Positions 1 to 64,000 of a stretch of DNA of 64,000 nt are shown piece after piece. The position numbers were made by a program, and so were the translations under genes. Under the pieces are notes generated by a model. That model worked only from the letters and a program-made list of their open reading frames with translations. It had not been told where the DNA came from and did no database searches. The DNA is taken from NCBI RefSeq assembly GCF_001618955.1, contig NZ_LVYV01000034.1, forward strand, positions 1 to 64,000, read 5' to 3'. How positions within the stretch are numbered: position 1 is the stretch's first letter; every line of letters starts with the position of its first letter. Source of the stretch: Tardiphaga robiniae. GTDB lineage: Bacteria; Pseudomonadota; Alphaproteobacteria; Rhizobiales; Xanthobacteraceae.

Positions 1-489
1 CAGTGGCAGTGCTGGCGCAGATCCGTCCTGCCCGAAGACAGACGTCACCCATGAACCGCGTAACGCCGCATCTCCGGCGTCCACCGCATCCAGCCCCGCG
101 AACGTGACGATCGCGCTCGCCCCTCTCATCGGGCCGGACGGAAGAGATAATAATCCTGATAGGGATATTGTCAACGAAAAATAGGAAAAAAGGTTTTGGC
201 GCTGTCGCCGCCTCCAGCTCGTCATTCCGGGGCGTGGCCGGCGTAAGCCGGACGCGACCCCGGAATCCCAGCATGTTCAGCAAAACACCTCAAGATTCCG
301 GGTTCGCACTACGCGGCTGCGCCGCTTCGTGCGCCCCGGAATGACGAGCAAGGAGGCCCCGGAATGACAGTGTTGGAGAGGGAACGCAGTCTACAGGCAA
401 CGCCGCCGAAAACTGCGGCTTGCTTCTTTCGCCCTCTGCTGCAATCTGGATGGATCACTGTCAGTCACTCCAATTACGAGATTCCACGG
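1..489. other. Left-edge intergenic region, no gene seen
   Basis: I find no convincing coding sequence in this stretch. Bases 1-180 show no start codon with a Shine-Dalgarno sequence and no family I recognise. Bases 221-345 are a dispersed palindrome, listed separately. The last part (370-489) should contain the promoter of the following DUF3830-puuE-uraDH genes, but I could not find a clear -35/-10 pair or a GG-N10-GC sigma-54 element there. Confidence 0.6.
221..345. repeat. Dispersed intergenic palindrome, GTCATTCCGGGGCG family
   Basis: The ends are a perfect 14-base inverted repeat: GTCATTCCGGGGCG at 221-234 and CGCCCCGGAATGAC at 332-345. Inside are smaller inverted stretches (for example around GCCGGCGTAAGCCGG). 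A second copy of the right end, CCCCGGAATGAC, lies at 357-368. Elements of this kind are very common between genes in Bradyrhizobium and Rhodopseudomonas genomes, which is my recollection and was not searched here. It is probably a non-coding REP-like element. Confidence 0.8.
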
Positions 490-903
490 ATGAGCCAGCT
501 CAAAGTCCATGTCGGCGACTTCACCTTCGACGCGAAATTCGAGGAGAAGGACGCCCCCAAGACCGTCGCCGCCTTCAAGAAGGCGATGCCGTTTGTCAGC
601 CAGGCGATCCATGTGCGCTGGAGCGGCGAGGGCGTCTGGATGCCGCTTGGCGATCTCGATTTCGGCGTGCCCTATGAGAACCACACCAGCTTTCCGGCGC
701 CGGGCCACATCATCCTGTATCCGGGCGGCATCAGCGAGACCGAGATCCTGCTGGCCTATAGCGGCGTGCATTTCGCCAGCAAGATGGGTCAGCTCGCCGG
801 TAACCATTTCATTACGCTGACCTCGAATCTCGAAAATCTGAAAGAGATGGGCAAGACCGTGCTCTGGAAGGGTGCGCAACCCGTCCGTTTCGAGATGGTC
901 TGA
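490..903 (+). CDS. DUF3830 family protein (137 aa)
   Basis: Small soluble protein matching the DUF3830 family (cyclophilin-like fold in family descriptions). I see no signal peptide or membrane segment. The reading frame is open further upstream to 364, but the ATG at 490 starts the conserved part (MSQLKVHVGDFTFDAKF) and gives the usual length of about 140 residues. Its TGA overlaps the ATG of the allantoinase gene by one base (TGATG), so the two are translationally coupled. Function is unknown. The coupling and the surrounding urate genes suggest a role in ureide metabolism, perhaps as a binding or isomerase-like accessory protein, but that is inference. Confidence 0.85.
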   Translation: MSQLKVHVGDFTFDAKFEEKDAPKTVAAFKKAMPFVSQAIHVRWSGEGVWMPLGDLDFGVPYENHTSFPAPGHIILYPGGISETEILLAYSGVHFASKMGQLAGNHFITLTSNLENLKEMGKTVLWKGAQPVRFEMV

Positions 904-1853
904 TGACATCAGGCGATTATCCCCAAGGTCTTTATCCAAGAGACCTCCGTGGCTACGGCCGCACGCCGCCCGATCCGAAATGGCCGGATGGCGCCCGCGT
1001 GGCGGTGCAGTTCGTCGTCAATTTCGAAGAGGGCGGCGAGAACAACATTCTGCATGGCGATCGCGCCTCGGAAGCGTTTCTCTCGGATGTGCTGGGTGCG
1101 CAGCCCTGGCCGGGCCAGCGCCATGCCAATATCGAATCCATGTTCGAATATGGCTCGCGCGCCGGCTTCTGGCGGCTGTGGCGGATGTTCACCGAACGCA
1201 ACATGCCGACCACGGTGTTCGGCGTCGCGACAGCGCTGCAACGCAATCCCGAAATCGTCGCCGCCATGCAGGAGGCGAAGTGGGATATCGCCAGCCACAG
1301 TCTGAAGTGGATCGAGCACAAGGATATGTCGGAGCCCGAGGAGCGCTTCGAGATCGCCGAGGCGATCCGCGTGCATACCGAGGCGACCGGCGCGCGCCCG
1401 ACCGGCTGGTACACCGGCCGCAGTTCGATCAACACCATTCGCCTGCTGATGGAAGCCGGTGGCTTCAAGTATCTGTGCGATAGCTATGCCGACGATCTGC
1501 CGTACTGGATCAAGGGACCCAGCGAACCGCAGCTCATCATTCCCTATACGCTCGATGCCAATGACATGCGTTTCGTCAATCCGCAGGGTTTTGGTGGCGG
1601 CGACGAGTTCTTCACTTACCTGAAGGATTCGTTCGATGTGCTGTATGCCGAAGGCGCGACGTCGCCGAAGATGATGACCGTGGGCCTGCATTGCCGCGTC
1701 GTCGGTCGTCCCGGTCGTGCGGCGTCGCTGATGCGGTTCCTCGATTACATCGCGAGCCACGAGCGCGTCTGGGTGCCGACGCGTCTTGATATCGCTGAGC
1801 ACTGGCACGCCAATCTGAAACATCTCGCCGCCGACGCCCGTGCCATCGGGTAG
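903..1853 (+). CDS. puuE: Allantoinase, polysaccharide-deacetylase fold (PuuE)
   Basis: Hydrolyses allantoin to allantoate in the cytoplasm. The 316-residue protein is a NodB-like deacetylase-fold enzyme of the PuuE type, metal-independent according to the family literature, and not the amidohydrolase-type allantoinase. Recognisable stretches are YPRDLRGYGRTPPDPKWP near the N-terminus, the central WDIASHSLKW, and RPTGWYTGRSS. The start overlaps the stop of the DUF3830 gene by one base. The fused uraD-uraH gene follows after 24 bases, so product flow from 5-hydroxyisourate to allantoate is encoded contiguously. Confidence 0.93.
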   Translation: MTSGDYPQGLYPRDLRGYGRTPPDPKWPDGARVAVQFVVNFEEGGENNILHGDRASEAFLSDVLGAQPWPGQRHANIESMFEYGSRAGFWRLWRMFTERNMPTTVFGVATALQRNPEIVAAMQEAKWDIASHSLKWIEHKDMSEPEERFEIAEAIRVHTEATGARPTGWYTGRSSINTIRLLMEAGGFKYLCDSYADDLPYWIKGPSEPQLIIPYTLDANDMRFVNPQGFGGGDEFFTYLKDSFDVLYAEGATSPKMMTVGLHCRVVGRPGRAASLMRFLDYIASHERVWVPTRLDIAEHWHANLKHLAADARAIG

Positions 1854-1877
1854 ACCAGGATTGGGATAGCGCTTGCC

Positions 1878-2765
1878 ATGACCGAAAAGACGCTCCACGA
1901 ACTCAACAGCTGCAGCAAAGTGGATTTCGTCGCAGCGCTGGCGAATATCTTCGAGTATTCGCCGTGGATCGCGGAGAAGGCTGCGGACAACCGGCCTTTC
2001 GCGGGCGTGAAGCAGTTGTTTGCGGCGATGCGCAAGGTGGTCGAGGAGGCGGCTGCAGGCCAGCGGCTGGCGCTGATCAAGGCGCATCCGGACCTTGCCG
2101 ATAAAACGCAACGGGGCGATCTCCTGACGGCAGAATCCAATGCCGAGCAGAACAGCGCCGGGCTCGACCGGCTCTCGGAAGCCGAATATGCCGCCTTCGA
2201 TCGCGTCAACAATGCCTATCGTGCCAAGTTCGGCTTCCCCTATATCGTCTGCGTTCGCCGCCACACCAAGGATTCCATCCTGGCGGATTTCGAGAAGCGG
2301 TTGCCCAACGACCCGGCCGCCGAGGTCACCGCATCGGTTGCCGAAATCTGCAAGATCGCGGCATTGCGCACCGATCTGCTGGTCAACGGGCCGGATCGCC
2401 TACAGGTGCATGGCCGGCTCTCGACCCATGTGCTCGATACCCATAGCGGTCGGCCTGCAGCGGGGATTTCGGTCGAACTGGTCGAATTGTCGAAGCTCAG
2501 CGTCAGCCGCGTGATTGCGCGCACGCTGACAAATCACGACGGCCGCACCGATGTGCCGCTGATCGCCGGCAGGCCGGTGCCGATCGGAGGCTATGAACTG
2601 ACTTTCAAGGTTGGGAGCTATTTTGCGGAGCGGGGCGTGCCGATGTCCGATCCGCCGTTCCTCGACGAGATCCCGTTGCGCTTTTCCGTCTATGAGCCCG
2701 AAGGCCATCTCCACGTGCCGCTGCTGGTAACGCCGTGGAGCTATGGGACCTATCGAGGGAGCTGA
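1878..2765 (+). CDS. uraD-uraH: Bifunctional OHCU decarboxylase / 5-hydroxyisourate hydrolase
   Basis: Fusion of two enzymes that convert the uricase product to S-allantoin. Residues 1 to about 165 are the OHCU decarboxylase (UraD): the catalytic histidine lies in KAHPDL (H70), followed by AEQNSAGLDRL and the FGFPYIVCVR signature. Residues about 178-295 are a transthyretin-like 5-hydroxyisourate hydrolase (UraH) with LSTHVLDTHSGRPAAGI and the diagnostic C-terminal YRGS. Physiologically the order of action is UraH then UraD, the reverse of the domain order. Similar fusions are known in bacteria and plants. Both active sites look intact. Confidence 0.95.
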   Translation: MTEKTLHELNSCSKVDFVAALANIFEYSPWIAEKAADNRPFAGVKQLFAAMRKVVEEAAAGQRLALIKAHPDLADKTQRGDLLTAESNAEQNSAGLDRLSEAEYAAFDRVNNAYRAKFGFPYIVCVRRHTKDSILADFEKRLPNDPAAEVTASVAEICKIAALRTDLLVNGPDRLQVHGRLSTHVLDTHSGRPAAGISVELVELSKLSVSRVIARTLTNHDGRTDVPLIAGRPVPIGGYELTFKVGSYFAERGVPMSDPPFLDEIPLRFSVYEPEGHLHVPLLVTPWSYGTYRGS

Positions 2766-2770
2766 GATTT

Positions 2771-2926
2771 CCTTCCCCCCGCTTGCGGGGAGAAGGTGGC
2801 GTCGCGAAGCGACGACGGATGAGGGGGAGCCAGCGAGTAAAACACTGGCTCCCCCTCACCCGACTTCCACGCGCTTCGCGCGTTCCAGTCGACCTCTCCC
2901 CGCAAGCGGGGAGAGGATAAGAAAAA
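2771..2926. repeat. Intergenic palindromic element, CTCTCCCCGC family (copy 1)
   Basis: Long imperfect inverted repeat with arms of about 70 bases. The left arm has CCCCGCTTGCGGGG and GAGGGGGAGCCAG, and the right arm CTGGCTCCCCCTC and CCTCTCCCCGCAAGCGGG. Each arm carries its own small hairpins (GTCGCGAAGCGAC; GCGCGCTTCGCGCG-like). It fills the gap between uraD-uraH and the ModA-like gene and ends just before that gene's ribosome-binding site. Three more members lie at 3746, 6360 and 11553. Confidence 0.8.
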
Positions 2927-2949
2927 AGACGTCAACCGGGAGAGACACC

Positions 2950-3723
2950 ATGCGCCACATCATTCGTTCGCTGCTCGTGCTCGGCTGCGCCGTCGCCTCG
3001 ACGCCCAGCGCCTTGGCCTCCGAAGTCCATGTGATGATCTCCGGCGGCTTCACGGCGGCCTACAAGGAACTGGTGCCGCAATTCGAGAAGGCGACGGGCA
3101 ATACGGTCGTCACGGCCTATGGGCCGTCGATGGGGGAGACGCCGCAGGCGATCCCAATGCGGCTCGCGCGGGGCGAGCCGGCCGATGTGCTGATCATGGT
3201 GGGCTACGCGTTGGGTGATCTCGTCAGCAAGGGCAAGGTGATCGCCGACAGCCGCGTCGATCTCGCGGATTCGCCCATTGGCGTTGTCGTGAAGGAGGGC
3301 GCGCCGAAGCCGGACCTGTCCTCTGCGGATACGCTGAAGGTTGCGCTGTTGAAGACCAGGACCGTGGCTTATTCGGACAGCGCCAGCGGTGTGTATGTCA
3401 GCAAGGAGATGTTCGAGAAGCTCGGCATTGCCGACGCCATGAAGGACAAGGCGCGCAAGATCCCGGCGACGCCGGTCGGCGAGATCGTCGCCAGGGGCGA
3501 GGCCGAGATCGGCTTTCAGCAGATCAGCGAATTGAAACCGGTCAAGGGCATCGAGATCGTCGGCCCGTTGCCGGCGGAGCTGCAGAAGATCACCGTGTTC
3601 TCTGCAGGGCTCGCGAGCAATGCGCCGCAGCCCGAGGCGGGCAAGGCGCTGATCGCGTTTCTGTCCTCGAAGCAGGCCGCGCCTGTGATCGTGGCGAGCG
3701 GGCTCGAGCCGAAGGTGAAGTAG
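2950..3723 (+). CDS. Periplasmic ModA-like substrate-binding protein (257 aa)
   Basis: Secreted solute-binding protein of the molybdate/ModA-like superfamily. A Sec signal peptide is visible (MRHIIRSLLVLGCAV, cleavage near ALAS-EV), followed by the ligand-binding start HVMISGGFTAAYKELVPQFE and the hinge-like AYSDSASGVYVSKEMFEKLG. I chose the ATG at 2950 because GGGAGAGACACC precedes it and the frame upstream lies inside a repeat. No permease or ATPase gene is next to it, so the partner transporter is unknown. Molybdate supply for the nearby Mo hydroxylases is possible. An organic anion or a sensory role is equally possible. Confidence 0.75.
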   Translation: MRHIIRSLLVLGCAVASTPSALASEVHVMISGGFTAAYKELVPQFEKATGNTVVTAYGPSMGETPQAIPMRLARGEPADVLIMVGYALGDLVSKGKVIADSRVDLADSPIGVVVKEGAPKPDLSSADTLKVALLKTRTVAYSDSASGVYVSKEMFEKLGIADAMKDKARKIPATPVGEIVARGEAEIGFQQISELKPVKGIEIVGPLPAELQKITVFSAGLASNAPQPEAGKALIAFLSSKQAAPVIVASGLEPKVK

Positions 3724-3745
3724 GGCAGGTAAACGGCTTACTTAA

Positions 3746-3896
3746 CCTCTCCCCGCTCTGCGCGGGGAGAGGTCGCCGCGTCTTCGCGGCGGGTGAGGGG
3801 CGAGGCCCCCGCCTACCACGGCGATGGACTTTGCGGTTCGCAAGCGCCCCTCACCCCAGCCCTCTCGCCGCAACTGCGGGGCGAGGGAGCGAGAGG
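3746..3896. repeat. Intergenic palindromic element, CTCTCCCCGC family (copy 2)
   Basis: Begins with the hairpin CCTCTCCCCGC-TCTG-CGCGGGGAGAGG-like sequence at 3746-3772, then CGCCGCG-TCTT-CGCGGCG, and closes with CCCCTCACCCCAGCC and a GCGAGGGAGCGAGAGG tail. It lies between the convergent ends of the ModA-like gene and the permease gene, where it could serve as a transcription end for both strands. The first 60 bases are almost identical to the start of copy 3 at 6360. Confidence 0.78.
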
Positions 3897-3910
3897 CCGG
3901 CGTGTCGTAA

Positions 3911-5305
3911 CTAATGCGTCGCAGCCGCAGCCACGCCCGCCGCTTCGGCTTTTGCGGTCTCGGCACTGCTGACGCCATTGAAGAACGCGTTGAGGATCAC
4001 GGCCACCAGCGCGCAAAGCAGGATGCCCGACTCCAGCAGCGGATGCAGGTCATGCGGCAGCGCCTTGAAGAAGTTCGGTGACACCAGCGGGATCATGCCG
4101 AAGCCGACGGAGATGGCGACCACGAACAGGTTGCGCTGGTTGGTCTTGAAATCGACCGCGGTGAGGATGCGGGCACCGGTCGCAGCGACCATGCCGAACA
4201 TCACAAGGCCGGCGCCGCCGAGCACGACCTGCGGCACGGATTCCACCAGCGCGGCCATCTTCGGCAGCAGGCCGAGCACCAGCATGATGCCGCCGCCGGC
4301 AATGGTCACCCAGCGGGAGCGCACGCCGGTGATCCCGACAAGGCCGACATTCTGCGAGAACGACGTGTAGGGGAAGGTATTGAAGATACCGCCAAGGAAC
4401 GTGCCGACACCGTCGGCGCGCAGGCCCTTGGTCAGTGCGTCCCTGTCGACTTTCCTGTCGGTCATCTCGCCGAGTGCCAGGAACATACCGAGGGATTCGA
4501 TCATGACCACGATCATCACGATGCACATGGTGACGATCGGGACGAGATGGAATTGCGGCATGCCGAAATGGAACGGCAGTACGATGTCGACCCAGCCGGC
4601 GGTGCCGACCTTGTCGAAATGCATCACGCCCAGCACGCTGGCAAGGACGGCGCCGGCGATGATTCCGAGCAGCACCGAGACATTGGACAGAAAGCCGGTA
4701 CCCCATTTGATCAGAGCGAGGATCACGACCAGCACGAACAGCGCGATGCCGAGCCCCTGCAACTGGCCGTAAGCCGGATTGGGGAATGTGTGCGGAACGC
4801 CATCGATGACCTTGGTGAACATGGGTAGTCCGCCACCAGCCCAGTTGATACCAACGCGCATCAGGGAGATGCCGATCACCATGATGATGGTGCCGGTGAC
4901 CACAGGCGGAAACAGCGGCAGCAGCCGGCTGATGAAAGGCGCGATAATGATGCCGAAGATTCCGGCAGCGATGACCGAACCATAGATGCCGAGCAGGCCG
5001 ATATCCGGGGCGGCGGCCATCGACAGCATCGGGCCGACCGAGGCGAAGGTGACGCCCATCATGACAGGCAAGCGGATGCCGACACCGGGAAAGCCGATAC
5101 ACTGGACCAGGGTCGCAAGGCCGCAAGCGAACAGGTCGGCGGAGATCAGGAAGGCGACGTCCTGAGGTGGCAGCTTCAGGGCGCGGCCGATAATGAGCGG
5201 CACCGCCACGGCGCCGGCATACATCACCAGCACATGCTGCAGACCCAGCGCGAGGAGGCGCGGGGTCGGGAGGACCTCGTCGACGGGATGGACGCTCGTT
5301 GTCAT
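3911..5305 (-). CDS. NCS2-family urate/xanthine permease (464 aa)
   Basis: Integral membrane nucleobase:cation symporter-2 protein, probably importing urate or xanthine. It has 12-14 hydrophobic segments and family motifs such as LPVMMGVTFASVGP, VIESLGMFLALGEMTDR (TM8 QxE/ExL-type region) and FNTFPYTSFSQNVGLVGITGVRSR (TM10 signature). The frame extends upstream to 5809, but the ATG at 5305 begins the conserved N-terminus and the extension would run across the divergent uricase gene. It is divergent from uricase, and the 204-base gap carries a sigma-54-type element for each direction. Substrate choice between urate, xanthine and uracil cannot be read with certainty. Context favours urate or xanthine. 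Confidence 0.9.
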   Translation of the reverse strand: MTTSVHPVDEVLPTPRLLALGLQHVLVMYAGAVAVPLIIGRALKLPPQDVAFLISADLFACGLATLVQCIGFPGVGIRLPVMMGVTFASVGPMLSMAAAPDIGLLGIYGSVIAAGIFGIIIAPFISRLLPLFPPVVTGTIIMVIGISLMRVGINWAGGGLPMFTKVIDGVPHTFPNPAYGQLQGLGIALFVLVVILALIKWGTGFLSNVSVLLGIIAGAVLASVLGVMHFDKVGTAGWVDIVLPFHFGMPQFHLVPIVTMCIVMIVVMIESLGMFLALGEMTDRKVDRDALTKGLRADGVGTFLGGIFNTFPYTSFSQNVGLVGITGVRSRWVTIAGGGIMLVLGLLPKMAALVESVPQVVLGGAGLVMFGMVAATGARILTAVDFKTNQRNLFVVAISVGFGMIPLVSPNFFKALPHDLHPLLESGILLCALVAVILNAFFNGVSSAETAKAEAAGVAAAATH

Positions 5306-5358
5306 TGATCTAGCCCCTTGCTTAGGTGATGAAATGTCGTGGCAATATGATCGACAGA

Positions 5359-5374
5359 TACAAGCCTCGTGCCA
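5359..5374 (-). promoter_or_regulatory. Candidate sigma-54 promoter for the permease gene
   Basis: Reading the minus strand, TGGCACG-AGGC-TTGTA. The -24 half is a perfect match to TGGCACG and the spacing is right. The -12 half has GT where GC is usual. A start about 12 bases downstream would give a leader of about 44 bases before the permease ATG at 5305. Confidence 0.6.
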
Positions 5375-5417
5375 GACGCCGCTGAAAGCCGTTTCGCCCC
5401 GGTGGTGTGGTGACCGG

Positions 5418-5433
5418 TGGCACGAAGGTTGCT
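5418..5433 (+). promoter_or_regulatory. Candidate sigma-54 promoter for uricase
   Basis: TGGCACG-AAGG-TTGCT matches the sigma-54 consensus (TGGCACG-N4-TTGCW) at every defined position, with GG and GC exactly ten bases apart. Transcription would start near 5444, leaving a leader of about 65 bases before the GTG at 5510. This also argues against the upstream TTG at 5459 as the uricase start. Confidence 0.8.
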
Positions 5434-5509
5434 CGATACTAAGCATTGCTGAAATATATTGCCCGGCGACTGGGGTTCCCTGGTCGCCAACACAGACTGG
5501 AGGTCGCGC

Positions 5510-6349
5510 GTGCCGCTCATCAAGAACAGATATGGAAAAGGCCGTGTCCGGATCATGCGGATCCATCGCGACGGCGACAAGCAGGACGTCAGCCAGCTCA
5601 GCATCAAGGCGATGCTGGAAGGCGATTTCGGCCGGGCCTATACCGACGCGGACAACTCCACCTCGACATCCACGGACACCATCAAGAACATCGTCAATGT
5701 GGTGGCGCGCGAAAACACCGCGCTCTCGACGGAGGAGTTCTGTCAGGTGCTGGCGAAGCGCTATCTCGACCTGTATCCGCAGGCCCGTTCCGTCAGCATC
5801 ACGGCGCATGAGACCAAGTGGGCGCGACTGGCCGTCGATGGCGAACTACACCCGCACGCATTCCTGCTCGACAGCAACGGCAAGCCGACCGTCGAGATCC
5901 ATGCCACGCGCGACGGCATGACCATGAGCTCCGGTCTCGATAACTTCACCTTCATGAAGTCGACGCAGTCCGGCTGGGAGAACTACTACACGGACAAATA
6001 TTCCACGATCCAGCCGACCAATGACCGCATCTGCGCGACATCGATGGTGGCGTCGTGGACATGGTCCGGCAAGCCCGCCAGCTATCCCGCGACCAATGCG
6101 AAGATCCTCGATATCCTGCTGAAGGAATTCGCGACCACCTATAGTCCGAGCGTACAGAACAGCCTGTACCGCATGGGCGAGAAGGTGCTGGCCGCCGTGC
6201 CAGAAATTTCCGAGATCAGCATGGCCTGCCCGAACATCCACTACATCCCCATGAATCTCTCGGCCTTTGGTCTCGATAACAACAACGACGTGTTCCTGCC
6301 GACGGACGAGCCGCACGGGCAGATCGAATGCACGGTGGGGCGGGGGTAG
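5510..6349 (+). CDS. pucL: Urate oxidase, cofactor-free uricase (279 aa)
   Basis: Oxidises urate to 5-hydroxyisourate and hydrogen peroxide. The cofactor-independent uricase fold is recognised by the T-fold repeats and by the catalytic residues aligned to the Aspergillus enzyme: K10 (NRYGKGRV), T57 (STDTIKN) and the histidine of PNIHYIPMNLS (H244). The C-terminal ECTVGR motif is present. I use the GTG at 5510, preceded by GGAGG at seven bases, which places K10 and T57 at family numbering. A TTG at 5459 would add 17 residues without a ribosome-binding site. It is divergent from the permease and feeds UraH/UraD/PuuE. Confidence 0.95.
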   Translation: MPLIKNRYGKGRVRIMRIHRDGDKQDVSQLSIKAMLEGDFGRAYTDADNSTSTSTDTIKNIVNVVARENTALSTEEFCQVLAKRYLDLYPQARSVSITAHETKWARLAVDGELHPHAFLLDSNGKPTVEIHATRDGMTMSSGLDNFTFMKSTQSGWENYYTDKYSTIQPTNDRICATSMVASWTWSGKPASYPATNAKILDILLKEFATTYSPSVQNSLYRMGEKVLAAVPEISEISMACPNIHYIPMNLSAFGLDNNNDVFLPTDEPHGQIECTVGRG

Positions 6350-6359
6350 TTTTGCTTAA

Positions 6360-6577
6360 CCTCTCCCCGCTCTGCGCGGGGAGAGGTCGCCGCGTCTTCG
6401 CGGCGGGTGAGGGGCCGCGGACGCAGCTAACCACATCGATAGCCAATCGGGTCGTTCAGTTGCGGTGATACCGATCCGATGGAATGAGTTTGCTTCGGGC
6501 GCCGTGCCATGCCCCTCACCCGACCGGCTTCGCTGCGCTTCGCCGGGCGACCTCTCCCCGCAAAGGGCGGGGAGAGG
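6360..6577. repeat. Intergenic palindromic element, CTCTCCCCGC family (copy 3)
   Basis: Left end CCTCTCCCCGCTCTGCGCGG, right end CCTCTCCCCGCAAAGGGCGG, with an inverted GGTGAGGGG / CCCCTCACC pair inside and a unique core of about 80 bases (6425-6505). It separates the convergent uricase and xanthine dehydrogenase genes and fills nearly all of the 245-base gap. The unique core shows no reading frame of note. Confidence 0.75.
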
Positions 6578-6594
6578 TTAGGAACAGCACGCTG

Positions 6595-9204
6595 CTACGA
6601 CTTCCCGAACCTCTTCTGCAATTCCGGAAAAATCCGGTCCGGCTTGAACGGCACCTGTGTAAACCGGATGCCGGTGGCGTCGAACAGTGCGTTGCCCAAG
6701 GCGGCCGCAACGGGATTATACGGGCTTTCGCTCATCGACTTCGCACCCAATGGGCCGATCGCATCATAGGTATCGGCGAAATACACGTCAGTCCGCGGCA
6801 CGTCCGCGAACGACGGCAAATGATAGTCGCGGAATTTCGGATTGACGACGCGGCCGCGTTCGTCGATCACCATCTCCTCATAGAGCGTCGCCCCGAGCGA
6901 TTGCGCGACGCCGCCTTCGATCTGGCCGCGGAGCTGCATCGGATTGGCGACGGCGCCAGCGTCCGCAGCCTGCACGCTCTTGAGAACCCTGATCGCACCG
7001 GTACCCTTGTTCACCGCCACGCGAAATCCCTGGACGTTGAAGGCGACCGAACGCGGGGTGCCACCCGACGTTCCGGTGGCGCTGCGTGCGTTGCTGTCCG
7101 CCTGCATCGCCGCCACCAGCTTTTGCGCCGCGTCATGGGTGGCTTTGCCAGCGACGAATGTGCCGGCGCTGCCATAGGCGCCGGTGTCGTGGCCGCCGTT
7201 CCTCGTATCGGACTGGCGCAGATGAATCTGCTCCACAGTGCAGCCAAGCGTCGTGGCGGCGATCTGCCGGTGCACCGTCGCGGTGCCATTGCCGAATTCG
7301 GCGGTGCCGACCGTGAGATCGTAACCGCCGTCGTCGCGTTTGGTGATGACGACTTCGGCGATGTGGCCCTGCGGCGGCACGGTGTCGATCATGGTGAGCG
7401 CGATGCCGTCGCCGATCAGCCAGTTGTCATCGAGATCGTGCTTCGTCTTCACCTGCATCGCGCGCTCGACCAGATCGAGGCACTGGTCGAGGCCGTAACT
7501 GCCGATTGTCACGTCGTCATAATGCGTGCCGGCTGGCGACAGCATGGGATCGCCGGGCTTGATGACGTTGTGCCGGCGGAAATCATACGGGCTGATGCCG
7601 AGCTGCGCGGCGAGATTGTCGATGGCGGCTTCCACCGCGAACAGCGTCTGCGGCAGGCCGTAGCCGCGAAACGCACCGGCCGGCACCGTGTTGGTATAGG
7701 CGACGACAGCATCGACCTTCTTGTTGGTGCAGTTATAGACGCCGAGCGATTCGCCGCAGGCGTGAAACAGCACCGGGCCCGCATGATTGCCATAGGCGCC
7801 AGTGTTGGAAAGCACGTCGAGCTGCAATGCGGTGAGCTTGCCGTGCTTGTCGGCGCCGGCCTTGACCGTGACGCGCATCGGATGACGCGTCGATGTGGCG
7901 ATGAATTGCTCCTCGCGGGTCAGTTCCCATTTCACCGGGCGGCCGGTCTTGAGCGCGGCCAGCGCGAGAATGTCTTCGACGAACATCTCCTGCTTGCCGC
8001 CGAAGCCGCCGCCGACGCGTTCGCAGAACACGCGGACCTTGTCGGAGGGAAGGCCATAGAGCTGCGCAAGTGCACGCCGCGTCAGGAACGGCGTCTGCGT
8101 GCTGGAGCGCACGTTCAACACGCCGTCTGCATCGAGCCACGCCATGCCGCCATGGGTCTCGAGATGGCCGTGCTGCACGCGTTGCGTGGTGAATGTGCCC
8201 TCATAGGTGGCGGCCGACGCCGCCAGTGCCGCCGCGACATCGCCGAATTCGCCGTGTGTTTCGGCGATGACGTTGCGTGCCGCATCGCTGACGCGATGTG
8301 TAGGCGTCTTGTCGGGGTGAATGATCGGTGCGCCGGGCGCGATGGCGGCAGCGGGATCGAATACCGCGGGCAGGATGTCATAGACGACGTCGATGCGGCG
8401 GCAAGCTTCCTCGGCTATCGCTTCGCTTTCCGCGACCACGGCTACAACCTTCTGGCCGATGAAGCGCGCGACATCGTCGAGCACCCGCGTATCCTCGGGA
8501 TCCATTGCATCGATCTCGTGGCGCGCGGTCGAGAACAGCGTGGCCGGAGTATCCGCATGGGTCAAGACCGCATGAACACCCGGCATGGCGCGCGCTACGG
8601 ACGTGTCGATGGAGACGACACGCGCATGCGGATGTGGTGAGCGCAGCATCTTGAGATGCAGCAAGCGGTCCATGGTGACGTCAAATGTGTAGCGCGCCTT
8701 GCCCGTCACCACCTGGGGACCAGCGGGGGCGGGCAGGTTGCGGCCGAAGGCGGTGCCGGGCTCGGCGTCTTCCACATTGGACTTGCCATCGAGTGCGTCT
8801 TCGATCGCGCGATAGCCCGTGCAGCGACACAGATTGCCTTTCAACGCCGCTCCGAGATCGGCACGCTGTGCCTGATTGAGCGACGCGCAGGTCACAATCA
8901 TGCCGGATGTGCAGAAGCCGCACTGGAATCCCTGTGCGTCCAGGAACGCCTGCTGCATCGGATGGATGCCGCCGTCGGACGCGAGACCTTCGATGGTGGT
9001 GACGGCATGACCTTCGGCGCGAAATGCCGGGATGATGCAGCTATGCACCGGCTCGCCATCGAGCAGCACGGTGCAGGCGCCGCAGTCGCCGGCATCGCAG
9101 CCTTTCTTGACGCCGAAATGGCCGAGCTCGCGCAGGAAGGTGCGCAGACATTGGCCGGCTTGCGGTTGCTGCGAAAAGCTGTGGCCGTTGATCTCGAAAC
9201 TCAT
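6595..9204 (-). CDS. Xanthine dehydrogenase, fused 2Fe-2S and molybdopterin subunits (XdhD type)
   Basis: An 869-residue Mo hydroxylase in which the iron-sulfur subunit (residues 1 to about 140) is fused to the molybdopterin subunit. The two clusters are visible as C36/C41/C44/C56 and C95/C98/C126/C128. The Mo part has [25 protein letters not shown] and the catalytic glutamate in SMSESPYNP (E826). E. coli XdhD has this arrangement, whereas classic XdhA carries FeS plus FAD. The FAD subunit is the preceding gene, overlapping by ATGA. Substrate is probably xanthine/hypoxanthine from context. No xdhC chaperone gene is in the window. Confidence 0.92.
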
Positions 9205-10022
9205 GGCCTGATGCTCCGCAGCTCGGCGCGGATTTCTTCCGCGAGCCGCAGCGTCATCTGCTTGCGCCAGGCCGGTTTGCCGTGAACGTCGTCGTGATAG
9301 AGGTTGTCCGGAACCCGGTCGAGGATTGCTTCTTCGAGCGTATCGGCATCGGGAAGTGCCGGAAGCACGATGCGGACAGGATGCTTCGTCGATGCCGTGA
9401 TCGTCAGCCGCAAGCCATCCTCATCAAGGCTTCCTATCAGCAGCGCAGCAGATCGCCCGACCGGCGTCAGCGAGATCTGCCGAAACGCCGAGCGTCGTTT
9501 GAAGGCTGCAAGCGGAATGGCGATGCTGCGCAGGAGATCGCCTGAGTGCAGCACATTGCTTTGATTGCCGGTGACGAAGTCCACGACATCGATCGTGTCT
9601 ACGCTGCCATCCGCCTTCCAGATCGTGCAGCGGCCATCGAGCGCTGCGGTGAGGGCGATCATCGGGCCGGCGGGCAGCGACATGCAGAGATTGCCACCGA
9701 CCGTTGCGGTCTTCCAGATCTTGAAGGAAGCGAGAAAGGCGCGGCAACATTGATTGATAAGCGGCGACGCGATCCAGTCGGGCGGGCAGGGCAGCGCGTC
9801 GAGCTGTGCGACCGTGCATGTCGCGGCGATCTGCAATTCGCTGTCGGTGATGGTGAGGGCCGGCCATTTGAGATCGGTGAGGTCGATCAGCCGCGTCAGG
9901 TGGGTCTGCGGTTCGGAAAAAAGCCAGGTGCCCCCGGCGAGCCATGCATCCCCGGCACTCCATGTCGGTAGCTGTTCCCGCGTCTGCGGGCGGGCGACGG
10001 ACGTGACCGTATTCAAATCCAT
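9201..10022 (-). CDS. FAD-binding subunit of xanthine dehydrogenase (YgfM-like)
   Basis: A 273-residue FAD-binding protein of the CoxM/YgfM type that passes electrons from the 2Fe-2S centres to NAD or another acceptor. Visible FAD motifs are AWLAGGTWLFSEP (pyrophosphate loop) and KTATVGGNLCMSLPAGPM (second FAD loop, the equivalent of TIGGN). It is the first gene of a two-gene minus-strand operon and its stop overlaps the start of the xdhD-like gene (ATGA). A sigma-54-type element lies 54-71 bases upstream. The length is near the usual 260-290 residues. Confidence 0.9.
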   Translation of the reverse strand: MDLNTVTSVARPQTREQLPTWSAGDAWLAGGTWLFSEPQTHLTRLIDLTDLKWPALTITDSELQIAATCTVAQLDALPCPPDWIASPLINQCCRAFLASFKIWKTATVGGNLCMSLPAGPMIALTAALDGRCTIWKADGSVDTIDVVDFVTGNQSNVLHSGDLLRSIAIPLAAFKRRSAFRQISLTPVGRSAALLIGSLDEDGLRLTITASTKHPVRIVLPALPDADTLEEAILDRVPDNLYHDDVHGKPAWRKQMTLRLAEEIRAELRSIRP

Positions 10023-10075
10023 AGGGCGGTTATGCTTTCACTCGGCAATGACCCCTTGAAGTATCATCGTGAACC

Positions 10076-10093
10076 TTGCAAGACCGACGCCAA
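10076..10093 (-). promoter_or_regulatory. Candidate sigma-54 promoter for the xanthine dehydrogenase operon
   Basis: The minus strand reads TTGGCGT-CGGT-CTTGCAA, with GG and GC ten bases apart. The -12 half TTGCA is consensus and the -24 half TTGGCGT differs slightly from TGGCACG. The predicted start near 10066 leaves about 44 bases of leader before 10022. Confidence 0.6.
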
Positions 10094-10142
10094 GTCGAGG
10101 GTAAGCCTAGACCGATCTTGAGCAGATCGAAGTATTCGCGGC

Positions 10143-10158
10143 TGGTCCCTGAATTGCA
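10143..10158 (+). promoter_or_regulatory. Candidate sigma-54 promoter for the 8-oxoguanine deaminase-like gene
   Basis: TGGTCCC-TGAA-TTGCA has the obligatory GG-N10-GC spacing and a consensus -12 half. The -24 half keeps TGG but diverges afterwards. The predicted start near 10169 gives a short leader that still contains the GAAGGAG ribosome-binding site before 10190. It is back to back with the element at 10076-10093. Confidence 0.5.
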
Positions 10159-10189
10159 AGGTCGGGTCCATGACCGAAGGAGATGAGCC

Positions 10190-11539
10190 ATGACAGAAAC
10201 GCAGGCCACCTGGATCAAAGATCCGCTCGGTATTTTTGCCGAGGGGGCCGAGCGCGGTGTTATCATCAAGGGCGGCCGGATCGTCGAACTGGTGCCGGCC
10301 GGCGGCCAGCCGGCGACAGCGGATTTGGCGGTCTACGATGCTGGCGCCCATGTGGTGCTGCCGGGACTGATCAATACGCATCATCACTTCTATCAGACGC
10401 TGACCCGCGCATTGCCGGCGGCGCTGGATCGCGAGCTGTTTCCCTGGCTGCAGGCCCTCTACCCGGTCTGGGCGCGGTTGACGCCGGAAAATCTCCATCT
10501 CGGCGTCAGCGTGGCGATGTCGGAATTGCTGCTGTCGGGCTGCACCACGACTACCGATCACCACTATGTGTTTCCTGTCGGGCTCGAGCAGTCCGTCGAT
10601 ATCGAAGTGGCGGTCGCGCAACGCCTCGGCATGCGCGTGCTGCTGACGCGGGGATCGATGAACCGCTCGCAGCGCGACGGCGGCCTGCCGCCGGATAGCG
10701 TGGTGCAGGACGAGGATACGATCCTCGCCGATAGTGAACGTGTGGTGGCTAAATTCCATCAGCGCGGGGCGGATGCCATGGTGCAGATCGCACTGGCGCC
10801 GTGCTCGCCGTTTTCGGTAACGACGTCGCTGATGGCGTCGACCGCGGCGCTGGCGGACAAGCTCGATGTCCGCCTGCATACGCATCTCGGCGAGACCGAG
10901 GACGAGAACCGCTATTGCGAGGAGATCTATGGCTGCCGTCCCCTCGACTATCTCGAACAGACCGGCTGGCTGAACAGGCGCACATGGCTGGCGCATGGCA
11001 TTCATTTCAATGGGGCGGAGATGCTGCGGCTGGGCAAGGCCGGGACCACCATCAGCCATTGCTCCTGCAGCAACCAGCTTCTGGCCTCCGGTTGCTGTCC
11101 GGTCTGCGAGATGGAAGACGCGGGCGTCGGTATCGGCCTCGGCGTCGACGGCTCGGCATCGAATGACGGATCGAATCTGATGCAGGAAGTGCGCGCGGCA
11201 TTTCTGCTGCAGCGGGCGCGTTACGGCGTCGGGCGTGTGAGCCACAAGGATGCGTTACGCTGGGCGACGAAGGGCTCGGCGGCCTGTGTCGGCCGTCCGG
11301 AGCTCGGCGAGATCGCGGTCGGCAAGATGGCGGATCTCGCGCTGTTCAAGCTCGACGAGCTGCGCTTCTCCGGCCATGGCGATCCCCTGGCGGCACTCGT
11401 GCTGTGCGGTGCGCATCGCGCGGACCGGGTGATGGTCGGCGGTGCGTGGCGCGTGATCGACGGTGCGATCCCGGGGCTGGATGTCGGTGATCTGATACGC
11501 CGGCACAGTGCAGCGGCGAAGGCGATGCAGGCGGGGTAG
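10190..11539 (+). CDS. 8-oxoguanine deaminase-like amidohydrolase (449 aa)
   Basis: Zinc amidohydrolase of the AtzC/TrzA-like group that most resembles 8-oxoguanine deaminases. Reaction by family: 8-oxoguanine to urate plus ammonia, which would feed uricase. Metal-binding motifs are NTHHHFYQ (H64-H66 region), HTHLGETEDE, HGIHF and GLGVDGSASND. The start ATG has GAAGGAG six bases before it. It is divergent from the FAD/Mo xanthine dehydrogenase genes, a grouping also seen in E. coli (xdhD-ygfM-ssnA). Guanine or another aminated heterocycle remains possible as substrate. Confidence 0.85.
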   Translation: MTETQATWIKDPLGIFAEGAERGVIIKGGRIVELVPAGGQPATADLAVYDAGAHVVLPGLINTHHHFYQTLTRALPAALDRELFPWLQALYPVWARLTPENLHLGVSVAMSELLLSGCTTTTDHHYVFPVGLEQSVDIEVAVAQRLGMRVLLTRGSMNRSQRDGGLPPDSVVQDEDTILADSERVVAKFHQRGADAMVQIALAPCSPFSVTTSLMASTAALADKLDVRLHTHLGETEDENRYCEEIYGCRPLDYLEQTGWLNRRTWLAHGIHFNGAEMLRLGKAGTTISHCSCSNQLLASGCCPVCEMEDAGVGIGLGVDGSASNDGSNLMQEVRAAFLLQRARYGVGRVSHKDALRWATKGSAACVGRPELGEIAVGKMADLALFKLDELRFSGHGDPLAALVLCGAHRADRVMVGGAWRVIDGAIPGLDVGDLIRRHSAAAKAMQAG

Positions 11540-11552
11540 TGCTTACTTTCTT

Positions 11553-11795
11553 CCCCTCTCCTCCAGCGAAGCGAAGCTTCGCGCAGTGGGAGAGGTTGGA
11601 TCGAACATGCAAAGCATGTTCGAGACGGGAGAGGGGGCGCCACAAGCGCCGGAGTTTGCGGCTCCCCCTCTCCCGCCTTCGCTTCGCCATAGCCGATGCC
11701 TTGCATCGGCGTCTCTTTTCCAACAACGGCGGCCGGAGGCCGCCTACGCACCCTCTCCCGCCAAGCGAAGCTTCGCTTCGCCTGGGGGAGAGGGG
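11553..11795. repeat. Intergenic palindromic element, CCCCTCTCC family (copy 4)
   Basis: Bounded by CCCCTCTCC at 11553 and GGAGAGGGG ending at 11795. Internal hairpins include CGAAGCTTCG, GAACATGCAAAGCATGTTC and GATGCCTTGCATC. It fills the space between the convergent deaminase and BMP genes. Stem motifs resemble copies 1-3 but the inner hairpins differ, so it may be a second subfamily. Confidence 0.72.
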
Positions 11796-11810
11796 ACGAC
11801 AGCGTCCGCC

Positions 11811-12890
11811 TTACTTCCCCGGAATCTTGTCGTCGATGCCCTTCACATAGAAGTTCATGCCGAGCACCTGGCCGGGATCGAGCGCGTCGCCGCCCTTGCA
11901 TTCCACTTCCTTGCCGTCCTGTCCCATGATCGGGCATTTGAACGGCTTCAGCGTGCCGGCGATGATCGCGGCCTCGGTGTCCATCGCCATCTTCTTCACG
12001 TCATCCGGCATGTTGGTATAGGGCGCCATCACCACCATCTTTTCTTTCAGGCCCGCCCAGGTGTCTTCCGACTTCCAGGTGCCATCGAGCGCCGCCTTGA
12101 CGCGTTCGACGTAGTATGGACCCCAGTTATTGGTCACCGCGGTGAGCTGCGTCTTCGGGCCGAACTTGATCATGTCGGAGTCCTGGCCGAAGGCGAGCGC
12201 GCCGCGCTCGGAGGCGACCTGCATCGCGGCCGGCGAGTCCGTGTGCTGCATGATCACGTCGGCGCCCTGATCGAGCAGCGCCTTGGCTGCGTCGGCTTCC
12301 TTGCCGGGATCGAACCAGGTGTTGACCCAGATGATCTTGATCTTGATGTCCGGATTGATCTTCTGCGCGGCCACCATCGTGGCATTGATGCCGGAGATGA
12401 CTTCCGGGATCGGGAACGAGCCGATGTAACCGAGCACGCCCTTCTTCGACATCTTGGCGGCGATCAGGCCCTGGATGTAACGGCCTTCGAAGAAGCGGCC
12501 GGAATAGCTCGACATGTTCTTGTCGCGCTTGAAGCCGGTGGCGTGTTCGAACATCACCTTGGGATGGCGCTTGGCGACCTTCAGCGTCGGATCCATATAG
12601 CCGAACGACGTGGTGAAGATGAGCTGATTGCCGGCACGCGCGAGCTGCTCGATGGAGCGCTCGGAATCCGGACCCTCACTGACATTTTCGAGATAGGTGG
12701 TCTCGATCTTGTCGCCGAACTCCTTGACGATCATCTGGCGGCCGACTTCGTGCTGATAGGTCCAGCCGAAATCGCCGACCGGGCCGATATAGACGAAGCC
12801 GACTTTCAGCTTGTCGGCGGCGACGGCTGCACCCAATCCGAGGCCGGTGGCCAGCAGTAGGGCGGCGGCTGCAAGTGCTTTCCTGTTCAT
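11811..12890 (-). CDS. BMP-family ABC transporter substrate-binding protein (359 aa)
   Basis: Periplasmic binding protein of the basic-membrane-protein (PnrA/BmpA) family, which binds purine nucleosides or related compounds in characterised members. It has a Sec signal peptide (MNRKALAAAALLLATGLGLG, cleavage near VAA-DK), then KVGFVYIGPVGDFGWTYQHE and the family stretch GYIGSFPIPEVISGINA. It is the last gene of a four-gene minus-strand operon (ATPase, two permeases, this protein). Context and family point to import of purines or ureides. Confidence 0.9.
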   Translation of the reverse strand: MNRKALAAAALLLATGLGLGAAVAADKLKVGFVYIGPVGDFGWTYQHEVGRQMIVKEFGDKIETTYLENVSEGPDSERSIEQLARAGNQLIFTTSFGYMDPTLKVAKRHPKVMFEHATGFKRDKNMSSYSGRFFEGRYIQGLIAAKMSKKGVLGYIGSFPIPEVISGINATMVAAQKINPDIKIKIIWVNTWFDPGKEADAAKALLDQGADVIMQHTDSPAAMQVASERGALAFGQDSDMIKFGPKTQLTAVTNNWGPYYVERVKAALDGTWKSEDTWAGLKEKMVVMAPYTNMPDDVKKMAMDTEAAIIAGTLKPFKCPIMGQDGKEVECKGGDALDPGQVLGMNFYVKGIDDKIPGK

Positions 12891-12930
12891 ACGCGTCTCC
12901 TGTTTGCGAGATAGTCTTGCGAGAATGTCT

Positions 12931-13848
12931 TTAGCGGTCGGGCACGAATACCGTGCCCAATGCGGCCGGCGCCGTGGAGCCGCCGCTGCGGGTGCGCGAG
13001 ATCAGCACCAGCACGACGACGGTTGCGAGATAGGGCAATGCCGACATCAGTTGCGAGGGCACGCCGACGCCCCAACCCTGCGCGTGCAGTTGCAAGATCG
13101 AGACCGCGCCGAACAGATAGGCGCCGATCACGAGTCGCCCCGGCAGCCATGAGGCGAACACCACCAGCGCCAGCGCGATCCAGCCGCGGCCGGCGGTCAT
13201 GCCGGGCACGAAGAACGGCGTATAGGCCAGCGGCAGATAGGCGCCGGCGAGACCCGCGCAGCCGCCGCCGAACATCACGGCGAGGGTCCGTATCTTCAGC
13301 ACGGGATAGCCGAGCGCATGGGCGGAGACGTGATTGTCACCGATGGCGCGGAGGACCAGCCCCGCCCGGGTGCGATAGAGGAACCAGGACATGCCGATGA
13401 TCAGCGCGAGCGAGACATAGACGAAGGCGTCTTCGCCGAACAGGATCTTGCCGACAAAGGGGAGTGTGGTCAGGCCGGGAATGTACAGCCGCGGCGCGGT
13501 GGCGATGCGCTCGCCGACGAAGCCGGCGCCGATCAGGCCGGAAACGCCGACGCCCAGAATGGTCAGCGCCAGACCGGTGGCGACCTGATTGACGGCGAGG
13601 CCAAGCGTCATCAGTGCAAATACCAGCGAAAGGACAACGCCCGCGAGAATCCCACACAGCGCACCGATGAGCGTCGAGCCGGTGGCCCAGGCGCCCGCAA
13701 AGCCGCAGGCTGCGCCGACGATCATCATGCCTTCGACGCCGAGATTGAGCACGCCGGCGCGCTCCACCAGCAGCTCGCCGGAGGCGGCGAGCAGCAGCGG
13801 TGTCGAGGCCGCGAGTACGGCAAGGATGATGGCTTCAAGCAGCTCCAT
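12931..13848 (-). CDS. ABC transporter permease, BMP/nucleoside type (305 aa)
   Basis: Inner-membrane permease of the RbsC-like (BPD_transp_2) family that pairs with the BMP binding protein. It has about eight to ten hydrophobic segments and the conserved NLGVEGMMIVGAACGF near the N-terminus. I start at the ATG at 13848 (MELLEAI), where the family begins. The frame is open further upstream but there it overlaps the other permease. The chosen start overlaps the upstream permease stop by 14 bases, which indicates translational coupling. Confidence 0.9.
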   Translation of the reverse strand: MELLEAIILAVLAASTPLLLAASGELLVERAGVLNLGVEGMMIVGAACGFAGAWATGSTLIGALCGILAGVVLSLVFALMTLGLAVNQVATGLALTILGVGVSGLIGAGFVGERIATAPRLYIPGLTTLPFVGKILFGEDAFVYVSLALIIGMSWFLYRTRAGLVLRAIGDNHVSAHALGYPVLKIRTLAVMFGGGCAGLAGAYLPLAYTPFFVPGMTAGRGWIALALVVFASWLPGRLVIGAYLFGAVSILQLHAQGWGVGVPSQLMSALPYLATVVVLVLISRTRSGGSTAPAALGTVFVPDR

Positions 13849-14926
13849 CGGCGGCCTTTCGCTGCGGCATGATGAGCCTGATCCGGTACAGGATGAGGCT
13901 GTCGCAGGCGAGCACATAGAACAGCAGGATACCCTGAAACACCTTGGTGATATCGAGTGGGATCTTCATGGCGATCTGCGCTTGCTCCCCGCCGATAAAT
14001 GTCAGCGCCAGGAAAAGCCCTGCAATTAGTATTCCAACCGGGTTGAGCCGTCCGAGAAATGCAACGATGATCGCGGTGAAGCCGTAGCCGGGCGAGATGC
14101 CGGGCTGCAGATGGCCGACCGGGCCGGCAACCTCGATGATCCCCGCGAGGCCGGCCAGCGCGCCGGAAATTGCGAAAGTCAGCAGCACGAGCTGGTTCGA
14201 CGAGAAGCCGCCGAAGCGCGCCGCCCGAGGTGCTGCGCCAACCACGCGAATTTCAAAACCCTTGATGGTGCGGCCGAGCAGGACGGCAGCGGCAACAACG
14301 ATCACCAGCGCGATGACCGCACCGAGATGCAGCCGTCCGCCTTCAAACAGCAAAGGCACGGTGGCGACCGGATCGAATTCGGCTGTGGTCGGGAAGTTGA
14401 AGCCGGCGGGATCGCGCCATGGACCACGGACGAGATAGTCGAGCAGCAGGTCGGCCACATAGACCAGCATCAGGCTGACCAGAATTTCGCTGGCGCCGAA
14501 GCGCACCTTGCAGAAGGCCGGGATCAACGCATAGAGCGCGCCCGCGATGGCACCGAGCAGCAGCATCGCCGGCAAGACCCAGACGCCGGCATCGGTGCCG
14601 TTGGTCTTCACCGCAAGCCAACTGCCCGCCACGGCACCGACGAGAAACTGTCCCTCTGCGCCGATATTCCAGACATTGGCGAGGTAACAAAGCGACAGGC
14701 CAATGGCGATCATCACCAGCGGCGCGGCTTTCACCGCGAGCTCCTGCAATGAATAGGCGTCGGTCAGCGGCGTGATGAAATAGACGTTGAGCGCCGCGAT
14801 CGGATTCTTGCCGATGATCACGAACAGGATGCTCATGGTCACGATGGTCAGCCCGATGGCGATAACAGGCGATACCAGCGCGATGATGGTCGATCGCTCC
14901 GCGCGCTTCTCAAGCACCAACTGCAT
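13835..14926 (-). CDS. ABC transporter permease, BMP/nucleoside type (363 aa)
   Basis: Second inner-membrane permease of the importer, longer than its partner as is usual for this family. Hydrophobic segments span most of the protein. YLANVWNIGAEGQFLVGAVAG is the family signature in the second to third membrane segments, and GLAGIIEVAGPVGHLQPG lies later. Its start overlaps the ATPase stop by 17 bases and its end overlaps the next permease by 14, so the three form a tightly packed transcript. Confidence 0.9.
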   Translation of the reverse strand: MQLVLEKRAERSTIIALVSPVIAIGLTIVTMSILFVIIGKNPIAALNVYFITPLTDAYSLQELAVKAAPLVMIAIGLSLCYLANVWNIGAEGQFLVGAVAGSWLAVKTNGTDAGVWVLPAMLLLGAIAGALYALIPAFCKVRFGASEILVSLMLVYVADLLLDYLVRGPWRDPAGFNFPTTAEFDPVATVPLLFEGGRLHLGAVIALVIVVAAAVLLGRTIKGFEIRVVGAAPRAARFGGFSSNQLVLLTFAISGALAGLAGIIEVAGPVGHLQPGISPGYGFTAIIVAFLGRLNPVGILIAGLFLALTFIGGEQAQIAMKIPLDITKVFQGILLFYVLACDSLILYRIRLIMPQRKAADGAA

Positions 14927-16478
14927 CGGGCACGTCCTTTGGCGTGAGTGCGCTGCCGCCCATCAGCAAGCCCAGCGTTTCCCTGTCGGCATCGGCCGTC
15001 ATCAACGGTTCAGAGAGATGACCGTGGAACATCACGGCGATGCGGTCGGCGATATCAGCGAGTTCGTCAAGGTCCTGGCTGGTGACGAGGATGGCAGCGC
15101 CCGCAGCGGCAAGATCGAGCAGCGCCTGACGAATGACCGCGGCTGCACCCGCATCGACGCCCCAGGTCGGCTGACTCACCACCAGCACGATCGGATTGCG
15201 CAGGATCTCGCGGCCGACGATGAATTTCTGCAGGTTGCCGCCTGAGAGACTTGCGGCCTCCGGATCGCGTTTGGCCTTGCGCACATCGAAACTCGCGGTG
15301 GCGCGGTCGACGGTCGCGAGCGTCGCCGCCGTATTGATGAAACCGTTCTGCACCATGCCTGATGCAGCATGGCCGGTGAGCAGCGCGTTTTCCGACAATC
15401 TCATGCGCGGCGCGGTGCCGTGGCCGAGCCGCTCTTCGGGTACAAAGGCCGCGCCGAGCTTGCGGCGCGCGGTGATCGACAGATGTCCGGCGGCGTGACC
15501 GTCGATGACGATGGTGCCGGGATCTTTGGCGAGACGCTCGCCGGAGAGCGCCGCGAAGAACTCGTCCTGGCCGTTGCCAGCGACGCCGGCGATGCCGAGG
15601 ATCTCGCCGCCCTTCAGCTCCAGCGAGATGTTCTTCAGATGCACGCCATGTGGTTCGTCGGGCGCGAGGCTGAGATCGTTGACCACGAGCCGCGGCACCG
15701 TGGTTTGCCTGTTGGCGGCAGCTTTGACCTGCTTGATCTCGGTGCCGACCATCATGCGCGCCAGCGATGCGGCAGTTTCCTCGCGCGGCAGACAGGTCGA
15801 GATTTTCTTGCCGCCGCGCAGGATGGTGGCGGTGTCGCAGAGCCGTTTCACTTCGTCCAGCTTGTGGCTGATGTAAAGGATCGCGCGGCCTTCCGACTTC
15901 AGGCGCTCCAGCACGACGAAGAGCTGATCAGCTTCCTGCGGCGTCAGCACGGCGGTGGGCTCGTCGAGGATCAGGAATTTCGGATTCTGCATCAGCACGC
16001 GCACGATCTCAATGCGCTGACGTTCGCCGACCGAGAGTTGCCAGACCTCGCGCTGGGGATCGAGCGGCAGGCCATATTGCTGCGACACCTGTTCGAGCCG
16101 CGCCGACATCGCCTTGAAGGATTCCTTGCCGTCGAGACCGAGCGCGACGTTCTCGGCGACGGTCAAATTGTCGAACAGCGAGAAATGCTGGAACACCATG
16201 CCGATGCCGCGGGCGCGTGCATCATGCGGGCCGGCGAGCACCATCTTCTCGCCCTGCCAGAGCATGTCGCCTTCGCTCGGCTGGATCAGGCCGTAGATGG
16301 TTTTGACGAGTGTGGATTTGCCGGCGCCATTCTCGCCGAGCAACGCGTGGATTTCCTGCGGACGGATCGCGATGTCGATGGCGTCATTGGCGAGGAAACT
16401 GCCATAGCGCTTGGTCAGACCGATGGTCTGCAGAAGCACCGTCCCCGAACGCGCGTGTCCCGATCCCGAATCCAACAT
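14910..16478 (-). CDS. ABC transporter ATPase, duplicated ABC domains (522 aa)
   Basis: Energises the BMP-type importer. It has two ATP-binding cassettes in one chain, as in RbsA-type proteins. The first is complete: Walker A GENGAGKST (48-56), signature LSVGERQR and Walker B FLILDEPTAVLT. The second is degenerate as is normal for the family: GVAGNGQDEFFAA instead of a P-loop, signature LSGGNLQKFIVGREI and VVSQPTWGVDAG instead of Walker B. First gene of the operon. The 593 bases upstream are non-coding. Confidence 0.92.
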   Translation of the reverse strand: MLDSGSGHARSGTVLLQTIGLTKRYGSFLANDAIDIAIRPQEIHALLGENGAGKSTLVKTIYGLIQPSEGDMLWQGEKMVLAGPHDARARGIGMVFQHFSLFDNLTVAENVALGLDGKESFKAMSARLEQVSQQYGLPLDPQREVWQLSVGERQRIEIVRVLMQNPKFLILDEPTAVLTPQEADQLFVVLERLKSEGRAILYISHKLDEVKRLCDTATILRGGKKISTCLPREETAASLARMMVGTEIKQVKAAANRQTTVPRLVVNDLSLAPDEPHGVHLKNISLELKGGEILGIAGVAGNGQDEFFAALSGERLAKDPGTIVIDGHAAGHLSITARRKLGAAFVPEERLGHGTAPRMRLSENALLTGHAASGMVQNGFINTAATLATVDRATASFDVRKAKRDPEAASLSGGNLQKFIVGREILRNPIVLVVSQPTWGVDAGAAAVIRQALLDLAAAGAAILVTSQDLDELADIADRIAVMFHGHLSEPLMTADADRETLGLLMGGSALTPKDVPDAVGA

Positions 16479-17071
16479 TCGCTACTCACGCGTGAAAAGG
16501 AGGTTTGCGGCAAGTGTGTGCCGGATTGGAATGCAGCGTAAATCTCGAATAAGCGCCAGCGTCTGCCTTATTTTTGAACTGGATCGCTTTCTTGGGCGAT
16601 TCCTGCCGACGCAATCGCGTGAGGTTCGGGCTTTTCATTGATTGAATGAAGTTTATTCGACTTTCGCATTGTATACTTGGTCCGAAGTGTTGCAGTTCTG
16701 GTACAGGTGCAACGAATTCGCGATCCGGATTTTCTCGTGTGTTGAGAAGTTGGGCAGTGATTTTCTTGCGGTGCAAACACGGAATCGCGGTGTGATTTCA
16801 CCATCGGAGCTTCGCTCGAAAACCTGCGACAGAACGTCGCGAAACGCCAATCTTTACAGCCTCTAAGCGCGAGTCTCGCACGAGCTGGTATGGCGTCGTT
16901 TCACCGCTCTGAAAACACGATGCTTCAAGTATAAAATACTGATTTCATTGGGCATCCCTGATGAAATCCGTGGCAACTATTGGAAAAAGTTGAGGCTTCT
17001 CACCCGGACTGATTGCAACAACTCTCGCGCGAGAGGCACGCAATCATTGTCAACAGGTGGGGGTAATTCCA
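16479..17071. other. 593-base divergent intergenic region
   Basis: Lower GC than the flanking genes. The short frames inside it lack ribosome-binding sites and known motifs, so I call no gene. It must hold promoters for the leftward BMP importer operon and the rightward outer-membrane protein gene. TATAAAAT near 16931 could be a -10 for the latter. ATTGTATACTT at 16669-16679 resembles a GntR-type operator core. I found no sigma-54 GG-N10-GC match. The closest (minus strand, CGGCACACACTTGCC near 16511-16523) is one base short. Confidence 0.5.
16669..16680. promoter_or_regulatory. Possible GntR-type operator core
   Basis: ATTGTATACTTG contains the perfect six-base palindrome GTATAC, with a TTGTATAC half like the TTGTATACAA operators of some GntR regulators. 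The right half is imperfect. It sits about 190 bases upstream of the ABC ATPase start. A weak call based on pattern only. Confidence 0.25.
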
Positions 17072-18121
17072 ATGGCCAATCGTTTCCGAGCAATCGCAGC
17101 CGCGACGTTGCTGTCGCTAACAGCCATGGTGCCGACAGGCTCGGCAGGCGCCGCCGACATGGCGTCTATGCCAGTCAAGGCAAAGCCGATCCCGGATCTG
17201 CCGTTCTTCCTGCTGATCGATAACCGCTTCACCTATGCCTATCAGTGGGGGGCGGTCGATCCCGGCGTGACAAACGACACCACCAAGCAGGTCTTTGCTT
17301 TCACGCATTTCGACGTGTGGACCTACGGCACCAATTTCTTCAACATCGGTCTTGAGAAGGCCGGCAAGAGCAGCCCGGCTAATCCGTGCGCCGATCCGAC
17401 CCGTCCGACCATCACAGGCTGTGAAGGTGCGACGGAGATCTACGGCCTGATCCGCAGCACCATCGGCTTCAACGAAGTCTTCAACACCAAAGCCTTCTCG
17501 ATGGGGCCGCTGCGCAACGTGTCATTCGTGATCGGCGCGGATGGCAGTACGGAAAACCGGTTCTTCTCCGCTTCGAAGCGCGATGTCGTGACGGGTCTGC
17601 AGTTCGCCTTCGACCTGCCCTACAAGGGCTTCTTCAACGTCAATCCGCTATTCTACTATGAATTCGCAAACCGCAGCACGTTCACGCAGTGCGGTTACGC
17701 TTTGGCAGGAACGATTCCGGGGGTGACCTGTAACGCCGATGGCAACCGTCAATTCAACCCGACCTGGGCTGTTGAACTCAACTACTACATGGACCTCGGC
17801 TTCCTGCCGCCGAGCCTGCAGTATTTCTCCGTGAGCGGTCGTGCCGGTTTTTACGGGCCGAAGGGGTCTGAAAACGGCCAGATCCTCGGAACGGAAACCA
17901 AAATGGAAATCAACGCCGAACCAATCCGTTTGACCTTCGACGCCAGCAAGGCGATCTGGGGACAGAAATACGCACACAATGTCGATGTGTGGGTGGCGTA
18001 TCGGCTCTGGAGGAACAAGTTCGGCCTCGACGAGAAGAACAGCTTTGCCTGTACGGTCGGCGCAGGCGCGGGCTCGTGCCGAGAGGACTCGCTTTATTCG
18101 GGCATCACCGTCAAGTTCTGA
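17072..18121 (+). CDS. Outer-membrane beta-barrel protein, Tsx-like putative purine channel (349 aa)
   Basis: Exported protein with a clear signal peptide (MANRFRAIAAATLLSLTAMV, cleavage near SAGA-AD) and a body of alternating aromatic and polar residues typical of beta-barrels, ending in ITVKF with the C-terminal phenylalanine expected for BAM assembly. FAFTHFDVWTYGTNFFNIG resembles the Tsx nucleoside-channel family. I use the ATG at 17072 (AGGTGGGGG upstream), not the GTG at 17057. It is divergent from the BMP importer, so an outer-membrane purine or nucleoside channel is the reasonable inference, not proven. Confidence 0.7.
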   Translation: MANRFRAIAAATLLSLTAMVPTGSAGAADMASMPVKAKPIPDLPFFLLIDNRFTYAYQWGAVDPGVTNDTTKQVFAFTHFDVWTYGTNFFNIGLEKAGKSSPANPCADPTRPTITGCEGATEIYGLIRSTIGFNEVFNTKAFSMGPLRNVSFVIGADGSTENRFFSASKRDVVTGLQFAFDLPYKGFFNVNPLFYYEFANRSTFTQCGYALAGTIPGVTCNADGNRQFNPTWAVELNYYMDLGFLPPSLQYFSVSGRAGFYGPKGSENGQILGTETKMEINAEPIRLTFDASKAIWGQKYAHNVDVWVAYRLWRNKFGLDEKNSFACTVGAGAGSCREDSLYSGITVKF

Positions 18122-18158
18122 TCTGACGTCCTGAACTGGTCCTTCAAGGTCTATTTGA

Positions 18159-18202
18159 AGGCAGGTGGCGTCGCGATATTCTCGCGGCGCCATCTGCCTT
18201 TT
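18159..18202 (+). terminator. Rho-independent terminator after the outer-membrane protein gene
   Basis: AGGCAGGTGGCG (18159-18170) pairs with CGCCATCTGCCT (18188-18199) with a single G-T wobble. An inner CGCGA/TCGCG extension caps the stem, and a TTTT run ends at 18202. It lies 38 bases after the stop codon at 18121 and between convergent genes. Confidence 0.75.
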
Positions 18203-18223
18203 GCAAGCTCGTGCGAGTGCGCA

Positions 18224-18721
18224 CTAGTGTGGACGCGCCCAGAATCTCTCGTGCTGGGCTGCTGCCTCGTCCTCGAGCAACGGACCGACGACCTCGATGC
18301 TCTTCTGCCCCGCGGCAAATACGTCGCGGCAAGGCAGATCCAGTGTGGGATTTTCCGGGTGATTGCCGGTGATCATCTTCAGGCGCTGTTCGCCGAGTCC
18401 ATAAACCAGCCGTCCAATGCCGACCCAATAGATCGCGCCGGCGCACATGGCGCAGGGTTCTGCCGACGAATACAGCGTGAAGGTCTTTAGCTTGGTCTCG
18501 TCATAGGCAATCGAGGCTTCGCTGCACAGCAGCCGCTCAGCATGGGCGGTGCCGTCATGGGAGGGCATGAAAGCGTTACCGGCTTCCATCAGGACCTTGC
18601 CGTGTGCATCGACCAGGATCGCGCCGAACGGATGGTTGCCGCGCTCCATGGCTTTGCGTGCAGCGTCGAAAGAAAGCCTGAGAAGGGCCTCATCTCTACT
18701 TGACGAGTCTTGCTTGGCCAT
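18224..18721 (-). CDS. Nucleoside/guanine deaminase, CDA fold (165 aa)
   Basis: Zinc deaminase of the cytidine-deaminase-like superfamily. The zinc site is H60-A-E62 (TAHAERLL) and P-C90-AM-C93 (AEPCAMCAG). The stretch HPFGAILVD is shared with bacterial guanine deaminases and tRNA adenosine deaminases, and the 165-residue length fits a GuaD-like enzyme (guanine to xanthine plus ammonia). I start at 18721 (MAKQDSSS), preceded by AGGAG at six bases. The longer frame to 18805 looks like leader. In this cluster it would feed xanthine dehydrogenase. Confidence 0.82.
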   Translation of the reverse strand: MAKQDSSSRDEALLRLSFDAARKAMERGNHPFGAILVDAHGKVLMEAGNAFMPSHDGTAHAERLLCSEASIAYDETKLKTFTLYSSAEPCAMCAGAIYWVGIGRLVYGLGEQRLKMITGNHPENPTLDLPCRDVFAAGQKSIEVVGPLLEDEAAAQHERFWARPH

Positions 18722-18865
18722 CAGGGGCTCCTGTCGTCCGGGTGTCGAAATCTGCTGGCTTCCCGCGAGGTCAAACGCGGATTCGCTTTGCCCCGCTGGC
18801 CGCACTAGTATTTACGACCTAAATCATTCAAATCCCAGCCGGGCCTGTGATCTGAACAAAGAAGC

Positions 18866-20134
18866 ATGATTGCGATGGAAGAGAAAGTCGTCGGAGCTTC
18901 CGGCCAATCGCTCGGCGGCGAGATCGTCGAACGTATCAACGCGCTGGCTGCTATTTCGGAAGTGCCGGACAATATCACGCGAATATTCCTTACACCGGAA
19001 CATCGTGCTGCCGCCGAACTGATCATCGGCTGGATGCAGGCAGCCGGTATGCGGGCGCGTATCGATGCGATCGGCAATGTCTGCGGACGCTACGATGGCG
19101 ACCGGCCCGGCCTGCCGTGCCTGATGCTGGGCTCACATTACGACACCGTGCGCGATGCCGGCCGATGGGACGGGCCGCTCGGGATCGTCACGGCAATTTC
19201 CTGCGTCGGCGATCTCAATCGCCGTGGCGTGCGCCTGCCATTCGCCATCGAGATCGCTGCCTTTGCAGATGAGGAAGGCGTGCGCTTCGCGTCGACGCTG
19301 CTCGGCAGCCGTGCGGTGGCCGGGACTTTTGTCGAGAGCGTGCTCGGCGGCTGCGACAAAGCGGGCATCTCGATGCGCGAGGCGATGATCACCTTCGGCC
19401 TCGATCCCGATCACATCGGCGCCGCAGCGCGCGCGCCCGGCGAATTGCTCGCCTATCTCGAATTGCATATCGAGCAGGGGCCCGTGCTTGAAGCGCAGAA
19501 GCTTCCGGTAGGTGTCGTGACTGCCATTTCGGGTGCGACGCGGCTTGCTGTCGAGTTGCACGGCATGGCCGGTCATGCCGGCACGGTGCCGATGGCGATG
19601 CGACGCGATGCACTGGTGGGCGCTGCCGAATGTATCGTTGCGATCGAGGAGTTCTGCCAGTCGGACCGCGGCGGCCTTGTCGGCACCGTCGGCTATATCA
19701 ATGCGATGCCGGGGGCGACCAATGTCATTCCCGGGCTGGTATCGTTCACCATGGATATCCGATCGCCAAAGGATTCCTATCGCAAGCTCGCGATCACCGA
19801 CATGGTGCGCGAGATCGAGGCCATTGCCAAACAGCGCAAGCTCGATCTGCAGATCAACATCACCCATGAGAATCGCACGGTGCCGTGTGCGCCCTGGCTG
19901 CAGAAGCAGATCGCCGATGCAATTACTGCCGAGGGCTATCGCGCGTTCGAGCTGCCGAGTGGGGCCGGCCATGATGGCATGGCGATGACCGACATTGCCG
20001 ATGTGGCGATGCTGTTCGTGCGGTGTCGTGGCGGCATCAGCCACAATCCTGCCGAGCATGTCGAGGATGCGGATGTCGAAGTCGGTGCGCGTGTGCTGCT
20101 GCGCGTGATCGAGAATTTCAAGCCGAAGATTTAA
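18866..20134 (+). CDS. allC: Zn-dependent allantoate amidohydrolase-like protein (422 aa)
   Basis: M20-family amidohydrolase of the AllC/hydantoinase-carbamoylase group. It probably hydrolyses allantoate to ureidoglycine/ureidoglycolate with release of ammonia and CO2. Metal-ligand motifs are GSHYDTVRDAGRWDG, FADEEGVRF, ELHIEQGPVLE and the C-terminal SGAGHDGMAM and GGISHNPAEH. The length of about 420 is typical. It is transcribed with the downstream DHDPS-like gene (17-base gap) and follows PuuE in the pathway. N-carbamoyl-amino-acid hydrolysis is the alternative within this family. Confidence 0.88.
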   Translation: MIAMEEKVVGASGQSLGGEIVERINALAAISEVPDNITRIFLTPEHRAAAELIIGWMQAAGMRARIDAIGNVCGRYDGDRPGLPCLMLGSHYDTVRDAGRWDGPLGIVTAISCVGDLNRRGVRLPFAIEIAAFADEEGVRFASTLLGSRAVAGTFVESVLGGCDKAGISMREAMITFGLDPDHIGAAARAPGELLAYLELHIEQGPVLEAQKLPVGVVTAISGATRLAVELHGMAGHAGTVPMAMRRDALVGAAECIVAIEEFCQSDRGGLVGTVGYINAMPGATNVIPGLVSFTMDIRSPKDSYRKLAITDMVREIEAIAKQRKLDLQINITHENRTVPCAPWLQKQIADAITAEGYRAFELPSGAGHDGMAMTDIADVAMLFVRCRGGISHNPAEHVEDADVEVGARVLLRVIENFKPKI

Positions 20135-20151
20135 TAGTAAGGCACAGTTGA

Positions 20152-21027
20152 ATGGCAGACTTCCACGGTGTGTTTCCCTATCTGGTCTCGCCTGCCGATG
20201 ACGAAGGGGGCATTCGCGCTAATGTGCTGGGCCGCTTGTGCGATGATCTCATCACTTCAGGTGTGCATGGCCTGACGCCGCTCGGCTCGACCGGCGAATT
20301 CGCCTATCTCAACCGCGAACAGCGCAGGACCGTGGTGCAGACCACGATCGATGCGGCAGGCGGGCGCGTGCCGGTGGTGGCGGGCGTGGCCTCGACCTCG
20401 ACGGTCGATGCGGTGGCGCAGGCGAAGTCGTATCAGAAGCTCGGCGCCAACGGCATTCTGGCGATACTCGAGGCGTATTTCCCGCTCAAGGATGCACAGA
20501 TCGAATCCTATTTCCGTGCCATCGCCGATGCCGTCGATATTCCGGTGGTGATCTACACCAATCCGCAATTCCAGCGCTCGGATCTGACGCTCGATGTGGT
20601 GGCGCGGCTCGCCGAGCATCCGCGCATTCAGTATATCAAGGATGCCTCGACCAATACCGGACGGTTGCTGTCGATCATCAACCGCTGCGGCGACAAACTG
20701 AAAGTGTTCGCCGCCTCGGCGCATATTCCGTCAGCCGTGATGCTGATCGGTGGCGTCGGCTGGATGGCGGGCCCGGCCTGCGTCGTGCCGAAGCAGAGCG
20801 TCGAACTCTACAATCTCTGCAAGGCGCATCGCTGGGACGAAGCCATGGTCTTGCAACGGCGGATGTGGCGGCTCAACGAGGCCTTCGCGCGCTACAATCT
20901 GGCGGCCTGCATCAAGACGGGCCTCGCGATCCAGGGCTATGAGGTCGGCGACCCCGTGGCCCCACAGCCGGCTTTGACCGCGGACGAGCGCAAGGTGATC
21001 GAGGCCGTTTTGCGGGATGTCGGCTGA
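20152..21027 (+). CDS. Dihydrodipicolinate synthase family aldolase (291 aa)
   Basis: Class I aldolase/lyase of the DapA/NAL superfamily. Visible motifs are [13 protein letters not shown] (the GTTGE-like loop), [10 protein letters not shown] (tyrosine) and [10 protein letters not shown] with the Schiff-base lysine. Residue differences from true DapA suggest catabolism of a keto acid. It begins 17 bases after the allantoate amidohydrolase gene and is probably co-transcribed. Members next to allantoate genes have been annotated loosely as dihydrodipicolinate synthases. Possible substrates here include a ureidoglycolate-related oxo acid, but I cannot tell. Confidence 0.82.
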
Positions 21028-21177
21028 TCGATGTCGTTGCCGCCAGACGCGCAAACGAGCAGCGCTCATGCACATTCTGTCGCTCAGCCTTGTGCGGCTG
21101 GCCTGTTGGCTCACGCGGTCTTTCTGGGCTAGAAACCATACAGCCCGCCCGTAAGGCTCGCCATTGAAGGACGTCTG

Positions 21178-23505
21178 ATGAACATTCTGCCCGGCAATCT
21201 GCGCTTCGGCGCCGGTCTTTCTCCCAAGCGCCTTGAAGACCAGAGACTCCTCACCGGGCAGGGCAAGTTCATCGATGACAGACCGGAAGACGGCGCGTTG
21301 TGGCTGCATTTGCTGCGCTCGCCGCATGCCCATGCCAAAATCGCCGCTATCGATGTAACCGCCGCCAAGGCGATGCCGGGCGTGCAGGCGGTCTATACGG
21401 GTGCCGATCTCGTGGCCGAGGATGTCGGCACGCTGCCGACGTTGCCAATTTTCAAGCGACCGGACGGCTCTGCGGCGACCTTTCCGCCGCGCCGTCTGCT
21501 GGCGCATGAATTCGTCCGCTTCGCCGGCGAGACGGTGGCTGCGATCGTCGCGACCTCGCGTGCTGCGGCGCAGCTCGCCGCCGAGGCGATCGACGTCAGT
21601 TACGATGTCCTGCCGGCGGTGGTCGATCCCATTGAGGCGATGAAGCCCGGCGCGCTGGCGGTCTGGCCGGAGGCGCCGGACAACATTGTCGCTGCGACCA
21701 GCTATGGCGATCCTGCCAAGGTCGAGGCCGCATTCGCTGCGGCGAAGCACACAGTCTCGCTCGATATCACCAGCCAGCGTCTGGTGCCGTCCGCCATGGA
21801 GCCACGCAGCACCATCGCTGAAGTCGACAAGAAGACCGGCAAGCTCACGCTTCATGTGCAGTCGCAAACGCCTGCATCGACCCGCGATATCTTGGCGGAC
21901 TCGATCCTGAAGCGTCCGAAGGACAGTATCCGCGTGGTCGTCGGCGACATCGGTGGCGGGTTCGGCCAGAAGACCAGCCTGTATCCCGAAGACGGCATCG
22001 TCGCTTATGCGGCTGTGAAGCTCGGGCGAACCATCCGCTGGCGCGGCGATCGCACCGACGATTTCGTCGGTGGCACCCATGGCCGCGACCTGACCTCGAC
22101 GGCGGAAATTGCGCTCGATGCCAAGGGCCGCATCCAGGCCTATCGGGTGCGCTCGATCGGCGGTACCGGCGCTTACATGTCAGGCACCGCGATCATCATT
22201 CCGCTGGTGCTCGGGCCATTTGTGCAGACCGGCGTCTATGATCTGCAGCTTGTGCATTACGACATCAAGGCTGTCATCACGAATACAGCACCGGTGGGTG
22301 CCTATCGTGGCGCCGGGCGACCGGAGGCTGTGTTCATCATCGAACGCCTGATCGATGCTGCCGCCCGCCAGATCGGCATGGATCCGCGCGCCATTCGCAA
22401 GGTGAACTACATCAAGCCGACGCAGTTTCCCTACAAGAACGCCGTCGGCCAGACCTATGACAGCGGCGCTTTCGCGCACATGCTCGACCGCGCCACCGAG
22501 CTCGCCGATTGGGATGGCTTCGCCGCGCGCAAGAAGGCGGCGAAGAAGAAGGGCCTGCTCTACGGCCGCGGGCTGACCAGCTATATCGAATGGACCGGCG
22601 GCCCGGGCACCACCGAGAAGGTCAATCTACGGGCGACGGCCAATGGGCGGGTCATCCTGCATTCTGGCACGATGGCGATGGGGCAGGGTCTGCAGACGGC
22701 CTATTCGCAGCTCGTCTCTGAAGCCCTTGGCATTGGCATCGACAAGATCGATGTGATCCAGGGCGATACCGATGTGATCGTTGGCATGGGGAGTGTCGGT
22801 TCGCGTTCGTTGTTCGTTGGCGGCACTGCCGCGGTGGTGTCGGCCGCCGACATGATCGCGAAGGCGCGCGAAAAGGCCGCCAACATGCTGGAGGCCTCGG
22901 TGGAGGACATCGAATATTCCGCGGGCTTCCTCACCGTCGTCGGCACCGACAAACGCGTTGGCCTGTTCGAGATCGCGAAGGCCGAAGACGGCGAGCAGCT
23001 TAGCGTCGAGTCGACCGGCGTGGCGGATGGGCCGACCTGGCCGAACGGCACGCATATTTGCGAGGTCGAGATCGATCCGGAAACCGGCATCACCAATGTC
23101 GTTCGCTACACCACGGTTGACGATGTTGGCGTGGCGGTGAATCCGATGCTGGTGACCGGCCAGATTCACGGTGGCGTGGCGCAGGGCATCGGTCAAGCGC
23201 TGTTCGAGAACACCTATTACGACGAGGATGGTCAGCTCATCACCGCGAGCTATCAGGACTATTGCATTCCGCGCGCGGGTGACTTGCCGCTCCTGTCAGT
23301 GACATTGGACGGCTCGGCGCCCTGCGTCACCAATCCGTTGGGATCGAAGGGCTGCGGCGAGTCCGGTGCGATCGGCGGCCCGCCCTGCATCGTCAATGGC
23401 GTTCTTGATGCCCTCGAACCGCTCGGTATCAAGCAGCTCAATACGCCGTTGTCGCCGCTTAAGGTGTGGGAAGCGATCAGGGGCGCAAGCGCAGCGCATG
23501 CCTGA
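21178..23505 (+). CDS. Orphan CoxL-like molybdopterin hydroxylase subunit (775 aa)
   Basis: Large Mo subunit of the xanthine oxidase/CO dehydrogenase family. It has the N-terminal start FGAGLSPKRLEDQRLLTGQG, GDIGGGFGQKTSLYPED, AYRGAGRPEAVF (active-site loop, not the CO dehydrogenase AYRCSFR signature) and GSKGCGESGAIGGPP with the catalytic glutamate E728. It is therefore not a CO dehydrogenase. No 2Fe-2S (CoxS) or FAD (CoxM) subunit gene is adjacent, so it must borrow them from elsewhere. Substrate could be an aldehyde or N-heterocycle. Confidence 0.87.
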   Translation: MNILPGNLRFGAGLSPKRLEDQRLLTGQGKFIDDRPEDGALWLHLLRSPHAHAKIAAIDVTAAKAMPGVQAVYTGADLVAEDVGTLPTLPIFKRPDGSAATFPPRRLLAHEFVRFAGETVAAIVATSRAAAQLAAEAIDVSYDVLPAVVDPIEAMKPGALAVWPEAPDNIVAATSYGDPAKVEAAFAAAKHTVSLDITSQRLVPSAMEPRSTIAEVDKKTGKLTLHVQSQTPASTRDILADSILKRPKDSIRVVVGDIGGGFGQKTSLYPEDGIVAYAAVKLGRTIRWRGDRTDDFVGGTHGRDLTSTAEIALDAKGRIQAYRVRSIGGTGAYMSGTAIIIPLVLGPFVQTGVYDLQLVHYDIKAVITNTAPVGAYRGAGRPEAVFIIERLIDAAARQIGMDPRAIRKVNYIKPTQFPYKNAVGQTYDSGAFAHMLDRATELADWDGFAARKKAAKKKGLLYGRGLTSYIEWTGGPGTTEKVNLRATANGRVILHSGTMAMGQGLQTAYSQLVSEALGIGIDKIDVIQGDTDVIVGMGSVGSRSLFVGGTAAVVSAADMIAKAREKAANMLEASVEDIEYSAGFLTVVGTDKRVGLFEIAKAEDGEQLSVESTGVADGPTWPNGTHICEVEIDPETGITNVVRYTTVDDVGVAVNPMLVTGQIHGGVAQGIGQALFENTYYDEDGQLITASYQDYCIPRAGDLPLLSVTLDGSAPCVTNPLGSKGCGESGAIGGPPCIVNGVLDALEPLGIKQLNTPLSPLKVWEAIRGASAAHA

Positions 23506-23513
23506 GTTGGCTC

Positions 23514-23545
23514 AGGATGGGTTGAGCACGCGCTAAGCCCATCCT
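23514..23545. repeat. Short dispersed hairpin repeat, AGGATGGGT...CCCATCCT type
   Basis: AGGATGGG (23514-23521) and CCCATCCT (23538-23545) form an eight-base perfect stem around a TTGAGCACGCGCTAAG loop. I recognise this GGATGGGTTGAGC/GCTAAGCCCATCC pattern as a frequent intergenic motif in Bradyrhizobium-type genomes. It lies between the CoxL-like and alcohol dehydrogenase genes. Confidence 0.6.
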
Positions 23546-23583
23546 ACGGATAACAAGAAACTTCAACCGGGAGAGAAAACACA

Positions 23584-24651
23584 ATGAAGAGCTTCAAGGT
23601 TCTCGAATTCAACGAGCCGCTGGGCGAGGTCGACGAGCAAACCCCGCAGCCGACCGGCACGCAGGTGCTGATCCGCGTGAAGGCTGCTGGCGTCTGCCAT
23701 AGCGACCTCCACATCTGGGAAGGCGGCTATGAACTCGGCCACGGCCGCAAGAAGCTGTCGCTGAAGGATCGCGGCATCACGCTGCCGCGCACCATGGGCC
23801 ACGAGACCGTCGGCGAAGTCATTGCCTTTGGTCCGGATGCGGAGCAGGAAGCGGGCGGCGTCAAGATTGGCGATATCGCGCTGGCCTATCCGTGGATCGG
23901 CTGCGGAAAATGCGCGGTCTGTCTTACTGGTGACGAGAACTTGTGTCTCGCGCCGCGCTGCCTCGGCGTGCATTGCGACGGCGGCTATTCAGATCACCTC
24001 CTGGTGCCGCATCCGCGCTACCTGATCGACCTCAAAGGCATGGATCCGGTTATCGCCGCGCCCTACGCCTGCTCGGGCGTCACCACCTATAGCGCGTTGA
24101 AGAAGATCGAGAGTGATCTCGGCAATCCGATCGTGATCTTCGGCGCTGGCGGCCTCGGCCTGATGGCGCTTGAACTGTTGAAGGCGATGGGCGGCAAGGG
24201 CGCCATCGTTGTCGATATCGATGCCAAGAAACGCGAAGCGGCCATCAAGGCGGGTGCGCTTGCAGCCGTGGACGGCAATGCGCCCGATGCGCTGGCGCAG
24301 CTCTCGCAGGCCGCCGGTCAGCCGATCCTGTCGGTGATCGATCTGGTCGGCACTCCGTCGACAACGCAGCTCGGCTTTGACGTGCTCTCCAAGGGCGGCA
24401 AGCTGATCATGGTCGGCCTGTTCGGTGGCGGCGCCACCTGGGCGCTGCCGCTGATCGCCATGAAGGCGCTGACCATCCAGGGCAGCTATGTCGGCAATCT
24501 CCGCGAGACCAAGGAATTGCTGGAGCTGGTGCGCACCAAGAAGGTGCAACCGATCCCGACGACCCCTATGCCGCTCGCAAAGGCCAATGCGGCGCTGAAC
24601 GATCTGAAAGACGGCAAGCTGGTCGGCCGCGCGATCCTCACGCCGGCGTAA
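23584..24651 (+). CDS. Zinc-dependent alcohol dehydrogenase family protein (355 aa)
   Basis: Medium-chain dehydrogenase/reductase. Catalytic zinc ligands are in GVCHSDLH and GHETVGEV. The structural zinc loop CGKCAVCLTGDENLC is complete, and the Rossmann motif is FGAGGLGLMALE. It oxidises an alcohol or reduces an aldehyde with NAD(P). Immediately upstream is the orphan CoxL-like gene, so alcohol to aldehyde to acid conversion by the pair is conceivable. The ribosome-binding site GGGAGAG precedes the ATG, and a strong terminator follows. Confidence 0.9.
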   Translation: MKSFKVLEFNEPLGEVDEQTPQPTGTQVLIRVKAAGVCHSDLHIWEGGYELGHGRKKLSLKDRGITLPRTMGHETVGEVIAFGPDAEQEAGGVKIGDIALAYPWIGCGKCAVCLTGDENLCLAPRCLGVHCDGGYSDHLLVPHPRYLIDLKGMDPVIAAPYACSGVTTYSALKKIESDLGNPIVIFGAGGLGLMALELLKAMGGKGAIVVDIDAKKREAAIKAGALAAVDGNAPDALAQLSQAAGQPILSVIDLVGTPSTTQLGFDVLSKGGKLIMVGLFGGGATWALPLIAMKALTIQGSYVGNLRETKELLELVRTKKVQPIPTTPMPLAKANAALNDLKDGKLVGRAILTPA

Positions 24652-24676
24652 GGTTGAAGCATTCATTCTGACGTTG

Positions 24677-24705
24677 AGAAGCGGCCTTCGGGCCGCTTCT
24701 TTTTT
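24677..24705 (+). terminator. Rho-independent terminator after the alcohol dehydrogenase gene
   Basis: AGAAGCGGCC (24677-24686), TTCG loop, GGCCGCTTCT (24691-24700), then a run of Ts to 24705. The ten-base perfect stem with a stable tetraloop and U-tract is a textbook terminator. It lies 26 bases after the stop codon at 24651. Confidence 0.93.
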
Positions 24706-24718
24706 GTCTCGAAGGCAA

Positions 24719-26041
24719 TTAGCCGGCCGTCACGTCCACCAGCTCCTCGCCATCAAGGACGCGCTTCGCCTTGGCGTGGTCGAGATCGCCTTCCCATGCG
24801 CCGACCACGACGGTGGCGACGCAGTTGCCGATCAGGTTGCCGAGCGCGCGGGCCATGCCGATGAACCAGTCTACCGACAGCACCAGCACGAGGCCGATGG
24901 CGGGAATACTCGGCACGGCATTCAGCGTCGCCGCAAGGATCACGATCGCTGAGCCCGGTACGCCGTGGGCGCCCTTCGACGTCACCAGCGAGACGCCCAG
25001 CACCAGCATGAGGTCGCCGAAGGACAGCGGTGTATTCGTGGCCTGCGCGATGAACACGACGGCCAGGGTCAGATAGATCGAGAACGCGTCGAGATTGAAC
25101 GAGTATCCGGTCGGGATCACGAGGCCGACCACGTTGTCCTTGACGCCAAGCCGTTCGAGCTTGCGCATGATCTGTGGCAGCACTGCATCCGAGGACGCGG
25201 TGGCCAGCACGATGGTGAGTTCCTCGCGCAGGTAGTTCAGGAATTTGATGATGTTGAGTCCGGCCAGCGCCATGACGCCGCCGAGCACACCGAAGACGAA
25301 GATCGCGACCGAGACATAGAACAGCACGACCAGCGAGACGAGTTGCTTCAGCGATCCGACACCGTAGCGTCCGACCGTATAGGCGACAGCGCCGAGCACG
25401 CCGATCGGGGCGAGGCGAACGATCAATCCCATGGCGCGGAACAGAACGGTCGATACGGCTTCGATGAAACTGGAGATGCGTTCACCTTTCTCGCCGCCGA
25501 CCAGCGCCAGGCTGGTGCCGAAGAGGATGGCGAAGAACAGCACCTGCAGGACGTCGTTGCGCGCCAGAGCGTCGAACGAGGTGGTCGGAATGATGTTGAG
25601 CAGGAAGCTGCCGATGCCGCCGCCCTGCAGCTTGTGAGCGTTGTCGGCGACCGTCGTGAGTGCCTTGCCGTCGAGCGAGGCCGGATTGATGTTCATGCCG
25701 TGGCCCGGGCCGAACAGATAGGCCAGCACCAGGCCGACAACGAGCGCCAGCGTGGTCATGGCCTCGAAATAGATCAGCGCCTTGACGCCGACCCTGCCGA
25801 CCTTCTTGAGGTCGCCGGCACCCGCAATCCCATGCACCACCACACAGAACACGATGGGGGCCACAATCATGGAGATGAGTTTGAGGAACGCGTCGCTGAA
25901 GACCTTCAGGCCGACGGCGAAGTCCGGCACGGCAATGCCGAGGACGATGCCGAGCAGCAGCGCGACGAGCACCTGCACGAAGAGCGACTGATAGAGAGGC
26001 TTGCGGATTGGTTCGATGCCGGTAACCGTAGCTGTAGACAT
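24719..26041 (-). CDS. dctA: C4-dicarboxylate:cation symporter DctA
   Basis: A 440-residue secondary transporter of the dicarboxylate/amino acid:cation symporter family, importing succinate, malate and fumarate. It has about eight membrane spans plus two re-entrant loops. Signatures include KLISMIVAPIVFCVVVHGIAG, ATASSDAVLPQIMRKLERLG and VIPTGYSFNLDAFSIYL. In rhizobia DctA feeds nitrogen fixation and is driven by sigma-54 and DctD. A near-perfect sigma-54 element lies just upstream here, but no dctBD genes are in the window. Confidence 0.96.
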   Translation of the reverse strand: MSTATVTGIEPIRKPLYQSLFVQVLVALLLGIVLGIAVPDFAVGLKVFSDAFLKLISMIVAPIVFCVVVHGIAGAGDLKKVGRVGVKALIYFEAMTTLALVVGLVLAYLFGPGHGMNINPASLDGKALTTVADNAHKLQGGGIGSFLLNIIPTTSFDALARNDVLQVLFFAILFGTSLALVGGEKGERISSFIEAVSTVLFRAMGLIVRLAPIGVLGAVAYTVGRYGVGSLKQLVSLVVLFYVSVAIFVFGVLGGVMALAGLNIIKFLNYLREELTIVLATASSDAVLPQIMRKLERLGVKDNVVGLVIPTGYSFNLDAFSIYLTLAVVFIAQATNTPLSFGDLMLVLGVSLVTSKGAHGVPGSAIVILAATLNAVPSIPAIGLVLVLSVDWFIGMARALGNLIGNCVATVVVGAWEGDLDHAKAKRVLDGEELVDVTAG

Positions 26042-26073
26042 GGTTCGCTCCCCCTGAGGTTCACGAATATTCC

Positions 26074-26089
26074 AGCAACAACCGTGCCA
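26074..26089 (-). promoter_or_regulatory. Sigma-54 promoter for dctA
   Basis: The minus strand reads TGGCACG-GTTG-TTGCT, matching the sigma-54 consensus at every defined position with GG-N10-GC spacing. The expected start near 26063 leaves about 21 bases before the dctA ATG at 26041. Control of dctA by sigma-54 is established in rhizobia, which strengthens the call. Confidence 0.88.
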
Positions 26090-26205
26090 CCGCTAGGTGC
26101 AGATGCGTAAAATCTCGCCGCGGTTACGGCGAGCTCTTTTCGCGTCGAGGGGGGATTGAAATCGAGCCGATCGGCGGCCGGGTCGCTCCGGCGGCCATGC
26201 GACGA

Positions 26206-26577
26206 TTACTTCTCTTCGTCGGCAATCGCTTCCATCAGGACGACCATCTGGCGCTGGACCGTCTGGCTCTTGATGCGGCTGTAAGCACGAAGCAAGCGGA
26301 GGCTGAAAGCGCTATCGAGGAACAGCAAGCTTTCCACTTCGCGGGTCTTGCCATCGCCATCGTAGAAGAACGTGACCGGCACATCGAGCGCCGTCGCAAT
26401 CTGCTGAAGCCGCGCAGCGCCAACGCGATTGACACCCTTTTCGTACTTCTGAACCTGCTGGAAGCTGACGCCCAGCTTTTCGCCTAAATCCGCCTGCGAA
26501 ATTTTCTGCTCAACACGACGCAGACGGATCCTCTTGCCCATCTCAATGTCGGGTTTGCCGGCGCTACGTTGCTTCAT
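26206..26577 (-). CDS. XRE-family helix-turn-helix regulator (123 aa)
   Basis: Small DNA-binding protein. An HTH_3 domain occupies residues about 13-70 (GKRIRLRRVEQKISQADLGE, VSFQQVQKYEKGVNRVGAAR), followed by a helical tail with DVPVTFFYDGD and a leucine-rich stretch FLDSAFSLRLLRAYSRI. Homologues of this layout are common in Rhizobiales, but I know no defined target for it. It stands alone, upstream of dctA on the same strand (164-base gap containing the dctA promoter) and downstream of an AT-richer gap. Confidence 0.85.
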   Translation of the reverse strand: MKQRSAGKPDIEMGKRIRLRRVEQKISQADLGEKLGVSFQQVQKYEKGVNRVGAARLQQIATALDVPVTFFYDGDGKTREVESLLFLDSAFSLRLLRAYSRIKSQTVQRQMVVLMEAIADEEK

Positions 26578-27198
26578 TCGTCACCATTCAGTTTGTTTGA
26601 ATAAGGGAGTTTGGTTATATTTTCTTGGTTAGAGCTTCTTAGCCCGAGAGCCCTTAAAGCTAACTTTCAAAGGCATCTCTGTTATACACATCGTCATGAC
26701 GATTGGGATGGCTGAAATCGTCGCGATACTCGAATTGATCGACACGTAATCGCGAGGGTCATCCAATCGTACAAAAAACCTTGCGGTATTCTGTTGCTAC
26801 TTCGCACTGCTTGCAAAACTTCCAACGAATACCGGAACTCAATTTCTATCGATACGGGCCTTGCAGCGGAAGCGAAAGTACAAGTTGGTCATCATGCTAT
26901 ACACATGTGACTTGCCTGACGCACGCAGGATAACTGAGAGTCGTTCGCATTCGGAAGCTGCAAATCTCTGGCATGCAGCATTCCATGCGATTTCCAGCTG
27001 CAATTTCGCACTTTACGATCTCCTGTGTAGCACCGACGTAATATCACAATTCCGTGGGTGGTTGTTGCTACGTCCCATGCGCACCGGAAGTTTCATTCCA
27101 AATTCTCACTGAGAGAGAATTTCATTTGATTCGTGCTGAACGCGACCGGTGCCCGGTGGCGCGCGCCGACTGAGCAATATTGATCATACCGTCCGTTA
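26578..27198. other. 621-base AT-richer intergenic region, no convincing gene
   Basis: Clearly lower GC than its surroundings. One 83-codon frame (26861-27112, plus) has no ribosome-binding site, unusual composition (many Cys, Ser, His) and no family I know, so I leave it uncalled. Features of possible interest are two related GYTATACACAT motifs (26682-26691 and 26894-26903) and the short palindrome CGTCATGACG near 26693. It may be a remnant of transferred DNA or a regulatory region for the XRE gene. Confidence 0.5.
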
Positions 27199-28455
27199 CT
27201 AAACATTGCTGTCGGTAATCGCGGAGTAGATCATGGTACGCAGCTCGCGCCGGATCGGATAGGTGCTCGATGGCAACAGCTGCGTCATAAAGATTGCGAT
27301 CAACTGTTCAGCCGGATCTATCCAGAATGCCGTGCTCGCCGCGCCGCCCCATGCATACTCACCGGCGCTGCCGGGGATCATGGTCTTGGCGGGATTCATC
27401 GTCACCGAAAATCCGAGTCCGAAGCCGATGCCGGCATAGCTCGCTTCGCTGAACATCGACTTCGACATTTCGGTGAGATCGCGGCCGCCGGGCAGGTGAT
27501 TGCTGGTCATCAATGCGATGGTCTTTGGGGACAGCAAGCGCACGTCGCCAAGCGCGCCGCCATTGAGCAGTGCGCGGCAGAAGGTGAGATAGTCAGCGGT
27601 TGTCGAACACAGGCCGCCGCCGCCGGAGATCATCGAGGGCGGGGACAAGAATGAACTCGTCGCGGGATCGTCCTGCAAAGTGAGGCCGCCCTTGCCATCG
27701 GCGGCGTAACAGGCGGCGAAGCGATGCGCCTTGTCGGAAGGCACAAAGAAGTTGGTATCAGTCATGCCGAGCGGGTCGAAGATGCGCTCCTGCAGAAATT
27801 GTTCGAATGGTTTCCCGGCGATCTTCTCGATGAGATAGCCGACCACATCGGTCGAGACCGAATAATTCCACGCGTCGCCTGGCGAGAACTCCAGAGGGAT
27901 TTTGGCGAGATCTGAAATCATTGACGTCAGCGTACCGGATTTCTCGACCTCGCCGATCTTGAGCGCACGATAAGCGGCATCGACATTGGTGCGTTGCTGG
28001 AATCCGTATGTGAGTCCGGATGTGTGCCGTAGCAGGTCGATGATCTGCATCGGACGGGCCGGTGGCTTCGTCAGGAATGGTGCCGTCACGCCAGCCTGAA
28101 ATACGCCGAGATTTGCCCATTCAGGAATATATTTATGAACGGGTTCATCGAGCGCGACACGTCCTTCCTCCACCAGCATCATGAAGGCGACTGTCGTGAT
28201 CGGCTTGGTCATCGAATAGATGCGGAAGATCGTATCGTCCTTGACGGGGGCTTTGCGCTCCACATCGGCAAAGCCCTGTGCCGTGCTGTGCACGATTTCG
28301 CCGCGGCGATAGACCAGCAGCCGTGTGCCGGGAAGGCGGCCGGCATCGACATAGCGCTGCTTGAGATGCGCTTCGACGCGGGCCAGTGCCGTGGTCGACA
28401 TGCCGACCTGTTCGGGTGACGCAGACGAAGGGCTCAGGCTTTGGGACGACGGCAT
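27199..28455 (-). CDS. Serine hydrolase, class-C beta-lactamase/esterase-like (418 aa)
   Basis: Penicillin-binding-protein-fold serine hydrolase resembling EstB-type esterases. The active-site motif is S81-MT-K84 (FRIYSMTKPITT), the tyrosine motif is in WNYSVSTDVVGYL, and a GGAASTAFW stretch stands where a KTG-like triad is expected. No signal peptide is evident, so it is probably cytoplasmic with an esterase or peptidase role rather than a secreted beta-lactamase. It stands alone, divergent from the intradiol dioxygenase gene. Confidence 0.88.
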   Translation of the reverse strand: MPSSQSLSPSSASPEQVGMSTTALARVEAHLKQRYVDAGRLPGTRLLVYRRGEIVHSTAQGFADVERKAPVKDDTIFRIYSMTKPITTVAFMMLVEEGRVALDEPVHKYIPEWANLGVFQAGVTAPFLTKPPARPMQIIDLLRHTSGLTYGFQQRTNVDAAYRALKIGEVEKSGTLTSMISDLAKIPLEFSPGDAWNYSVSTDVVGYLIEKIAGKPFEQFLQERIFDPLGMTDTNFFVPSDKAHRFAACYAADGKGGLTLQDDPATSSFLSPPSMISGGGGLCSTTADYLTFCRALLNGGALGDVRLLSPKTIALMTSNHLPGGRDLTEMSKSMFSEASYAGIGFGLGFSVTMNPAKTMIPGSAGEYAWGGAASTAFWIDPAEQLIAIFMTQLLPSSTYPIRRELRTMIYSAITDSNV

Positions 28456-28607
28456 TGCAGCATCACTCCGATGTGTGGACGCGGCTCGTTTCTATGGATG
28501 AAAATCAGCGGTTGTCCATATGGGTTTGTAGCGCGGCGAGCTTACGTGAAGCTCTGTTTGGTGTATCGTTAAAGATGCAATTGCGTCGTGTTGCTCAGGA
28601 TGGAATT

Positions 28608-29519
28608 ATGACCCAATTCAATGACACTGAACTCACTGCGGCCGTCATCCAGAGCTTCGACAGGACGCCCGATCCGCGCACGAAATTCCTGCTGCAAGAA
28701 CTCGTAAAGTCTTTGCACGACTATGTCCGCAGGACCGATCTCACCTTCGGTGAATGGGAAGTGGCGATCGACTTCCTGACCCGCACGGGCCAGAAATGCA
28801 CGCCGATCCGGCAGGAGTTCATTTTGCTCTCTGACGTGCTGGGCGTCTCGATGCTGGTCGATGCCGTCAACCACAGGGAGCGTGAGGGGGCCACACAGAC
28901 GACGGTGCTCGGACCGTTCTATGTCGGCGAGCATCCCGTCATGGCGCATGGCGCTGATATCTCTCCGGGCCTCACGGGTGAGCGCATGTTCGTGCAGAGC
29001 CGCGTCACCGATCTCGATGGCAAGCCGCTGGCCGGCGTGCCGGTCGATATCTGGCATGCCGATGATGACGGTTTCTACGACTCGCAGAAGGCCAGCTATG
29101 CCACGCAGGGCCCCTCGTCGCGCGCGCGCTTCATCACCGACAGTGATGGCCGGCTGTTTTTCCGCACCATTCTGCCCTGCAGCTATCCGATCCCGACCGA
29201 TGGACCGGCCGGGGATCTTGTGCTGAAGACGGGACGTCATCCGATGCGTCCGGCGCATGTGCACTTTCTCGTCGCAGCTCCCGGCTATGAACCGCTGATT
29301 ACCCACGTCTTCATCGAGGGCGACGAATATCTCGACTCCGATGTGGTGTTCGGCGTGAAGGACGATCTGATCGCCACTGTCGAGAACCGCAGCGACGCCT
29401 TCATGCCTGATGGTCAGCCTGCCACGGGGCCGTGGCATCTGATGACTTATAATTTCCGGATGAAGCCAGGCGAGGGCACGGTTCCTCAGCCGATGATGCC
29501 GGAAAAGGCCGAGGCGTAA
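28608..29519 (+). CDS. Intradiol ring-cleavage dioxygenase, hydroxyquinol 1,2-dioxygenase-like (303 aa)
   Basis: Non-haem Fe(III) dioxygenase that cleaves catechol or hydroxyquinol between the hydroxyls. It has the N-terminal dimerisation helix domain (residues about 1-100), then the catalytic sandwich with ligand tyrosines in LGPFYVGEHP and SYPIPTDGP and ligand histidines in RPAHVHFLV. The frame is open upstream to 28386, but the ATG at 28608 begins the family sequence with AGGATGG before it. Length and motifs fit hydroxyquinol 1,2-dioxygenases best. No other aromatic-degradation gene is nearby. Confidence 0.88.
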   Translation: MTQFNDTELTAAVIQSFDRTPDPRTKFLLQELVKSLHDYVRRTDLTFGEWEVAIDFLTRTGQKCTPIRQEFILLSDVLGVSMLVDAVNHREREGATQTTVLGPFYVGEHPVMAHGADISPGLTGERMFVQSRVTDLDGKPLAGVPVDIWHADDDGFYDSQKASYATQGPSSRARFITDSDGRLFFRTILPCSYPIPTDGPAGDLVLKTGRHPMRPAHVHFLVAAPGYEPLITHVFIEGDEYLDSDVVFGVKDDLIATVENRSDAFMPDGQPATGPWHLMTYNFRMKPGEGTVPQPMMPEKAEA

Positions 29520-29546
29520 GCGATCTCGGCCGTCTGCCATCTGCGA

Positions 29547-30062
29547 TCAGGTCGCGCTCCAGTCGCGTTGCGAGAGTTCCTGCAGCGACTCCAGGAAGAA
29601 CTGATCGAATAGGAACGGGGTTTCACCGGGGAATGCGGGTGGCGCGATGAGGGTGATCATGCCTAACAGCGCGCGGCCGAGTTCGCCGATGCGCTCGGCA
29701 AAGGCCTCGAGCCCGCTGCGATCAGAACTCTCGACGACTGCGTGGAGTGCGCCTTTGGTTTGTGCGATCTGTAGATCGACATCGTCGACGGCGCGATCGA
29801 GAGCATCGATATCGACATCCACAGTGACAGCGTTGTCTTTGGCGGGAATCAGTGCGTCTTCAAGGACGCTCTTTCGGAACATATGAAGTTGCCGCGAGAC
29901 ATCCTCGAAATGACCGAACGCTGCCGCCGCATTCGCTTCGAGATCGCTTTTGCCCTGAGACAGGATCGCCGCCGCGGACACCACGGTCGCCGCCTTCAGG
30001 GTGCTCATCACCTTCCGGAGTGATGCGAGGGCAGGTTCGGTGATCACCGGAATGGTCGGCAT
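29547..30062 (-). CDS. Hypothetical helical protein (171 aa)
   Basis: No family recognised. The protein is largely alpha-helical and acidic, with long heptad-like stretches (ALDRAVDDVDLQIAQTKGAL) but no signal peptide or membrane span. I start at the ATG at 30062 (MPTIPVITEP). The frame extends to 30281, but the extension is basic and low in conserved character. It is convergent with the dioxygenase gene (27-base gap), and divergent from the nitrate operon. The codon pattern fits a real gene. Function unknown. Confidence 0.6.
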   Translation of the reverse strand: MPTIPVITEPALASLRKVMSTLKAATVVSAAAILSQGKSDLEANAAAAFGHFEDVSRQLHMFRKSVLEDALIPAKDNAVTVDVDIDALDRAVDDVDLQIAQTKGALHAVVESSDRSGLEAFAERIGELGRALLGMITLIAPPAFPGETPFLFDQFFLESLQELSQRDWSAT

Positions 30063-30478
30063 GAGGCGGTCCGTTCGAGAGAAACTGGAGCCGGTTGATA
30101 GCACCGATCCGCCGGCCGGCGCGCCGACGAGGTCAGTAAAATAACACCTCATCATTCGCTGCCTATTCCGCGTGCGTCGCACAATAAATAAGCGTCCCGC
30201 AAGTTTTCGATGCGTGTGGTTCTTCGCGCTGGCGCTGTTGCCTTGGGGTAAGTGGCTGCAATTTATCGAAATTTCCATCACGCGGCGATTGGCACGAACT
30301 TTGAATAGTTCTTAGCGACGCCATTGTAGCCGTCACAATCAATCACCAGCCAGCATTGCCATCATGGGGCCTCCCCCAGACGCGCCGCTATGTCCGTACG
30401 CCTTCGACCGAAGTGCGCTGTGACGAGGGGCCGATGACGGTGCAGGCCATCCGAGGCGCGAAAGGACGACAGCAGCAC
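30063..30478. other. Nitrate operon control region and leader
   Basis: This 416-base gap contains the sigma-54-type element at 30290-30305 and about 165 bases of presumed leader before nrtA. The leader holds two small hairpins: TGGGG/CCCCA at 30365-30378 and CTTCG/CGAAG at 30402-30413. In Bradyrhizobium, NasT antitermination acts on leaders of nitrate genes, so this region is a candidate, but I see no U-tract terminator. An ATG at 30434 is in frame with nrtA and is an alternative start. Confidence 0.45.
30290..30305 (+). promoter_or_regulatory. Candidate sigma-54 promoter for the nitrate assimilation operon
   Basis: TGGCACG-AACT-TTGAA: a perfect -24 half and correct spacing, with the -12 half carrying GA where GC is usual. 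The predicted start is near 30315. Nitrogen control of nas genes through NtrC and sigma-54 is established in several proteobacteria. Confidence 0.6.
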
Positions 30479-31795
30479 ATGACGAAGTCAGAGACCAACA
30501 AGCCGGGCCGCAAGATCAGCCGCCGTCAGCTTCTGAAAGCCGGCGCGGGAACCGCTGCCTTGCTCGCGGCCGCCCGACTGAACTTCCCTGGCGGCGCCTT
30601 CGCGCAGGATACCGGTCCCGAAGTGAAGGGCGCCAAGCTCGGTTTCATCGCGCTGAGCGATGCCGGTCCGCTGTTCGTCGCCAAGGACAAGGGCCTGTTC
30701 GCCAAATACGGCATGCCTGATGTGGAAGTGTCGAAGCAGGCCTCGTGGGGCACGCTGCGCGACAATATGGTGCTCGGCTCCGAAGGCAACGGCATCGATG
30801 GCGCGCATATCCTGACGCCGATGCCGTACCTGATCTCGTCCGGCAAGGTCACCCAGAACAATCAGCCGACGCCGATGTACATCCTCGCGCGTCTCAATCT
30901 CGATGCGCAGTGCATCTCGGTCGGCAATGAATATGCCGATCTGAAGGTTGGCCTCGATGTCGCGCCGCTAAAAGCGGCGTTCGAGAAGAAGAAGGCTGCA
31001 GGCAAGTCGGTGAAGGTCGCGATGACCTTCCCGGGCGGCACCCATGACCTCTGGATTCGCTACTGGCTCGCCGCCGGCGGCATCGATCCCGACAAGGATG
31101 TTGAGACCATCACCGTGCCGCCGCCGCAGATGGTGGCGAATATGAAGGTCGGCACCATGGATGCGTTCTGCGTTGGTGAGCCGTGGCCCGGCCAGCTCGT
31201 GCACCAGAAGATCGGCTACACCGCGGTGAACACCGGCGAGATCTGGAACAAGCATCCGGAGAAGTCGCTCGGCATGCGCGCGGCCTGGGTCGACAAGAAT
31301 CCGAAGGCGGCGAAGGCCATCACCATGGCCATCATGGAAGCCCAGCAGTGGGCCGACAAGATGGAGAACAAAGAAGAGCTCGCTACCATCATGGGCAAGC
31401 GGCAGTGGATCAACTGCCCCGTCGAGGACATTCTCGATCGCGCCCGTGGCAAGTTCGACTACGGGACCGGCAAGGTGGTCGAGAACTCGCCGCACATCAT
31501 GAAGTACTGGAAGGACTTCGCATCCTATCCGTTCCAGAGCCACGACCTCTGGTTCATGACCGAGGACATCCGCTGGGGCAAATACGAGCCCGGCTTCGAC
31601 AGCAAGGCCCTCATCGCCAAGGTCAACCGCGAGGATATCTGGCGTGACGCGGCGAAGACCATGGGCGTCGCTGCCGCCGAGATCCCGACCTCGACCTCGC
31701 GCGGAAAAGAGACCTTCTTCGACGGCAAGGTGTTCGATCCGGAAAACCCGGCAGCCTACCTCAAGTCGCTCGCCATCAAGCGCGTCGAAGTCTGA
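30479..31795 (+). CDS. nrtA: Nitrate ABC transporter substrate-binding protein NrtA
   Basis: Periplasmic nitrate/nitrite-binding protein of the NrtA/CmpA family. It has a Tat-type signal (KISRRQLLKAGAGTAALLAA, then GAFAQ-DT), and the mature protein starts KLGFIALSDAGPLFVAKDKG. GTHDLWIRYWLAAGGIDPD and CVGEPWPGQL are typical of the family. I chose the ATG at 30479, which gives a normal short n-region. An in-frame ATG at 30434 would add 15 residues. First gene of the operon nrtABC-glb-glb-flp-nasC. Confidence 0.93.
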   Translation: MTKSETNKPGRKISRRQLLKAGAGTAALLAAARLNFPGGAFAQDTGPEVKGAKLGFIALSDAGPLFVAKDKGLFAKYGMPDVEVSKQASWGTLRDNMVLGSEGNGIDGAHILTPMPYLISSGKVTQNNQPTPMYILARLNLDAQCISVGNEYADLKVGLDVAPLKAAFEKKKAAGKSVKVAMTFPGGTHDLWIRYWLAAGGIDPDKDVETITVPPPQMVANMKVGTMDAFCVGEPWPGQLVHQKIGYTAVNTGEIWNKHPEKSLGMRAAWVDKNPKAAKAITMAIMEAQQWADKMENKEELATIMGKRQWINCPVEDILDRARGKFDYGTGKVVENSPHIMKYWKDFASYPFQSHDLWFMTEDIRWGKYEPGFDSKALIAKVNREDIWRDAAKTMGVAAAEIPTSTSRGKETFFDGKVFDPENPAAYLKSLAIKRVEV

Positions 31796-31846
31796 AACTC
31801 ACGTCTGGGACCGATGCGGACTAGCTGAAATGACGGAGACAGTGCG

Positions 31847-32740
31847 ATGAACATGCAAGCTATCAAGACCGAGCCGGCAACGGCACTGGCGAAGCCGCCG
31901 GTGGCGAGCGTCGCACTGTCTCCCAAGCAGCCCGTAAGTTTTGAAAGATACGCCAAGATGGCGAAAGAGACAGCGGCGCGGGTAATCCCGCCGTTGATCG
32001 TCGTCCTCCTGCTTGGTGTGATGTGGGAGTTGCTGTGCCGGCGCACCGGCTCAACGCTCCCGCCGCCCTCAAAGGTCTACAGGGATACCAAGGAGCTGAT
32101 CTTCGATCCGTTCTTCGACAATGGCGGTCTGGACAAGGGTCTGTTCTGGCATATCTCGGCAAGTCTTCAGCGTGTCGCCTTCGGCTACTCGCTCGCTGCC
32201 GTGGTCGGCATCGCTCTTGGCACGCTGGTCGGCCAGTCGGTCTGGGCGATGCGTGGTCTCGACCCGATCTTCCAGGTGTTGCGCACCATTCCGCCGCTGG
32301 CCTGGCTGCCGCTGGCACTCGCTGCCTTCCGTGACGGTCAGCCCTCGGCAATCTTCGTGATCTTCATCACGTCGATCTGGCCGATTATCATCAATACCGC
32401 CGTCGGCATTCGCAACATCCCGCAGGATTATCGCAACGTCGCCGCTGTGGTGCAGCTCAATCCGGTGGAGTTTTTCTGGAAGGTCATGCTGCCCGCGGCT
32501 GCGCCCTATATTTTCACCGGTTTGCGCATCGGCATCGGCCTGTCATGGCTGGCCATCATCGCGGCTGAAATGCTGATCGGCGGCGTGGGCATCGGCTTCT
32601 TCATCTGGGACGCCTGGAATTCCTCACATATGAGCGAGATCATCTTGGCGTTGTTTTACGTCGGCATCGTCGGCTTCGTCCTCGACCGCTTGATCGCGGG
32701 TCTGGGCAAGCTCGTCACCCACGGCACGTCAGTCAGTTAA
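31847..32740 (+). CDS. nrtB: Nitrate ABC transporter permease NrtB
   Basis: Inner-membrane permease (297 residues) of the BPD_transp_1 family. A cytoplasmic N-terminal tail of about 45 residues is followed by six or so hydrophobic segments. The EAA loop is visible as the stretch from VVQLNPVEFFWKVMLPAAAP onward. The 51-base gap after nrtA and 25-base gap before the ATPase gene indicate one transcript. Confidence 0.93.
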   Translation: MNMQAIKTEPATALAKPPVASVALSPKQPVSFERYAKMAKETAARVIPPLIVVLLLGVMWELLCRRTGSTLPPPSKVYRDTKELIFDPFFDNGGLDKGLFWHISASLQRVAFGYSLAAVVGIALGTLVGQSVWAMRGLDPIFQVLRTIPPLAWLPLALAAFRDGQPSAIFVIFITSIWPIIINTAVGIRNIPQDYRNVAAVVQLNPVEFFWKVMLPAAAPYIFTGLRIGIGLSWLAIIAAEMLIGGVGIGFFIWDAWNSSHMSEIILALFYVGIVGFVLDRLIAGLGKLVTHGTSVS

Positions 32741-32765
32741 TCGGGTCAGCTAAGGAGACATTGTC

Positions 32766-33560
32766 ATGACGCCATATCTGAAGCTCGACCACGTCGACAA
32801 GGTGTTCACCCGCGGCAAGGTCTCGTCCGAAGTCCTTAAGGATATCAACCTCAACCTCGGCAAGGGTGACTACGTATCCATCATCGGTCATTCCGGCTGC
32901 GGCAAGTCGACGATGCTCAACATCATCGCCGGCCTGACGCGCGCAACGATTGGCGGCGTGATCCTCGAGGGCCGTGAAGTCAATTCGCCCGGCCCTGATC
33001 GCGCCGTCGTGTTCCAGAACCACAGTCTGCTGCCGTGGTTGACCGTATACCAGAATGTGCGCCTCGGAGTGGACAAGGTGTTTGCCAAGACCAAGTCCCG
33101 CGCCGAGCGCGACGAATGGACGATGCACAATCTCAACCTCGTGCAGATGACTCACGCCAAGGACAAGCGTCCCTCGGAAATCTCCGGCGGCATGAAGCAG
33201 CGCGTCGGCATTGCCCGCGCACTGGCAATGGAGCCGAAGGTGCTTCTGCTCGACGAGCCGTTCGGTGCGCTTGATGCGCTGACTCGCGCGCATCTCCAGG
33301 ACTCGGTGATGGCGCTGCATCAGAAACTCGGTAACACGATCGTCATGATCACCCACGACGTGGACGAAGCCGTACTGCTGTCGGACCGCATCGTCATGAT
33401 GACCAACGGGCCATCAGCAACTATCGGCGAAGTGCTCGATGTGCCGCTCGCACGACCGCGTCAGCGTCTCGAACTGGCGAGTAACCCGGTCTATCTCGAC
33501 TGCCGCAAGCGCGTGCTCGAATTCCTGTATGAGCGCCACAAATTCGTCGAGGCGGCGTAA
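32766..33560 (+). CDS. nrtC: Nitrate ABC transporter ATPase NrtC/NrtD-like
   Basis: A 264-residue cytoplasmic ATPase with Walker A GHSGCGKST, Q-loop VFQNHSLLPW, signature ISGGMKQRVGIARAL, Walker B VLLLDEPFGALDAL and H-loop ITHDVDEA. It lacks the NrtA-like C-terminal regulatory domain of cyanobacterial NrtC, so it corresponds in size to NrtD. Third gene of the nitrate importer. Confidence 0.93.
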   Translation: MTPYLKLDHVDKVFTRGKVSSEVLKDINLNLGKGDYVSIIGHSGCGKSTMLNIIAGLTRATIGGVILEGREVNSPGPDRAVVFQNHSLLPWLTVYQNVRLGVDKVFAKTKSRAERDEWTMHNLNLVQMTHAKDKRPSEISGGMKQRVGIARALAMEPKVLLLDEPFGALDALTRAHLQDSVMALHQKLGNTIVMITHDVDEAVLLSDRIVMMTNGPSATIGEVLDVPLARPRQRLELASNPVYLDCRKRVLEFLYERHKFVEAA

Positions 33561-33634
33561 GCATCTTATTACCTCTTGACTTCCGAGGGTAAACCGAATG
33601 AATGCGGCTCAGACTTTCCGGATAGCTGCAGATC

Positions 33635-34060
33635 ATGACTCGTTCGATAGGCCTGACGCGCGAAGAGATCATGCGCGTGCAATCCTCGTTCGATCAGATG
33701 TGGCCGAACTCCTCGGTCATGGTGGATCTGTTTTATGCCCGGCTGTTCGAGACATTGCCGGAAACGCGCCCGCTGTTTCGTGGCGACATGGCGCAGCTCA
33801 AGCACAAGTTCATCGCAACGCTTGCGGTGATCGTCGGCAGTCTCGACAATATCACAGGCCTGCTGTCAGTCATCGGCAAGCTCGCGAAAGACCATGTGCA
33901 TTATGGCGTGGAGGCCGCGCACTACGAGCCCGTCGGCGAGGCACTGTTCTGGAGTCTGGAGCGGGGGCTTGGCGAACGCTGGACGCCCGACGTCGAAGCG
34001 TCGTGGCACAAGGTCTACAATTTCCTGTCGGCGCGCATGATTTCTGCGGCCTATCACTAG
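33635..34060 (+). CDS. Single-domain bacterial globin 1, Bjgb-like (141 aa)
   Basis: Haem globin without a reductase domain, similar in layout to the N-terminal domain of flavohaemoglobin and to Bjgb from Bradyrhizobium. The proximal histidine is in AKDHVHYGVEAAHYEP, and LFETLPETRPLFRGDM is the C-D region. In Bradyrhizobium, Bjgb is encoded with nasC and flp and detoxifies nitric oxide formed from nitrite (established for that genus). The start ATG lacks a strong ribosome-binding site; another in-frame ATG lies at 33671. A second, related globin gene follows after 85 bases. Confidence 0.9.
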   Translation: MTRSIGLTREEIMRVQSSFDQMWPNSSVMVDLFYARLFETLPETRPLFRGDMAQLKHKFIATLAVIVGSLDNITGLLSVIGKLAKDHVHYGVEAAHYEPVGEALFWSLERGLGERWTPDVEASWHKVYNFLSARMISAAYH

Positions 34061-34145
34061 AATCACATCGCATTTCATCGCGCGCTGAACATTCGCTCAC
34101 GCGGCGCGACACACAAGCTCACCTTCCACTGCAAGGAGAGTTAGC

Positions 34146-34571
34146 ATGAATGCGTCTGACGTCGCTCTGGTTCAGGATAGTTTCAGGAAAGTCGCCCCGA
34201 TTTCTGATGTGGCTGCGGAATTGTTCTACGGCCGTCTCTTCGAGGTTGCCCCACAGGTGAAGCCGATGTTTCGCGGCGACATGAGGGAGCAGGGTCGCAA
34301 ATTGATGGCGACGCTTGGCGTCGTCGTCACCGGCCTGACGCGGCTCGAAACTGTACTGCCTGCAGCGAGCGCGCTCGCCAAGCAGCACGTGGCCTATGGC
34401 GTGAAGGCCGAGCACTATCCGATCGTCGGCGGTGCGCTGCTGTGGACCCTGGAGAAGGGCCTCGGCGACGCCTGGACGCCCGAACTCGCAGCAGCCTGGA
34501 CCGCGGCCTATGGCACGCTGTCCGGCTACATGATTTCTGAAGCCTACGGCACAGCACAGGCGGCCGAGTAA
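34146..34571 (+). CDS. Single-domain bacterial globin 2 (141 aa)
   Basis: Tandem paralogue of the preceding globin, the same length, with AKQHVAYGVKAEHYPIVGGA containing the proximal histidine and the matching LFEVAPQVKPMFRGDM. The two differ at many positions, so the duplication is not recent. GGAGAG precedes the ATG. It directly precedes the flavoprotein (9-base gap), which could be its reductase as well as that of nitrate reductase. It probably protects against NO during nitrate assimilation. Confidence 0.9.
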   Translation: MNASDVALVQDSFRKVAPISDVAAELFYGRLFEVAPQVKPMFRGDMREQGRKLMATLGVVVTGLTRLETVLPAASALAKQHVAYGVKAEHYPIVGGALLWTLEKGLGDAWTPELAAAWTAAYGTLSGYMISEAYGTAQAAE

Positions 34572-34580
34572 GGATATGAC

Positions 34581-35798
34581 GTGAGCGAGCCGCTGGTCAT
34601 CATTGGTAACGGAATGGCAGCGGCCCGGCTCGTGGACGAGTTGGCGAAATGCGCGCTCGGCCGTTACGCCATCGCCGTCATCGGAGACGAACCGCGGCTC
34701 GCCTATAATCGCGTATTGCTGTCGTCGGTGCTGGCTGGTGAGGCGACATCCCAGGAGATCGAGCTGAAGCCCGCTGCCTGGTGGCGCGACCGCGGCGTCA
34801 CGCTGAAATACCGCGCGACGGCGACCGCCATCGATATGGCCGCGCGCGAGGTCACGACATCCACCGGCAAGCATGTGTCGTTCTCAAAGCTCGTCATCGC
34901 CACCGGTTCATCTGCACTGCGGCTGCCGGTGCCCGGTGGTGATCTCAAGGGCGTGCATGTGTTCCGCGACAGTCGCGATGTGGACCTGCTGCTCGAACTC
35001 GCCACACAGAGGAAGCGCGTCGTCGTGGTCGGTGGCGGCCTGCTTGGCCTCGAAGCTGCCTATGGTCTCGCCAAGGCGGGGGCTGACGTCACACTGATCC
35101 ATCTGATGGACCGGCTGATGGAACGCCAGCTCGATGCACCCGCAGCGAACCTCCTGAAAACGCTGGTCGAGCGTAAGGGCGTAAGGATTTTGCTCAATGC
35201 CAATACGGCGCGTATTCATGGCAGCGATTGTGTCGAGAGCGTCGAGCTCGCCGATGGCCGCACGCTCGACGCCGATGCCGTGATCTTTGCCGCCGGCATC
35301 CGGCCGAATACATCGCTTGCCAAGGAAGCGGAAATCCCGGTCAATCGCGGCATTGTCGTCAACGACCAGATGGCAACCGGCACCGACGACGTCTTCGCAC
35401 TCGGCGAATGCGCCGAGCATCGCGGCACCTGCTATGGCCTCGTCGAGCCTGCCTACGAACAGGCCAGGGTGTTGGCGCGCCATCTAGCGGGCAAGGCTGC
35501 TGCCTATACGGGCAGCGTGCTCTCTACCAATCTCAAGGTCTCTGGCGTCAGTGTTTTCTCCGCTGGAGATTTCATGGCAGGCGAAGGCAGCGAGACGCTG
35601 CTGCTCAATGATGTCCGCCGCGGCACCTATAAGAAGCTGGTGATCGCAGATGGCGCGCTCACTGGCGCCGTGCTGGTCGGCGATACGCAGGATGCGCTGT
35701 GGTACCTCGAACTGATCCGCAGCGGCGCTGATATTTCCGATATCCGCGCCGAGATGATGTTCGGCCGCGCACTCGCCGTCCGCGCGGAGGCGGCGTGA
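34581..35798 (+). CDS. flp: FAD-dependent NAD(P)H oxidoreductase of the nas system (Flp/NasB-like)
   Basis: A 405-residue pyridine-nucleotide disulfide-type flavoprotein resembling the N-terminal half of NirB. FAD motif VIIGNGMAAARLVDEL at the start, NADH motif VVVVGGGLLGLEAAYGLA, and FALGECAEHRG for the second FAD contact. GTG start with AAGGA six bases upstream. It probably transfers electrons from NAD(P)H to the 2Fe-2S domain of the nitrate reductase encoded next, whose ATG overlaps its stop by one base. It lacks the sirohaem domain, so it is not a nitrite reductase. Confidence 0.9.
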   Translation: MSEPLVIIGNGMAAARLVDELAKCALGRYAIAVIGDEPRLAYNRVLLSSVLAGEATSQEIELKPAAWWRDRGVTLKYRATATAIDMAAREVTTSTGKHVSFSKLVIATGSSALRLPVPGGDLKGVHVFRDSRDVDLLLELATQRKRVVVVGGGLLGLEAAYGLAKAGADVTLIHLMDRLMERQLDAPAANLLKTLVERKGVRILLNANTARIHGSDCVESVELADGRTLDADAVIFAAGIRPNTSLAKEAEIPVNRGIVVNDQMATGTDDVFALGECAEHRGTCYGLVEPAYEQARVLARHLAGKAAAYTGSVLSTNLKVSGVSVFSAGDFMAGEGSETLLLNDVRRGTYKKLVIADGALTGAVLVGDTQDALWYLELIRSGADISDIRAEMMFGRALAVRAEAA

Positions 35799-38503
35799 TG
35801 AACGCGGTCGATCCGCATTTGCACGCCACGCGCACGACATGCCCTTACTGCGGCGTCGGTTGCGGTGTGCTGGCGACGCCGGACGGCAATGGCGGCGCAG
35901 CGATTGCAGGCGATCCCGCGCATCCCGCCAATCTCGGTCGGCTCTGCTCGAAAGGATCGGCGCTCGGCGAAACGTTGAGCCTCGACGAGCGCCTGCTGCA
36001 TCCGATGATGCGCAGCGACGATGGCGAGATGGCGCAGGTCGCCTGGGGCGATGCGCTGGATCATGTCGCCGAGGGATTTCAGAAGGTCGTCGCCGAACAT
36101 GGCCCGAGTGCCGTGGCATTTTATCTCTCCGGCCAGTTGCTGACCGAGGATTACTACGTCGCCAACAAGCTGATGAAGGGCTTTCTCGGCAGCGCCAATG
36201 TCGATACCAATTCGCGGCTGTGCATGGCCTCATCCGTGGCTGGCCACAAGCGTGCGTTCGGCGCGGACACCGTGCCGGGTTGCTATGAAGATCTTGATCA
36301 GGCCGATCTTCTGGTGCTGGTCGGCTCCAATGCCGCCTGGTGCCATCCGGTGCTGTATCAGCGCATGCTGGCCAACAAGCAGACGCGGGGCGCACGGATC
36401 GTCGTGATCGATCCACGCCGCACCGACACGGTTGGCGATGACGATCTGTTTCTCGGCCTGAAGCCGGGCACTGATACCGCGTTGTTCAGCGGGCTGTTCG
36501 CCTATCTCGCCGATAACGCGGCGCTCGATCGCAGCTATATCGATGAGCATACGTCAGGCTTTGACGACGCGCTGGTGCGGGCTAGAACCATCGCCGGCAG
36601 TGTGGTGGCGACAGCAAAGGCGACCGGACTCGACGAGATCGATGTCGCGACCTTCTTTCAGATGTTCAAGGCGACGCCGCGTGTGGTCACGCTGTATTCG
36701 CAGGGCGTCAACCAGTCGGCGCAGGGCACCGACAAGGTCAATGCGATCCTCAACTGCCATCTGGCGACCGGCCGCATCGGCAAGCCCGGCGCATCGCCGT
36801 TCTCGCTGACCGGCCAGCCGAATGCCATGGGCGGCCGCGAGGTCGGTGGCCTCGCCAACCAGCTCGCAGCCCATATGGGCTTCACGCCTGTCGATATCGA
36901 CCGTGTACGCCGGTTCTGGAAGGCGCCGCATATCGCCACCCATGAAGGCCTCAAGGCCGTGCAGATGTTCGAAGCCATCGGCCGCGGCGAGATTCGGGTG
37001 TTGTGGGTGATGGGTACCAATCCCGCGGTGTCGCTTCCGGACGCCGATGCCGTGCGCGCGGCGCTGAGCAAGCTCGATCTGTTCGTGGTGTCGGAGAATG
37101 TGCGCTCCAACGACACCGTGAATGCCGGTGCGCACGTGCTGCTGCCAGCACTGGCCTGGGGCGAAAAGTCCGGCACGGTGACCAATTCCGAACGGCGTGT
37201 GTCGCGGCAGCGCTCGTTCCTCCGCGCGCCGGGCGAGGCGCGACCGGATTGGTGGGCGCTGAGTGAAGTCGCCAAGCGCCTGGGTTATGGCGCGTCATTT
37301 GCCTACACATCGGCCGCCGAGATTTTTCGCGAGCACGCGGCCCTTTCGGCCTTCGAGAACAACGGTAACCGCGACTTCGATATCGGCGGGTTGATGAAGG
37401 TCTCGGACGAGGCCTTCGACACCATGGCCCCGGTGCAATGGCCGGTGCGCGAGGGCACGACGAAGCCGCAGGCGCGGTTCTTCGCCGATGGCCAATTCTA
37501 CGCCAATGACCGGCGCGCGCGTTTCATCGCGCCGGAGGCGCCGGAGCTGCGCACGCAAGTGTCGATCGAGCGCCCGCTACGTTTGAACACTGGCCGCGTT
37601 CGCGATCAGTGGCACACGATGACGCGCACGGGCCTCAGCCCGCGGCTCGGCCAGCATATTCCGGAGCCGTTCGTCGATATCCATCCCGACGATGCCGCGC
37701 AGTTCGGGATCGTCGATGGCGGCCATGCGCGGCTGACGACCGACTATGGCGAATGCGTGCTGAGGGTCATTGTCAGCGAGCGCCAGCAGCGCGGCATGCT
37801 GTTCGCGCCGATCCACTGGAACGACGAGACCGCGGGTTTCGCGCGTGTCGGTGGACTTGTTGCGCCGATCACCGACCCGTTCTCCGGTCAGCCCGAGAAC
37901 AAGGCGACGCCGGTGGCGATCGTGCCCGCGGCGTTTACACAGCGTGGCTTCGTGCTGTCGCGCATACCGCTGGAGATGCCGTTCGGCGTGCAATGGGCGC
38001 GCGTCGCGGTTACGGGCGGCGTCGGTTATCTGCTCTCGGACAGTACCGATGTCGAGACCTGGCAGAACTGGCTGAAGCCGTTGCTGGGCGATGATGCCGC
38101 TGAATACGAAGACGTGGGCCAAGGTGTGTATCGCGCAGTGTCGTTCAAGGATGACGGGATCGAGACCTGTCTGTTCATCGGCCCGACGGAAGGGGCGCTC
38201 TCCTGGGACGCCGTGAAGGAATTGTTCGCCGCCGAGACCGTGAGCGACGACCAGCGCCGTACACTGCTCTCTGGAAAGTCCGCAGATGGTGCTGCGAGTG
38301 CAGGGCCCATCGTCTGCGCCTGCTTCGGCGTCGGCCGCAACACCATCTGCGACGCAATTGCAGCGGGGGCTGGCACCGCGGCCGAGATCGGCGCCAAGCT
38401 CAAGGCCGGCACCAATTGCGGCTCGTGCATACCGGAGCTCAAGCGCCTGATAGCCACGAGCGAGGCGGAGCCGGATCAGCAGCGCAAGGTGGCGGCGAGT
38501 TAA
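35798..38503 (+). CDS. nasC: Assimilatory nitrate reductase, Mo-bis-MGD catalytic subunit (901 aa)
   Basis: Cytoplasmic reductase of nitrate to nitrite. An N-terminal 4Fe-4S motif CPYCGVGC...C (four cysteines within the first 50 residues), then the molybdopterin oxidoreductase domain (DTNSRLCMASSV with the Mo-ligand cysteine, MGTNPAVSLPDAD) and the MGD-binding C-terminal domain (RVRDQWHTMTRTG). The last 60 residues are a BFD-like 2Fe-2S module (VCACFGVG, TNCGSCIPELK). ATG at 35798 overlaps the flp stop. No nitrite reductase gene is in the window. Confidence 0.95.
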   Translation: MNAVDPHLHATRTTCPYCGVGCGVLATPDGNGGAAIAGDPAHPANLGRLCSKGSALGETLSLDERLLHPMMRSDDGEMAQVAWGDALDHVAEGFQKVVAEHGPSAVAFYLSGQLLTEDYYVANKLMKGFLGSANVDTNSRLCMASSVAGHKRAFGADTVPGCYEDLDQADLLVLVGSNAAWCHPVLYQRMLANKQTRGARIVVIDPRRTDTVGDDDLFLGLKPGTDTALFSGLFAYLADNAALDRSYIDEHTSGFDDALVRARTIAGSVVATAKATGLDEIDVATFFQMFKATPRVVTLYSQGVNQSAQGTDKVNAILNCHLATGRIGKPGASPFSLTGQPNAMGGREVGGLANQLAAHMGFTPVDIDRVRRFWKAPHIATHEGLKAVQMFEAIGRGEIRVLWVMGTNPAVSLPDADAVRAALSKLDLFVVSENVRSNDTVNAGAHVLLPALAWGEKSGTVTNSERRVSRQRSFLRAPGEARPDWWALSEVAKRLGYGASFAYTSAAEIFREHAALSAFENNGNRDFDIGGLMKVSDEAFDTMAPVQWPVREGTTKPQARFFADGQFYANDRRARFIAPEAPELRTQVSIERPLRLNTGRVRDQWHTMTRTGLSPRLGQHIPEPFVDIHPDDAAQFGIVDGGHARLTTDYGECVLRVIVSERQQRGMLFAPIHWNDETAGFARVGGLVAPITDPFSGQPENKATPVAIVPAAFTQRGFVLSRIPLEMPFGVQWARVAVTGGVGYLLSDSTDVETWQNWLKPLLGDDAAEYEDVGQGVYRAVSFKDDGIETCLFIGPTEGALSWDAVKELFAAETVSDDQRRTLLSGKSADGAASAGPIVCACFGVGRNTICDAIAAGAGTAAEIGAKLKAGTNCGSCIPELKRLIATSEAEPDQQRKVAAS

Positions 38504-38507
38504 CTCG

Positions 38508-39320
38508 TCACTTCACCGCGCCCGCGGTCAGTCCGGCCACGATCTGCCGTTGTGCAAACATCGTCAGCAGCAGCACCGGCAGCGTCACGATCAGGGCGGC
38601 CGCCGCCAGCGGCCCCCAGCTCAACTGATCGAATGAGATCATGTTGTAGACCGCGACCGGCAGTGTCCGCGTTTCCCGTCCCGCCAGCACGATGCCGAAG
38701 ACGAAATTATTCCAGGAGAAAATCACCGAGAGGATGAAGGCAACGGCGATGCCGGAGCGAGCGATCGGCAGCGCGACGTGGCGGAACACCTGCCAGCGGG
38801 TGGCGCCGTCGATGATGGCGGATTCTTCGAGCTCCATCGGCGTCGTCTCGAAATAGCCGATCATGATCCAGATCACGATTGGCACTGTCACCACGAGATG
38901 GATGATGATCTGCGGCCACAGCGTACCCAGGAGGCCAAGCCACTGGAACAGCAGGAATAGCGGGATCAGATAGGACAGGCCGGGCGTGATGCGCGCGATC
39001 AGGATCACGATGGCCGATTTGCGCGCACGCATGCGCGCGATGCCGTAGCCGGCAGGCACGCCGATGATGAGAGCGAACAAGGTCGCCGAGCCGGTGACGA
39101 TCAGCGTGTTGAAGAAATAGGTCATGAATCGCTTGGATTCGATGACGGCGGCGTAATTGCCCCAATTGATGCGCTCGGGGATGAAGACCGGCGGATAGGA
39201 GGCATTGTCGATTTCGAATTTCAGCGACAGTGACAGCATCCAGAGGAAGAACAGCACCGCCGGCGAGACGATGACGATGAAGGCGAAGGTCAGGCCGAGT
39301 TTGTTGAGAAAGTCCCGCAT
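38508..39320 (-). CDS. Sugar-type ABC permease, MalG-like (270 aa)
   Basis: Inner-membrane permease of the CUT1 carbohydrate family (MalG/UgpE-like), with six hydrophobic segments. The EAA loop is ELEESAIIDGATRWQVFRHV and ends in LPIARSGI. I start at 39320 (MRDFLNKLG), two bases after the upstream permease stop. The open frame beyond to 39626 lies within that permease. It is convergent with nasC, with only four bases between the stops. The substrate is unknown. Confidence 0.9.
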   Translation of the reverse strand: MRDFLNKLGLTFAFIVIVSPAVLFFLWMLSLSLKFEIDNASYPPVFIPERINWGNYAAVIESKRFMTYFFNTLIVTGSATLFALIIGVPAGYGIARMRARKSAIVILIARITPGLSYLIPLFLLFQWLGLLGTLWPQIIIHLVVTVPIVIWIMIGYFETTPMELEESAIIDGATRWQVFRHVALPIARSGIAVAFILSVIFSWNNFVFGIVLAGRETRTLPVAVYNMISFDQLSWGPLAAAALIVTLPVLLLTMFAQRQIVAGLTAGAVK

Positions 39321-39322
39321 GA

Positions 39323-40276
39323 TCAGGCACTGCCTCCGGCTTCGTTCCAGTGGGTGCGCTGGCGCAGGTGCAAGAGCGCGCCGGCGAGGGCGACGATGAG
39401 CGCAAAGAATACGACCACGATCGCGGAGGCGTAGCCGACGTCGTAATAGACGAAAGCGACGCTGTAGAGATACAGGTTGATAGTTTCCGAGGCGCTGCCG
39501 GGACCGCCTTGTGTAATGGCGAAGATGATGTCGAAACTCTTCACGGCGTCGATCATGCGGATCATCGCCGCGATGAACAGGAAGGGCATGATCATCGGCA
39601 GCGAGATGTAGCGGAAGGTCTGCCACGGTGTCGCGCCGTCGATCTGGGCGCTTTCATAGGGCTCGGTCGGAATGGCGCTGAGGCCGCCGAGCACGATCAG
39701 CATGACCAGCGGCGTCCATTGCCACGTCTCCACCAGCACCAGCGACGGGATTGCGGTGGCGGGATGGAATACCCAGAGCGATGGCGGCAGGCCGAACAGC
39801 GACAGCAGATAGTTCAGCACGCCGAGCTGCGGGTGGAACATCATCGTCCACACCAAGGCGATGGCGACCGGCGTCGCCATCATCGGCAGGATGAATAGCC
39901 CGCGGAAGAAGCCGCGCAGCGGAAACTTGTTGTTGAAAATCACCGCCGCCAATGTGCCGAGGATCAGCGGCAGCGCGACCGACAGCGCCGTATAGACCAG
40001 GGTGTGCCCCACGGATTCCACAAAACGCGCATCGCTTGGCAGCCTGAGATAATTGGCGAAGCCGACGAAGGTCGGCGCTTGGCCGACCTTCCATTCGTGC
40101 AGGCTCATCCAGATCGTATAGACCCACGGGAAGATGATGACCGCCATGACGACGATCATCGCTGGAATTACGAACGGCCAATAGGAAATTGGCCGCCACT
40201 GTTCTTTCCTTGCAGTCGTTATCTCGGCCGCCGTGGCCGTCTTCGCGGGGGCTTTGCCTGCTGTCAGTTCACTCAC
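39323..40276 (-). CDS. Sugar-type ABC permease, MalF-like (317 aa)
   Basis: Partner permease of the CUT1 importer. A cytoplasmic N-terminal tail (residues 1-30) is followed by six membrane segments, and the EAA loop is ESAQIDGATPWQTFRYISLP. Its start overlaps the binding-protein stop by four bases. Like its partner it needs an ATPase of the MalK/UgpC type, and none is encoded nearby. Confidence 0.9.
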   Translation of the reverse strand: MSELTAGKAPAKTATAAEITTARKEQWRPISYWPFVIPAMIVVMAVIIFPWVYTIWMSLHEWKVGQAPTFVGFANYLRLPSDARFVESVGHTLVYTALSVALPLILGTLAAVIFNNKFPLRGFFRGLFILPMMATPVAIALVWTMMFHPQLGVLNYLLSLFGLPPSLWVFHPATAIPSLVLVETWQWTPLVMLIVLGGLSAIPTEPYESAQIDGATPWQTFRYISLPMIMPFLFIAAMIRMIDAVKSFDIIFAITQGGPGSASETINLYLYSVAFVYYDVGYASAIVVVFFALIVALAGALLHLRQRTHWNEAGGSA

Positions 40277-41595
40277 GACTTCTCGCTGCGCTCCAGGATC
40301 GGCCGGAACTGCTCATGGGCCTTCTTCAGCTCGGTGGCCGGATCCGACCCCGACAGCGTGGCGGTGACGGCGGCGCCGACAAGATCGCGGAATTCGGCGA
40401 CAGGGACGATGACCGGGAGGCCGAGCTTGCTGATCTTGGCCGAGGCGATCACCGAATCCAGCCACTCCTGGTTCTTCACGCCCTTGCGCACCGTCTCGTC
40501 ATTGAGGATCGAATTGCGGAACGGCACGCCGCCGCCGCTCTGCAACAGCCGGGCGCCCATGGTCTTTGACACCGCCCACTGGCAATAGAGATAGGCGGCT
40601 TCCTTCTTGGTCGAGGTCTTGGCGATGCCGATGCCGTCGCCATAGGCGGCGGAAAATTGCCCTTTCGGTCCGGCCGGCACGACGGTGTAGCCGATCTTGC
40701 CGACCACGCGCGACGCATTGGGATCCTCGATCGGAGGTGCCCAGCCGACGCCGTCGATCCACATGGCCGCGCGGCCCTGTGTCAGCGACGCCATCGACTC
40801 CATCCAGTTGAAGCCGGCGACGCCGGGAGGTGCCGTCTTGGTGAGGAGGCGCTGATACATCTTGGTCGCTTCGATCGCCTCGGGTCCATCGGTCAGGATA
40901 TTGCCCTTGGCGTCGAGGAATTCGCCGCCATAGTTGAGGAAGAAATTGGTCCACAGCGTCATGTTGGCGTTGCGTAAGCCCCGGCCGGTGAAGCCATAGA
41001 TGCCATTGGCGGGATCGTTGAGTTTTTCTGCAGCTACCGCCATCTCATCCATGGTCTTTGGAACTGCGACGCCCTTCTTGGCGAACATTTCCTTGTTGTA
41101 GTACAGGATGAAATAGTCGACCGACCAAGGCAGCGAATGCATCTCGCCTTTGTCGTTCTGCGCGAATTGCAGGCCGCCGGCGGAGAAGTCTTCCACCTTC
41201 AAGTCCGGTGCCGTCAGGTTCGGATCCTTCATGAAGCCGGTGAGATCGGCGAGCCAGCCGGCCTTTTCGAACTGACGCTTCTGGACGTGGTAGCTGACAT
41301 GCACGACGTCGAAGCTGGGCTTGCCGGAGGTGAGCTCGATCACGGCCTTCTGGCGCTGCTGCTGCTCCGGGATCACTTCGGACTCGACCTTGATGCCGGT
41401 CAGTTCCGTGAATTCGGAGGCGTATTTCTGCAGCAGTTCGCCGCGCGGGCCCTTGATCAGATTGGCTTCAATCGTGGTGCCTGCGTACTTCTTCCAGGCG
41501 GGATCGGCGAAAGCTGGAATGCCGGTGAGGCCAAGCGCGCTGGTGGCGAGCGCCCCCTGCACAAAGGCACGACGTGTCGGGCCGTAAAGAGCCAT
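40273..41595 (-). CDS. Extracellular solute-binding protein family 1 (440 aa)
   Basis: Periplasmic binding protein for the CUT1 importer. A Tat-like signal (GPTRRAFVQGALATSALG, cleavage near AFA-DP) precedes the typical start TTIEANLIKGPRGELLQKYA. WSVDYFILYYNKEMFAKKG and GRAAMWIDGVGWAPP are common in this family. First gene of a three-gene operon on the minus strand. A perfect 13-base dyad of GntR type lies 120 bases upstream. The ligand could be a sugar or polyol. Confidence 0.9.
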   Translation of the reverse strand: MALYGPTRRAFVQGALATSALGLTGIPAFADPAWKKYAGTTIEANLIKGPRGELLQKYASEFTELTGIKVESEVIPEQQQRQKAVIELTSGKPSFDVVHVSYHVQKRQFEKAGWLADLTGFMKDPNLTAPDLKVEDFSAGGLQFAQNDKGEMHSLPWSVDYFILYYNKEMFAKKGVAVPKTMDEMAVAAEKLNDPANGIYGFTGRGLRNANMTLWTNFFLNYGGEFLDAKGNILTDGPEAIEATKMYQRLLTKTAPPGVAGFNWMESMASLTQGRAAMWIDGVGWAPPIEDPNASRVVGKIGYTVVPAGPKGQFSAAYGDGIGIAKTSTKKEAAYLYCQWAVSKTMGARLLQSGGGVPFRNSILNDETVRKGVKNQEWLDSVIASAKISKLGLPVIVPVAEFRDLVGAAVTATLSGSDPATELKKAHEQFRPILERSEKS

Positions 41596-41714
41596 GTGTC
41601 ATCCTCCCTCGAGCCGCCTTGACCGGCGGTGATTTTATGGTCGCTCCCCGTGGACCGGAGATGCGCCTAAGGGATCGTAACACGATGGACTGGGGCGACA
41701 AGGCCACGCGTCGG

Positions 41715-41727
41715 GTTGTCAGACAAC
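41715..41727. promoter_or_regulatory. GntR/FadR-type operator dyad
   Basis: GTTGTCAGACAAC is a perfect odd-length palindrome (six-base arms about a central A) and fits the TTGTnnnACAA pattern of FadR/VanR-subfamily GntR repressors. It is located 120 bases upstream of the sugar importer start, in a gap with no gene. No GntR gene is in the window. Confidence 0.6.
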
Positions 41728-41833
41728 TTTGCCCCCGTTGTCCTCGCCGGCTTGACCTGCGTTCCCGGTCGGCACCGACGCGCTGGCTCAAGGCAGGGTG
41801 GTGACGGCGAGGCCGGACGTGATACCTCAGTCG

Positions 41834-42259
41834 TTAGACGAATGCCTGCGGTCCAACGCCAAAACGCTCGGATAGGAGCCTGATCTGACGCACATTCAGG
41901 TCACGTTTTCCATTGAGGATTTCTGACACAACGCCTTGGCTTCCAACCTCGGGCAAGTCGCCCTGGCTGAGGCCGTGCTGATCCATCAGAAAACGCAACA
42001 TGTCGGCTGGTGATATTGTTTTGGGCGAAGAATGCGCGTCTTCATAATCGGCAATCAGTTCGCCGAGGAGGCTAACGAGTGTCGACAGCGGATTGCCCTC
42101 ATCGGCGCCGCCTGCATCGAGGAGTGCATTCATCGCAGCCGTCGCTGTCTTGTAGGCACGCTTTGATCTGATGGTTTGAAGCGGAATGCGCGCTGAAATG
42201 GCGCTCAGATGCTCGGCGAGATCATCGACGTCCGCACGGGTCAGCGTCATGGTTTCCAT
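41834..42259 (-). CDS. higA: HigA-like antitoxin, helix-turn-helix (141 aa)
   Basis: DNA-binding antitoxin of the HigA type. The N-terminal helical region (1-80) is followed by an HTH in residues about 85-135: MLRFLMDQHGLSQGDLPEVG and VVSEILNGKRDLNVRQIRLL, ending SERFGVGPQAFV. It normally neutralises the HigB mRNA interferase and represses the operon. The gene is intact, and its start overlaps the end of the broken higB remnant by 13 bases, the usual higBA order. Confidence 0.88.
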   Translation of the reverse strand: METMTLTRADVDDLAEHLSAISARIPLQTIRSKRAYKTATAAMNALLDAGGADEGNPLSTLVSLLGELIADYEDAHSSPKTISPADMLRFLMDQHGLSQGDLPEVGSQGVVSEILNGKRDLNVRQIRLLSERFGVGPQAFV

Positions 42260-42494
42260 GCGTCGTACTCCTTGTGTGTGAATACGTGCCTGACATACAG
42301 GCGTTGTCTATCGAAATGGATGGCGGCAACGATACGGAATTTATTGCCCCCGATATCGAAAGCGTCGCCTTCATCTCAGCGAAATTCTTGAATAAGCGCG
42401 ATTCCACGATCTTGCGCCACGCCTGCAGTGGTATCGATGCCGCGGAATGCGTGGCGGAGAAGCTCACCAATGCGCTGTTTGAGATAACCCGCAT
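42247..42494 (-). pseudogene. higB: HigB toxin remnant, internal deletion with frameshift
   Basis: The N-terminal half reads from 42494 as MRVISNSALVSFSATH, then IPLQAWRKIVESR and FKNFAEMKAT, the normal start of a HigB interferase. The C-terminal half is in a different frame from about 42363 to the TGA at 42247: FDIGGNKFRIVAAIH, then FDRQRLYVRHVFTHKEYD and AWKP. Joining the halves gives about 81 residues against 95-105 in the family, so roughly 12-18 residues between them are missing together with the frame. The continuous frame instead reads nonsense after MKATLSIS. Probably inactive. Confidence 0.85.
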
Positions 42495-42549
42495 GCAGCT
42501 CCTCAATATCTCAAATTGAGATATTTTGTAAGGCCGTCTGCTGCGCTGC

Positions 42550-43335
42550 TCAGTCCTTGACGTCGCGGCCGAGCCGACGCGAGATCGCATTGGTGCAATC
42601 GAGCAGAGCCTTGGCGATCGGGCTGTTCCAGTTGACGTCGAAGGTGCCCACCGCGCCCATGGCGGTCACGGCCAGGACCACCGCGCCGCTATGATCGAAC
42701 ACCGGCGCGGAGAATGCATTGACGCCGCGCAAGGGCTCACCGACGGCGCGGGCCAGCCCGCGCGTGCGAATGTCAGCGAGGATCTTGTCGATGGCCGGGC
42801 CTTTTATCTTGCGGTTCGGATCGTAGCCGATCGAGAGCCGATCGAGATCCTCAGTGAGTGCGGCATTGATGGTTGCAGGTGGCATGAATGCCGCGAATAT
42901 CCGCCCTGTCGCAGTCTCGAGCAGCGATACCGTGGAGCCCACGCGCATGGCGATGTGCACAGGGTGGCTGGGCTCTTCCATGCGCACCACGGTCGGTCCG
43001 TGGGTGCCCCAAATCGCCAGCGAAACGGCGTGGTCGATCGTACCCGCGAGAGCGGTAATGGCCGGCGTTGCCACGCGGACGGCCGACAGGCGACGCAACG
43101 TCACGATGCCGAGTTCGAGAGCGAGTGCACCGAATTCATAACGGCCGGTGGAGGGGTCCTGCTCGATCAGGCCGATGCGGGAGAAACTAGCGAGATAGGG
43201 ATGCGCTTTGGCCGGCGACATGCCGGCCTCGCGCGCTAGATCCCGCAGCATCATCGGTTCCCCATTGCGCACCAGCGCTTGCAGCAATTCACCCCCGACC
43301 TCGATCGACTGAATACCGCGACTCTCTTTAGCCAT
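42550..43335 (-). CDS. IclR-family transcriptional regulator (261 aa)
   Basis: Winged-helix N-terminus (residues about 8-70: LQALVRNGEPMMLRDLARE, GMSPAKAHPYLASFSRIGLI) followed by the IclR effector domain with LETATGRIFAAFMP and GLARAVGEPLRGVNAFSAPV. It lies at the 3' end of the SDR-flavoprotein-binding-protein genes on the same strand and is likely their regulator. Confidence 0.92.
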   Translation of the reverse strand: MAKESRGIQSIEVGGELLQALVRNGEPMMLRDLAREAGMSPAKAHPYLASFSRIGLIEQDPSTGRYEFGALALELGIVTLRRLSAVRVATPAITALAGTIDHAVSLAIWGTHGPTVVRMEEPSHPVHIAMRVGSTVSLLETATGRIFAAFMPPATINAALTEDLDRLSIGYDPNRKIKGPAIDKILADIRTRGLARAVGEPLRGVNAFSAPVFDHSGAVVLAVTAMGAVGTFDVNWNSPIAKALLDCTNAISRRLGRDVKD

Positions 43336-43362
43336 GCTTGCCCCAAACCAGTGCCGCGGACA

Positions 43363-44133
43363 CTACACGGCCAGGAAGCCTCCATCCACTGGCAAGGTCA
43401 CGCCCGTGACATAGGACGCCATGGGGGAGGCGAGGAAGACCACGGGGCCGATCAGCTCATCGGGCTGGCCGACGCGCCCCATTGGCGTGCGGCCGAGGAA
43501 GCCGGCCAGCCGCGCGGGATCGTTGCGTGTTGCTTCGGTCATCGCGGTCTCGATGACACCTGGCGCGATGGCGTTGACGCGCACGTCGTCTTTGGCAAGC
43601 TCGCGCGCCAGTGCCTGCGTCAGCAGTTTCACGCCGCCCTTGGAGGGCGAATAGCCGAGCGTATCGGCGACCCCGACGAAAGAGGCAATGGAGCCAAGAT
43701 TGATCACGCTGCCGCGTCGCGCACGCAATGCCGGCAGAAACGCGTGGGTGACATTGAATACGCCGTTGAGATTGACGTCGAGCACGCGCCGCCAGTTCTC
43801 CACCGCGCGTTCGGAATCGATGCCTTCGCGAATGATGATGCCGGCATTGTTGATCAGGATCGAGATGTCGCCGGCACTCGCTTTGGCAGTCTGTGCGAGC
43901 TGTCGGCAGGCATCGACATCCGTGACATCAAGATGGTGATGCCATGACTGCCGCCCGGTGGCTGCAATATCGCCGGCCGTGCGTGCGGCGCCATCGCGGT
44001 CGATGTCGGTCACGATGACATCGGCGCCATGCGCGGCCAGACCCATTGCAATGGCGCGGCCGTTGCCGGCGCCGGCACCGGTGACAAGCGCCAATTGACC
44101 CTTCAGCAGATCGGGGGCGAAGCTGGCCATCAT
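43363..44133 (-). CDS. SDR-family NAD(P)-dependent oxidoreductase (256 aa)
   Basis: Classical short-chain dehydrogenase. Cofactor motif TGAGAGNGRAIAMGLA, NNAG at ILINNAGIII, catalytic S-Y-K in INLGSIASF and GYSPSKGG, and C-terminal VTLPVDGGF. Acidic residue TDIDRD after beta-2 suggests NAD preference. Its start overlaps the stop of the flavoprotein gene by four bases (ATGATG; the second ATG is an alternative start). It probably acts on the same substrate as that flavoprotein. Confidence 0.92.
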   Translation of the reverse strand: MMASFAPDLLKGQLALVTGAGAGNGRAIAMGLAAHGADVIVTDIDRDGAARTAGDIAATGRQSWHHHLDVTDVDACRQLAQTAKASAGDISILINNAGIIIREGIDSERAVENWRRVLDVNLNGVFNVTHAFLPALRARRGSVINLGSIASFVGVADTLGYSPSKGGVKLLTQALARELAKDDVRVNAIAPGVIETAMTEATRNDPARLAGFLGRTPMGRVGQPDELIGPVVFLASPMASYVTGVTLPVDGGFLAV

Positions 44134-45857
44134 GCTGCCTTCACCGGTGTGCCGGCGAGGTGGCGGCCGGCGATATAGCCGAAGGTGAGCGCGGGGCCGA
44201 GCGTGATACCCGCGCCGGGGTAGTTGCCGCCCATGATGCTCGCCATGTCGTTGCCGGCCGCATAGAGGCCATTGATCACCTGACCGCCGGCATCGAGCGC
44301 ACGCGCTTGCGCATCGGTCTTGATGCCGGCGTAAGTGCCGAGATCTCCGATCACCATCTTGATGGCATAGAACGGTCCTTGTTCGATGGGTGCAACGCAG
44401 GGGTTCGGCCCATGGTTGGCGTCGCCCTGATAGCGATTATAGGCGCGTGAGCCCTTGCCATAGGCGGGATCGCGGCCTTCGGCTGCGGTGTTGTTGAATT
44501 GCGCGACAGTGGTGACAAAGCCGCCAGCGTTGATGCCGGCCTTGCCCGCGAGCTCTTCGAGCGTGTTGCCCCTGATGAGATAGCCCGAGTTCAGATACTG
44601 GCCGATCGGCATCGGGAAGGGCGGCACAGCGCCGAGCCCGTATTGCCGCAAGGCGCGATGGTCGCAAACGAGCCAGGCCGCTATCTCCTCGCCGGGCTTC
44701 GCCGCCTTCATCATCTGCTGGACGAAAGCATGGTAGGAATTGCCTTCATTGGCGAAACGGGCGCCATCGCGCACCACGGCGATTACGCCGGGTTTGGCGC
44801 GATCGATGAAGTGCGGCATCACGCCCTTGCTGCCGTCCTTACGATGGGTGACCGAGACCGGCACCCAGGCAGCGGCATTCGGTAATGAATCTTCGACACG
44901 GCCGCCCGCGGACTCGGCCAGACGAAGACCGTCGCCGGTATTGCCGGTTGGACCGGGCGAATAATGTTCTCGTCCGGTCGGCGCATGCGGGAACATTGCC
45001 TTGCGTCGTTCGATGTCATGTGGGAAGCCGCCGCATGCGAGCACCACGCCGCGGCGTGCGAAGATGCGGATGCGCTTGCCGTTGCGCTCGACGATGGCAC
45101 CGCGGACCGCCCCGTTCTCGATGATCAGTTCGCGCACCGGCGATGACAGCCAGAGCGGGATCTTGAGGTCGAAGGCGGATTTGGCGAGCCGGCCGGCGAG
45201 TGCGTTGCCGTTGGTCAGTGTCATGCCGCGGCCATAGCGCAGCACGTGCATGAAATGCTTCGACAGCCGCTTGGCCACATAGATCGCCGAGGTCAGCGAC
45301 TTCGTCGCGCGCATGAAGTGGATGATGTCCTTGCCGGAGCCGAACATGATGCCGAACACCGTCAGTTCGGGCAGCGGCGCACCGATATCCTTGATGTGGT
45401 CGCCGAGTTCGCGTCCGTCGAACGGCCGGGCCACCATGGAGCGGCCACCCTGCTTGCCGCCGGGCGCCTCCGCATCGTAATCGGGAAAGGTCAGCGGCAT
45501 GTCGAAGCGCACCGCCGTCTTGCTGGTGAAGAAGTCTATCGCTTCGGGCCCTGCGGCCAGAAACGCATCGACACGCGCGGCGTCATAGCTGTTGCCAGCC
45601 TCATGACGCAGATAGGTGCGCGCTTCGTCGGGGCCCTCATTGATGCCCCAGGCGCGCGCCAGTGATGTGCCGGGAATCCAGAGCCAGCCGCCGGAGCGCG
45701 CGGTCGTGCCACCGAACCGCGGCTCCTTTTCGACGATCAGGACATCGAGCCCGCTATGTTTGGCGGTGATTGCCGCCGACATGCCGGAGCAGCCGGAGCC
45801 GGCGACCAGTACGTCGCATTCATAGAGCTCGATATTCGCTTTGGGATCAGCAGCCAT
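44130..45857 (-). CDS. FAD-dependent oxidoreductase, fumarate reductase/ketosteroid dehydrogenase-like (575 aa)
   Basis: Flavoprotein of the FAD_binding_2 family. The dinucleotide motif CDVLVAGSGCSGMSAAITA is at the N-terminus, then EKEPRFGGTTARSGGWLWIPG, GVVLACGGFPHD and the C-terminal GLYAAGNDMASIMGGNYPGAG. This layout is shared by 3-oxosteroid 1-dehydrogenases and related desaturases. It lies between the binding-protein gene (6-base gap) and the SDR gene. Together they suggest uptake and oxidation of an alicyclic or steroid-like compound, which is inference. Confidence 0.9.
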   Translation of the reverse strand: MAADPKANIELYECDVLVAGSGCSGMSAAITAKHSGLDVLIVEKEPRFGGTTARSGGWLWIPGTSLARAWGINEGPDEARTYLRHEAGNSYDAARVDAFLAAGPEAIDFFTSKTAVRFDMPLTFPDYDAEAPGGKQGGRSMVARPFDGRELGDHIKDIGAPLPELTVFGIMFGSGKDIIHFMRATKSLTSAIYVAKRLSKHFMHVLRYGRGMTLTNGNALAGRLAKSAFDLKIPLWLSSPVRELIIENGAVRGAIVERNGKRIRIFARRGVVLACGGFPHDIERRKAMFPHAPTGREHYSPGPTGNTGDGLRLAESAGGRVEDSLPNAAAWVPVSVTHRKDGSKGVMPHFIDRAKPGVIAVVRDGARFANEGNSYHAFVQQMMKAAKPGEEIAAWLVCDHRALRQYGLGAVPPFPMPIGQYLNSGYLIRGNTLEELAGKAGINAGGFVTTVAQFNNTAAEGRDPAYGKGSRAYNRYQGDANHGPNPCVAPIEQGPFYAIKMVIGDLGTYAGIKTDAQARALDAGGQVINGLYAAGNDMASIMGGNYPGAGITLGPALTFGYIAGRHLAGTPVKAA

Positions 45858-45863
45858 GAGACC

Positions 45864-47069
45864 TTACTTCTTCAGCAATGGGCATTTCGATTCAGAGACG
45901 GGCCGGAACGCGTCATCGCCCTTCACGGTCTTGACGATGTCGAGATAGTCCCAGGGCTCTTTGGATTCCGACGGCTTCTTGACGCGGGCCAGATACATGT
46001 CGCGGATGACGCGGCCGTCTTCGCGCAGTTTGCCGCCATGCACGAAGGTGTCCTCGATGGGCAGTTCGCGCATCTTGGCCATCACCTTGGCCGGATCGTC
46101 GGTGCCGGCAGCCTTGATGGCCTGGAGATAATGCAGCACCGAGCCATAGACGCCGGTCTGGATCATGGTCGGCATCACCTTGGTGCGTTCGTAGAATTTC
46201 TTCGACCAGGCGCGCGTCTTGTCGTCCATGTTCCAGTAGGACGCGGTTGTCAGGTATGTGCCCTGAGCCGCCTCCAGCCCGATGGCATGCACATCCGTGT
46301 CGAACATCAACAGGCCGACCAGCTTCTGGCCGCCTTTGACAAGGCCGAACTCGCCTGACTGCTTGATCGAATTGTCGGTGTCCTGGCCGGCATTGGCGAA
46401 GGCGACGACTTCGGCCTTCGAGTTCTGCGCCTGCAATGCGAAGGACGAGAAATCGGCGGTGTTGGTCGGATGACGAACGCCGCCCAGCACGGTGCCGCCG
46501 CTCGCCTTGATGAAGCGCGTCGCGTCCTGTTCAAGCTGATTGCCGAAGGCGTAGTCGGCGGTGATGAAGAACCATGACTTGCCGCCGCCGGCGACCACGG
46601 CAGAGGCCGTTACCTTCGCAAGCGCGTAGGTGTCGTAGGTGAAGTGGACCGTGTTGGGGCTGCACAGCTCATCCGTGAGCGTGCTTGCGCCAGGGCCGGA
46701 CAGCAGTGCGATCTTGTTGCGGTCCTTCGCCAGATTATGAACCGCGATGGCGATGGCGGAGTTCGGGATATCGACAACGGCGTCGACCTTGCCGGCGTCG
46801 AACCAGTTGCGCGCGATCTGGATGCCGACGTCAGACTTCATCTGATGATCGGCGCTGATGATCTCGATCGGTTTCCCGAGAACGGTCGGGCCGAATTCCT
46901 CGAGCGCCATCTTCGCGGCTTCAACCGATCCAGGGCCGCTGTTGTCGCGCCCCCAGCTTGAGAGATCGGTGAGAACGCCGATGCGAACGACGTCGTCGGA
47001 GACCTGAGCGGAAGCGGTGGATGTCCAAAGCGTGAGCGCGGCTGCGCACACCAGGAACTGGCGTGTCAT
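45864..47069 (-). CDS. Branched-chain amino acid-type ABC binding protein (401 aa)
   Basis: Periplasmic binding protein of the LivK-like (peripla_BP_6) family. Sec signal MTRQFLVCAAALTLWTSTAS with AQ-VS cleavage, then VVRIGVLTDLSSWGRDNSGP. No permease or ATPase gene follows, so its transporter is elsewhere. Members with this neighbourhood (flavoprotein, SDR, IclR) often bind aromatic or hydrophobic acids rather than amino acids. First gene of the presumed operon. A pair of direct repeats lies upstream. Confidence 0.9.
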   Translation of the reverse strand: MTRQFLVCAAALTLWTSTASAQVSDDVVRIGVLTDLSSWGRDNSGPGSVEAAKMALEEFGPTVLGKPIEIISADHQMKSDVGIQIARNWFDAGKVDAVVDIPNSAIAIAVHNLAKDRNKIALLSGPGASTLTDELCSPNTVHFTYDTYALAKVTASAVVAGGGKSWFFITADYAFGNQLEQDATRFIKASGGTVLGGVRHPTNTADFSSFALQAQNSKAEVVAFANAGQDTDNSIKQSGEFGLVKGGQKLVGLLMFDTDVHAIGLEAAQGTYLTTASYWNMDDKTRAWSKKFYERTKVMPTMIQTGVYGSVLHYLQAIKAAGTDDPAKVMAKMRELPIEDTFVHGGKLREDGRVIRDMYLARVKKPSESKEPWDYLDIVKTVKGDDAFRPVSESKCPLLKK

Positions 47070-47135
47070 GTGTTTCTCTCCCCAATGCGGCCTCGTGTCG
47101 GGCCAGTCATTCTCTGTTTTTCGACAAATTAGATA

Positions 47136-47162
47136 TTGGCGAAAAGGTTTGTCAATGGCGAA
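47136..47162. promoter_or_regulatory. Direct-repeat operator candidate upstream of the LivK-like gene
   Basis: TTGGCGAA (47136-47143) and ATGGCGAA (47155-47162) are spaced 19 bases, close to two helical turns, and the pair overlaps a GACAAA/TTTGTC inverted pair (47123-47128 and 47148-47153). Located about 65-95 bases upstream of the start at 47069. It is a possible site for the IclR regulator of this cluster. Confidence 0.3.
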
Positions 47163-47265
47163 TATGTGAATACGCCCGTATCGGCATGCGCGGCGATGCC
47201 GCTCGTGCAGCGCAGCATCAAATCAATTGAAGAGGGAGCCGAACTATCCGAATGACGGGTTGAAG

Positions 47266-48189
47266 CTATTGCCGTCTGTGGCTCGCATTCACCGCAATTG
47301 CCGCAGCCGCAGTACGGTTCTCGACGCCAAGTTTGGCGTAGATCTGTTCAAGATGCTTGTCGACGGTGCGCGGTGAGAGGCCGAGTATCTGCGCGATATC
47401 GCGGTTGCTCTTGCCCTTGCTGAGCCAGGACAGCACTTCGCCCTCGCGGCCGGTGAGGCCAAGCTCCTTGCTGAATTCGGCGGGAGCGGTTGGCGCGTTT
47501 TCCTTGGCGAGCCGCAGCAGGAATTCGTCGGACCCGACTTTCCCCATATATTGCAGACGCAGCAGCTCATTGCTCGGAAAGCCCGATGATGGTGTCGGCT
47601 TGGCGCCCGGCCGCTGCATCTGCTCGAGCCACTGCATCATGGCTGGTGGCAGCAGCAATTCATCATTGGGGGCGGCGATCAGGTGATCGCTGAGCAACTT
47701 CTGCGCCTGCGGTGTGGCCCACAGGATATTGCCCTTGCCGCTCACCGCGAGGAGGAAGCGTCCGGAGACATCGAGCGCGGTGCGCGCACTCTGCGTCAGC
47801 CGCGCGTTGGCGAGATGCACGCGGATCCGCGCCAGCATTTCCTCGATGATGATCGGCTTGGTGACGTAATCGACGCCGCCCGCCTCAAGCCCGCGCACGA
47901 TGTGTTCGGTCTCGGACAGACCGGTCATGAAAATCACGGGCACGTCGCCCAGGCCCGCGTCGCGCTTCAGCCGGCGACAGGTTTCGAAGCCGTCGATTCC
48001 CGGCATGACGGCATCCAGCAGGATGATGTCCGGCGTGATCTGTTCGACGATCCGCATCGCAGCGGCGCCGTCCATGGCCACCATCACGGTCATGCCGGCG
48101 CCGTCCAAGGCATCAGTTAGCAGCCGCAATGTTTCCGGCGAGTCATCTACCACCAGCGCGACGTCGCGTTTTTTCGATTCAGTGGTCAT
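47266..48189 (-). CDS. LuxR-type response regulator (REC-linker-HTH, 307 aa)
   Basis: Receiver domain in residues about 8-125 with acidic pair D15/D16, phospho-acceptor D59 (IILLDAVMPGIDG), T89 and K111 (YVTKP). A middle PAS-like stretch (FLLAVSGKGNILWATPQAQ) follows, then a LuxR HTH at about 243-300 (LTGREGEVLSWLSKGKSNRD, LSPRTVDKHLEQIYAKLGV). Its start overlaps the hybrid kinase stop by 11 bases, so the two are a cognate pair. Probable target: the divergent urt-fmd operon. Confidence 0.93.
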   Translation of the reverse strand: MTTESKKRDVALVVDDSPETLRLLTDALDGAGMTVMVAMDGAAAMRIVEQITPDIILLDAVMPGIDGFETCRRLKRDAGLGDVPVIFMTGLSETEHIVRGLEAGGVDYVTKPIIIEEMLARIRVHLANARLTQSARTALDVSGRFLLAVSGKGNILWATPQAQKLLSDHLIAAPNDELLLPPAMMQWLEQMQRPGAKPTPSSGFPSNELLRLQYMGKVGSDEFLLRLAKENAPTAPAEFSKELGLTGREGEVLSWLSKGKSNRDIAQILGLSPRTVDKHLEQIYAKLGVENRTAAAAIAVNASHRRQ

Positions 48190-51100
48190 AGGTGTACAGC
48201 GTCTTCAAGGTGGCCATGTATTGATCGAGGTCGAAGCGGTCGATCAGCGAACGCATCTGGGCGACGAAGTCGGCATGTTCGGGGTGTTCGTTGCCGATCT
48301 CGTCGAGCTTGAGCTGGATGGCGCGGATGTGCCCCATCTGCCCGAGGCTGATGAGTTCCTCCACATGATGCACCGGCGGTCGGGCGCCGCTGGTGGGCGT
48401 CCATTGCGGCAGAGGCGCCACTTCGTCGCGTTCGTATTGCCATTCGATCTTTAGGAGTTGTCCGATCTGTTCGATCAGCCGCGGCAGTTCGATCGGCTTC
48501 ATCAGGTAGCCGTCATGGAATGGCTGGGCGAGCGGCGTGCCATGGGCTTCCAACGCGCTAGCCGAGACCATCAGGATACGCGCCTGATGGTGGCCCGACG
48601 ACCGTAGCTTCTCGGCGACGGTCCATCCGTCCATACCGGCCATGGAAATATCCAGCAGGAACAGATCGGGGCGGCAATGCTGGGCGAGGCTGAGGCAGGC
48701 CTGGCCATCCGGCGCGCTCAGAAGGATGAAGCCCAGCGGCGTCAGCACCTGGCGCAAGAGGTCGCGCTGCGTTGGATCGTCGTCGGTGACGAGAATGGTC
48801 TTGCGCGCGCCGTGATAGCCATAGATCGGCGCGTCCACCGGCGCGATACGGGTGGGATTGGTCACCTCCGACAGCAGCATCTTGACGCGGAAGGTGCTGC
48901 CGGTGCCGACCTCGCTGGAGACGCGGATGTCGCCGCCCATCACGCCGGCGAGCAGTTTGGAAATCGTGAGGCCCAAACCTGTGCCGGTGTGCGGCTGCGC
49001 GGCGCCGAGCGCGCCGCGTTCGAACGGCGCGAAGATGCGTTCCAGATCGTCGGGACGAATGCCGGGTCCGGTATCGATAATCTCGAATTCAGCGACCGGG
49101 CTGCGATAATGGATCACGAACTGCACGCTGCCTGCTTGCGTGAACTTGATAGCGTTGGAGAGCAGGTTGATCAGGATCTGTCGCAACCGCTTCTCGTCGG
49201 CATAGACCACGGTCGGCAGAATGTTCGGCCGCCGGAACACGAAGTCGATGCCCTTGGCTGCGGCCTGCAGGCGGAACATGCCGACGAGCTGATCGAGGAA
49301 GTCGGTGAGGCGGACTTCGTCACGCGACAGATAGAGACGACCTGCCTCGATCTTGGAAATATCGAGAATGCCGTCGATCAGTCCGGAGAGATGATCGGCG
49401 CTGCGCTTGACCACGCGCACCTGATCGCGCGGGCGCGTCTGCAGGCTTTCGTCCTGCTCCAGGAGCTGCGCATAGCCACTGATGGCATTGAGCGGCGAGC
49501 GGAGCTCGTGGCTCAGGCCGACCACATAGCGGCTCTTGGCGAGGTTGGCGGATTCTGCGACCTCCTTGGCGCGCTGCAGTTCTGCATCGGTGCGCTTGTG
49601 CGCGTCGATTTCCTGCATCAGCAGGGTGGTCTGCCGCTTGGTCTCGGCTTCCGCGGCGCGACGGCTTTGCTTGGCCAGCACGAATAGCCATGCCACCACG
49701 CCGATGATGATCGCCAGCGCGAAGAACACTTTCCACAGCACTTCCGAGACCTGCGCACTGTCTCCCGGCGATGCAGCGGAGGTCTGCAGATAGATCAGTC
49801 CCAGCGTCAGGCCGACGAGACCGGCAGCAATCATGAACACGCCAAGATAATGGCCGAGCTGTGAATTGAGCCGGGCCAGGATCGGCTCCGGCAGCAATTT
49901 GCCGAACGTCGCCGACATCTGTGCGTCGATCCGCGCATGCGGCTTGCAGAGATCGTGGCAACGCGCATCGAGCGAGCAGCACAGTGAGCAGATCGGGCCG
50001 GCATAGGCCGGGCAATGCGCCATGTCCTCGGGCTCGAACGAATGTTCGCAGATACAGCACTGGATCGCTGCCATGTTCTGCCAGGCGCGCTTCGGCTTGC
50101 GGGCAATGTAGTATTTCCCACCTGTTGCGAAGGCGATGATGGGGGCGGTGGCGAGCGCGGTGATCAGCGCCACGAAAGGCGATAGCGCCTTGGCCGTGGG
50201 CCCGAACAGGCCATAGAAGGCGCTGACCGACATCAATGTCGCAGCTAGCATCGCGCCGACGCCGACCGGGTTGATGTCGTAGAGATGCGCGCGTTTGAAT
50301 TCCATCTGCTGCGGGCGCAGTCCGAGCGGCTTGTTGATCACGAGATCGGCGACCAGCGCGCCGACCCATGCAATGGCAACATTGGAATACAGCGCCAGCG
50401 TCTGCTCCAGCGCCTTGTAGACGCCGATCTCCATCAGCAGTAGCGCGACCAGCACGTTGAACACCAACCAGACCACGCGGCCGGGATGGCTGTGAGTGAG
50501 GCGCGAGAAGAAGTTCGACCAGGCGATCGAGCCTGCATAGGCGTTGGTGACGTTGATCTTGAGCTGCGACAGGATCACGAAGGTGCCGGTCAGTGCCAGC
50601 GCGAGATCGGGCTGGGACAACACATAGCGAAACGCTTCGAGATACATATGTGCGGGCTCGGCGGCGTGCTCGGCCGAAACGCCGTGGGTCAGTGCGAAAT
50701 AAGCGAGGAACGAGCCGGCCAGCAGCTTGATCGCGCCGACAATGATCCAGCCCGGGCCCGCGCACAGCAGCGCTACCCACCAGCTCGCACGCGAGTTGCG
50801 GCGGTCGCGCGGCAGGAAGCGCAGGAAGTCGACCTGTTCGCCGATCTGCGCGACCAGCGAGAATACGACCGAAGCGGCGGTGCCAAACAGCAGGAGATCG
50901 AGATGGCCGGCGGCGCTGCCGTGGTCGCCCGGAAATTTGGTCCAGGCCACGAAGGAGTCGCGGCTGGCATAGGCGATGGCCGCGAAAGGCAGCAGGTTGA
51001 GCACCAGCCAGATCGGCTGGGTCCAGAGCTGAAAACGGCTGATTAGCGTGATGCCGTGGGTCACCAGCGGGATGATGACCACGGCCGATATCAGGTAGCC

Positions 51101-51553
51101 GATGGGGCGTGGAATATCGAAACACATCTCCAGTGCCGAGGCGAGAATGACGGCCTCGATGGCGAAGAAGATGAAGGTGAAAGACGCATAAATCAGCGAG
51201 GTAACAGTCGAGCCGATATAGCCGAAACCGGCACCGCGGGTGAGGAGATCGATATCAATGCCGCATTTTGCGGCATAATACGCGATCGGCAATCCGCAGC
51301 AGAAGATGATGACGCTGACCACCAGGATCGCTGCCGTGGCGTTGGTCATGCCGTAATTGATGGTGATGGTGCCGCCGACGGCCTCGAGGGCGAGAAACGA
51401 AATAGCGCCCAATGCCGTGTTGGCGACCCGCGCGGCGGACCAGCGCCTAGCGCTCTTCGCCGTAAAGCGGAGTGCGTAATCCTCCAGGGTCTGGTTGGCG
51501 ACCCATTGATTGTACTGGCGTCTCACGCGGTCGATACGCTGCCGCCCTGCCAC
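48179..51553 (-). CDS. Hybrid histidine kinase with NCS1-transporter-like sensor domain (1124 aa)
   Basis: Residues about 1-485 resemble a purine-cytosine/NCS1 permease: 12 or so membrane segments, an N-terminal RRQYNQWVANQTLEDYALRF, and GSIAWSNFFSRLTHSHPGR as in these transporters. Residues 499-536 are Cys-rich (C499, C500, C502, C514, C522, C525, C526, C532, C536), probably metal-binding. Two more membrane segments (about 567-590 and 605-627) and a coiled coil lead to the kinase core: H682 in LSHELRSPLNAI, N-box LINLLSNAIKF, DTGPGI, GTGLGL. A receiver domain follows (D968, K1019) and a helical tail of about 100 residues. Probably senses a small amide, urea or nucleobase and signals to the LuxR regulator. 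Confidence 0.92.
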   Translation of the reverse strand: MAGRQRIDRVRRQYNQWVANQTLEDYALRFTAKSARRWSAARVANTALGAISFLALEAVGGTITINYGMTNATAAILVVSVIIFCCGLPIAYYAAKCGIDIDLLTRGAGFGYIGSTVTSLIYASFTFIFFAIEAVILASALEMCFDIPRPIGYLISAVVIIPLVTHGITLISRFQLWTQPIWLVLNLLPFAAIAYASRDSFVAWTKFPGDHGSAAGHLDLLLFGTAASVVFSLVAQIGEQVDFLRFLPRDRRNSRASWWVALLCAGPGWIIVGAIKLLAGSFLAYFALTHGVSAEHAAEPAHMYLEAFRYVLSQPDLALALTGTFVILSQLKINVTNAYAGSIAWSNFFSRLTHSHPGRVVWLVFNVLVALLLMEIGVYKALEQTLALYSNVAIAWVGALVADLVINKPLGLRPQQMEFKRAHLYDINPVGVGAMLAATLMSVSAFYGLFGPTAKALSPFVALITALATAPIIAFATGGKYYIARKPKRAWQNMAAIQCCICEHSFEPEDMAHCPAYAGPICSLCCSLDARCHDLCKPHARIDAQMSATFGKLLPEPILARLNSQLGHYLGVFMIAAGLVGLTLGLIYLQTSAASPGDSAQVSEVLWKVFFALAIIIGVVAWLFVLAKQSRRAAEAETKRQTTLLMQEIDAHKRTDAELQRAKEVAESANLAKSRYVVGLSHELRSPLNAISGYAQLLEQDESLQTRPRDQVRVVKRSADHLSGLIDGILDISKIEAGRLYLSRDEVRLTDFLDQLVGMFRLQAAAKGIDFVFRRPNILPTVVYADEKRLRQILINLLSNAIKFTQAGSVQFVIHYRSPVAEFEIIDTGPGIRPDDLERIFAPFERGALGAAQPHTGTGLGLTISKLLAGVMGGDIRVSSEVGTGSTFRVKMLLSEVTNPTRIAPVDAPIYGYHGARKTILVTDDDPTQRDLLRQVLTPLGFILLSAPDGQACLSLAQHCRPDLFLLDISMAGMDGWTVAEKLRSSGHHQARILMVSASALEAHGTPLAQPFHDGYLMKPIELPRLIEQIGQLLKIEWQYERDEVAPLPQWTPTSGARPPVHHVEELISLGQMGHIRAIQLKLDEIGNEHPEHADFVAQMRSLIDRFDLDQYMATLKTLYTYDH

Positions 51554-51619
51554 TACTTCGCTCCTGACCCTGTCAAACTACGCATGTTTACGTGATGCAA
51601 AAACCTACGTCGGCATTTT

Positions 51620-51658
51620 GCGGTGCAGTATACGCGATCTCGCGTATCCGTGCACCGC
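51620..51658. promoter_or_regulatory. Large dyad between the sensor kinase and urtA
   Basis: GCGGTGCA (51620-51627) and TGCACCGC (51651-51658) form a perfect outer pair, and ATACGCGA (51630-51637) with TCGCGTAT (51640-51647) a perfect inner pair around a TC centre. This 39-base symmetric site lies 58 bases upstream of urtA and 67 upstream of the kinase gene. It could bind the LuxR-type regulator, or NtrC (compare TGCACY...RGTGCA), or form an RNA hairpin. Confidence 0.65.
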
Positions 51659-51715
51659 ACAAGTTCAGCAATGCTTGCCTCACCAATAGGCGTACTCGAA
51701 ACCAGTGGGGTTGAA

Positions 51716-52975
51716 ATGTCAGACGAGAAGAAACCGGGCTTGCACTCGCCATTGCGGCGTAAACTGTTGATGGGCATGGCGGCTTTGCCGGCAATATCGC
51801 TGCTTCCGCGCACATCTTTTGCGCAGGCGCCGGCCACCTCGGCCATCAACACCACGGGCCTCGCGGTTACCGATACGGAAGTCACCGTCGGCATCCTGCA
51901 TTCCGTCACCGGTACGATGGCCATCTCGGAAACCGGCTCGGTACAGGCTGAAAAGCTCGCCATCGATCAGATCAACGCCATGGGCGGCGTGCTCGGCCGC
52001 AAGATCAAGTTCATCCAGGAAGACGGTGCCTCGGACTGGCCGACCTTCGCTGAAAAGGCCAAGAAGCTGCTGGTCAACGACAAGGTCGCTGCCATCATGG
52101 GCTGCTGGACCTCGGCCTCCCGCAAGGCGGTGCTGCCGGTCATGGAACAATATAACGGCATGCTCTACTATCCGACCTTTTATGAAGGTCTCGAGCAGTC
52201 CAAGAACGTGATCTATACCGGTCAGGAAGCTACCCAGCAGATCCTCGCCGGCCTCGACTGGGTCTCCAAGACCAAGAACGGCAAGAGCTTCTATCTGATC
52301 GGCTCGGACTATATCTGGCCGCGCACGTCGATGAAGATCGCCCGCAAGCACATCGAGGGCAAGCTCGGCGGCAAGGTGTCGGGCGAAGAATACTTCCCAC
52401 TCGGCCACACCCAGTTCAACTCGGTGATCAACAAGATCAAGCTGACCAAGCCGGACGTGATCTATGCGGCAGTGGTCGGTGGCTCCAATGTCGCCTTCTA
52501 CAAGCAGCTCAAGGCGGCCGGCATCGACCTGTCGAAGCAGACCCTGCTGACCATCTCGGTCACCGAGGACGAGATCGACGGCATCGGCGGCGAGAACATC
52601 GCGGGCGCCTATGCCTGTATGAAGTACTTCCAGTCGCTCGATAATCCGAACAACAAGGAATTCGTCGCCGCCTTCAAGAAGATGTGGGGCGAGAAGACCG
52701 TGATCGGCGACGTGACGCAGGCCGCCTATCTCGGCCCGTGGCTCTGGAAAATGACGGTCGAAAAGGCCGGCTCCTTCGATATCGACAAGATCGCGCCCGC
52801 GTCTGCCGGCATCGAATTCACCAAGGCGCCGGAAGGCTACGTCAAGGTCCATCCGAACCACCATCTGTGGTCGAAGGCCCGCGTCGGCCAGGCCCAGCTC
52901 GATGGGCAGTTCAAGGTGGTCTACGAGACGCCCGAACTGATCGAGCCGGATCCGTTCCCCAAAGGCTACCAGTAA
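51716..52975 (+). CDS. urtA: Urea/short-chain amide ABC binding protein UrtA
   Basis: Periplasmic binding protein of the UrtA/FmdD-type branch of the LivK family. The N-terminal signal contains RRKLLMGMAALPAIS and a FAQ-AP cleavage site. The mature part begins EVTVGILHSVTGTMAISET, and CWTSASRKAVLPVMEQYNGM is diagnostic of urea/amide binders. I use the ATG at 51716 with GGGG about seven bases before it; the longer frame to 51623 crosses the dyad. A GCGGAG/CTCCGC hairpin follows the stop (52994-53010), as often found between binding-protein and permease genes. Confidence 0.93.
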   Translation: MSDEKKPGLHSPLRRKLLMGMAALPAISLLPRTSFAQAPATSAINTTGLAVTDTEVTVGILHSVTGTMAISETGSVQAEKLAIDQINAMGGVLGRKIKFIQEDGASDWPTFAEKAKKLLVNDKVAAIMGCWTSASRKAVLPVMEQYNGMLYYPTFYEGLEQSKNVIYTGQEATQQILAGLDWVSKTKNGKSFYLIGSDYIWPRTSMKIARKHIEGKLGGKVSGEEYFPLGHTQFNSVINKIKLTKPDVIYAAVVGGSNVAFYKQLKAAGIDLSKQTLLTISVTEDEIDGIGGENIAGAYACMKYFQSLDNPNNKEFVAAFKKMWGEKTVIGDVTQAAYLGPWLWKMTVEKAGSFDIDKIAPASAGIEFTKAPEGYVKVHPNHHLWSKARVGQAQLDGQFKVVYETPELIEPDPFPKGYQ

Positions 52976-53108
52976 GCCTTCCTCCTCAAGTGCGGAGCGT
53001 ATCTCCGCGCGCCTTCTCCCTGGCGCGGACGACCTATCCGCGCACGACAACCCCGCGTCGCGTCTCATCGCGCGGCGCGGGACCCTTTCCCTGACGGAGG
53101 ACGGATCG

Positions 53109-54035
53109 ATGTTCGGCGACTATTCGATTGGTGACCTTGGCGCCATCTTCGCAATGCAGGGCTTTGCCGGCCTGATCCTGTTCTCGGTCTACGTGCTGAT
53201 GGCCCTGGGCCTCGCCATCATCTTCGGCCAGATGGGCGTCATCAACATGGCGCATGGCGAATTCATGATCCTCGGCGCTTACGTCACCTGGCTGACGTCG
53301 AACTTCTTCCAGTCGCATCTGCCGTCGCTGTTCTCGGGCTACTTCTTCGTCGCCATGGTCCTCGCCTTCATCGCCTCCGGTGCGCTGGGGATGTTGGTCG
53401 AATGGGGGCTGATACGGCATCTCTACAAGCGCCCGCTCGACACGCTGCTGGCGACCTGGGGCCTCAGCCTGATCCTGCAGCAGGCCTATCGTTCGGTGTT
53501 CGGCGCCCGTGAAGTCGGCGTCGAACTGCCGCAATGGATGATGGGCTCCAAGCAGGTCACCGATACGATCGAAGTGCCGATCAACGGCATCTTCGTGATG
53601 GTGCTGACGCTGGGGATCACCATGGTGGTGGCCTACATCATGTACAAGTCGCGTTGGGGTCGTCAGGTTCGTGCCGTGGTGCAGAACCGCGTGATGGCCG
53701 GCGCCGTCGGCATCAATACCGAGAAGGTTGACCGCTATACGTTCGGTCTCGGCTGCGGCATCGCCGGGATCGCCGGCTCCGCCTTCACCATGATCGGCTC
53801 GACCGGGCCGACCTCCGGCCAGCTCTACATCGTCGATACGTTCCTTGTCGTGGTGTTCGGCGGCGCGGCCAGCCTGTTCGGGACCATTGCCTCGGCCTTC
53901 ACCATCTCCCAGGCGCAGTCGACCATGGAGTTCTTCATGTCTGGCTCGATGGCCAAGGTGCTGACGCTGCTCACCATCGTCGGAATCCTGATGATCCGGC
54001 CGCAGGGCCTGTTCGCCCTCAAGGTCCGCAAGTAA
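53109..54035 (+). CDS. urtB: Urea/amide ABC permease UrtB
   Basis: LivH-type inner-membrane permease of 308 residues, with about eight hydrophobic segments. GLAIIFGQMGVINMAHGEFM near the N-terminus is the UrtB/LivH signature, and GLGCGIAGIAGSAFTMIGST lies in the second half. GACGGAGGAC precedes the ATG. It forms the heterodimeric channel with UrtC, encoded 36 bases downstream. Confidence 0.94.
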   Translation: MFGDYSIGDLGAIFAMQGFAGLILFSVYVLMALGLAIIFGQMGVINMAHGEFMILGAYVTWLTSNFFQSHLPSLFSGYFFVAMVLAFIASGALGMLVEWGLIRHLYKRPLDTLLATWGLSLILQQAYRSVFGAREVGVELPQWMMGSKQVTDTIEVPINGIFVMVLTLGITMVVAYIMYKSRWGRQVRAVVQNRVMAGAVGINTEKVDRYTFGLGCGIAGIAGSAFTMIGSTGPTSGQLYIVDTFLVVVFGGAASLFGTIASAFTISQAQSTMEFFMSGSMAKVLTLLTIVGILMIRPQGLFALKVRK

Positions 54036-54071
54036 GCGCGTGCAGTACAGACAGAGCAGGGCATCATTACC

Positions 54072-55217
54072 ATGATCAATTCACGCTTCTTCAACCGCTC
54101 GGAGCTTCTCGGTTTCCTGTCGCTGCTGCTGCTGCTCGCGGTGATCCTGCCGCTGTTTCTCGATGTGTTTCGTCTCAACCTCGTCGCCAAATATCTGACC
54201 TATGCCTTCGTCGCCCTGGGCCTTGTGATGTGCTGGGGTTATGGCGGCATTCTCAGCCTCGGACAGGGCGTGTTCTTCGGCCTCGGCGGCTACTGCATGG
54301 CGATGTTCCTCAAGCTGGAAGCCTCCAGCGTCGCCAACACCAAGATCCAGTCGACCCCCGGCATTCCGGATTTCATGGACTGGAACCAGATCACCGCGCT
54401 GCCGCTGTTCTGGAAGCCGTTCCACTCGCTGACGCTCACCATAATCGCCATACTCGTGGTGCCGACGCTGCTGGCCTTCATCATTGGCGCGGCGATGTTC
54501 AAGCGGCGTGTCGGCGGCGTCTATTTCGCCATCATCACCCAGGCCATCGCGGCCATCGCCACCATCCTGATCATCGGCCAGCAGGGCTACACCGGCGGCA
54601 TCAATGGCATGACCGACCTGCGCACGCTGAACGGCTGGGACATCCGCACCGACCACGCCAAGGTCATTCTCTACTTCTTTGAAGTGTTCGTGCTGTTTGC
54701 TTGCATCATCGCGGCGCAATTCATCCGGCTGACCAAGCTTGGCCGCATCCTGGTGGCGATGCGCGAGCAGGAGGACCGTGTTCGCTTCTCCGGCTACAGC
54801 GTCGCCAACTTCAAGATCTTCGCCTTCTGTGCTGCGGCGATGTTCGCAGCGATTGGCGGCGCCATGTTCACGCTGCAGATCGGTTTCATGTCGCCGTCCT
54901 TTGTCGGCATCGTGCCGTCGATCGAGATGGTGATCTACACGGCGGTTGGCGGCCGCATGTCCATCTTCGGCGCCGTCTACGGCACGCTCTTGGTGAACTA
55001 CGCCAAGACGATGCTGTCGGAATCTTTCCCGGAACTCTGGCTGTTCGGCCTCGGCGGCTTGTTCATCGCCGTGGTGTTGTTCTTCCCCAATGGCCTGTCC
55101 GGTATCTGGCGCGATCACGTGGCGCGCCACATCGATCGCCTGATCGCCATGCGCTCGTCTAAATCCAAGAAGGCCTGGGCCATCAAATCCGCCGCCGACG
55201 GCGCGCCGGCCGAGTAA
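54072..55217 (+). CDS. urtC: Urea/amide ABC permease UrtC
   Basis: LivM-type permease of 381 residues with about ten hydrophobic segments. YGGILSLGQGVFFGLGGYCM is the typical early motif, QGYTGGINGMTDL is a UrtC marker, and AMREQEDRVRFSGYSVANFK is the cytoplasmic coupling loop. It ends in a basic tail. The urtD gene starts 9 bases after its stop. Confidence 0.94.
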   Translation: MINSRFFNRSELLGFLSLLLLLAVILPLFLDVFRLNLVAKYLTYAFVALGLVMCWGYGGILSLGQGVFFGLGGYCMAMFLKLEASSVANTKIQSTPGIPDFMDWNQITALPLFWKPFHSLTLTIIAILVVPTLLAFIIGAAMFKRRVGGVYFAIITQAIAAIATILIIGQQGYTGGINGMTDLRTLNGWDIRTDHAKVILYFFEVFVLFACIIAAQFIRLTKLGRILVAMREQEDRVRFSGYSVANFKIFAFCAAAMFAAIGGAMFTLQIGFMSPSFVGIVPSIEMVIYTAVGGRMSIFGAVYGTLLVNYAKTMLSESFPELWLFGLGGLFIAVVLFFPNGLSGIWRDHVARHIDRLIAMRSSKSKKAWAIKSAADGAPAE

Positions 55218-55226
55218 GGGGACATC

Positions 55227-55982
55227 ATGCTCATCGGACATCAGCCCAAAGAGTTTTTGCTTGCGGTCGAAGGGCTCACCGTTTCCTTCGACGGCTTCAA
55301 GGCGGTCAACGATCTCTCCTTCTATGTGGAGGAGAACGAGATCCGCGTGATCATCGGCCCCAATGGCGCGGGCAAGACCACCGTCCTCGATCTGATCTGC
55401 GGCAAGACCAAAGCTACCTCGGGTTCGGTGCAGTTTCGGGGCACGGAACTGACCAAGCTGAAGGAAAACCAGATCGTGCAGGCCGGCGTTGGCCGCAAGT
55501 TCCAGACGCCGTCTGTCTATGACGATCTGACGGTGTTCGAAAATCTGGAGATCTCCTATCCGCGCGGTCGCTCGGTGTTCGGTTCGCTGATGTTCAAGCG
55601 CGATGCCGCGGTGCGCGAGCGCGTCGAGGAAGTCGCCGAGATGATCTTCCTGAAGGATCGTCTCAACATGTATGCCGACGTGCTTTCGCATGGCCAGAAA
55701 CAGTGGCTCGAGATCGGCATGCTGCTGATTCAGGATCCGGACCTCTTGATGCTCGACGAACCGGTCGCCGGCATGAGCGTCAGCGAGCGCGTCAAGACTG
55801 CGGAGCTGCTCAATACCATCATCAAGAATCGCTCGGTGCTGGTGATCGAACACGACATGAAATTCGTCGAGGACATCGCTCACAAGGTGACCGTGCTGCA
55901 TCAGGGACAGATCCTGTCCGAAGGCACCATGGAGAAGGTCCAGAACGACCCGAAGGTCATTGAAGTTTATCTGGGTCATTGA
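55227..55982 (+). CDS. urtD: Urea/amide ABC ATPase UrtD
   Basis: LivG-type ATPase of 251 residues. Walker A GPNGAGKTT, Q-loop region GRKFQTPSVYDDLTVFENL, signature LSHGQKQWLEIGMLL (the SHGQ variant is typical of UrtD), Walker B LLMLDEPVAGMS and H-loop IEHDMKFV. It heterodimerises with UrtE, encoded 10 bases downstream. Confidence 0.94.
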   Translation: MLIGHQPKEFLLAVEGLTVSFDGFKAVNDLSFYVEENEIRVIIGPNGAGKTTVLDLICGKTKATSGSVQFRGTELTKLKENQIVQAGVGRKFQTPSVYDDLTVFENLEISYPRGRSVFGSLMFKRDAAVRERVEEVAEMIFLKDRLNMYADVLSHGQKQWLEIGMLLIQDPDLLMLDEPVAGMSVSERVKTAELLNTIIKNRSVLVIEHDMKFVEDIAHKVTVLHQGQILSEGTMEKVQNDPKVIEVYLGH

Positions 55983-55992
55983 GGAGATCATC

Positions 55993-56682
55993 ATGCTCGC
56001 TATCAACGATCTCCACGTCGCTTACGGCCAGAGCGAAGTTCTGCATGGCCTGAATGTCTCGGTGCAGCCCAACGAAATCGTGGCCATCATGGGCCGCAAC
56101 GGCATGGGCAAGACCACGCTGATGAAATCGCTGATGGGCATCGTGCCGACCAAGTCGGGCTCGGTGACCATGGAAGGCAAGGAGCTCGGTGCGCTGAAGA
56201 GCTATGAGCGCGTCGCGCGCGGCCTCGCCTACGTGCCGCAGGGCCGCATGATCTTCTCCCATATGACGGTGAAGGAGAATATCGAGACCGGCCTTGTCGC
56301 CTCCGGCGAGAAGGAAGTGCCCGGCGATCTCTATGAGCTGTTTCCGGTGCTGCTCGAAATGAAAGGCCGTCGCGGCGGCAATCTCTCCGGCGGCCAACAG
56401 CAGCAGCTTGCCATTGCGCGGGCGCTCGCGACCAAGCCGAAGGTTCTGCTGCTGGACGAACCCACCGAAGGCATCCAGCCGTCGATCATCAAGGACATGG
56501 CGCGGACGCTGAAGCACATCCGCGACACCAAGGGCCTGTCGATCATCGTCTCCGAACAGGTGCTGAGTTTCGCGCTCGATGTCGCCGACCGCGTGCTGGT
56601 GATCGAAAACGGCGAGATCGTTCGCGACGAAGCCCGCGAAGGTATCGATGCCGCGCAGATCGCTAAATATCTGTCCGTCTAA
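55993..56682 (+). CDS. urtE: Urea/amide ABC ATPase UrtE
   Basis: LivF-type ATPase of 229 residues. Walker A GRNGMGKTT, signature NLSGGQQQQLAIARAL, Walker B VLLLDEPTEGIQPS, and VSEQVLSFALDVADRVLVIE in place of a classic H-loop histidine, as is usual for UrtE. I chose the ATG at 55993 with GAGGAG before it over the upstream in-frame start at 55960, which lies inside urtD. Confidence 0.93.
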   Translation: MLAINDLHVAYGQSEVLHGLNVSVQPNEIVAIMGRNGMGKTTLMKSLMGIVPTKSGSVTMEGKELGALKSYERVARGLAYVPQGRMIFSHMTVKENIETGLVASGEKEVPGDLYELFPVLLEMKGRRGGNLSGGQQQQLAIARALATKPKVLLLDEPTEGIQPSIIKDMARTLKHIRDTKGLSIIVSEQVLSFALDVADRVLVIENGEIVRDEAREGIDAAQIAKYLSV

Positions 56683-56730
56683 TTCACCACGCGTCCAACC
56701 ACCAAGACAGTAACCGAAGGGGAGCATTGA

Positions 56731-57960
56731 ATGCCAGATACACTGATCAAGGTCGACCTCACGCAATCGGCTTACGACAACGACATGATTCACAACCGCT
56801 GGCATTCGGACATTCCCATGGTCGCATGGGTCAATCCCGGCGATGACTTCATCGTCGAGACCTATGACTGGACCGGCGGCTTCATCAAGAACAACGACAG
56901 CGCCGACGACGTGCGCGATATCGATCTGTCGATCGTACACTTCCTGTCCGGCCCGATCGGCGTCAAGGGTGCGGAGCCCGGCGATCTTCTGGTTGTCGAT
57001 CTGCTCGATGTCGGCCCGATGAAAGATTCGCTGTGGGGCTTCAACGGTTTCTTCTCCAAGCAGAACGGCGGCGGGTTCCTGACTGACCACTTCCCGGAAG
57101 CGCAGAAGTCGATCTGGGATTTCAAGGGCATGTACACCTCGTCGCGCCACATCCCGGGCGTGAATTTCGCCGGCCTGATCCATCCCGGCCTGATCGGCTG
57201 TCTGCCCGATCCGAAACTGCTCGCCACCTGGAACGAGCGCGAGACCGCGCTGATCGCCACCAATCCGACCCGCATTCCCGGCCTCGCCAATCCACCATTC
57301 GGCCCGACTGCCCATATGGGCCGGCTGAAGGGTGAGGCGAAGGAGAAGGCTGCGGCCGAAGGCGCGCGCACCGTGCCGCCGCGCGAACACGGCGGCAATT
57401 GCGACATCAAGGATCTGTCGCGTGGCTCCAAGGTCTATTTCCCGGTCTATGTGCCCGGCGGCGGTCTCTCGATGGGCGACCTGCACTTCTCGCAGGGCGA
57501 CGGCGAAATCACCTTCTGCGGCGCCATCGAAATGGCCGGCTGGCTGCACATCAAGGTCGATGTCATCAAGGACGGCGTGTCGAAATACGGCATCAAGAAC
57601 CCGGTGTTCAAGCCATCGCCGATGACGCCGAACTACAACGACTATCTGATCTTCGAAGGCATCTCTGTCGACGAGCAGGGCAAGCAGCATTATCTCGACG
57701 TGCACATCGCCTATCGTCAGGCCTGTCTGAATGCCATCGAATATCTGAAGAAGTTTGGCTATTCCGGTGCGCAGGCCTATTCGATTCTCGGCACGGCGCC
57801 GGTTCAGGGCCACATCTCCGGCGTTGTCGATGTACCCAACGCCTGCGCCACGCTGTGGTTGCCGACGCAGATCTTCGACTTCGATATCAATCCGTCATCG
57901 GCTGGGCCCGTCAAACACATCAAGGGCGACATCCAGATGCCGCTCTCGCCCGACAAGTAA
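56731..57960 (+). CDS. fmdA: Formamidase (FmdA/AmdA family, 409 aa)
   Basis: Hydrolyses formamide to formate and ammonia. Length and sequence match the FmdA family (about 407 residues in Methylophilus). Characteristic stretches are NRWHSDIPMVAWVNPGDDF, FLSGPIGVKGAEPGDLLVVD and REHGGNCDIKDLSRGSKVYF, plus SMGDLHFSQGDGEITFCGAI. It follows urtE by 48 bases with AAGGGGAG before the ATG, so the importer and enzyme work together: the importer likely carries formamide or urea, and this enzyme releases ammonia. A terminator follows. Confidence 0.95.
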   Translation: MPDTLIKVDLTQSAYDNDMIHNRWHSDIPMVAWVNPGDDFIVETYDWTGGFIKNNDSADDVRDIDLSIVHFLSGPIGVKGAEPGDLLVVDLLDVGPMKDSLWGFNGFFSKQNGGGFLTDHFPEAQKSIWDFKGMYTSSRHIPGVNFAGLIHPGLIGCLPDPKLLATWNERETALIATNPTRIPGLANPPFGPTAHMGRLKGEAKEKAAAEGARTVPPREHGGNCDIKDLSRGSKVYFPVYVPGGGLSMGDLHFSQGDGEITFCGAIEMAGWLHIKVDVIKDGVSKYGIKNPVFKPSPMTPNYNDYLIFEGISVDEQGKQHYLDVHIAYRQACLNAIEYLKKFGYSGAQAYSILGTAPVQGHISGVVDVPNACATLWLPTQIFDFDINPSSAGPVKHIKGDIQMPLSPDK

Positions 57961-57972
57961 TGCGGTCAACTC

Positions 57973-58011
57973 GGCTGCGGGGGTAAGTCACGGCCCCGCA
58001 GCCACCTTTTT
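57973..58011 (+). terminator. Rho-independent terminator after fmdA
   Basis: GGCTGCGGGG (57973-57982) pairs perfectly with CCCCGCAGCC (57994-58003), followed by TTTTT (58007-58011). It lies 12 bases after the fmdA stop and before fmdB, so fmdB is reached only by readthrough or from its own promoter. Confidence 0.82.
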
Positions 58012-58039
58012 CCTGATGTGCAGACGAGAGTGAAGCGCT

Positions 58040-58381
58040 ATGCCGGTCTATGAATATCTTTGCGACGATTGCGGCCCCTTCACCGACATGCGGCCGATGG
58101 CGGAATGCGATGACCCGCAGGACTGTCCGCATTGCGCGACGCAGGCGCCGCGCGTGATCCTGACTGCGCCCGCGTTCTTCTGCATGCCCTCCGACAAGCG
58201 CAAGGCCCACGCCACCAATGAACGCAGCCGCAATGCGCCGAAGACATCGGCGGAATACAAGGCGTCGCATGGGGCCGGTTGCGGCTGCTGTTCCGGCAAG
58301 AAGCCGTCGCGGCTGGTGAAGCAGACCCGCTCGGGCGCCAAGAGCTTCCCGACGGCGCGGCCGTGGATGATCAGCCACTGA
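58040..58381 (+). CDS. fmdB: FmdB-family zinc-ribbon protein (113 aa)
   Basis: Small putative regulatory protein with an N-terminal zinc ribbon: MPVYEYLCDDCG and DCPHCA supply the two CxxC pairs. The rest is basic and probably disordered, with a Cys-rich GCGCCSG stretch. FmdB was first described as a positive regulator of formamidase genes in Methylophilus, and its position after fmdA fits. The intergenic terminator suggests it is expressed at a lower level than the enzyme. Confidence 0.9.
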   Translation: MPVYEYLCDDCGPFTDMRPMAECDDPQDCPHCATQAPRVILTAPAFFCMPSDKRKAHATNERSRNAPKTSAEYKASHGAGCGCCSGKKPSRLVKQTRSGAKSFPTARPWMISH

Positions 58382-58448
58382 CTCCTCTGAACTGATGCGC
58401 TAAAGTCCACTCCCGTGCGCAGGTTCCACGGGGAGGCGGAGGCGCACC

Positions 58449-59288
58449 ATGCGACACAATCCATTCGGCCACACCACGCGCGACGTGTCGGTAATCGGGC
58501 AGGGCACCTGGTATATCGACCACAGTGACCGCGCTGCGGCGGTCAGGGCGCTGCAGGCCGGCCTCGATGCCGGCATGAGCCATATCGACACGGCCGAAAT
58601 GTATGGTGACGCCGAGCTCGTGATTGCAGAGGCCATCGCCGGCCGTCGCGACGAGGTGTTCCTGGTCTCCAAGGTGCTGCCGAGCAACGCGTCGCGAAAG
58701 GGCACCATTGCCGCCTGCGAGCGCTCACTGAAGCGACTGGGTACCGACCGGCTCGATTGCTACCTGCTGCACTGGCGCGGCCAGGTGCCGCTTGCCGAGA
58801 CCGTCGCTGCCTTCGGAGAGTTGAAGGCCGCCGGCAAGATTGCCTCCTGGGGTGTCAGCAATTTCGATGTCGACGATCTCAACGAACTGTCGAAACTCGC
58901 AGGCAAGGGCGCCATCGCCTGCAATCAGGTGCTCTATCATTTGCAGGAGCGCGCCATCGAACACCGCGTGATCCCGTGGTGCGAGAGCCATGGCGTCGCC
59001 GTCGTGGCCTATTCGCCGTTCGGTCATAATGATTTCCCGTCGACGCGCTCGCCGGGCGGCAAAATCCTGCAGCAGATCGCCGATACCCATCAGGCCACGC
59101 CGCGGCAAGTGGCGCTGGCTTTCCTGATCCGCCAGCCACCGGTCTTCGCAATTCCGAAGGCGTCTTCGGCTGCCCATGCCGCTGACAACGCGGCGGCGAG
59201 CGCATTGACGCTCAGCGCGGCCGAACTGGCTGATATTGGAAAGGCATTCCCGCTCGGCCGGGAGCCTTCCAGTCTACCGATGCTGTAG
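58449..59288 (+). CDS. Aldo/keto reductase (279 aa)
   Basis: NADPH-dependent aldo/keto reductase with the expected tetrad: D and Y in HIDTAEMYGD, K in VFLVSKVLP and H in CYLLHWRG. The NADPH-binding end is AIPKASSAAHAADN. GGGGAGGCGG precedes the ATG. No operon partner is apparent, and a short terminator follows at 59339. The substrate is unknown. Confidence 0.92.
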   Translation: MRHNPFGHTTRDVSVIGQGTWYIDHSDRAAAVRALQAGLDAGMSHIDTAEMYGDAELVIAEAIAGRRDEVFLVSKVLPSNASRKGTIAACERSLKRLGTDRLDCYLLHWRGQVPLAETVAAFGELKAAGKIASWGVSNFDVDDLNELSKLAGKGAIACNQVLYHLQERAIEHRVIPWCESHGVAVVAYSPFGHNDFPSTRSPGGKILQQIADTHQATPRQVALAFLIRQPPVFAIPKASSAAHAADNAAASALTLSAAELADIGKAFPLGREPSSLPML

Positions 59289-59338
59289 GGTATGCGGTAA
59301 AATCGATGCTGCGCTGCACGCTGGCCGGCTGATGTGTC

Positions 59339-59357
59339 AGCCTGCATAGGCTTTTTT
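59339..59357 (+). terminator. Rho-independent terminator after the aldo/keto reductase gene
   Basis: AGCCT-GCAT-AGGCT followed by TTTTT. The stem is only five pairs but has a four-base loop and a good U-tract, 50 bases after the stop codon. Confidence 0.6.
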
Positions 59358-59477
59358 GCCTGCCTGCATATCCGTGTCCTGATATCGGCAGTTGTCCCGG
59401 CCTCGTGATCGTCGTTTTGTGAGCTTTATTCGATTCGGCTCGCATGCACCGACGAGCCCGCATATTGGTCCCCGCTC

Positions 59478-60431
59478 GTGACAAGCCATGTTCCGCCGCC
59501 GAAGACTGCTGCCCGTGTATCGGCTCATCGCCATACCGACCGGCCGCTGCACGGCATTCTGATGATCATTTGCTCGACGGCATTTCTGGCCTCGTCGGAT
59601 GCGATGGCGAAATATCTGTCGCGCACGGGTATGCCATCGGTGGAGATCGCCTGGATCCGGTTTCTGGTGTTCGTCCTGATCCTGCTGCCGATTGTGCTGG
59701 CGCCAGCCTCGGGCAATCCGATGCGCTCGACGCGGCCGCTGCTGCAGGTATTTCGCGGGCTGGGCCTGTTATGTTCGTCGATCTTCTTCATCATGGCGCT
59801 CGGTTATCTGCCGATCGCGGAGGCGACGGCAACCGGCTTCATCTCGCCGCTGTTCGTCACCGGACTTTCAGTTTTGTTCCTCGGTGAGAAAGTCGGTTTA
59901 CGCCGCTGGACCGCGACCATTGCCGGGCTTCTCGGCGTATTGATTATCGTGCGGCCGGGCACCGCGGCGTTTCAGCCCGGCACAATCTTTCCGATCATTT
60001 CGGCGCTGGGCTGGGCGACCGCGCTGGTGCTGACGCGCAAAATCAGTGGTGCAGATCGCGCCATCACCACGATGGCGTTCTCGGCGATCACCGGCTTTCT
60101 CGTGCTCAGTGTCATCGTGCCGTTCTACTGGATCGTGCCGAGCTGGACGCAGATCGCGCTCGGCGTTGGTATTGGCGTCGCCGCTACTGTCGGCCACTGG
60201 ATTGTCGTATTGGCCTTCCGCTATGCGGATGCGTCGGTACTGGCGCCGTTCTCTTATGTGCAGCTGGTGTGGGTGACGCTGATCGGCTTCTTCGTGTTCG
60301 GCGAAGTGCCCGATGCGGTGACCTTTGCAGGTGCTGCGGTCATCATCGCCAGCGGTGTCTACACCGCACATCGCGAACGCGTGCGCCGCGCGCAGGTCAC
60401 CGTACCGGCGGAACCTTATCCGAGCGCCTAA
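59478..60431 (+). CDS. DMT-superfamily (EamA) transporter (317 aa)
   Basis: Inner-membrane exporter-type protein with ten hydrophobic segments arranged as two EamA repeats. The first begins ILMIICSTAFLASSDAMAKY, and the second contains ISALGWATALVLTRKISGAD, then ADASVLAPFSYVQLVWVTLI, a typical DMT signature. The start is a GTG at 59478 without an obvious ribosome-binding site; an internal ATG at 59561 (MIICSTAF) would lose only the tail. Substrate unknown. Confidence 0.88.
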   Translation: MTSHVPPPKTAARVSAHRHTDRPLHGILMIICSTAFLASSDAMAKYLSRTGMPSVEIAWIRFLVFVLILLPIVLAPASGNPMRSTRPLLQVFRGLGLLCSSIFFIMALGYLPIAEATATGFISPLFVTGLSVLFLGEKVGLRRWTATIAGLLGVLIIVRPGTAAFQPGTIFPIISALGWATALVLTRKISGADRAITTMAFSAITGFLVLSVIVPFYWIVPSWTQIALGVGIGVAATVGHWIVVLAFRYADASVLAPFSYVQLVWVTLIGFFVFGEVPDAVTFAGAAVIIASGVYTAHRERVRRAQVTVPAEPYPSA

Positions 60432-60679
60432 TGATGAGCTGTTGATCGAAACGGGTCGTCCCCACCGCTCGATTTTCCCTGAGCCATGGCGCTTGCGGTA
60501 GGTGCATCCGAATGTGTTGCACATCTTTCCGCAAACATGGACGATGATACCCGGCATATTTCCGGCTTTATCGCGGCTTAATAATAACAGCTCTTCCGTG
60601 CAATTTTTCCGTGAGTTTTAAACATTCCGAACGTTGCACGCGCTATGCTTTCGATATCTCGTCATATGTTGGTATCCTT

Positions 60680-63097
60680 ATGCTACGAGTCTGGAATTGC
60701 ATCGAGTTGCAGCATGACTGGCGGCAGATCCTGCTGGCGGCAGCGGTGTGTTTTCTCACCAGTCTTGCTGCCGTCAATCTGTTCACGCGTGCGCGCACCG
60801 CATTGCCCGATACGCGCCTTGCGTGGTTGATTACCGCAGGCGCGGTCACCGGCTTCGGCACATGGGCGACGCATTTCATCGCGATGCTCGCATACACGCC
60901 TGGTTTCGAACTCCACTACGATCTCATCATCACCGCCTGTTCGCTCGTCGCCTCTGCAGTGATGACCACGGCCGGCTTCGCCATCGCGCTGTTCAATCGA
61001 ACCAAACGGAACGCGCTGGCCGGCGGCGCGGTGATCGGCCTCGGCATCGCCTGCATGCACTACATGGGCATGGCGTCGCTGCGCATCCCCGCCATCATCC
61101 AGTGGATGCCGGACCTCGTCACGGCGTCGGTTGTCGGCGGCATGTTGATTGCCGCCCTGGCGATCCTCGTCGCCCAGACAGCCGACCGGCCCGGCAAGCT
61201 GCTCGTTGCCGCACTGCTTCTGACGCTCGCGATCTGCGTACATCACTTCGTTGCCATGGGCGCGATCGATCTGACCTACAATGCCGCAGCAGCTGAGAAC
61301 CAAAGTCTGCTGTCGCCGATCGAACTGTCGCTGGCCATTGCGGCCTTCACCGCCGCCGTGGTGATCGCGGGCCTCGTCGTTGCCGTAACAGATCAGCGCA
61401 CCCGCCGCAGCATGAGCAAGCGCAATCTGCAGCTCGATGCGGCGCTCAACAATATGGAGCAGGGCCTATGCATGTATAGCGCCGATGGCCTGCTCGAACT
61501 GTGGAACGAAAGCTACATGCGCATGTACAATATCGCGCCGGCGAACATGCTCGCCGGCGCGACCGAGGATCAGATGCTGGCGATGCGCGCGGCAGCTGGC
61601 ACGCTGTTCGTCGATATGGATAGTTATGAGATGAAGATGCGGACGGCGCTCGCGGATCGCGTGCCGAGTAGCCAGACCGCCGAGCTGCCGGATGGACGCG
61701 CCATCAATGTGCGCTACCGGCCGATGAAGAATGGCGGCTGGGTCGCGACCCACGCCGACATCACCGACCGCAAACTCAGCGAAGCGCGGATCGTGCACCT
61801 CGCGCGGCACGATCCGATCACCGATCTGCCCAATCGTGTTGCCTTCAACGAACATCTGGCCCGCGTCTTCAACGAGGCCTCGGCGGGACACGGCTCGTTT
61901 GCGATCGCGCGGATCGATATCGACCGCTTCAGAGAGACAAATGATGTATACGGCCAGGCCACCGGAGACGCCGTACTGGCCGAGCTGGCGAAGCGGCTGG
62001 CGCAAGCCTGCAACGGTGCATTTCTGGCACGGCCGAGTGGCGATATCTTCTCGATCGTGTCTCATCTCGGCGCGGAGCCGCAAACAGCGGAAGATCTCTG
62101 TGCGCGGTTGTCGGGCATTCTCGATAATACGTTTCAGATCGACGGCCAGCACGTCAATGTTCGCTGTAGTATCGGCATCTCGGTCTATCCGCAGGACGGC
62201 CGGGATATCGAAGCTCTCATTGCGCATGCGGATCTGGCGCTCGATCGCGCCAAGGCCGAGGAACGCGGCACCATCCGCTTCTTCGAGGCTGCGATGGATC
62301 AGCACATCCGCGAGAAACGACTGCTGCAACGTGATCTCGTGGTGGCGGTCGAGAACAAGCAATTCCAACTCTATTTTCAGCCGCAGGCGACCACCGAGGG
62401 CGCTGTCGTCGCCTTCGAGGTTCTGCTGCGCTGGCAGCATCCCGAGCGCGGCATCATCTCGCCGACGGTGTTCATTCCGCTGGCGGAGGAGAGCGGTCTG
62501 ATAGGCGCCATCGACGAGTGGGTGGTGCGTGAGGCCTGTCGCGAGGCGGCGACCTGGGTCAATCCGCTGTCGATCGCCATCAACCTGTCGCCGGTCAACT
62601 TTCAGCGCGGCGATGTACCCGGGATGCTCGCCGCCGTTCTGGCGGAAACCGGTCTCTGCCCAAAGCGTGTCGAGATCGAGATCACCGAAGGCGTGCTGAT
62701 TGACGATTTTGCTGGTGCCATCGCGATCCTGCACGCCGTCAAGGAACTGGGCGTTCGCGTCGCCATGGATGATTTCGGCACGGGCTATTCGAGCCTGAGC
62801 TATCTGCAGGCCTTCCCCTTCGACAAGATCAAGATCGACCAGACCTTCGTGGCCAAGCTTGAGGACAATCCGCAGTCCGCGGCTATTGTTCACGCCATCA
62901 TCGGGCTCGGCCGCTCGTTGAAGCTTCCGGTGATCGCCGAGGGCGTCGAGACCGTCGCCCAACTGTCGTTTCTTGCGGCCGAGGGCTGTGCGGAGATCCA
63001 GGGTTTCCTGATCGGCCGCCCGCAGCCGATTGCCCATTACCAGAGTGTCGTCAGCACCCTGGATGGTACCGCCGCCGCGGCGAAGCTGGCCAGCTAG
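60680..63097 (+). CDS. MHYT-GGDEF-EAL cyclic-di-GMP signalling protein (805 aa)
   Basis: Membrane sensor with an MHYT domain (residues about 1-245): seven hydrophobic segments and the three repeats THFIAMLAY, MHYMGMAS and HHFVAMGAI. These are proposed to bind copper or a gas. A PAS-like region, a GGDEF domain and an EAL domain follow. The GGDEF motif is degenerate (PSGDIF), so cyclase activity is doubtful. The EAL motif reads FEVLLRW, and downstream residues (ITEGVLIDD, DDFGTGYSSLSYL) are intact, so phosphodiesterase activity is likely. Start at 60680 (MLRVWNC) preferred; the GTG at 60611 would add 23 residues. Confidence 0.88.
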   Translation: MLRVWNCIELQHDWRQILLAAAVCFLTSLAAVNLFTRARTALPDTRLAWLITAGAVTGFGTWATHFIAMLAYTPGFELHYDLIITACSLVASAVMTTAGFAIALFNRTKRNALAGGAVIGLGIACMHYMGMASLRIPAIIQWMPDLVTASVVGGMLIAALAILVAQTADRPGKLLVAALLLTLAICVHHFVAMGAIDLTYNAAAAENQSLLSPIELSLAIAAFTAAVVIAGLVVAVTDQRTRRSMSKRNLQLDAALNNMEQGLCMYSADGLLELWNESYMRMYNIAPANMLAGATEDQMLAMRAAAGTLFVDMDSYEMKMRTALADRVPSSQTAELPDGRAINVRYRPMKNGGWVATHADITDRKLSEARIVHLARHDPITDLPNRVAFNEHLARVFNEASAGHGSFAIARIDIDRFRETNDVYGQATGDAVLAELAKRLAQACNGAFLARPSGDIFSIVSHLGAEPQTAEDLCARLSGILDNTFQIDGQHVNVRCSIGISVYPQDGRDIEALIAHADLALDRAKAEERGTIRFFEAAMDQHIREKRLLQRDLVVAVENKQFQLYFQPQATTEGAVVAFEVLLRWQHPERGIISPTVFIPLAEESGLIGAIDEWVVREACREAATWVNPLSIAINLSPVNFQRGDVPGMLAAVLAETGLCPKRVEIEITEGVLIDDFAGAIAILHAVKELGVRVAMDDFGTGYSSLSYLQAFPFDKIKIDQTFVAKLEDNPQSAAIVHAIIGLGRSLKLPVIAEGVETVAQLSFLAAEGCAEIQGFLIGRPQPIAHYQSVVSTLDGTAAAAKLAS

Positions 63098-63107
63098 CTC
63101 TGGGCCC

Positions 63108-63569
63108 TCACACCGGCAGCGCAATCGAATACTTCACCTGGCTGAGCGCGAAGCTCGACTCGATCGAGGCGATGCCGTCGAGCCGGGTCAGCTTGTTCTT
63201 CAGGAATGCCTCATAGGATGACAGATCCGCTGCGACGACGCGCAGGAGATAGTCGCGATTGCCGGTCATCAGGTAGCATTCCAGCACTTCCTCCCATTTC
63301 GAGATCGCCTTGGCGAAGCGGTTGAGGTCTTCCTCCTTCTGCCTGACAAGCTTGATGGAAATGAAGACGCTGACTGGCAGCCCGATCGATTTCTGATCGA
63401 CCAGGGCCATGTAGCGGGTGATGACGCCGCGCTCTTCCAGCAGTTTCACCCTGCGATGGCACGGCGAGATCGATAGCCCGACCCTCTCGGCGAGCTCCTG
63501 CATGGTGATGCGGCTGTCAATCTGCAGTGCGGCGAGAATCTTGCGGTCGATTGCGTCGAGGGCTGACAT
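63108..63569 (-). CDS. Lrp/AsnC-family transcriptional regulator (153 aa)
   Basis: N-terminal HTH (ALDAIDRKILAALQIDSRIT, GLSISPCHRRVKLLEERGVI) followed by a RAM/AsnC ligand domain (GLPVSVFISIKLVRQKEED, CYLMTGNRDYLLRVVAADLS). It is convergent with the MHYT protein (10-base gap) and divergent from the transketolase-like gene. The 152-base gap between them is AT-rich and is the likely place for autoregulation and control of that gene. Confidence 0.93.
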   Translation of the reverse strand: MSALDAIDRKILAALQIDSRITMQELAERVGLSISPCHRRVKLLEERGVITRYMALVDQKSIGLPVSVFISIKLVRQKEEDLNRFAKAISKWEEVLECYLMTGNRDYLLRVVAADLSSYEAFLKNKLTRLDGIASIESSFALSQVKYSIALPV

Positions 63570-63721
63570 TGGGAAAATTCCATGAAATCTGAAGCAGAAC
63601 CATTCATTTATCCCAATATGGCCCTGGTTGTCGCGATGAATTGAGAAAATCCCTTTGGGGCGCCTGCTAGAATGGCGACCTCATCACGAACCAGCACAGC
63701 TGGCCGACGCGGGAGCCCACC

Positions 63722-64000
63722 ATGCCGATCGATCATCATCGTTTGCAGACCCTGACCGCATTGGCGCGCAAGGTGCTCTGGCTCTCGTCATGGACCATCC
63801 ACAACGCCAATCACATCCGCCCCAATACCGACGGCCTCAAGGTCGGCGGCCATCAGGCCTCGTCGGCGTCGCTGGCGACGATCATGTCGGCGCTGTATTT
63901 CGCCGTGCTGAAGCCGGAAGACCGCATCGCGGTGAAGCCGCATGCGAGTCCGGTGTTCCACGCCATCCAGTATCTGTTCGGCAACCAGACGCGCGAGAAG
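63722..64000 (+). CDS. Transketolase-like protein, N-terminal part (runs off the window)
   Basis: Ninety-three codons open to the right edge with no stop. The sequence LARKVLWLSSWTIHNANHIR, then GGHQASSASLATIMSALYFA and PHASPVFHAIQYLFGN is typical of the thiamine-diphosphate-binding N-terminus of transketolase-like enzymes (the GGHxxS and KPHASPxxHA motifs). Homologues with a divergent Lrp/AsnC gene are common in Rhizobiales, from memory. Complete proteins of this type are 700-800 residues. Confidence 0.8.
   Translation, partial: MPIDHHRLQTLTALARKVLWLSSWTIHNANHIRPNTDGLKVGGHQASSASLATIMSALYFAVLKPEDRIAVKPHASPVFHAIQYLFGNQTREK

Follow-up and report, generated by a model that had tools for sequence, protein, structure and literature searches.

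A hybrid histidine kinase with an NCS1-type transporter half, encoded divergently from urt-fmd genes: a putative receptor for urea and short-chain amides

In the window analysed here, a stretch of 64,000 nucleotides from Tardiphaga robiniae (contig NZ_LVYV01000034.1, positions 1 to 64,000), a large histidine kinase with a transporter-like N-terminal half is encoded back to back with genes of amide and urea metabolism, which raises the question of what kind of transporter was joined to the kinase and what it might sense. The divergent amide/urea operon urtABCDE-fmdA is present as originally predicted, and we add to it fmdB and, after the kinase gene, a gene for a LuxR-type regulator (Table 1). 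The genome comprises 6.36 Mb and its close named relatives include Bradyrhizobium and Afipia.

Table 1. Positions of the kinase, its parts and the neighbouring features in the window.
Feature	Position	Strand	Evidence or remark
Response regulator, REC + LuxR/GerE HTH, 307 aa	47266..48189	-	overlaps kinase ORF by 11 bp
NCS1-type transporter-fused hybrid histidine kinase, 1124 aa	48179..51553	-	GTG start
C-terminal tail, residues 1040-1124	48182..48436	-	weakly conserved, without invariant His
Receiver domain, D968 in LLDI	48464..48796	-	Pfam, motif check
HATPase_c	48875..49198	-	Pfam
HisKA, phospho-acceptor H682 in SHELRSP	49340..49537	-	Pfam, motif check
Two further membrane helices into signalling helix, residues 562-630	49664..49870	-	hydropathy, AF2
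Cys module, residues 497-540	49934..50065	-	eight invariant Cys: 499, 502, 514, 522, 525, 526, 532, 536
12-TM NCS1-like sensor half, residues 1-495	50069..51553	-	hhalign, AF2 model, Foldseek
Lys332, position of Mhp1 Ser312 (Na2 site)	50558..50560	-	alignment confidence 9
Glu133, position of Mhp1 Gln121 (substrate site)	51155..51157	-	alignment confidence 9
Outer dyad GCGGTGCA / TGCACCGC	51620-51627 / 51651-51658		flanks palindrome
Palindrome TATACGCGATCTCGCGTATC, candidate regulator site	51629..51648	.	within longer dyad
urtA-like binding protein	51623..52975	+	likely start ATG 51716 by inspection; TIGR03407 543.7 bits, cut-off 492.75
urtB-like permease	53109..54035	+	TIGR03409 406.9 bits, cut-off 250.3
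urtC-like permease	54072..55217	+	operon position; 67% identity to annotated UrtC of L303
urtD-like ATPase	55227..55982	+	70% identity to annotated UrtD of L303
urtE-like ATPase	55960..56682	+	ABC_tran; 62% identity to annotated UrtE of L303
fmdA formamidase	56731..57960	+	NF045496 768.6 bits, cut-off 500
fmdB-type zinc-ribbon protein, RPWMISH domain	58040..58381	+	TIGR02605, NF053663 above cut-off

Pfam searches of the kinase revealed HisKA (residues 673-738), HATPase_c (786-893) and Response_reg (920-1030), and the H-box, N-box, G1, G2 and REC acid motifs are all intact, which identifies the protein as a hybrid histidine kinase with the HisKA-HATPase-REC half that had been proposed. Its hydropathy profile showed 12 segments over residues 41-475, followed by the two anticipated further membrane segments at 562-580 and 609-627. 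One extra hydrophobic segment (936-954) lies inside the receiver domain. A reading of the C-terminal tail as an HPt domain was set aside because the invariant His is absent. The same architecture recurs in orthologues from alpha-, beta- and gammaproteobacteria, which excludes a chance origin of this ORF; the records examined name them only 'ATP-binding protein', 'response regulator' or an ArcB-like or hybrid kinase.

The ancestry of the sensor half escaped direct sequence searches. Residues 1-607 gave no Pfam or PDB sequence match even at E 10, nothing from Pfam was found for residues 482-608, and the NCS1 model PF02133 did not match the window protein and was missing from the 25 families that a search with 66 members gave. 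Single-sequence searches of Pfam and PDB, a search with the sequence set and a HMMER profile search of PDB all missed NCS1, the last returning as its sole row a RING finger (E 5) over residues 493-524. Profile-profile comparison of 66 related sensor halves with 29 NCS1 proteins (hhalign), however, gave a probability of 99.5% (E 9e-22, 457 columns), and a repeat in which Mhp1 served as master row reached 98.7% (E 2e-16, 386 columns). The other transporter families compared were unsupported, with probabilities of 0.16% for SSF (SLC5), 0.32% for NCS2 and 0.07% for BCCT. As cross-controls, NCS1 against SSF reached 97.4% and NCS1 against BCCT 0.05%, so that the BCCT comparison has little power.

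An AlphaFold (AF2) model of residues 1-660 (mean pLDDT 81.9, pTM 0.82) was compared with the PDB by Foldseek, and ranks 1-5 were CodB and Mhp1 (E 5.7e-8 to 1.1e-6; TM up to 0.79 by target length), other LeuT-fold families following with weaker E-values. Together with the 12 hydrophobic segments these matches predict a 12-TM LeuT-type fold. A natural bridge is provided by L295, a stand-alone transporter of 497 aa that exceeds the PF02133 cut-off of 23.5 bits with a score of 36.4 and is 28-30% identical to the sensor half over an alignment of residues 21-488. It is encoded next to a carbon-nitrogen hydrolase, a Peripla_BP_5 (AmiC/UrtA-like) protein and an AmiR/ANTAR protein, which is an amide context. 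In a phylogenetic tree L295, the lone stand-alone transporter of this group, and all 15 kinases included form one group with support 1.0; as far as the sampled tree shows, an NCS1 transporter was thus fused to a kinase once. Profile, bridging sequence, structure model and tree agree that the sensor half is of the NCS1 type, and the original proposal of an NCS1-like N-terminal half survived both the profile and the structure comparison by which it could have been overturned.

The alignment with Mhp1 (confidence 9) revealed marked changes in the pocket. Ser312 and Thr313 of Mhp1, which we take to form the Na2 site, are replaced by Lys332 and Ile333, and Gln121, which we take to belong to the substrate site, is replaced by Glu133, while Trp117 corresponds to Phe129. 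The asparagines Asn314 and Asn318 are retained as Asn334 and Asn337; Gly219 and Trp220 could not be placed in the alignment. The Mhp1 Na+ site is therefore not preserved. Hence the sensor half shares with Mhp1 and CodB the fold and the 12 TMs, and with Mhp1 the two TM8 asparagines, but differs from both in Lys/Ile at Na2, Glu for Gln121, Phe or Leu for Trp117, its fusion to a kinase and its position below Pfam detection. Of the complete NCS1 transporter first suggested, the NCS1 lineage and the 12 TMs hold; because its pocket is unlike that of the Na+-coupled Mhp1, we call the sensor half NCS1-derived and not a normal NCS1 transporter.

These exchanges are conserved. All 39 family sequences, four sister-class kinases among them, have Glu133, Lys332, Ile333, Asn334 and Asn337, and Glu133 was found in all 36 phylum-level loci, Lys332 in 35 of them, the exception being the stand-alone L295 with Arg. 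Among the best 80 of at least 586 relatives Glu133, Lys332, Asn334 and Asn337 are likewise invariant (80/80). For Lys332 this is to some extent a consequence of the search, one of whose two patterns included it; the sets of 39 and 36 came from whole-protein searches. Residue 129 varies with the neighbouring binding protein. Among the best 79 of these relatives and the window, all 60 sequences with a closer UrtA, the window's among them, have Phe here, and 12 of the 15 with a more distant one have Leu, a split that is suggestive of specificity but is not counted as proof, since the two UrtA groups also differ in phylogeny.

Within the family, matches were detected for 47 of 149 genomes (one a fragment), and within the phylum for 59 of 398, six of these with only weak matches of 25-33% and one with only a 50-residue piece. 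A search of contigs for homologues and their gene neighbourhoods revealed at least 586 relatives, of which the best 80 were kept and, after removal of one fragment, 79 loci surveyed; as these are the best-scoring, linkage may be looser among distant relatives. In this best-scoring set 72 of the 79 loci have a LuxR-type regulator after the kinase, and 74 encode UrtA, always on the opposite strand (74/74). Four of the five loci lacking UrtA have sequence that ends 364 bases or less upstream, and one (L093) is a true exception with 7.9 kb upstream free of urtA. The divergent arrangement of kinase and urt-fmd genes is conserved in many proteobacteria.

The composition of the operon differs between the two UrtA groups of these best 79 loci. 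FmdA is encoded in 44 of the 59 loci with a closer UrtA (65% identity or more), and 15 of the 59 have no FmdA in range; some contigs stop before the expected fmdA. It is found in none of the 15 loci with a UrtA of 30-60% identity, one of which has UreC in range. UreC also lies near three more copies of the kinase (L296, L297 and L298; 71-76% identity). For two of the 15 distant-UrtA loci (L152 and L160) the Urt proteins were tested and pass urea-transporter models, as does the UrtA of the window. The sister-class kinases are shorter (about 885 aa) and lack the receiver domain; all five of their loci encode FmdA next to the kinase, and a search for Urt relatives at E 1e-20 over the available stretches of these loci gave none. 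The common theme of the kinase neighbourhoods is urea and small amides.

We propose that an NCS1-lineage transporter, fused to a Cys-rich module and a histidine kinase, would act as a receptor for urea and short-chain amides that signals through the kinase and the LuxR-type regulator to the urt-fmd genes, and we give this reading as a whole a probability of about 0.6. Urea and amides are suggested as the ligand class by the neighbours, namely formamidase, AmiE-type amidase, urease and Urt importers, and by the surroundings of L295. The ligand would bind in a pocket with Glu133, Asn334 and Asn337, where Lys332 replaces Na+, and would shift the transporter half between outward- and inward-open states, a movement that the Cys module and the subsequent helix pair would relay to the kinase. 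By a presumed phosphotransfer route the kinase would control the co-encoded LuxR-type regulator, which would bind the palindrome at 51629-51648 and activate urtABCDE-fmdA-fmdB, the products of which would serve amide uptake and hydrolysis.

Alternatively, the sensor half may be a still-working transporter that couples the uptake of its own substrate to the kinase, as proposed for CbrA. Such flux sensing would fit a complete 12-TM NCS1-like unit, which in 50 of 53 distant loci is more similar to that of the window than the kinase core is. CbrA offers a parallel, since according to the available text of PMC13022988 its Lys196 points into the Na2 site, as Lys332 would in the window kinase, and is the proposed driver of proton coupling, CbrA taking up histidine by means of the proton motive force. 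Against this, the Ser/Thr of the Na2 site are lost, although a H+-coupled mode may exist, and in 74 of the 79 best-scoring loci (of at least 586 relatives) UrtA of an ABC importer is encoded next door, so that a second importer seems unneeded; we regard flux sensing as rather unlikely. In another view the transporter half binds no ligand and instead senses loaded UrtA or whether the ABC importer is at work; in favour of this, the kinase is linked to two sequence types of urt genes. We judge this improbable in view of the invariance of Glu133, Lys332, Asn334 and Asn337 in the best 80 of at least 586 relatives (80/80) and of the five sister-class loci, all with FmdA and none with a Urt relative (E 1e-20) within the sequence available.

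In the proposed receptor the relay would start at the Cys module. The nine cysteines in 38 residues noted earlier are present at residues 499-536, and eight of them form the pattern C-x2-C-x11-C-x7-C-x2-CC-x5-C-x3-C. The eight are invariant in 39/39 sequences from the family, in 80/80 of the best relatives (of at least 586) and in 35/35 phylum-level kinases, three sets that overlap in part, the last being the 36 loci without the stand-alone L295, which lacks the module. The module is appended after the 12-TM unit and not inserted into the NCS1 part, and judging by the 12-TM topology it would lie on the cytoplasmic side. Its predicted fold is a beta-hairpin followed by a short helix (mean pLDDT 79.5, pTM 0.60). 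Foldseek against the PDB gave a best E of 0.82 and no match at 0.001, the RING/PHD/FYVE matches being weak and non-significant; with its eight cysteines the predicted fold is compatible with a RING/PHD/FYVE treble clef at this best E. The module is probably a two-zinc structural finger beneath the membrane domain. That metal or redox state, read through labile Zn or an Fe-S cluster in this module, is the main input and the transporter half a scaffold would agree with eight invariant and putatively cytoplasmic cysteines with a CC pair, but is very improbable given the predicted hairpin and helix with their weak, non-significant RING/PHD/FYVE matches, which argue for a structural zinc fold, and several pocket residues as invariant as the cysteines.

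A candidate DNA target of the regulator was found ahead of the probable urtA start (51716). Gapped words are common to up to 21 of 38 diverse upstream regions, compared with 7-9 in three shuffled sets. For the resulting 20-bp palindrome TATACGTCAWWTGACGTATA, 70 of 77 kinase upstream regions score above 10.5, the 99th percentile of shuffles, the same 77 regions having also served to build the matrix. Among 1540 shuffled regions the top score was 21.4, which 58 of the 77 real regions surpass. In three of the seven low-scoring regions (L152, L172 and L128) the site adjoins a displaced urtA. When the matrix was built from 52 distant loci only, 21 of 24 held-out loci had a site above 10, compared with 5 of 702 control stretches. 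With this matrix the window palindrome ranks third in the window, at 6.7 after 8.7 and 8.1, a low score because the lineage has the variant ATACGC...GCGTAT. In two plasmid loci outside the matrix set the palindrome is the top score, at 24.0 (next 7.5) in Klebsiella L303 and 23.1 (next 5.6) in Shinella L304, Rhizobium loci having been among the training set. Over whole loci 54 of 70 strong sites precede the kinase and 16 lie elsewhere. Among these 16, those of L152, L172 and L128 stand beside the displaced urtA and several are 5-7 kb off. Genome-wide, the core ATACG-N8-CGTAT occurs in two places, including this intergenic region, compared with one for a reversed control; a scan of the window's intergenic region revealed no sigma-70-type site. 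Synteny and the common palindrome thus back the predicted link between the kinase and the amide/urea importer.

Transporter-kinase fusions are known from CbrA and CrbS, SLC5-STAC kinases which likewise join a LeuT-fold transporter to a histidine kinase (available text of PMC13022988 and PMC5715377). CrbS, moreover, belongs to the hybrid kinases and has as its partner CrbR, a regulator of the LuxR family that requires an inverted repeat (PMC5715377, in the text available). The window kinase differs from CbrA and CrbS in its NCS1 transporter and its amide/urea gene neighbours, and where CbrA has STAC after the transporter it has the eight-Cys module and the helix pair. As the SLC5 comparison failed (0.16%), it is not an SLC5/STAC member, though it would function alike. 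Amide/urea uptake combined with formamidase is also found in the fmd cluster of Methylophilus methylotrophus, which is induced by formamide and urea, and in urtABCDE-fmdA(-fmdB) of Pseudomonas and Bradyrhizobium; the available parts of these papers name no transporter-type sensor (PMC10781810, PMC3098086, PMC13209695). A hybrid histidine kinase and a LuxR regulator are marked beside such an operon in PMC13296017, its N-terminal half being undescribed in the part available. Our literature search, over titles and the starts of abstracts and covering few subscription journals, revealed no account of an NCS1-type histidine kinase, in agreement with the initial assumption that it is uncharacterised, and the NCS1 type with Cys module is apparently new.

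Even for CbrA the step from transporter movement to kinase signalling is still open (PMC13022988, available text), and a second fusion, from another LeuT-fold family and with another coupling element, a local palindrome as target and available candidate ligands, makes this coupling question testable. If the receptor reading is true, a likely regulator is named for an organic-nitrogen uptake system of rhizobia, pseudomonads and marine bacteria. More tentatively, and with somewhat less than even odds, NCS1 transceptor kinases may be a second independent lineage in which an invariant lysine occupies the sodium site and a glutamate stands in the substrate site, a urea/amide receptor with a two-zinc finger as mechanical clutch, forming a self-contained module of kinase, regulator, palindrome, urt and amidase genes that is also carried on conjugative Klebsiella plasmids.

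On plasmids, 525 of 72,556 PLSDB records carry a relative of the sensor half, and 342 of these are named Klebsiella. A preprint on the CG307 lineage discusses an acquired urea transport locus with formamidase, which we infer to be the same locus as the Klebsiella plasmid module; in its main text, as far as available, 'histidine kinase' and 'two-component' do not occur (PMC13060141). If the receptor reading holds, the kinase would possibly be an unrecognised switch of this plasmid-borne acquired locus. The one Klebsiella record examined (L303) contains urtABCDE and a gene annotated as formamidase that is 38% identical to AmiE-type amidase. Its divergent kinase, annotated just 'ATP-binding protein', retains the eight Cys, Glu133 and Lys332, and the locus also contains the palindrome and a stretch 45% identical to the regulator.

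Residue 129 of the kinase, which corresponds to Trp117 of the NCS1 reference transporter Mhp1, is Phe in all sequences with a closer UrtA (60/60) and Leu in 12 of the 15 sequences with a more distant UrtA; it is possibly a ligand-specificity switch, the Phe/Leu split being confounded by phylogeny.

A sister class of kinases (L052-L055 and L300; approximately 885 aa) shares the sensor half and the Cys module of the window kinase. The receiver domain is absent from these proteins, and FmdA adjoins the kinase gene in 5/5 loci. In L300, genes for a regulator of the OmpR type and for a distinct REC-HisKA-HATPase protein are present as well.

The genes on either side of the kinase-regulator-urt-fmd locus and further putative nitrogen genes of the window are listed below. 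A relative of the second Peripla_BP_6 binding protein was detected in only two of the 79 best-scoring related loci surveyed. With its permease, xanthine-dehydrogenase-type, NMT1_2 and molybdopterin oxidoreductase genes, the window has the appearance of an island for nitrogen scavenging.

Flanking genes and other putative nitrogen genes in the window
Feature	Window position	Location
Xanthine/uracil-type permease	3911-5809	
Xanthine-dehydrogenase-type subunit	21178-23505	
NMT1_2 binding protein	30356-31795	
Molybdopterin oxidoreductase with BFD domain, nitrate-reductase-like	35795-38503	
Second Peripla_BP_6 binding protein	45864-47069	directly past regulator gene
MHYT-PAS-GGDEF-EAL protein	60611-63097	downstream of urt-fmd operon

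Additional copies of the palindrome, the candidate regulator site, lie 5-7.5 kb upstream of the kinase in L129, L130, L131, L136, L138, L157, L161, L163 and L166, where they perhaps precede other genes of the same pathway.

In a stand-alone NCS1 relative (L295:5949-7442), the two diagnostic positions (Glu133 and Lys332 in the kinase) are occupied by Glu and Arg, respectively. Genes for a carbon-nitrogen hydrolase, a protein resembling AmiC/UrtA and another of AmiR type lie in its vicinity, and it may be a transporter of amides or nitriles that has yet to be studied.

A kinase-urtABCDE-formamidase locus was also found on a stretch (L303) of a Klebsiella variicola plasmid typed as conjugative. 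Transposase genes flank this locus on either side, and its kinase is annotated as an ATP-binding protein.
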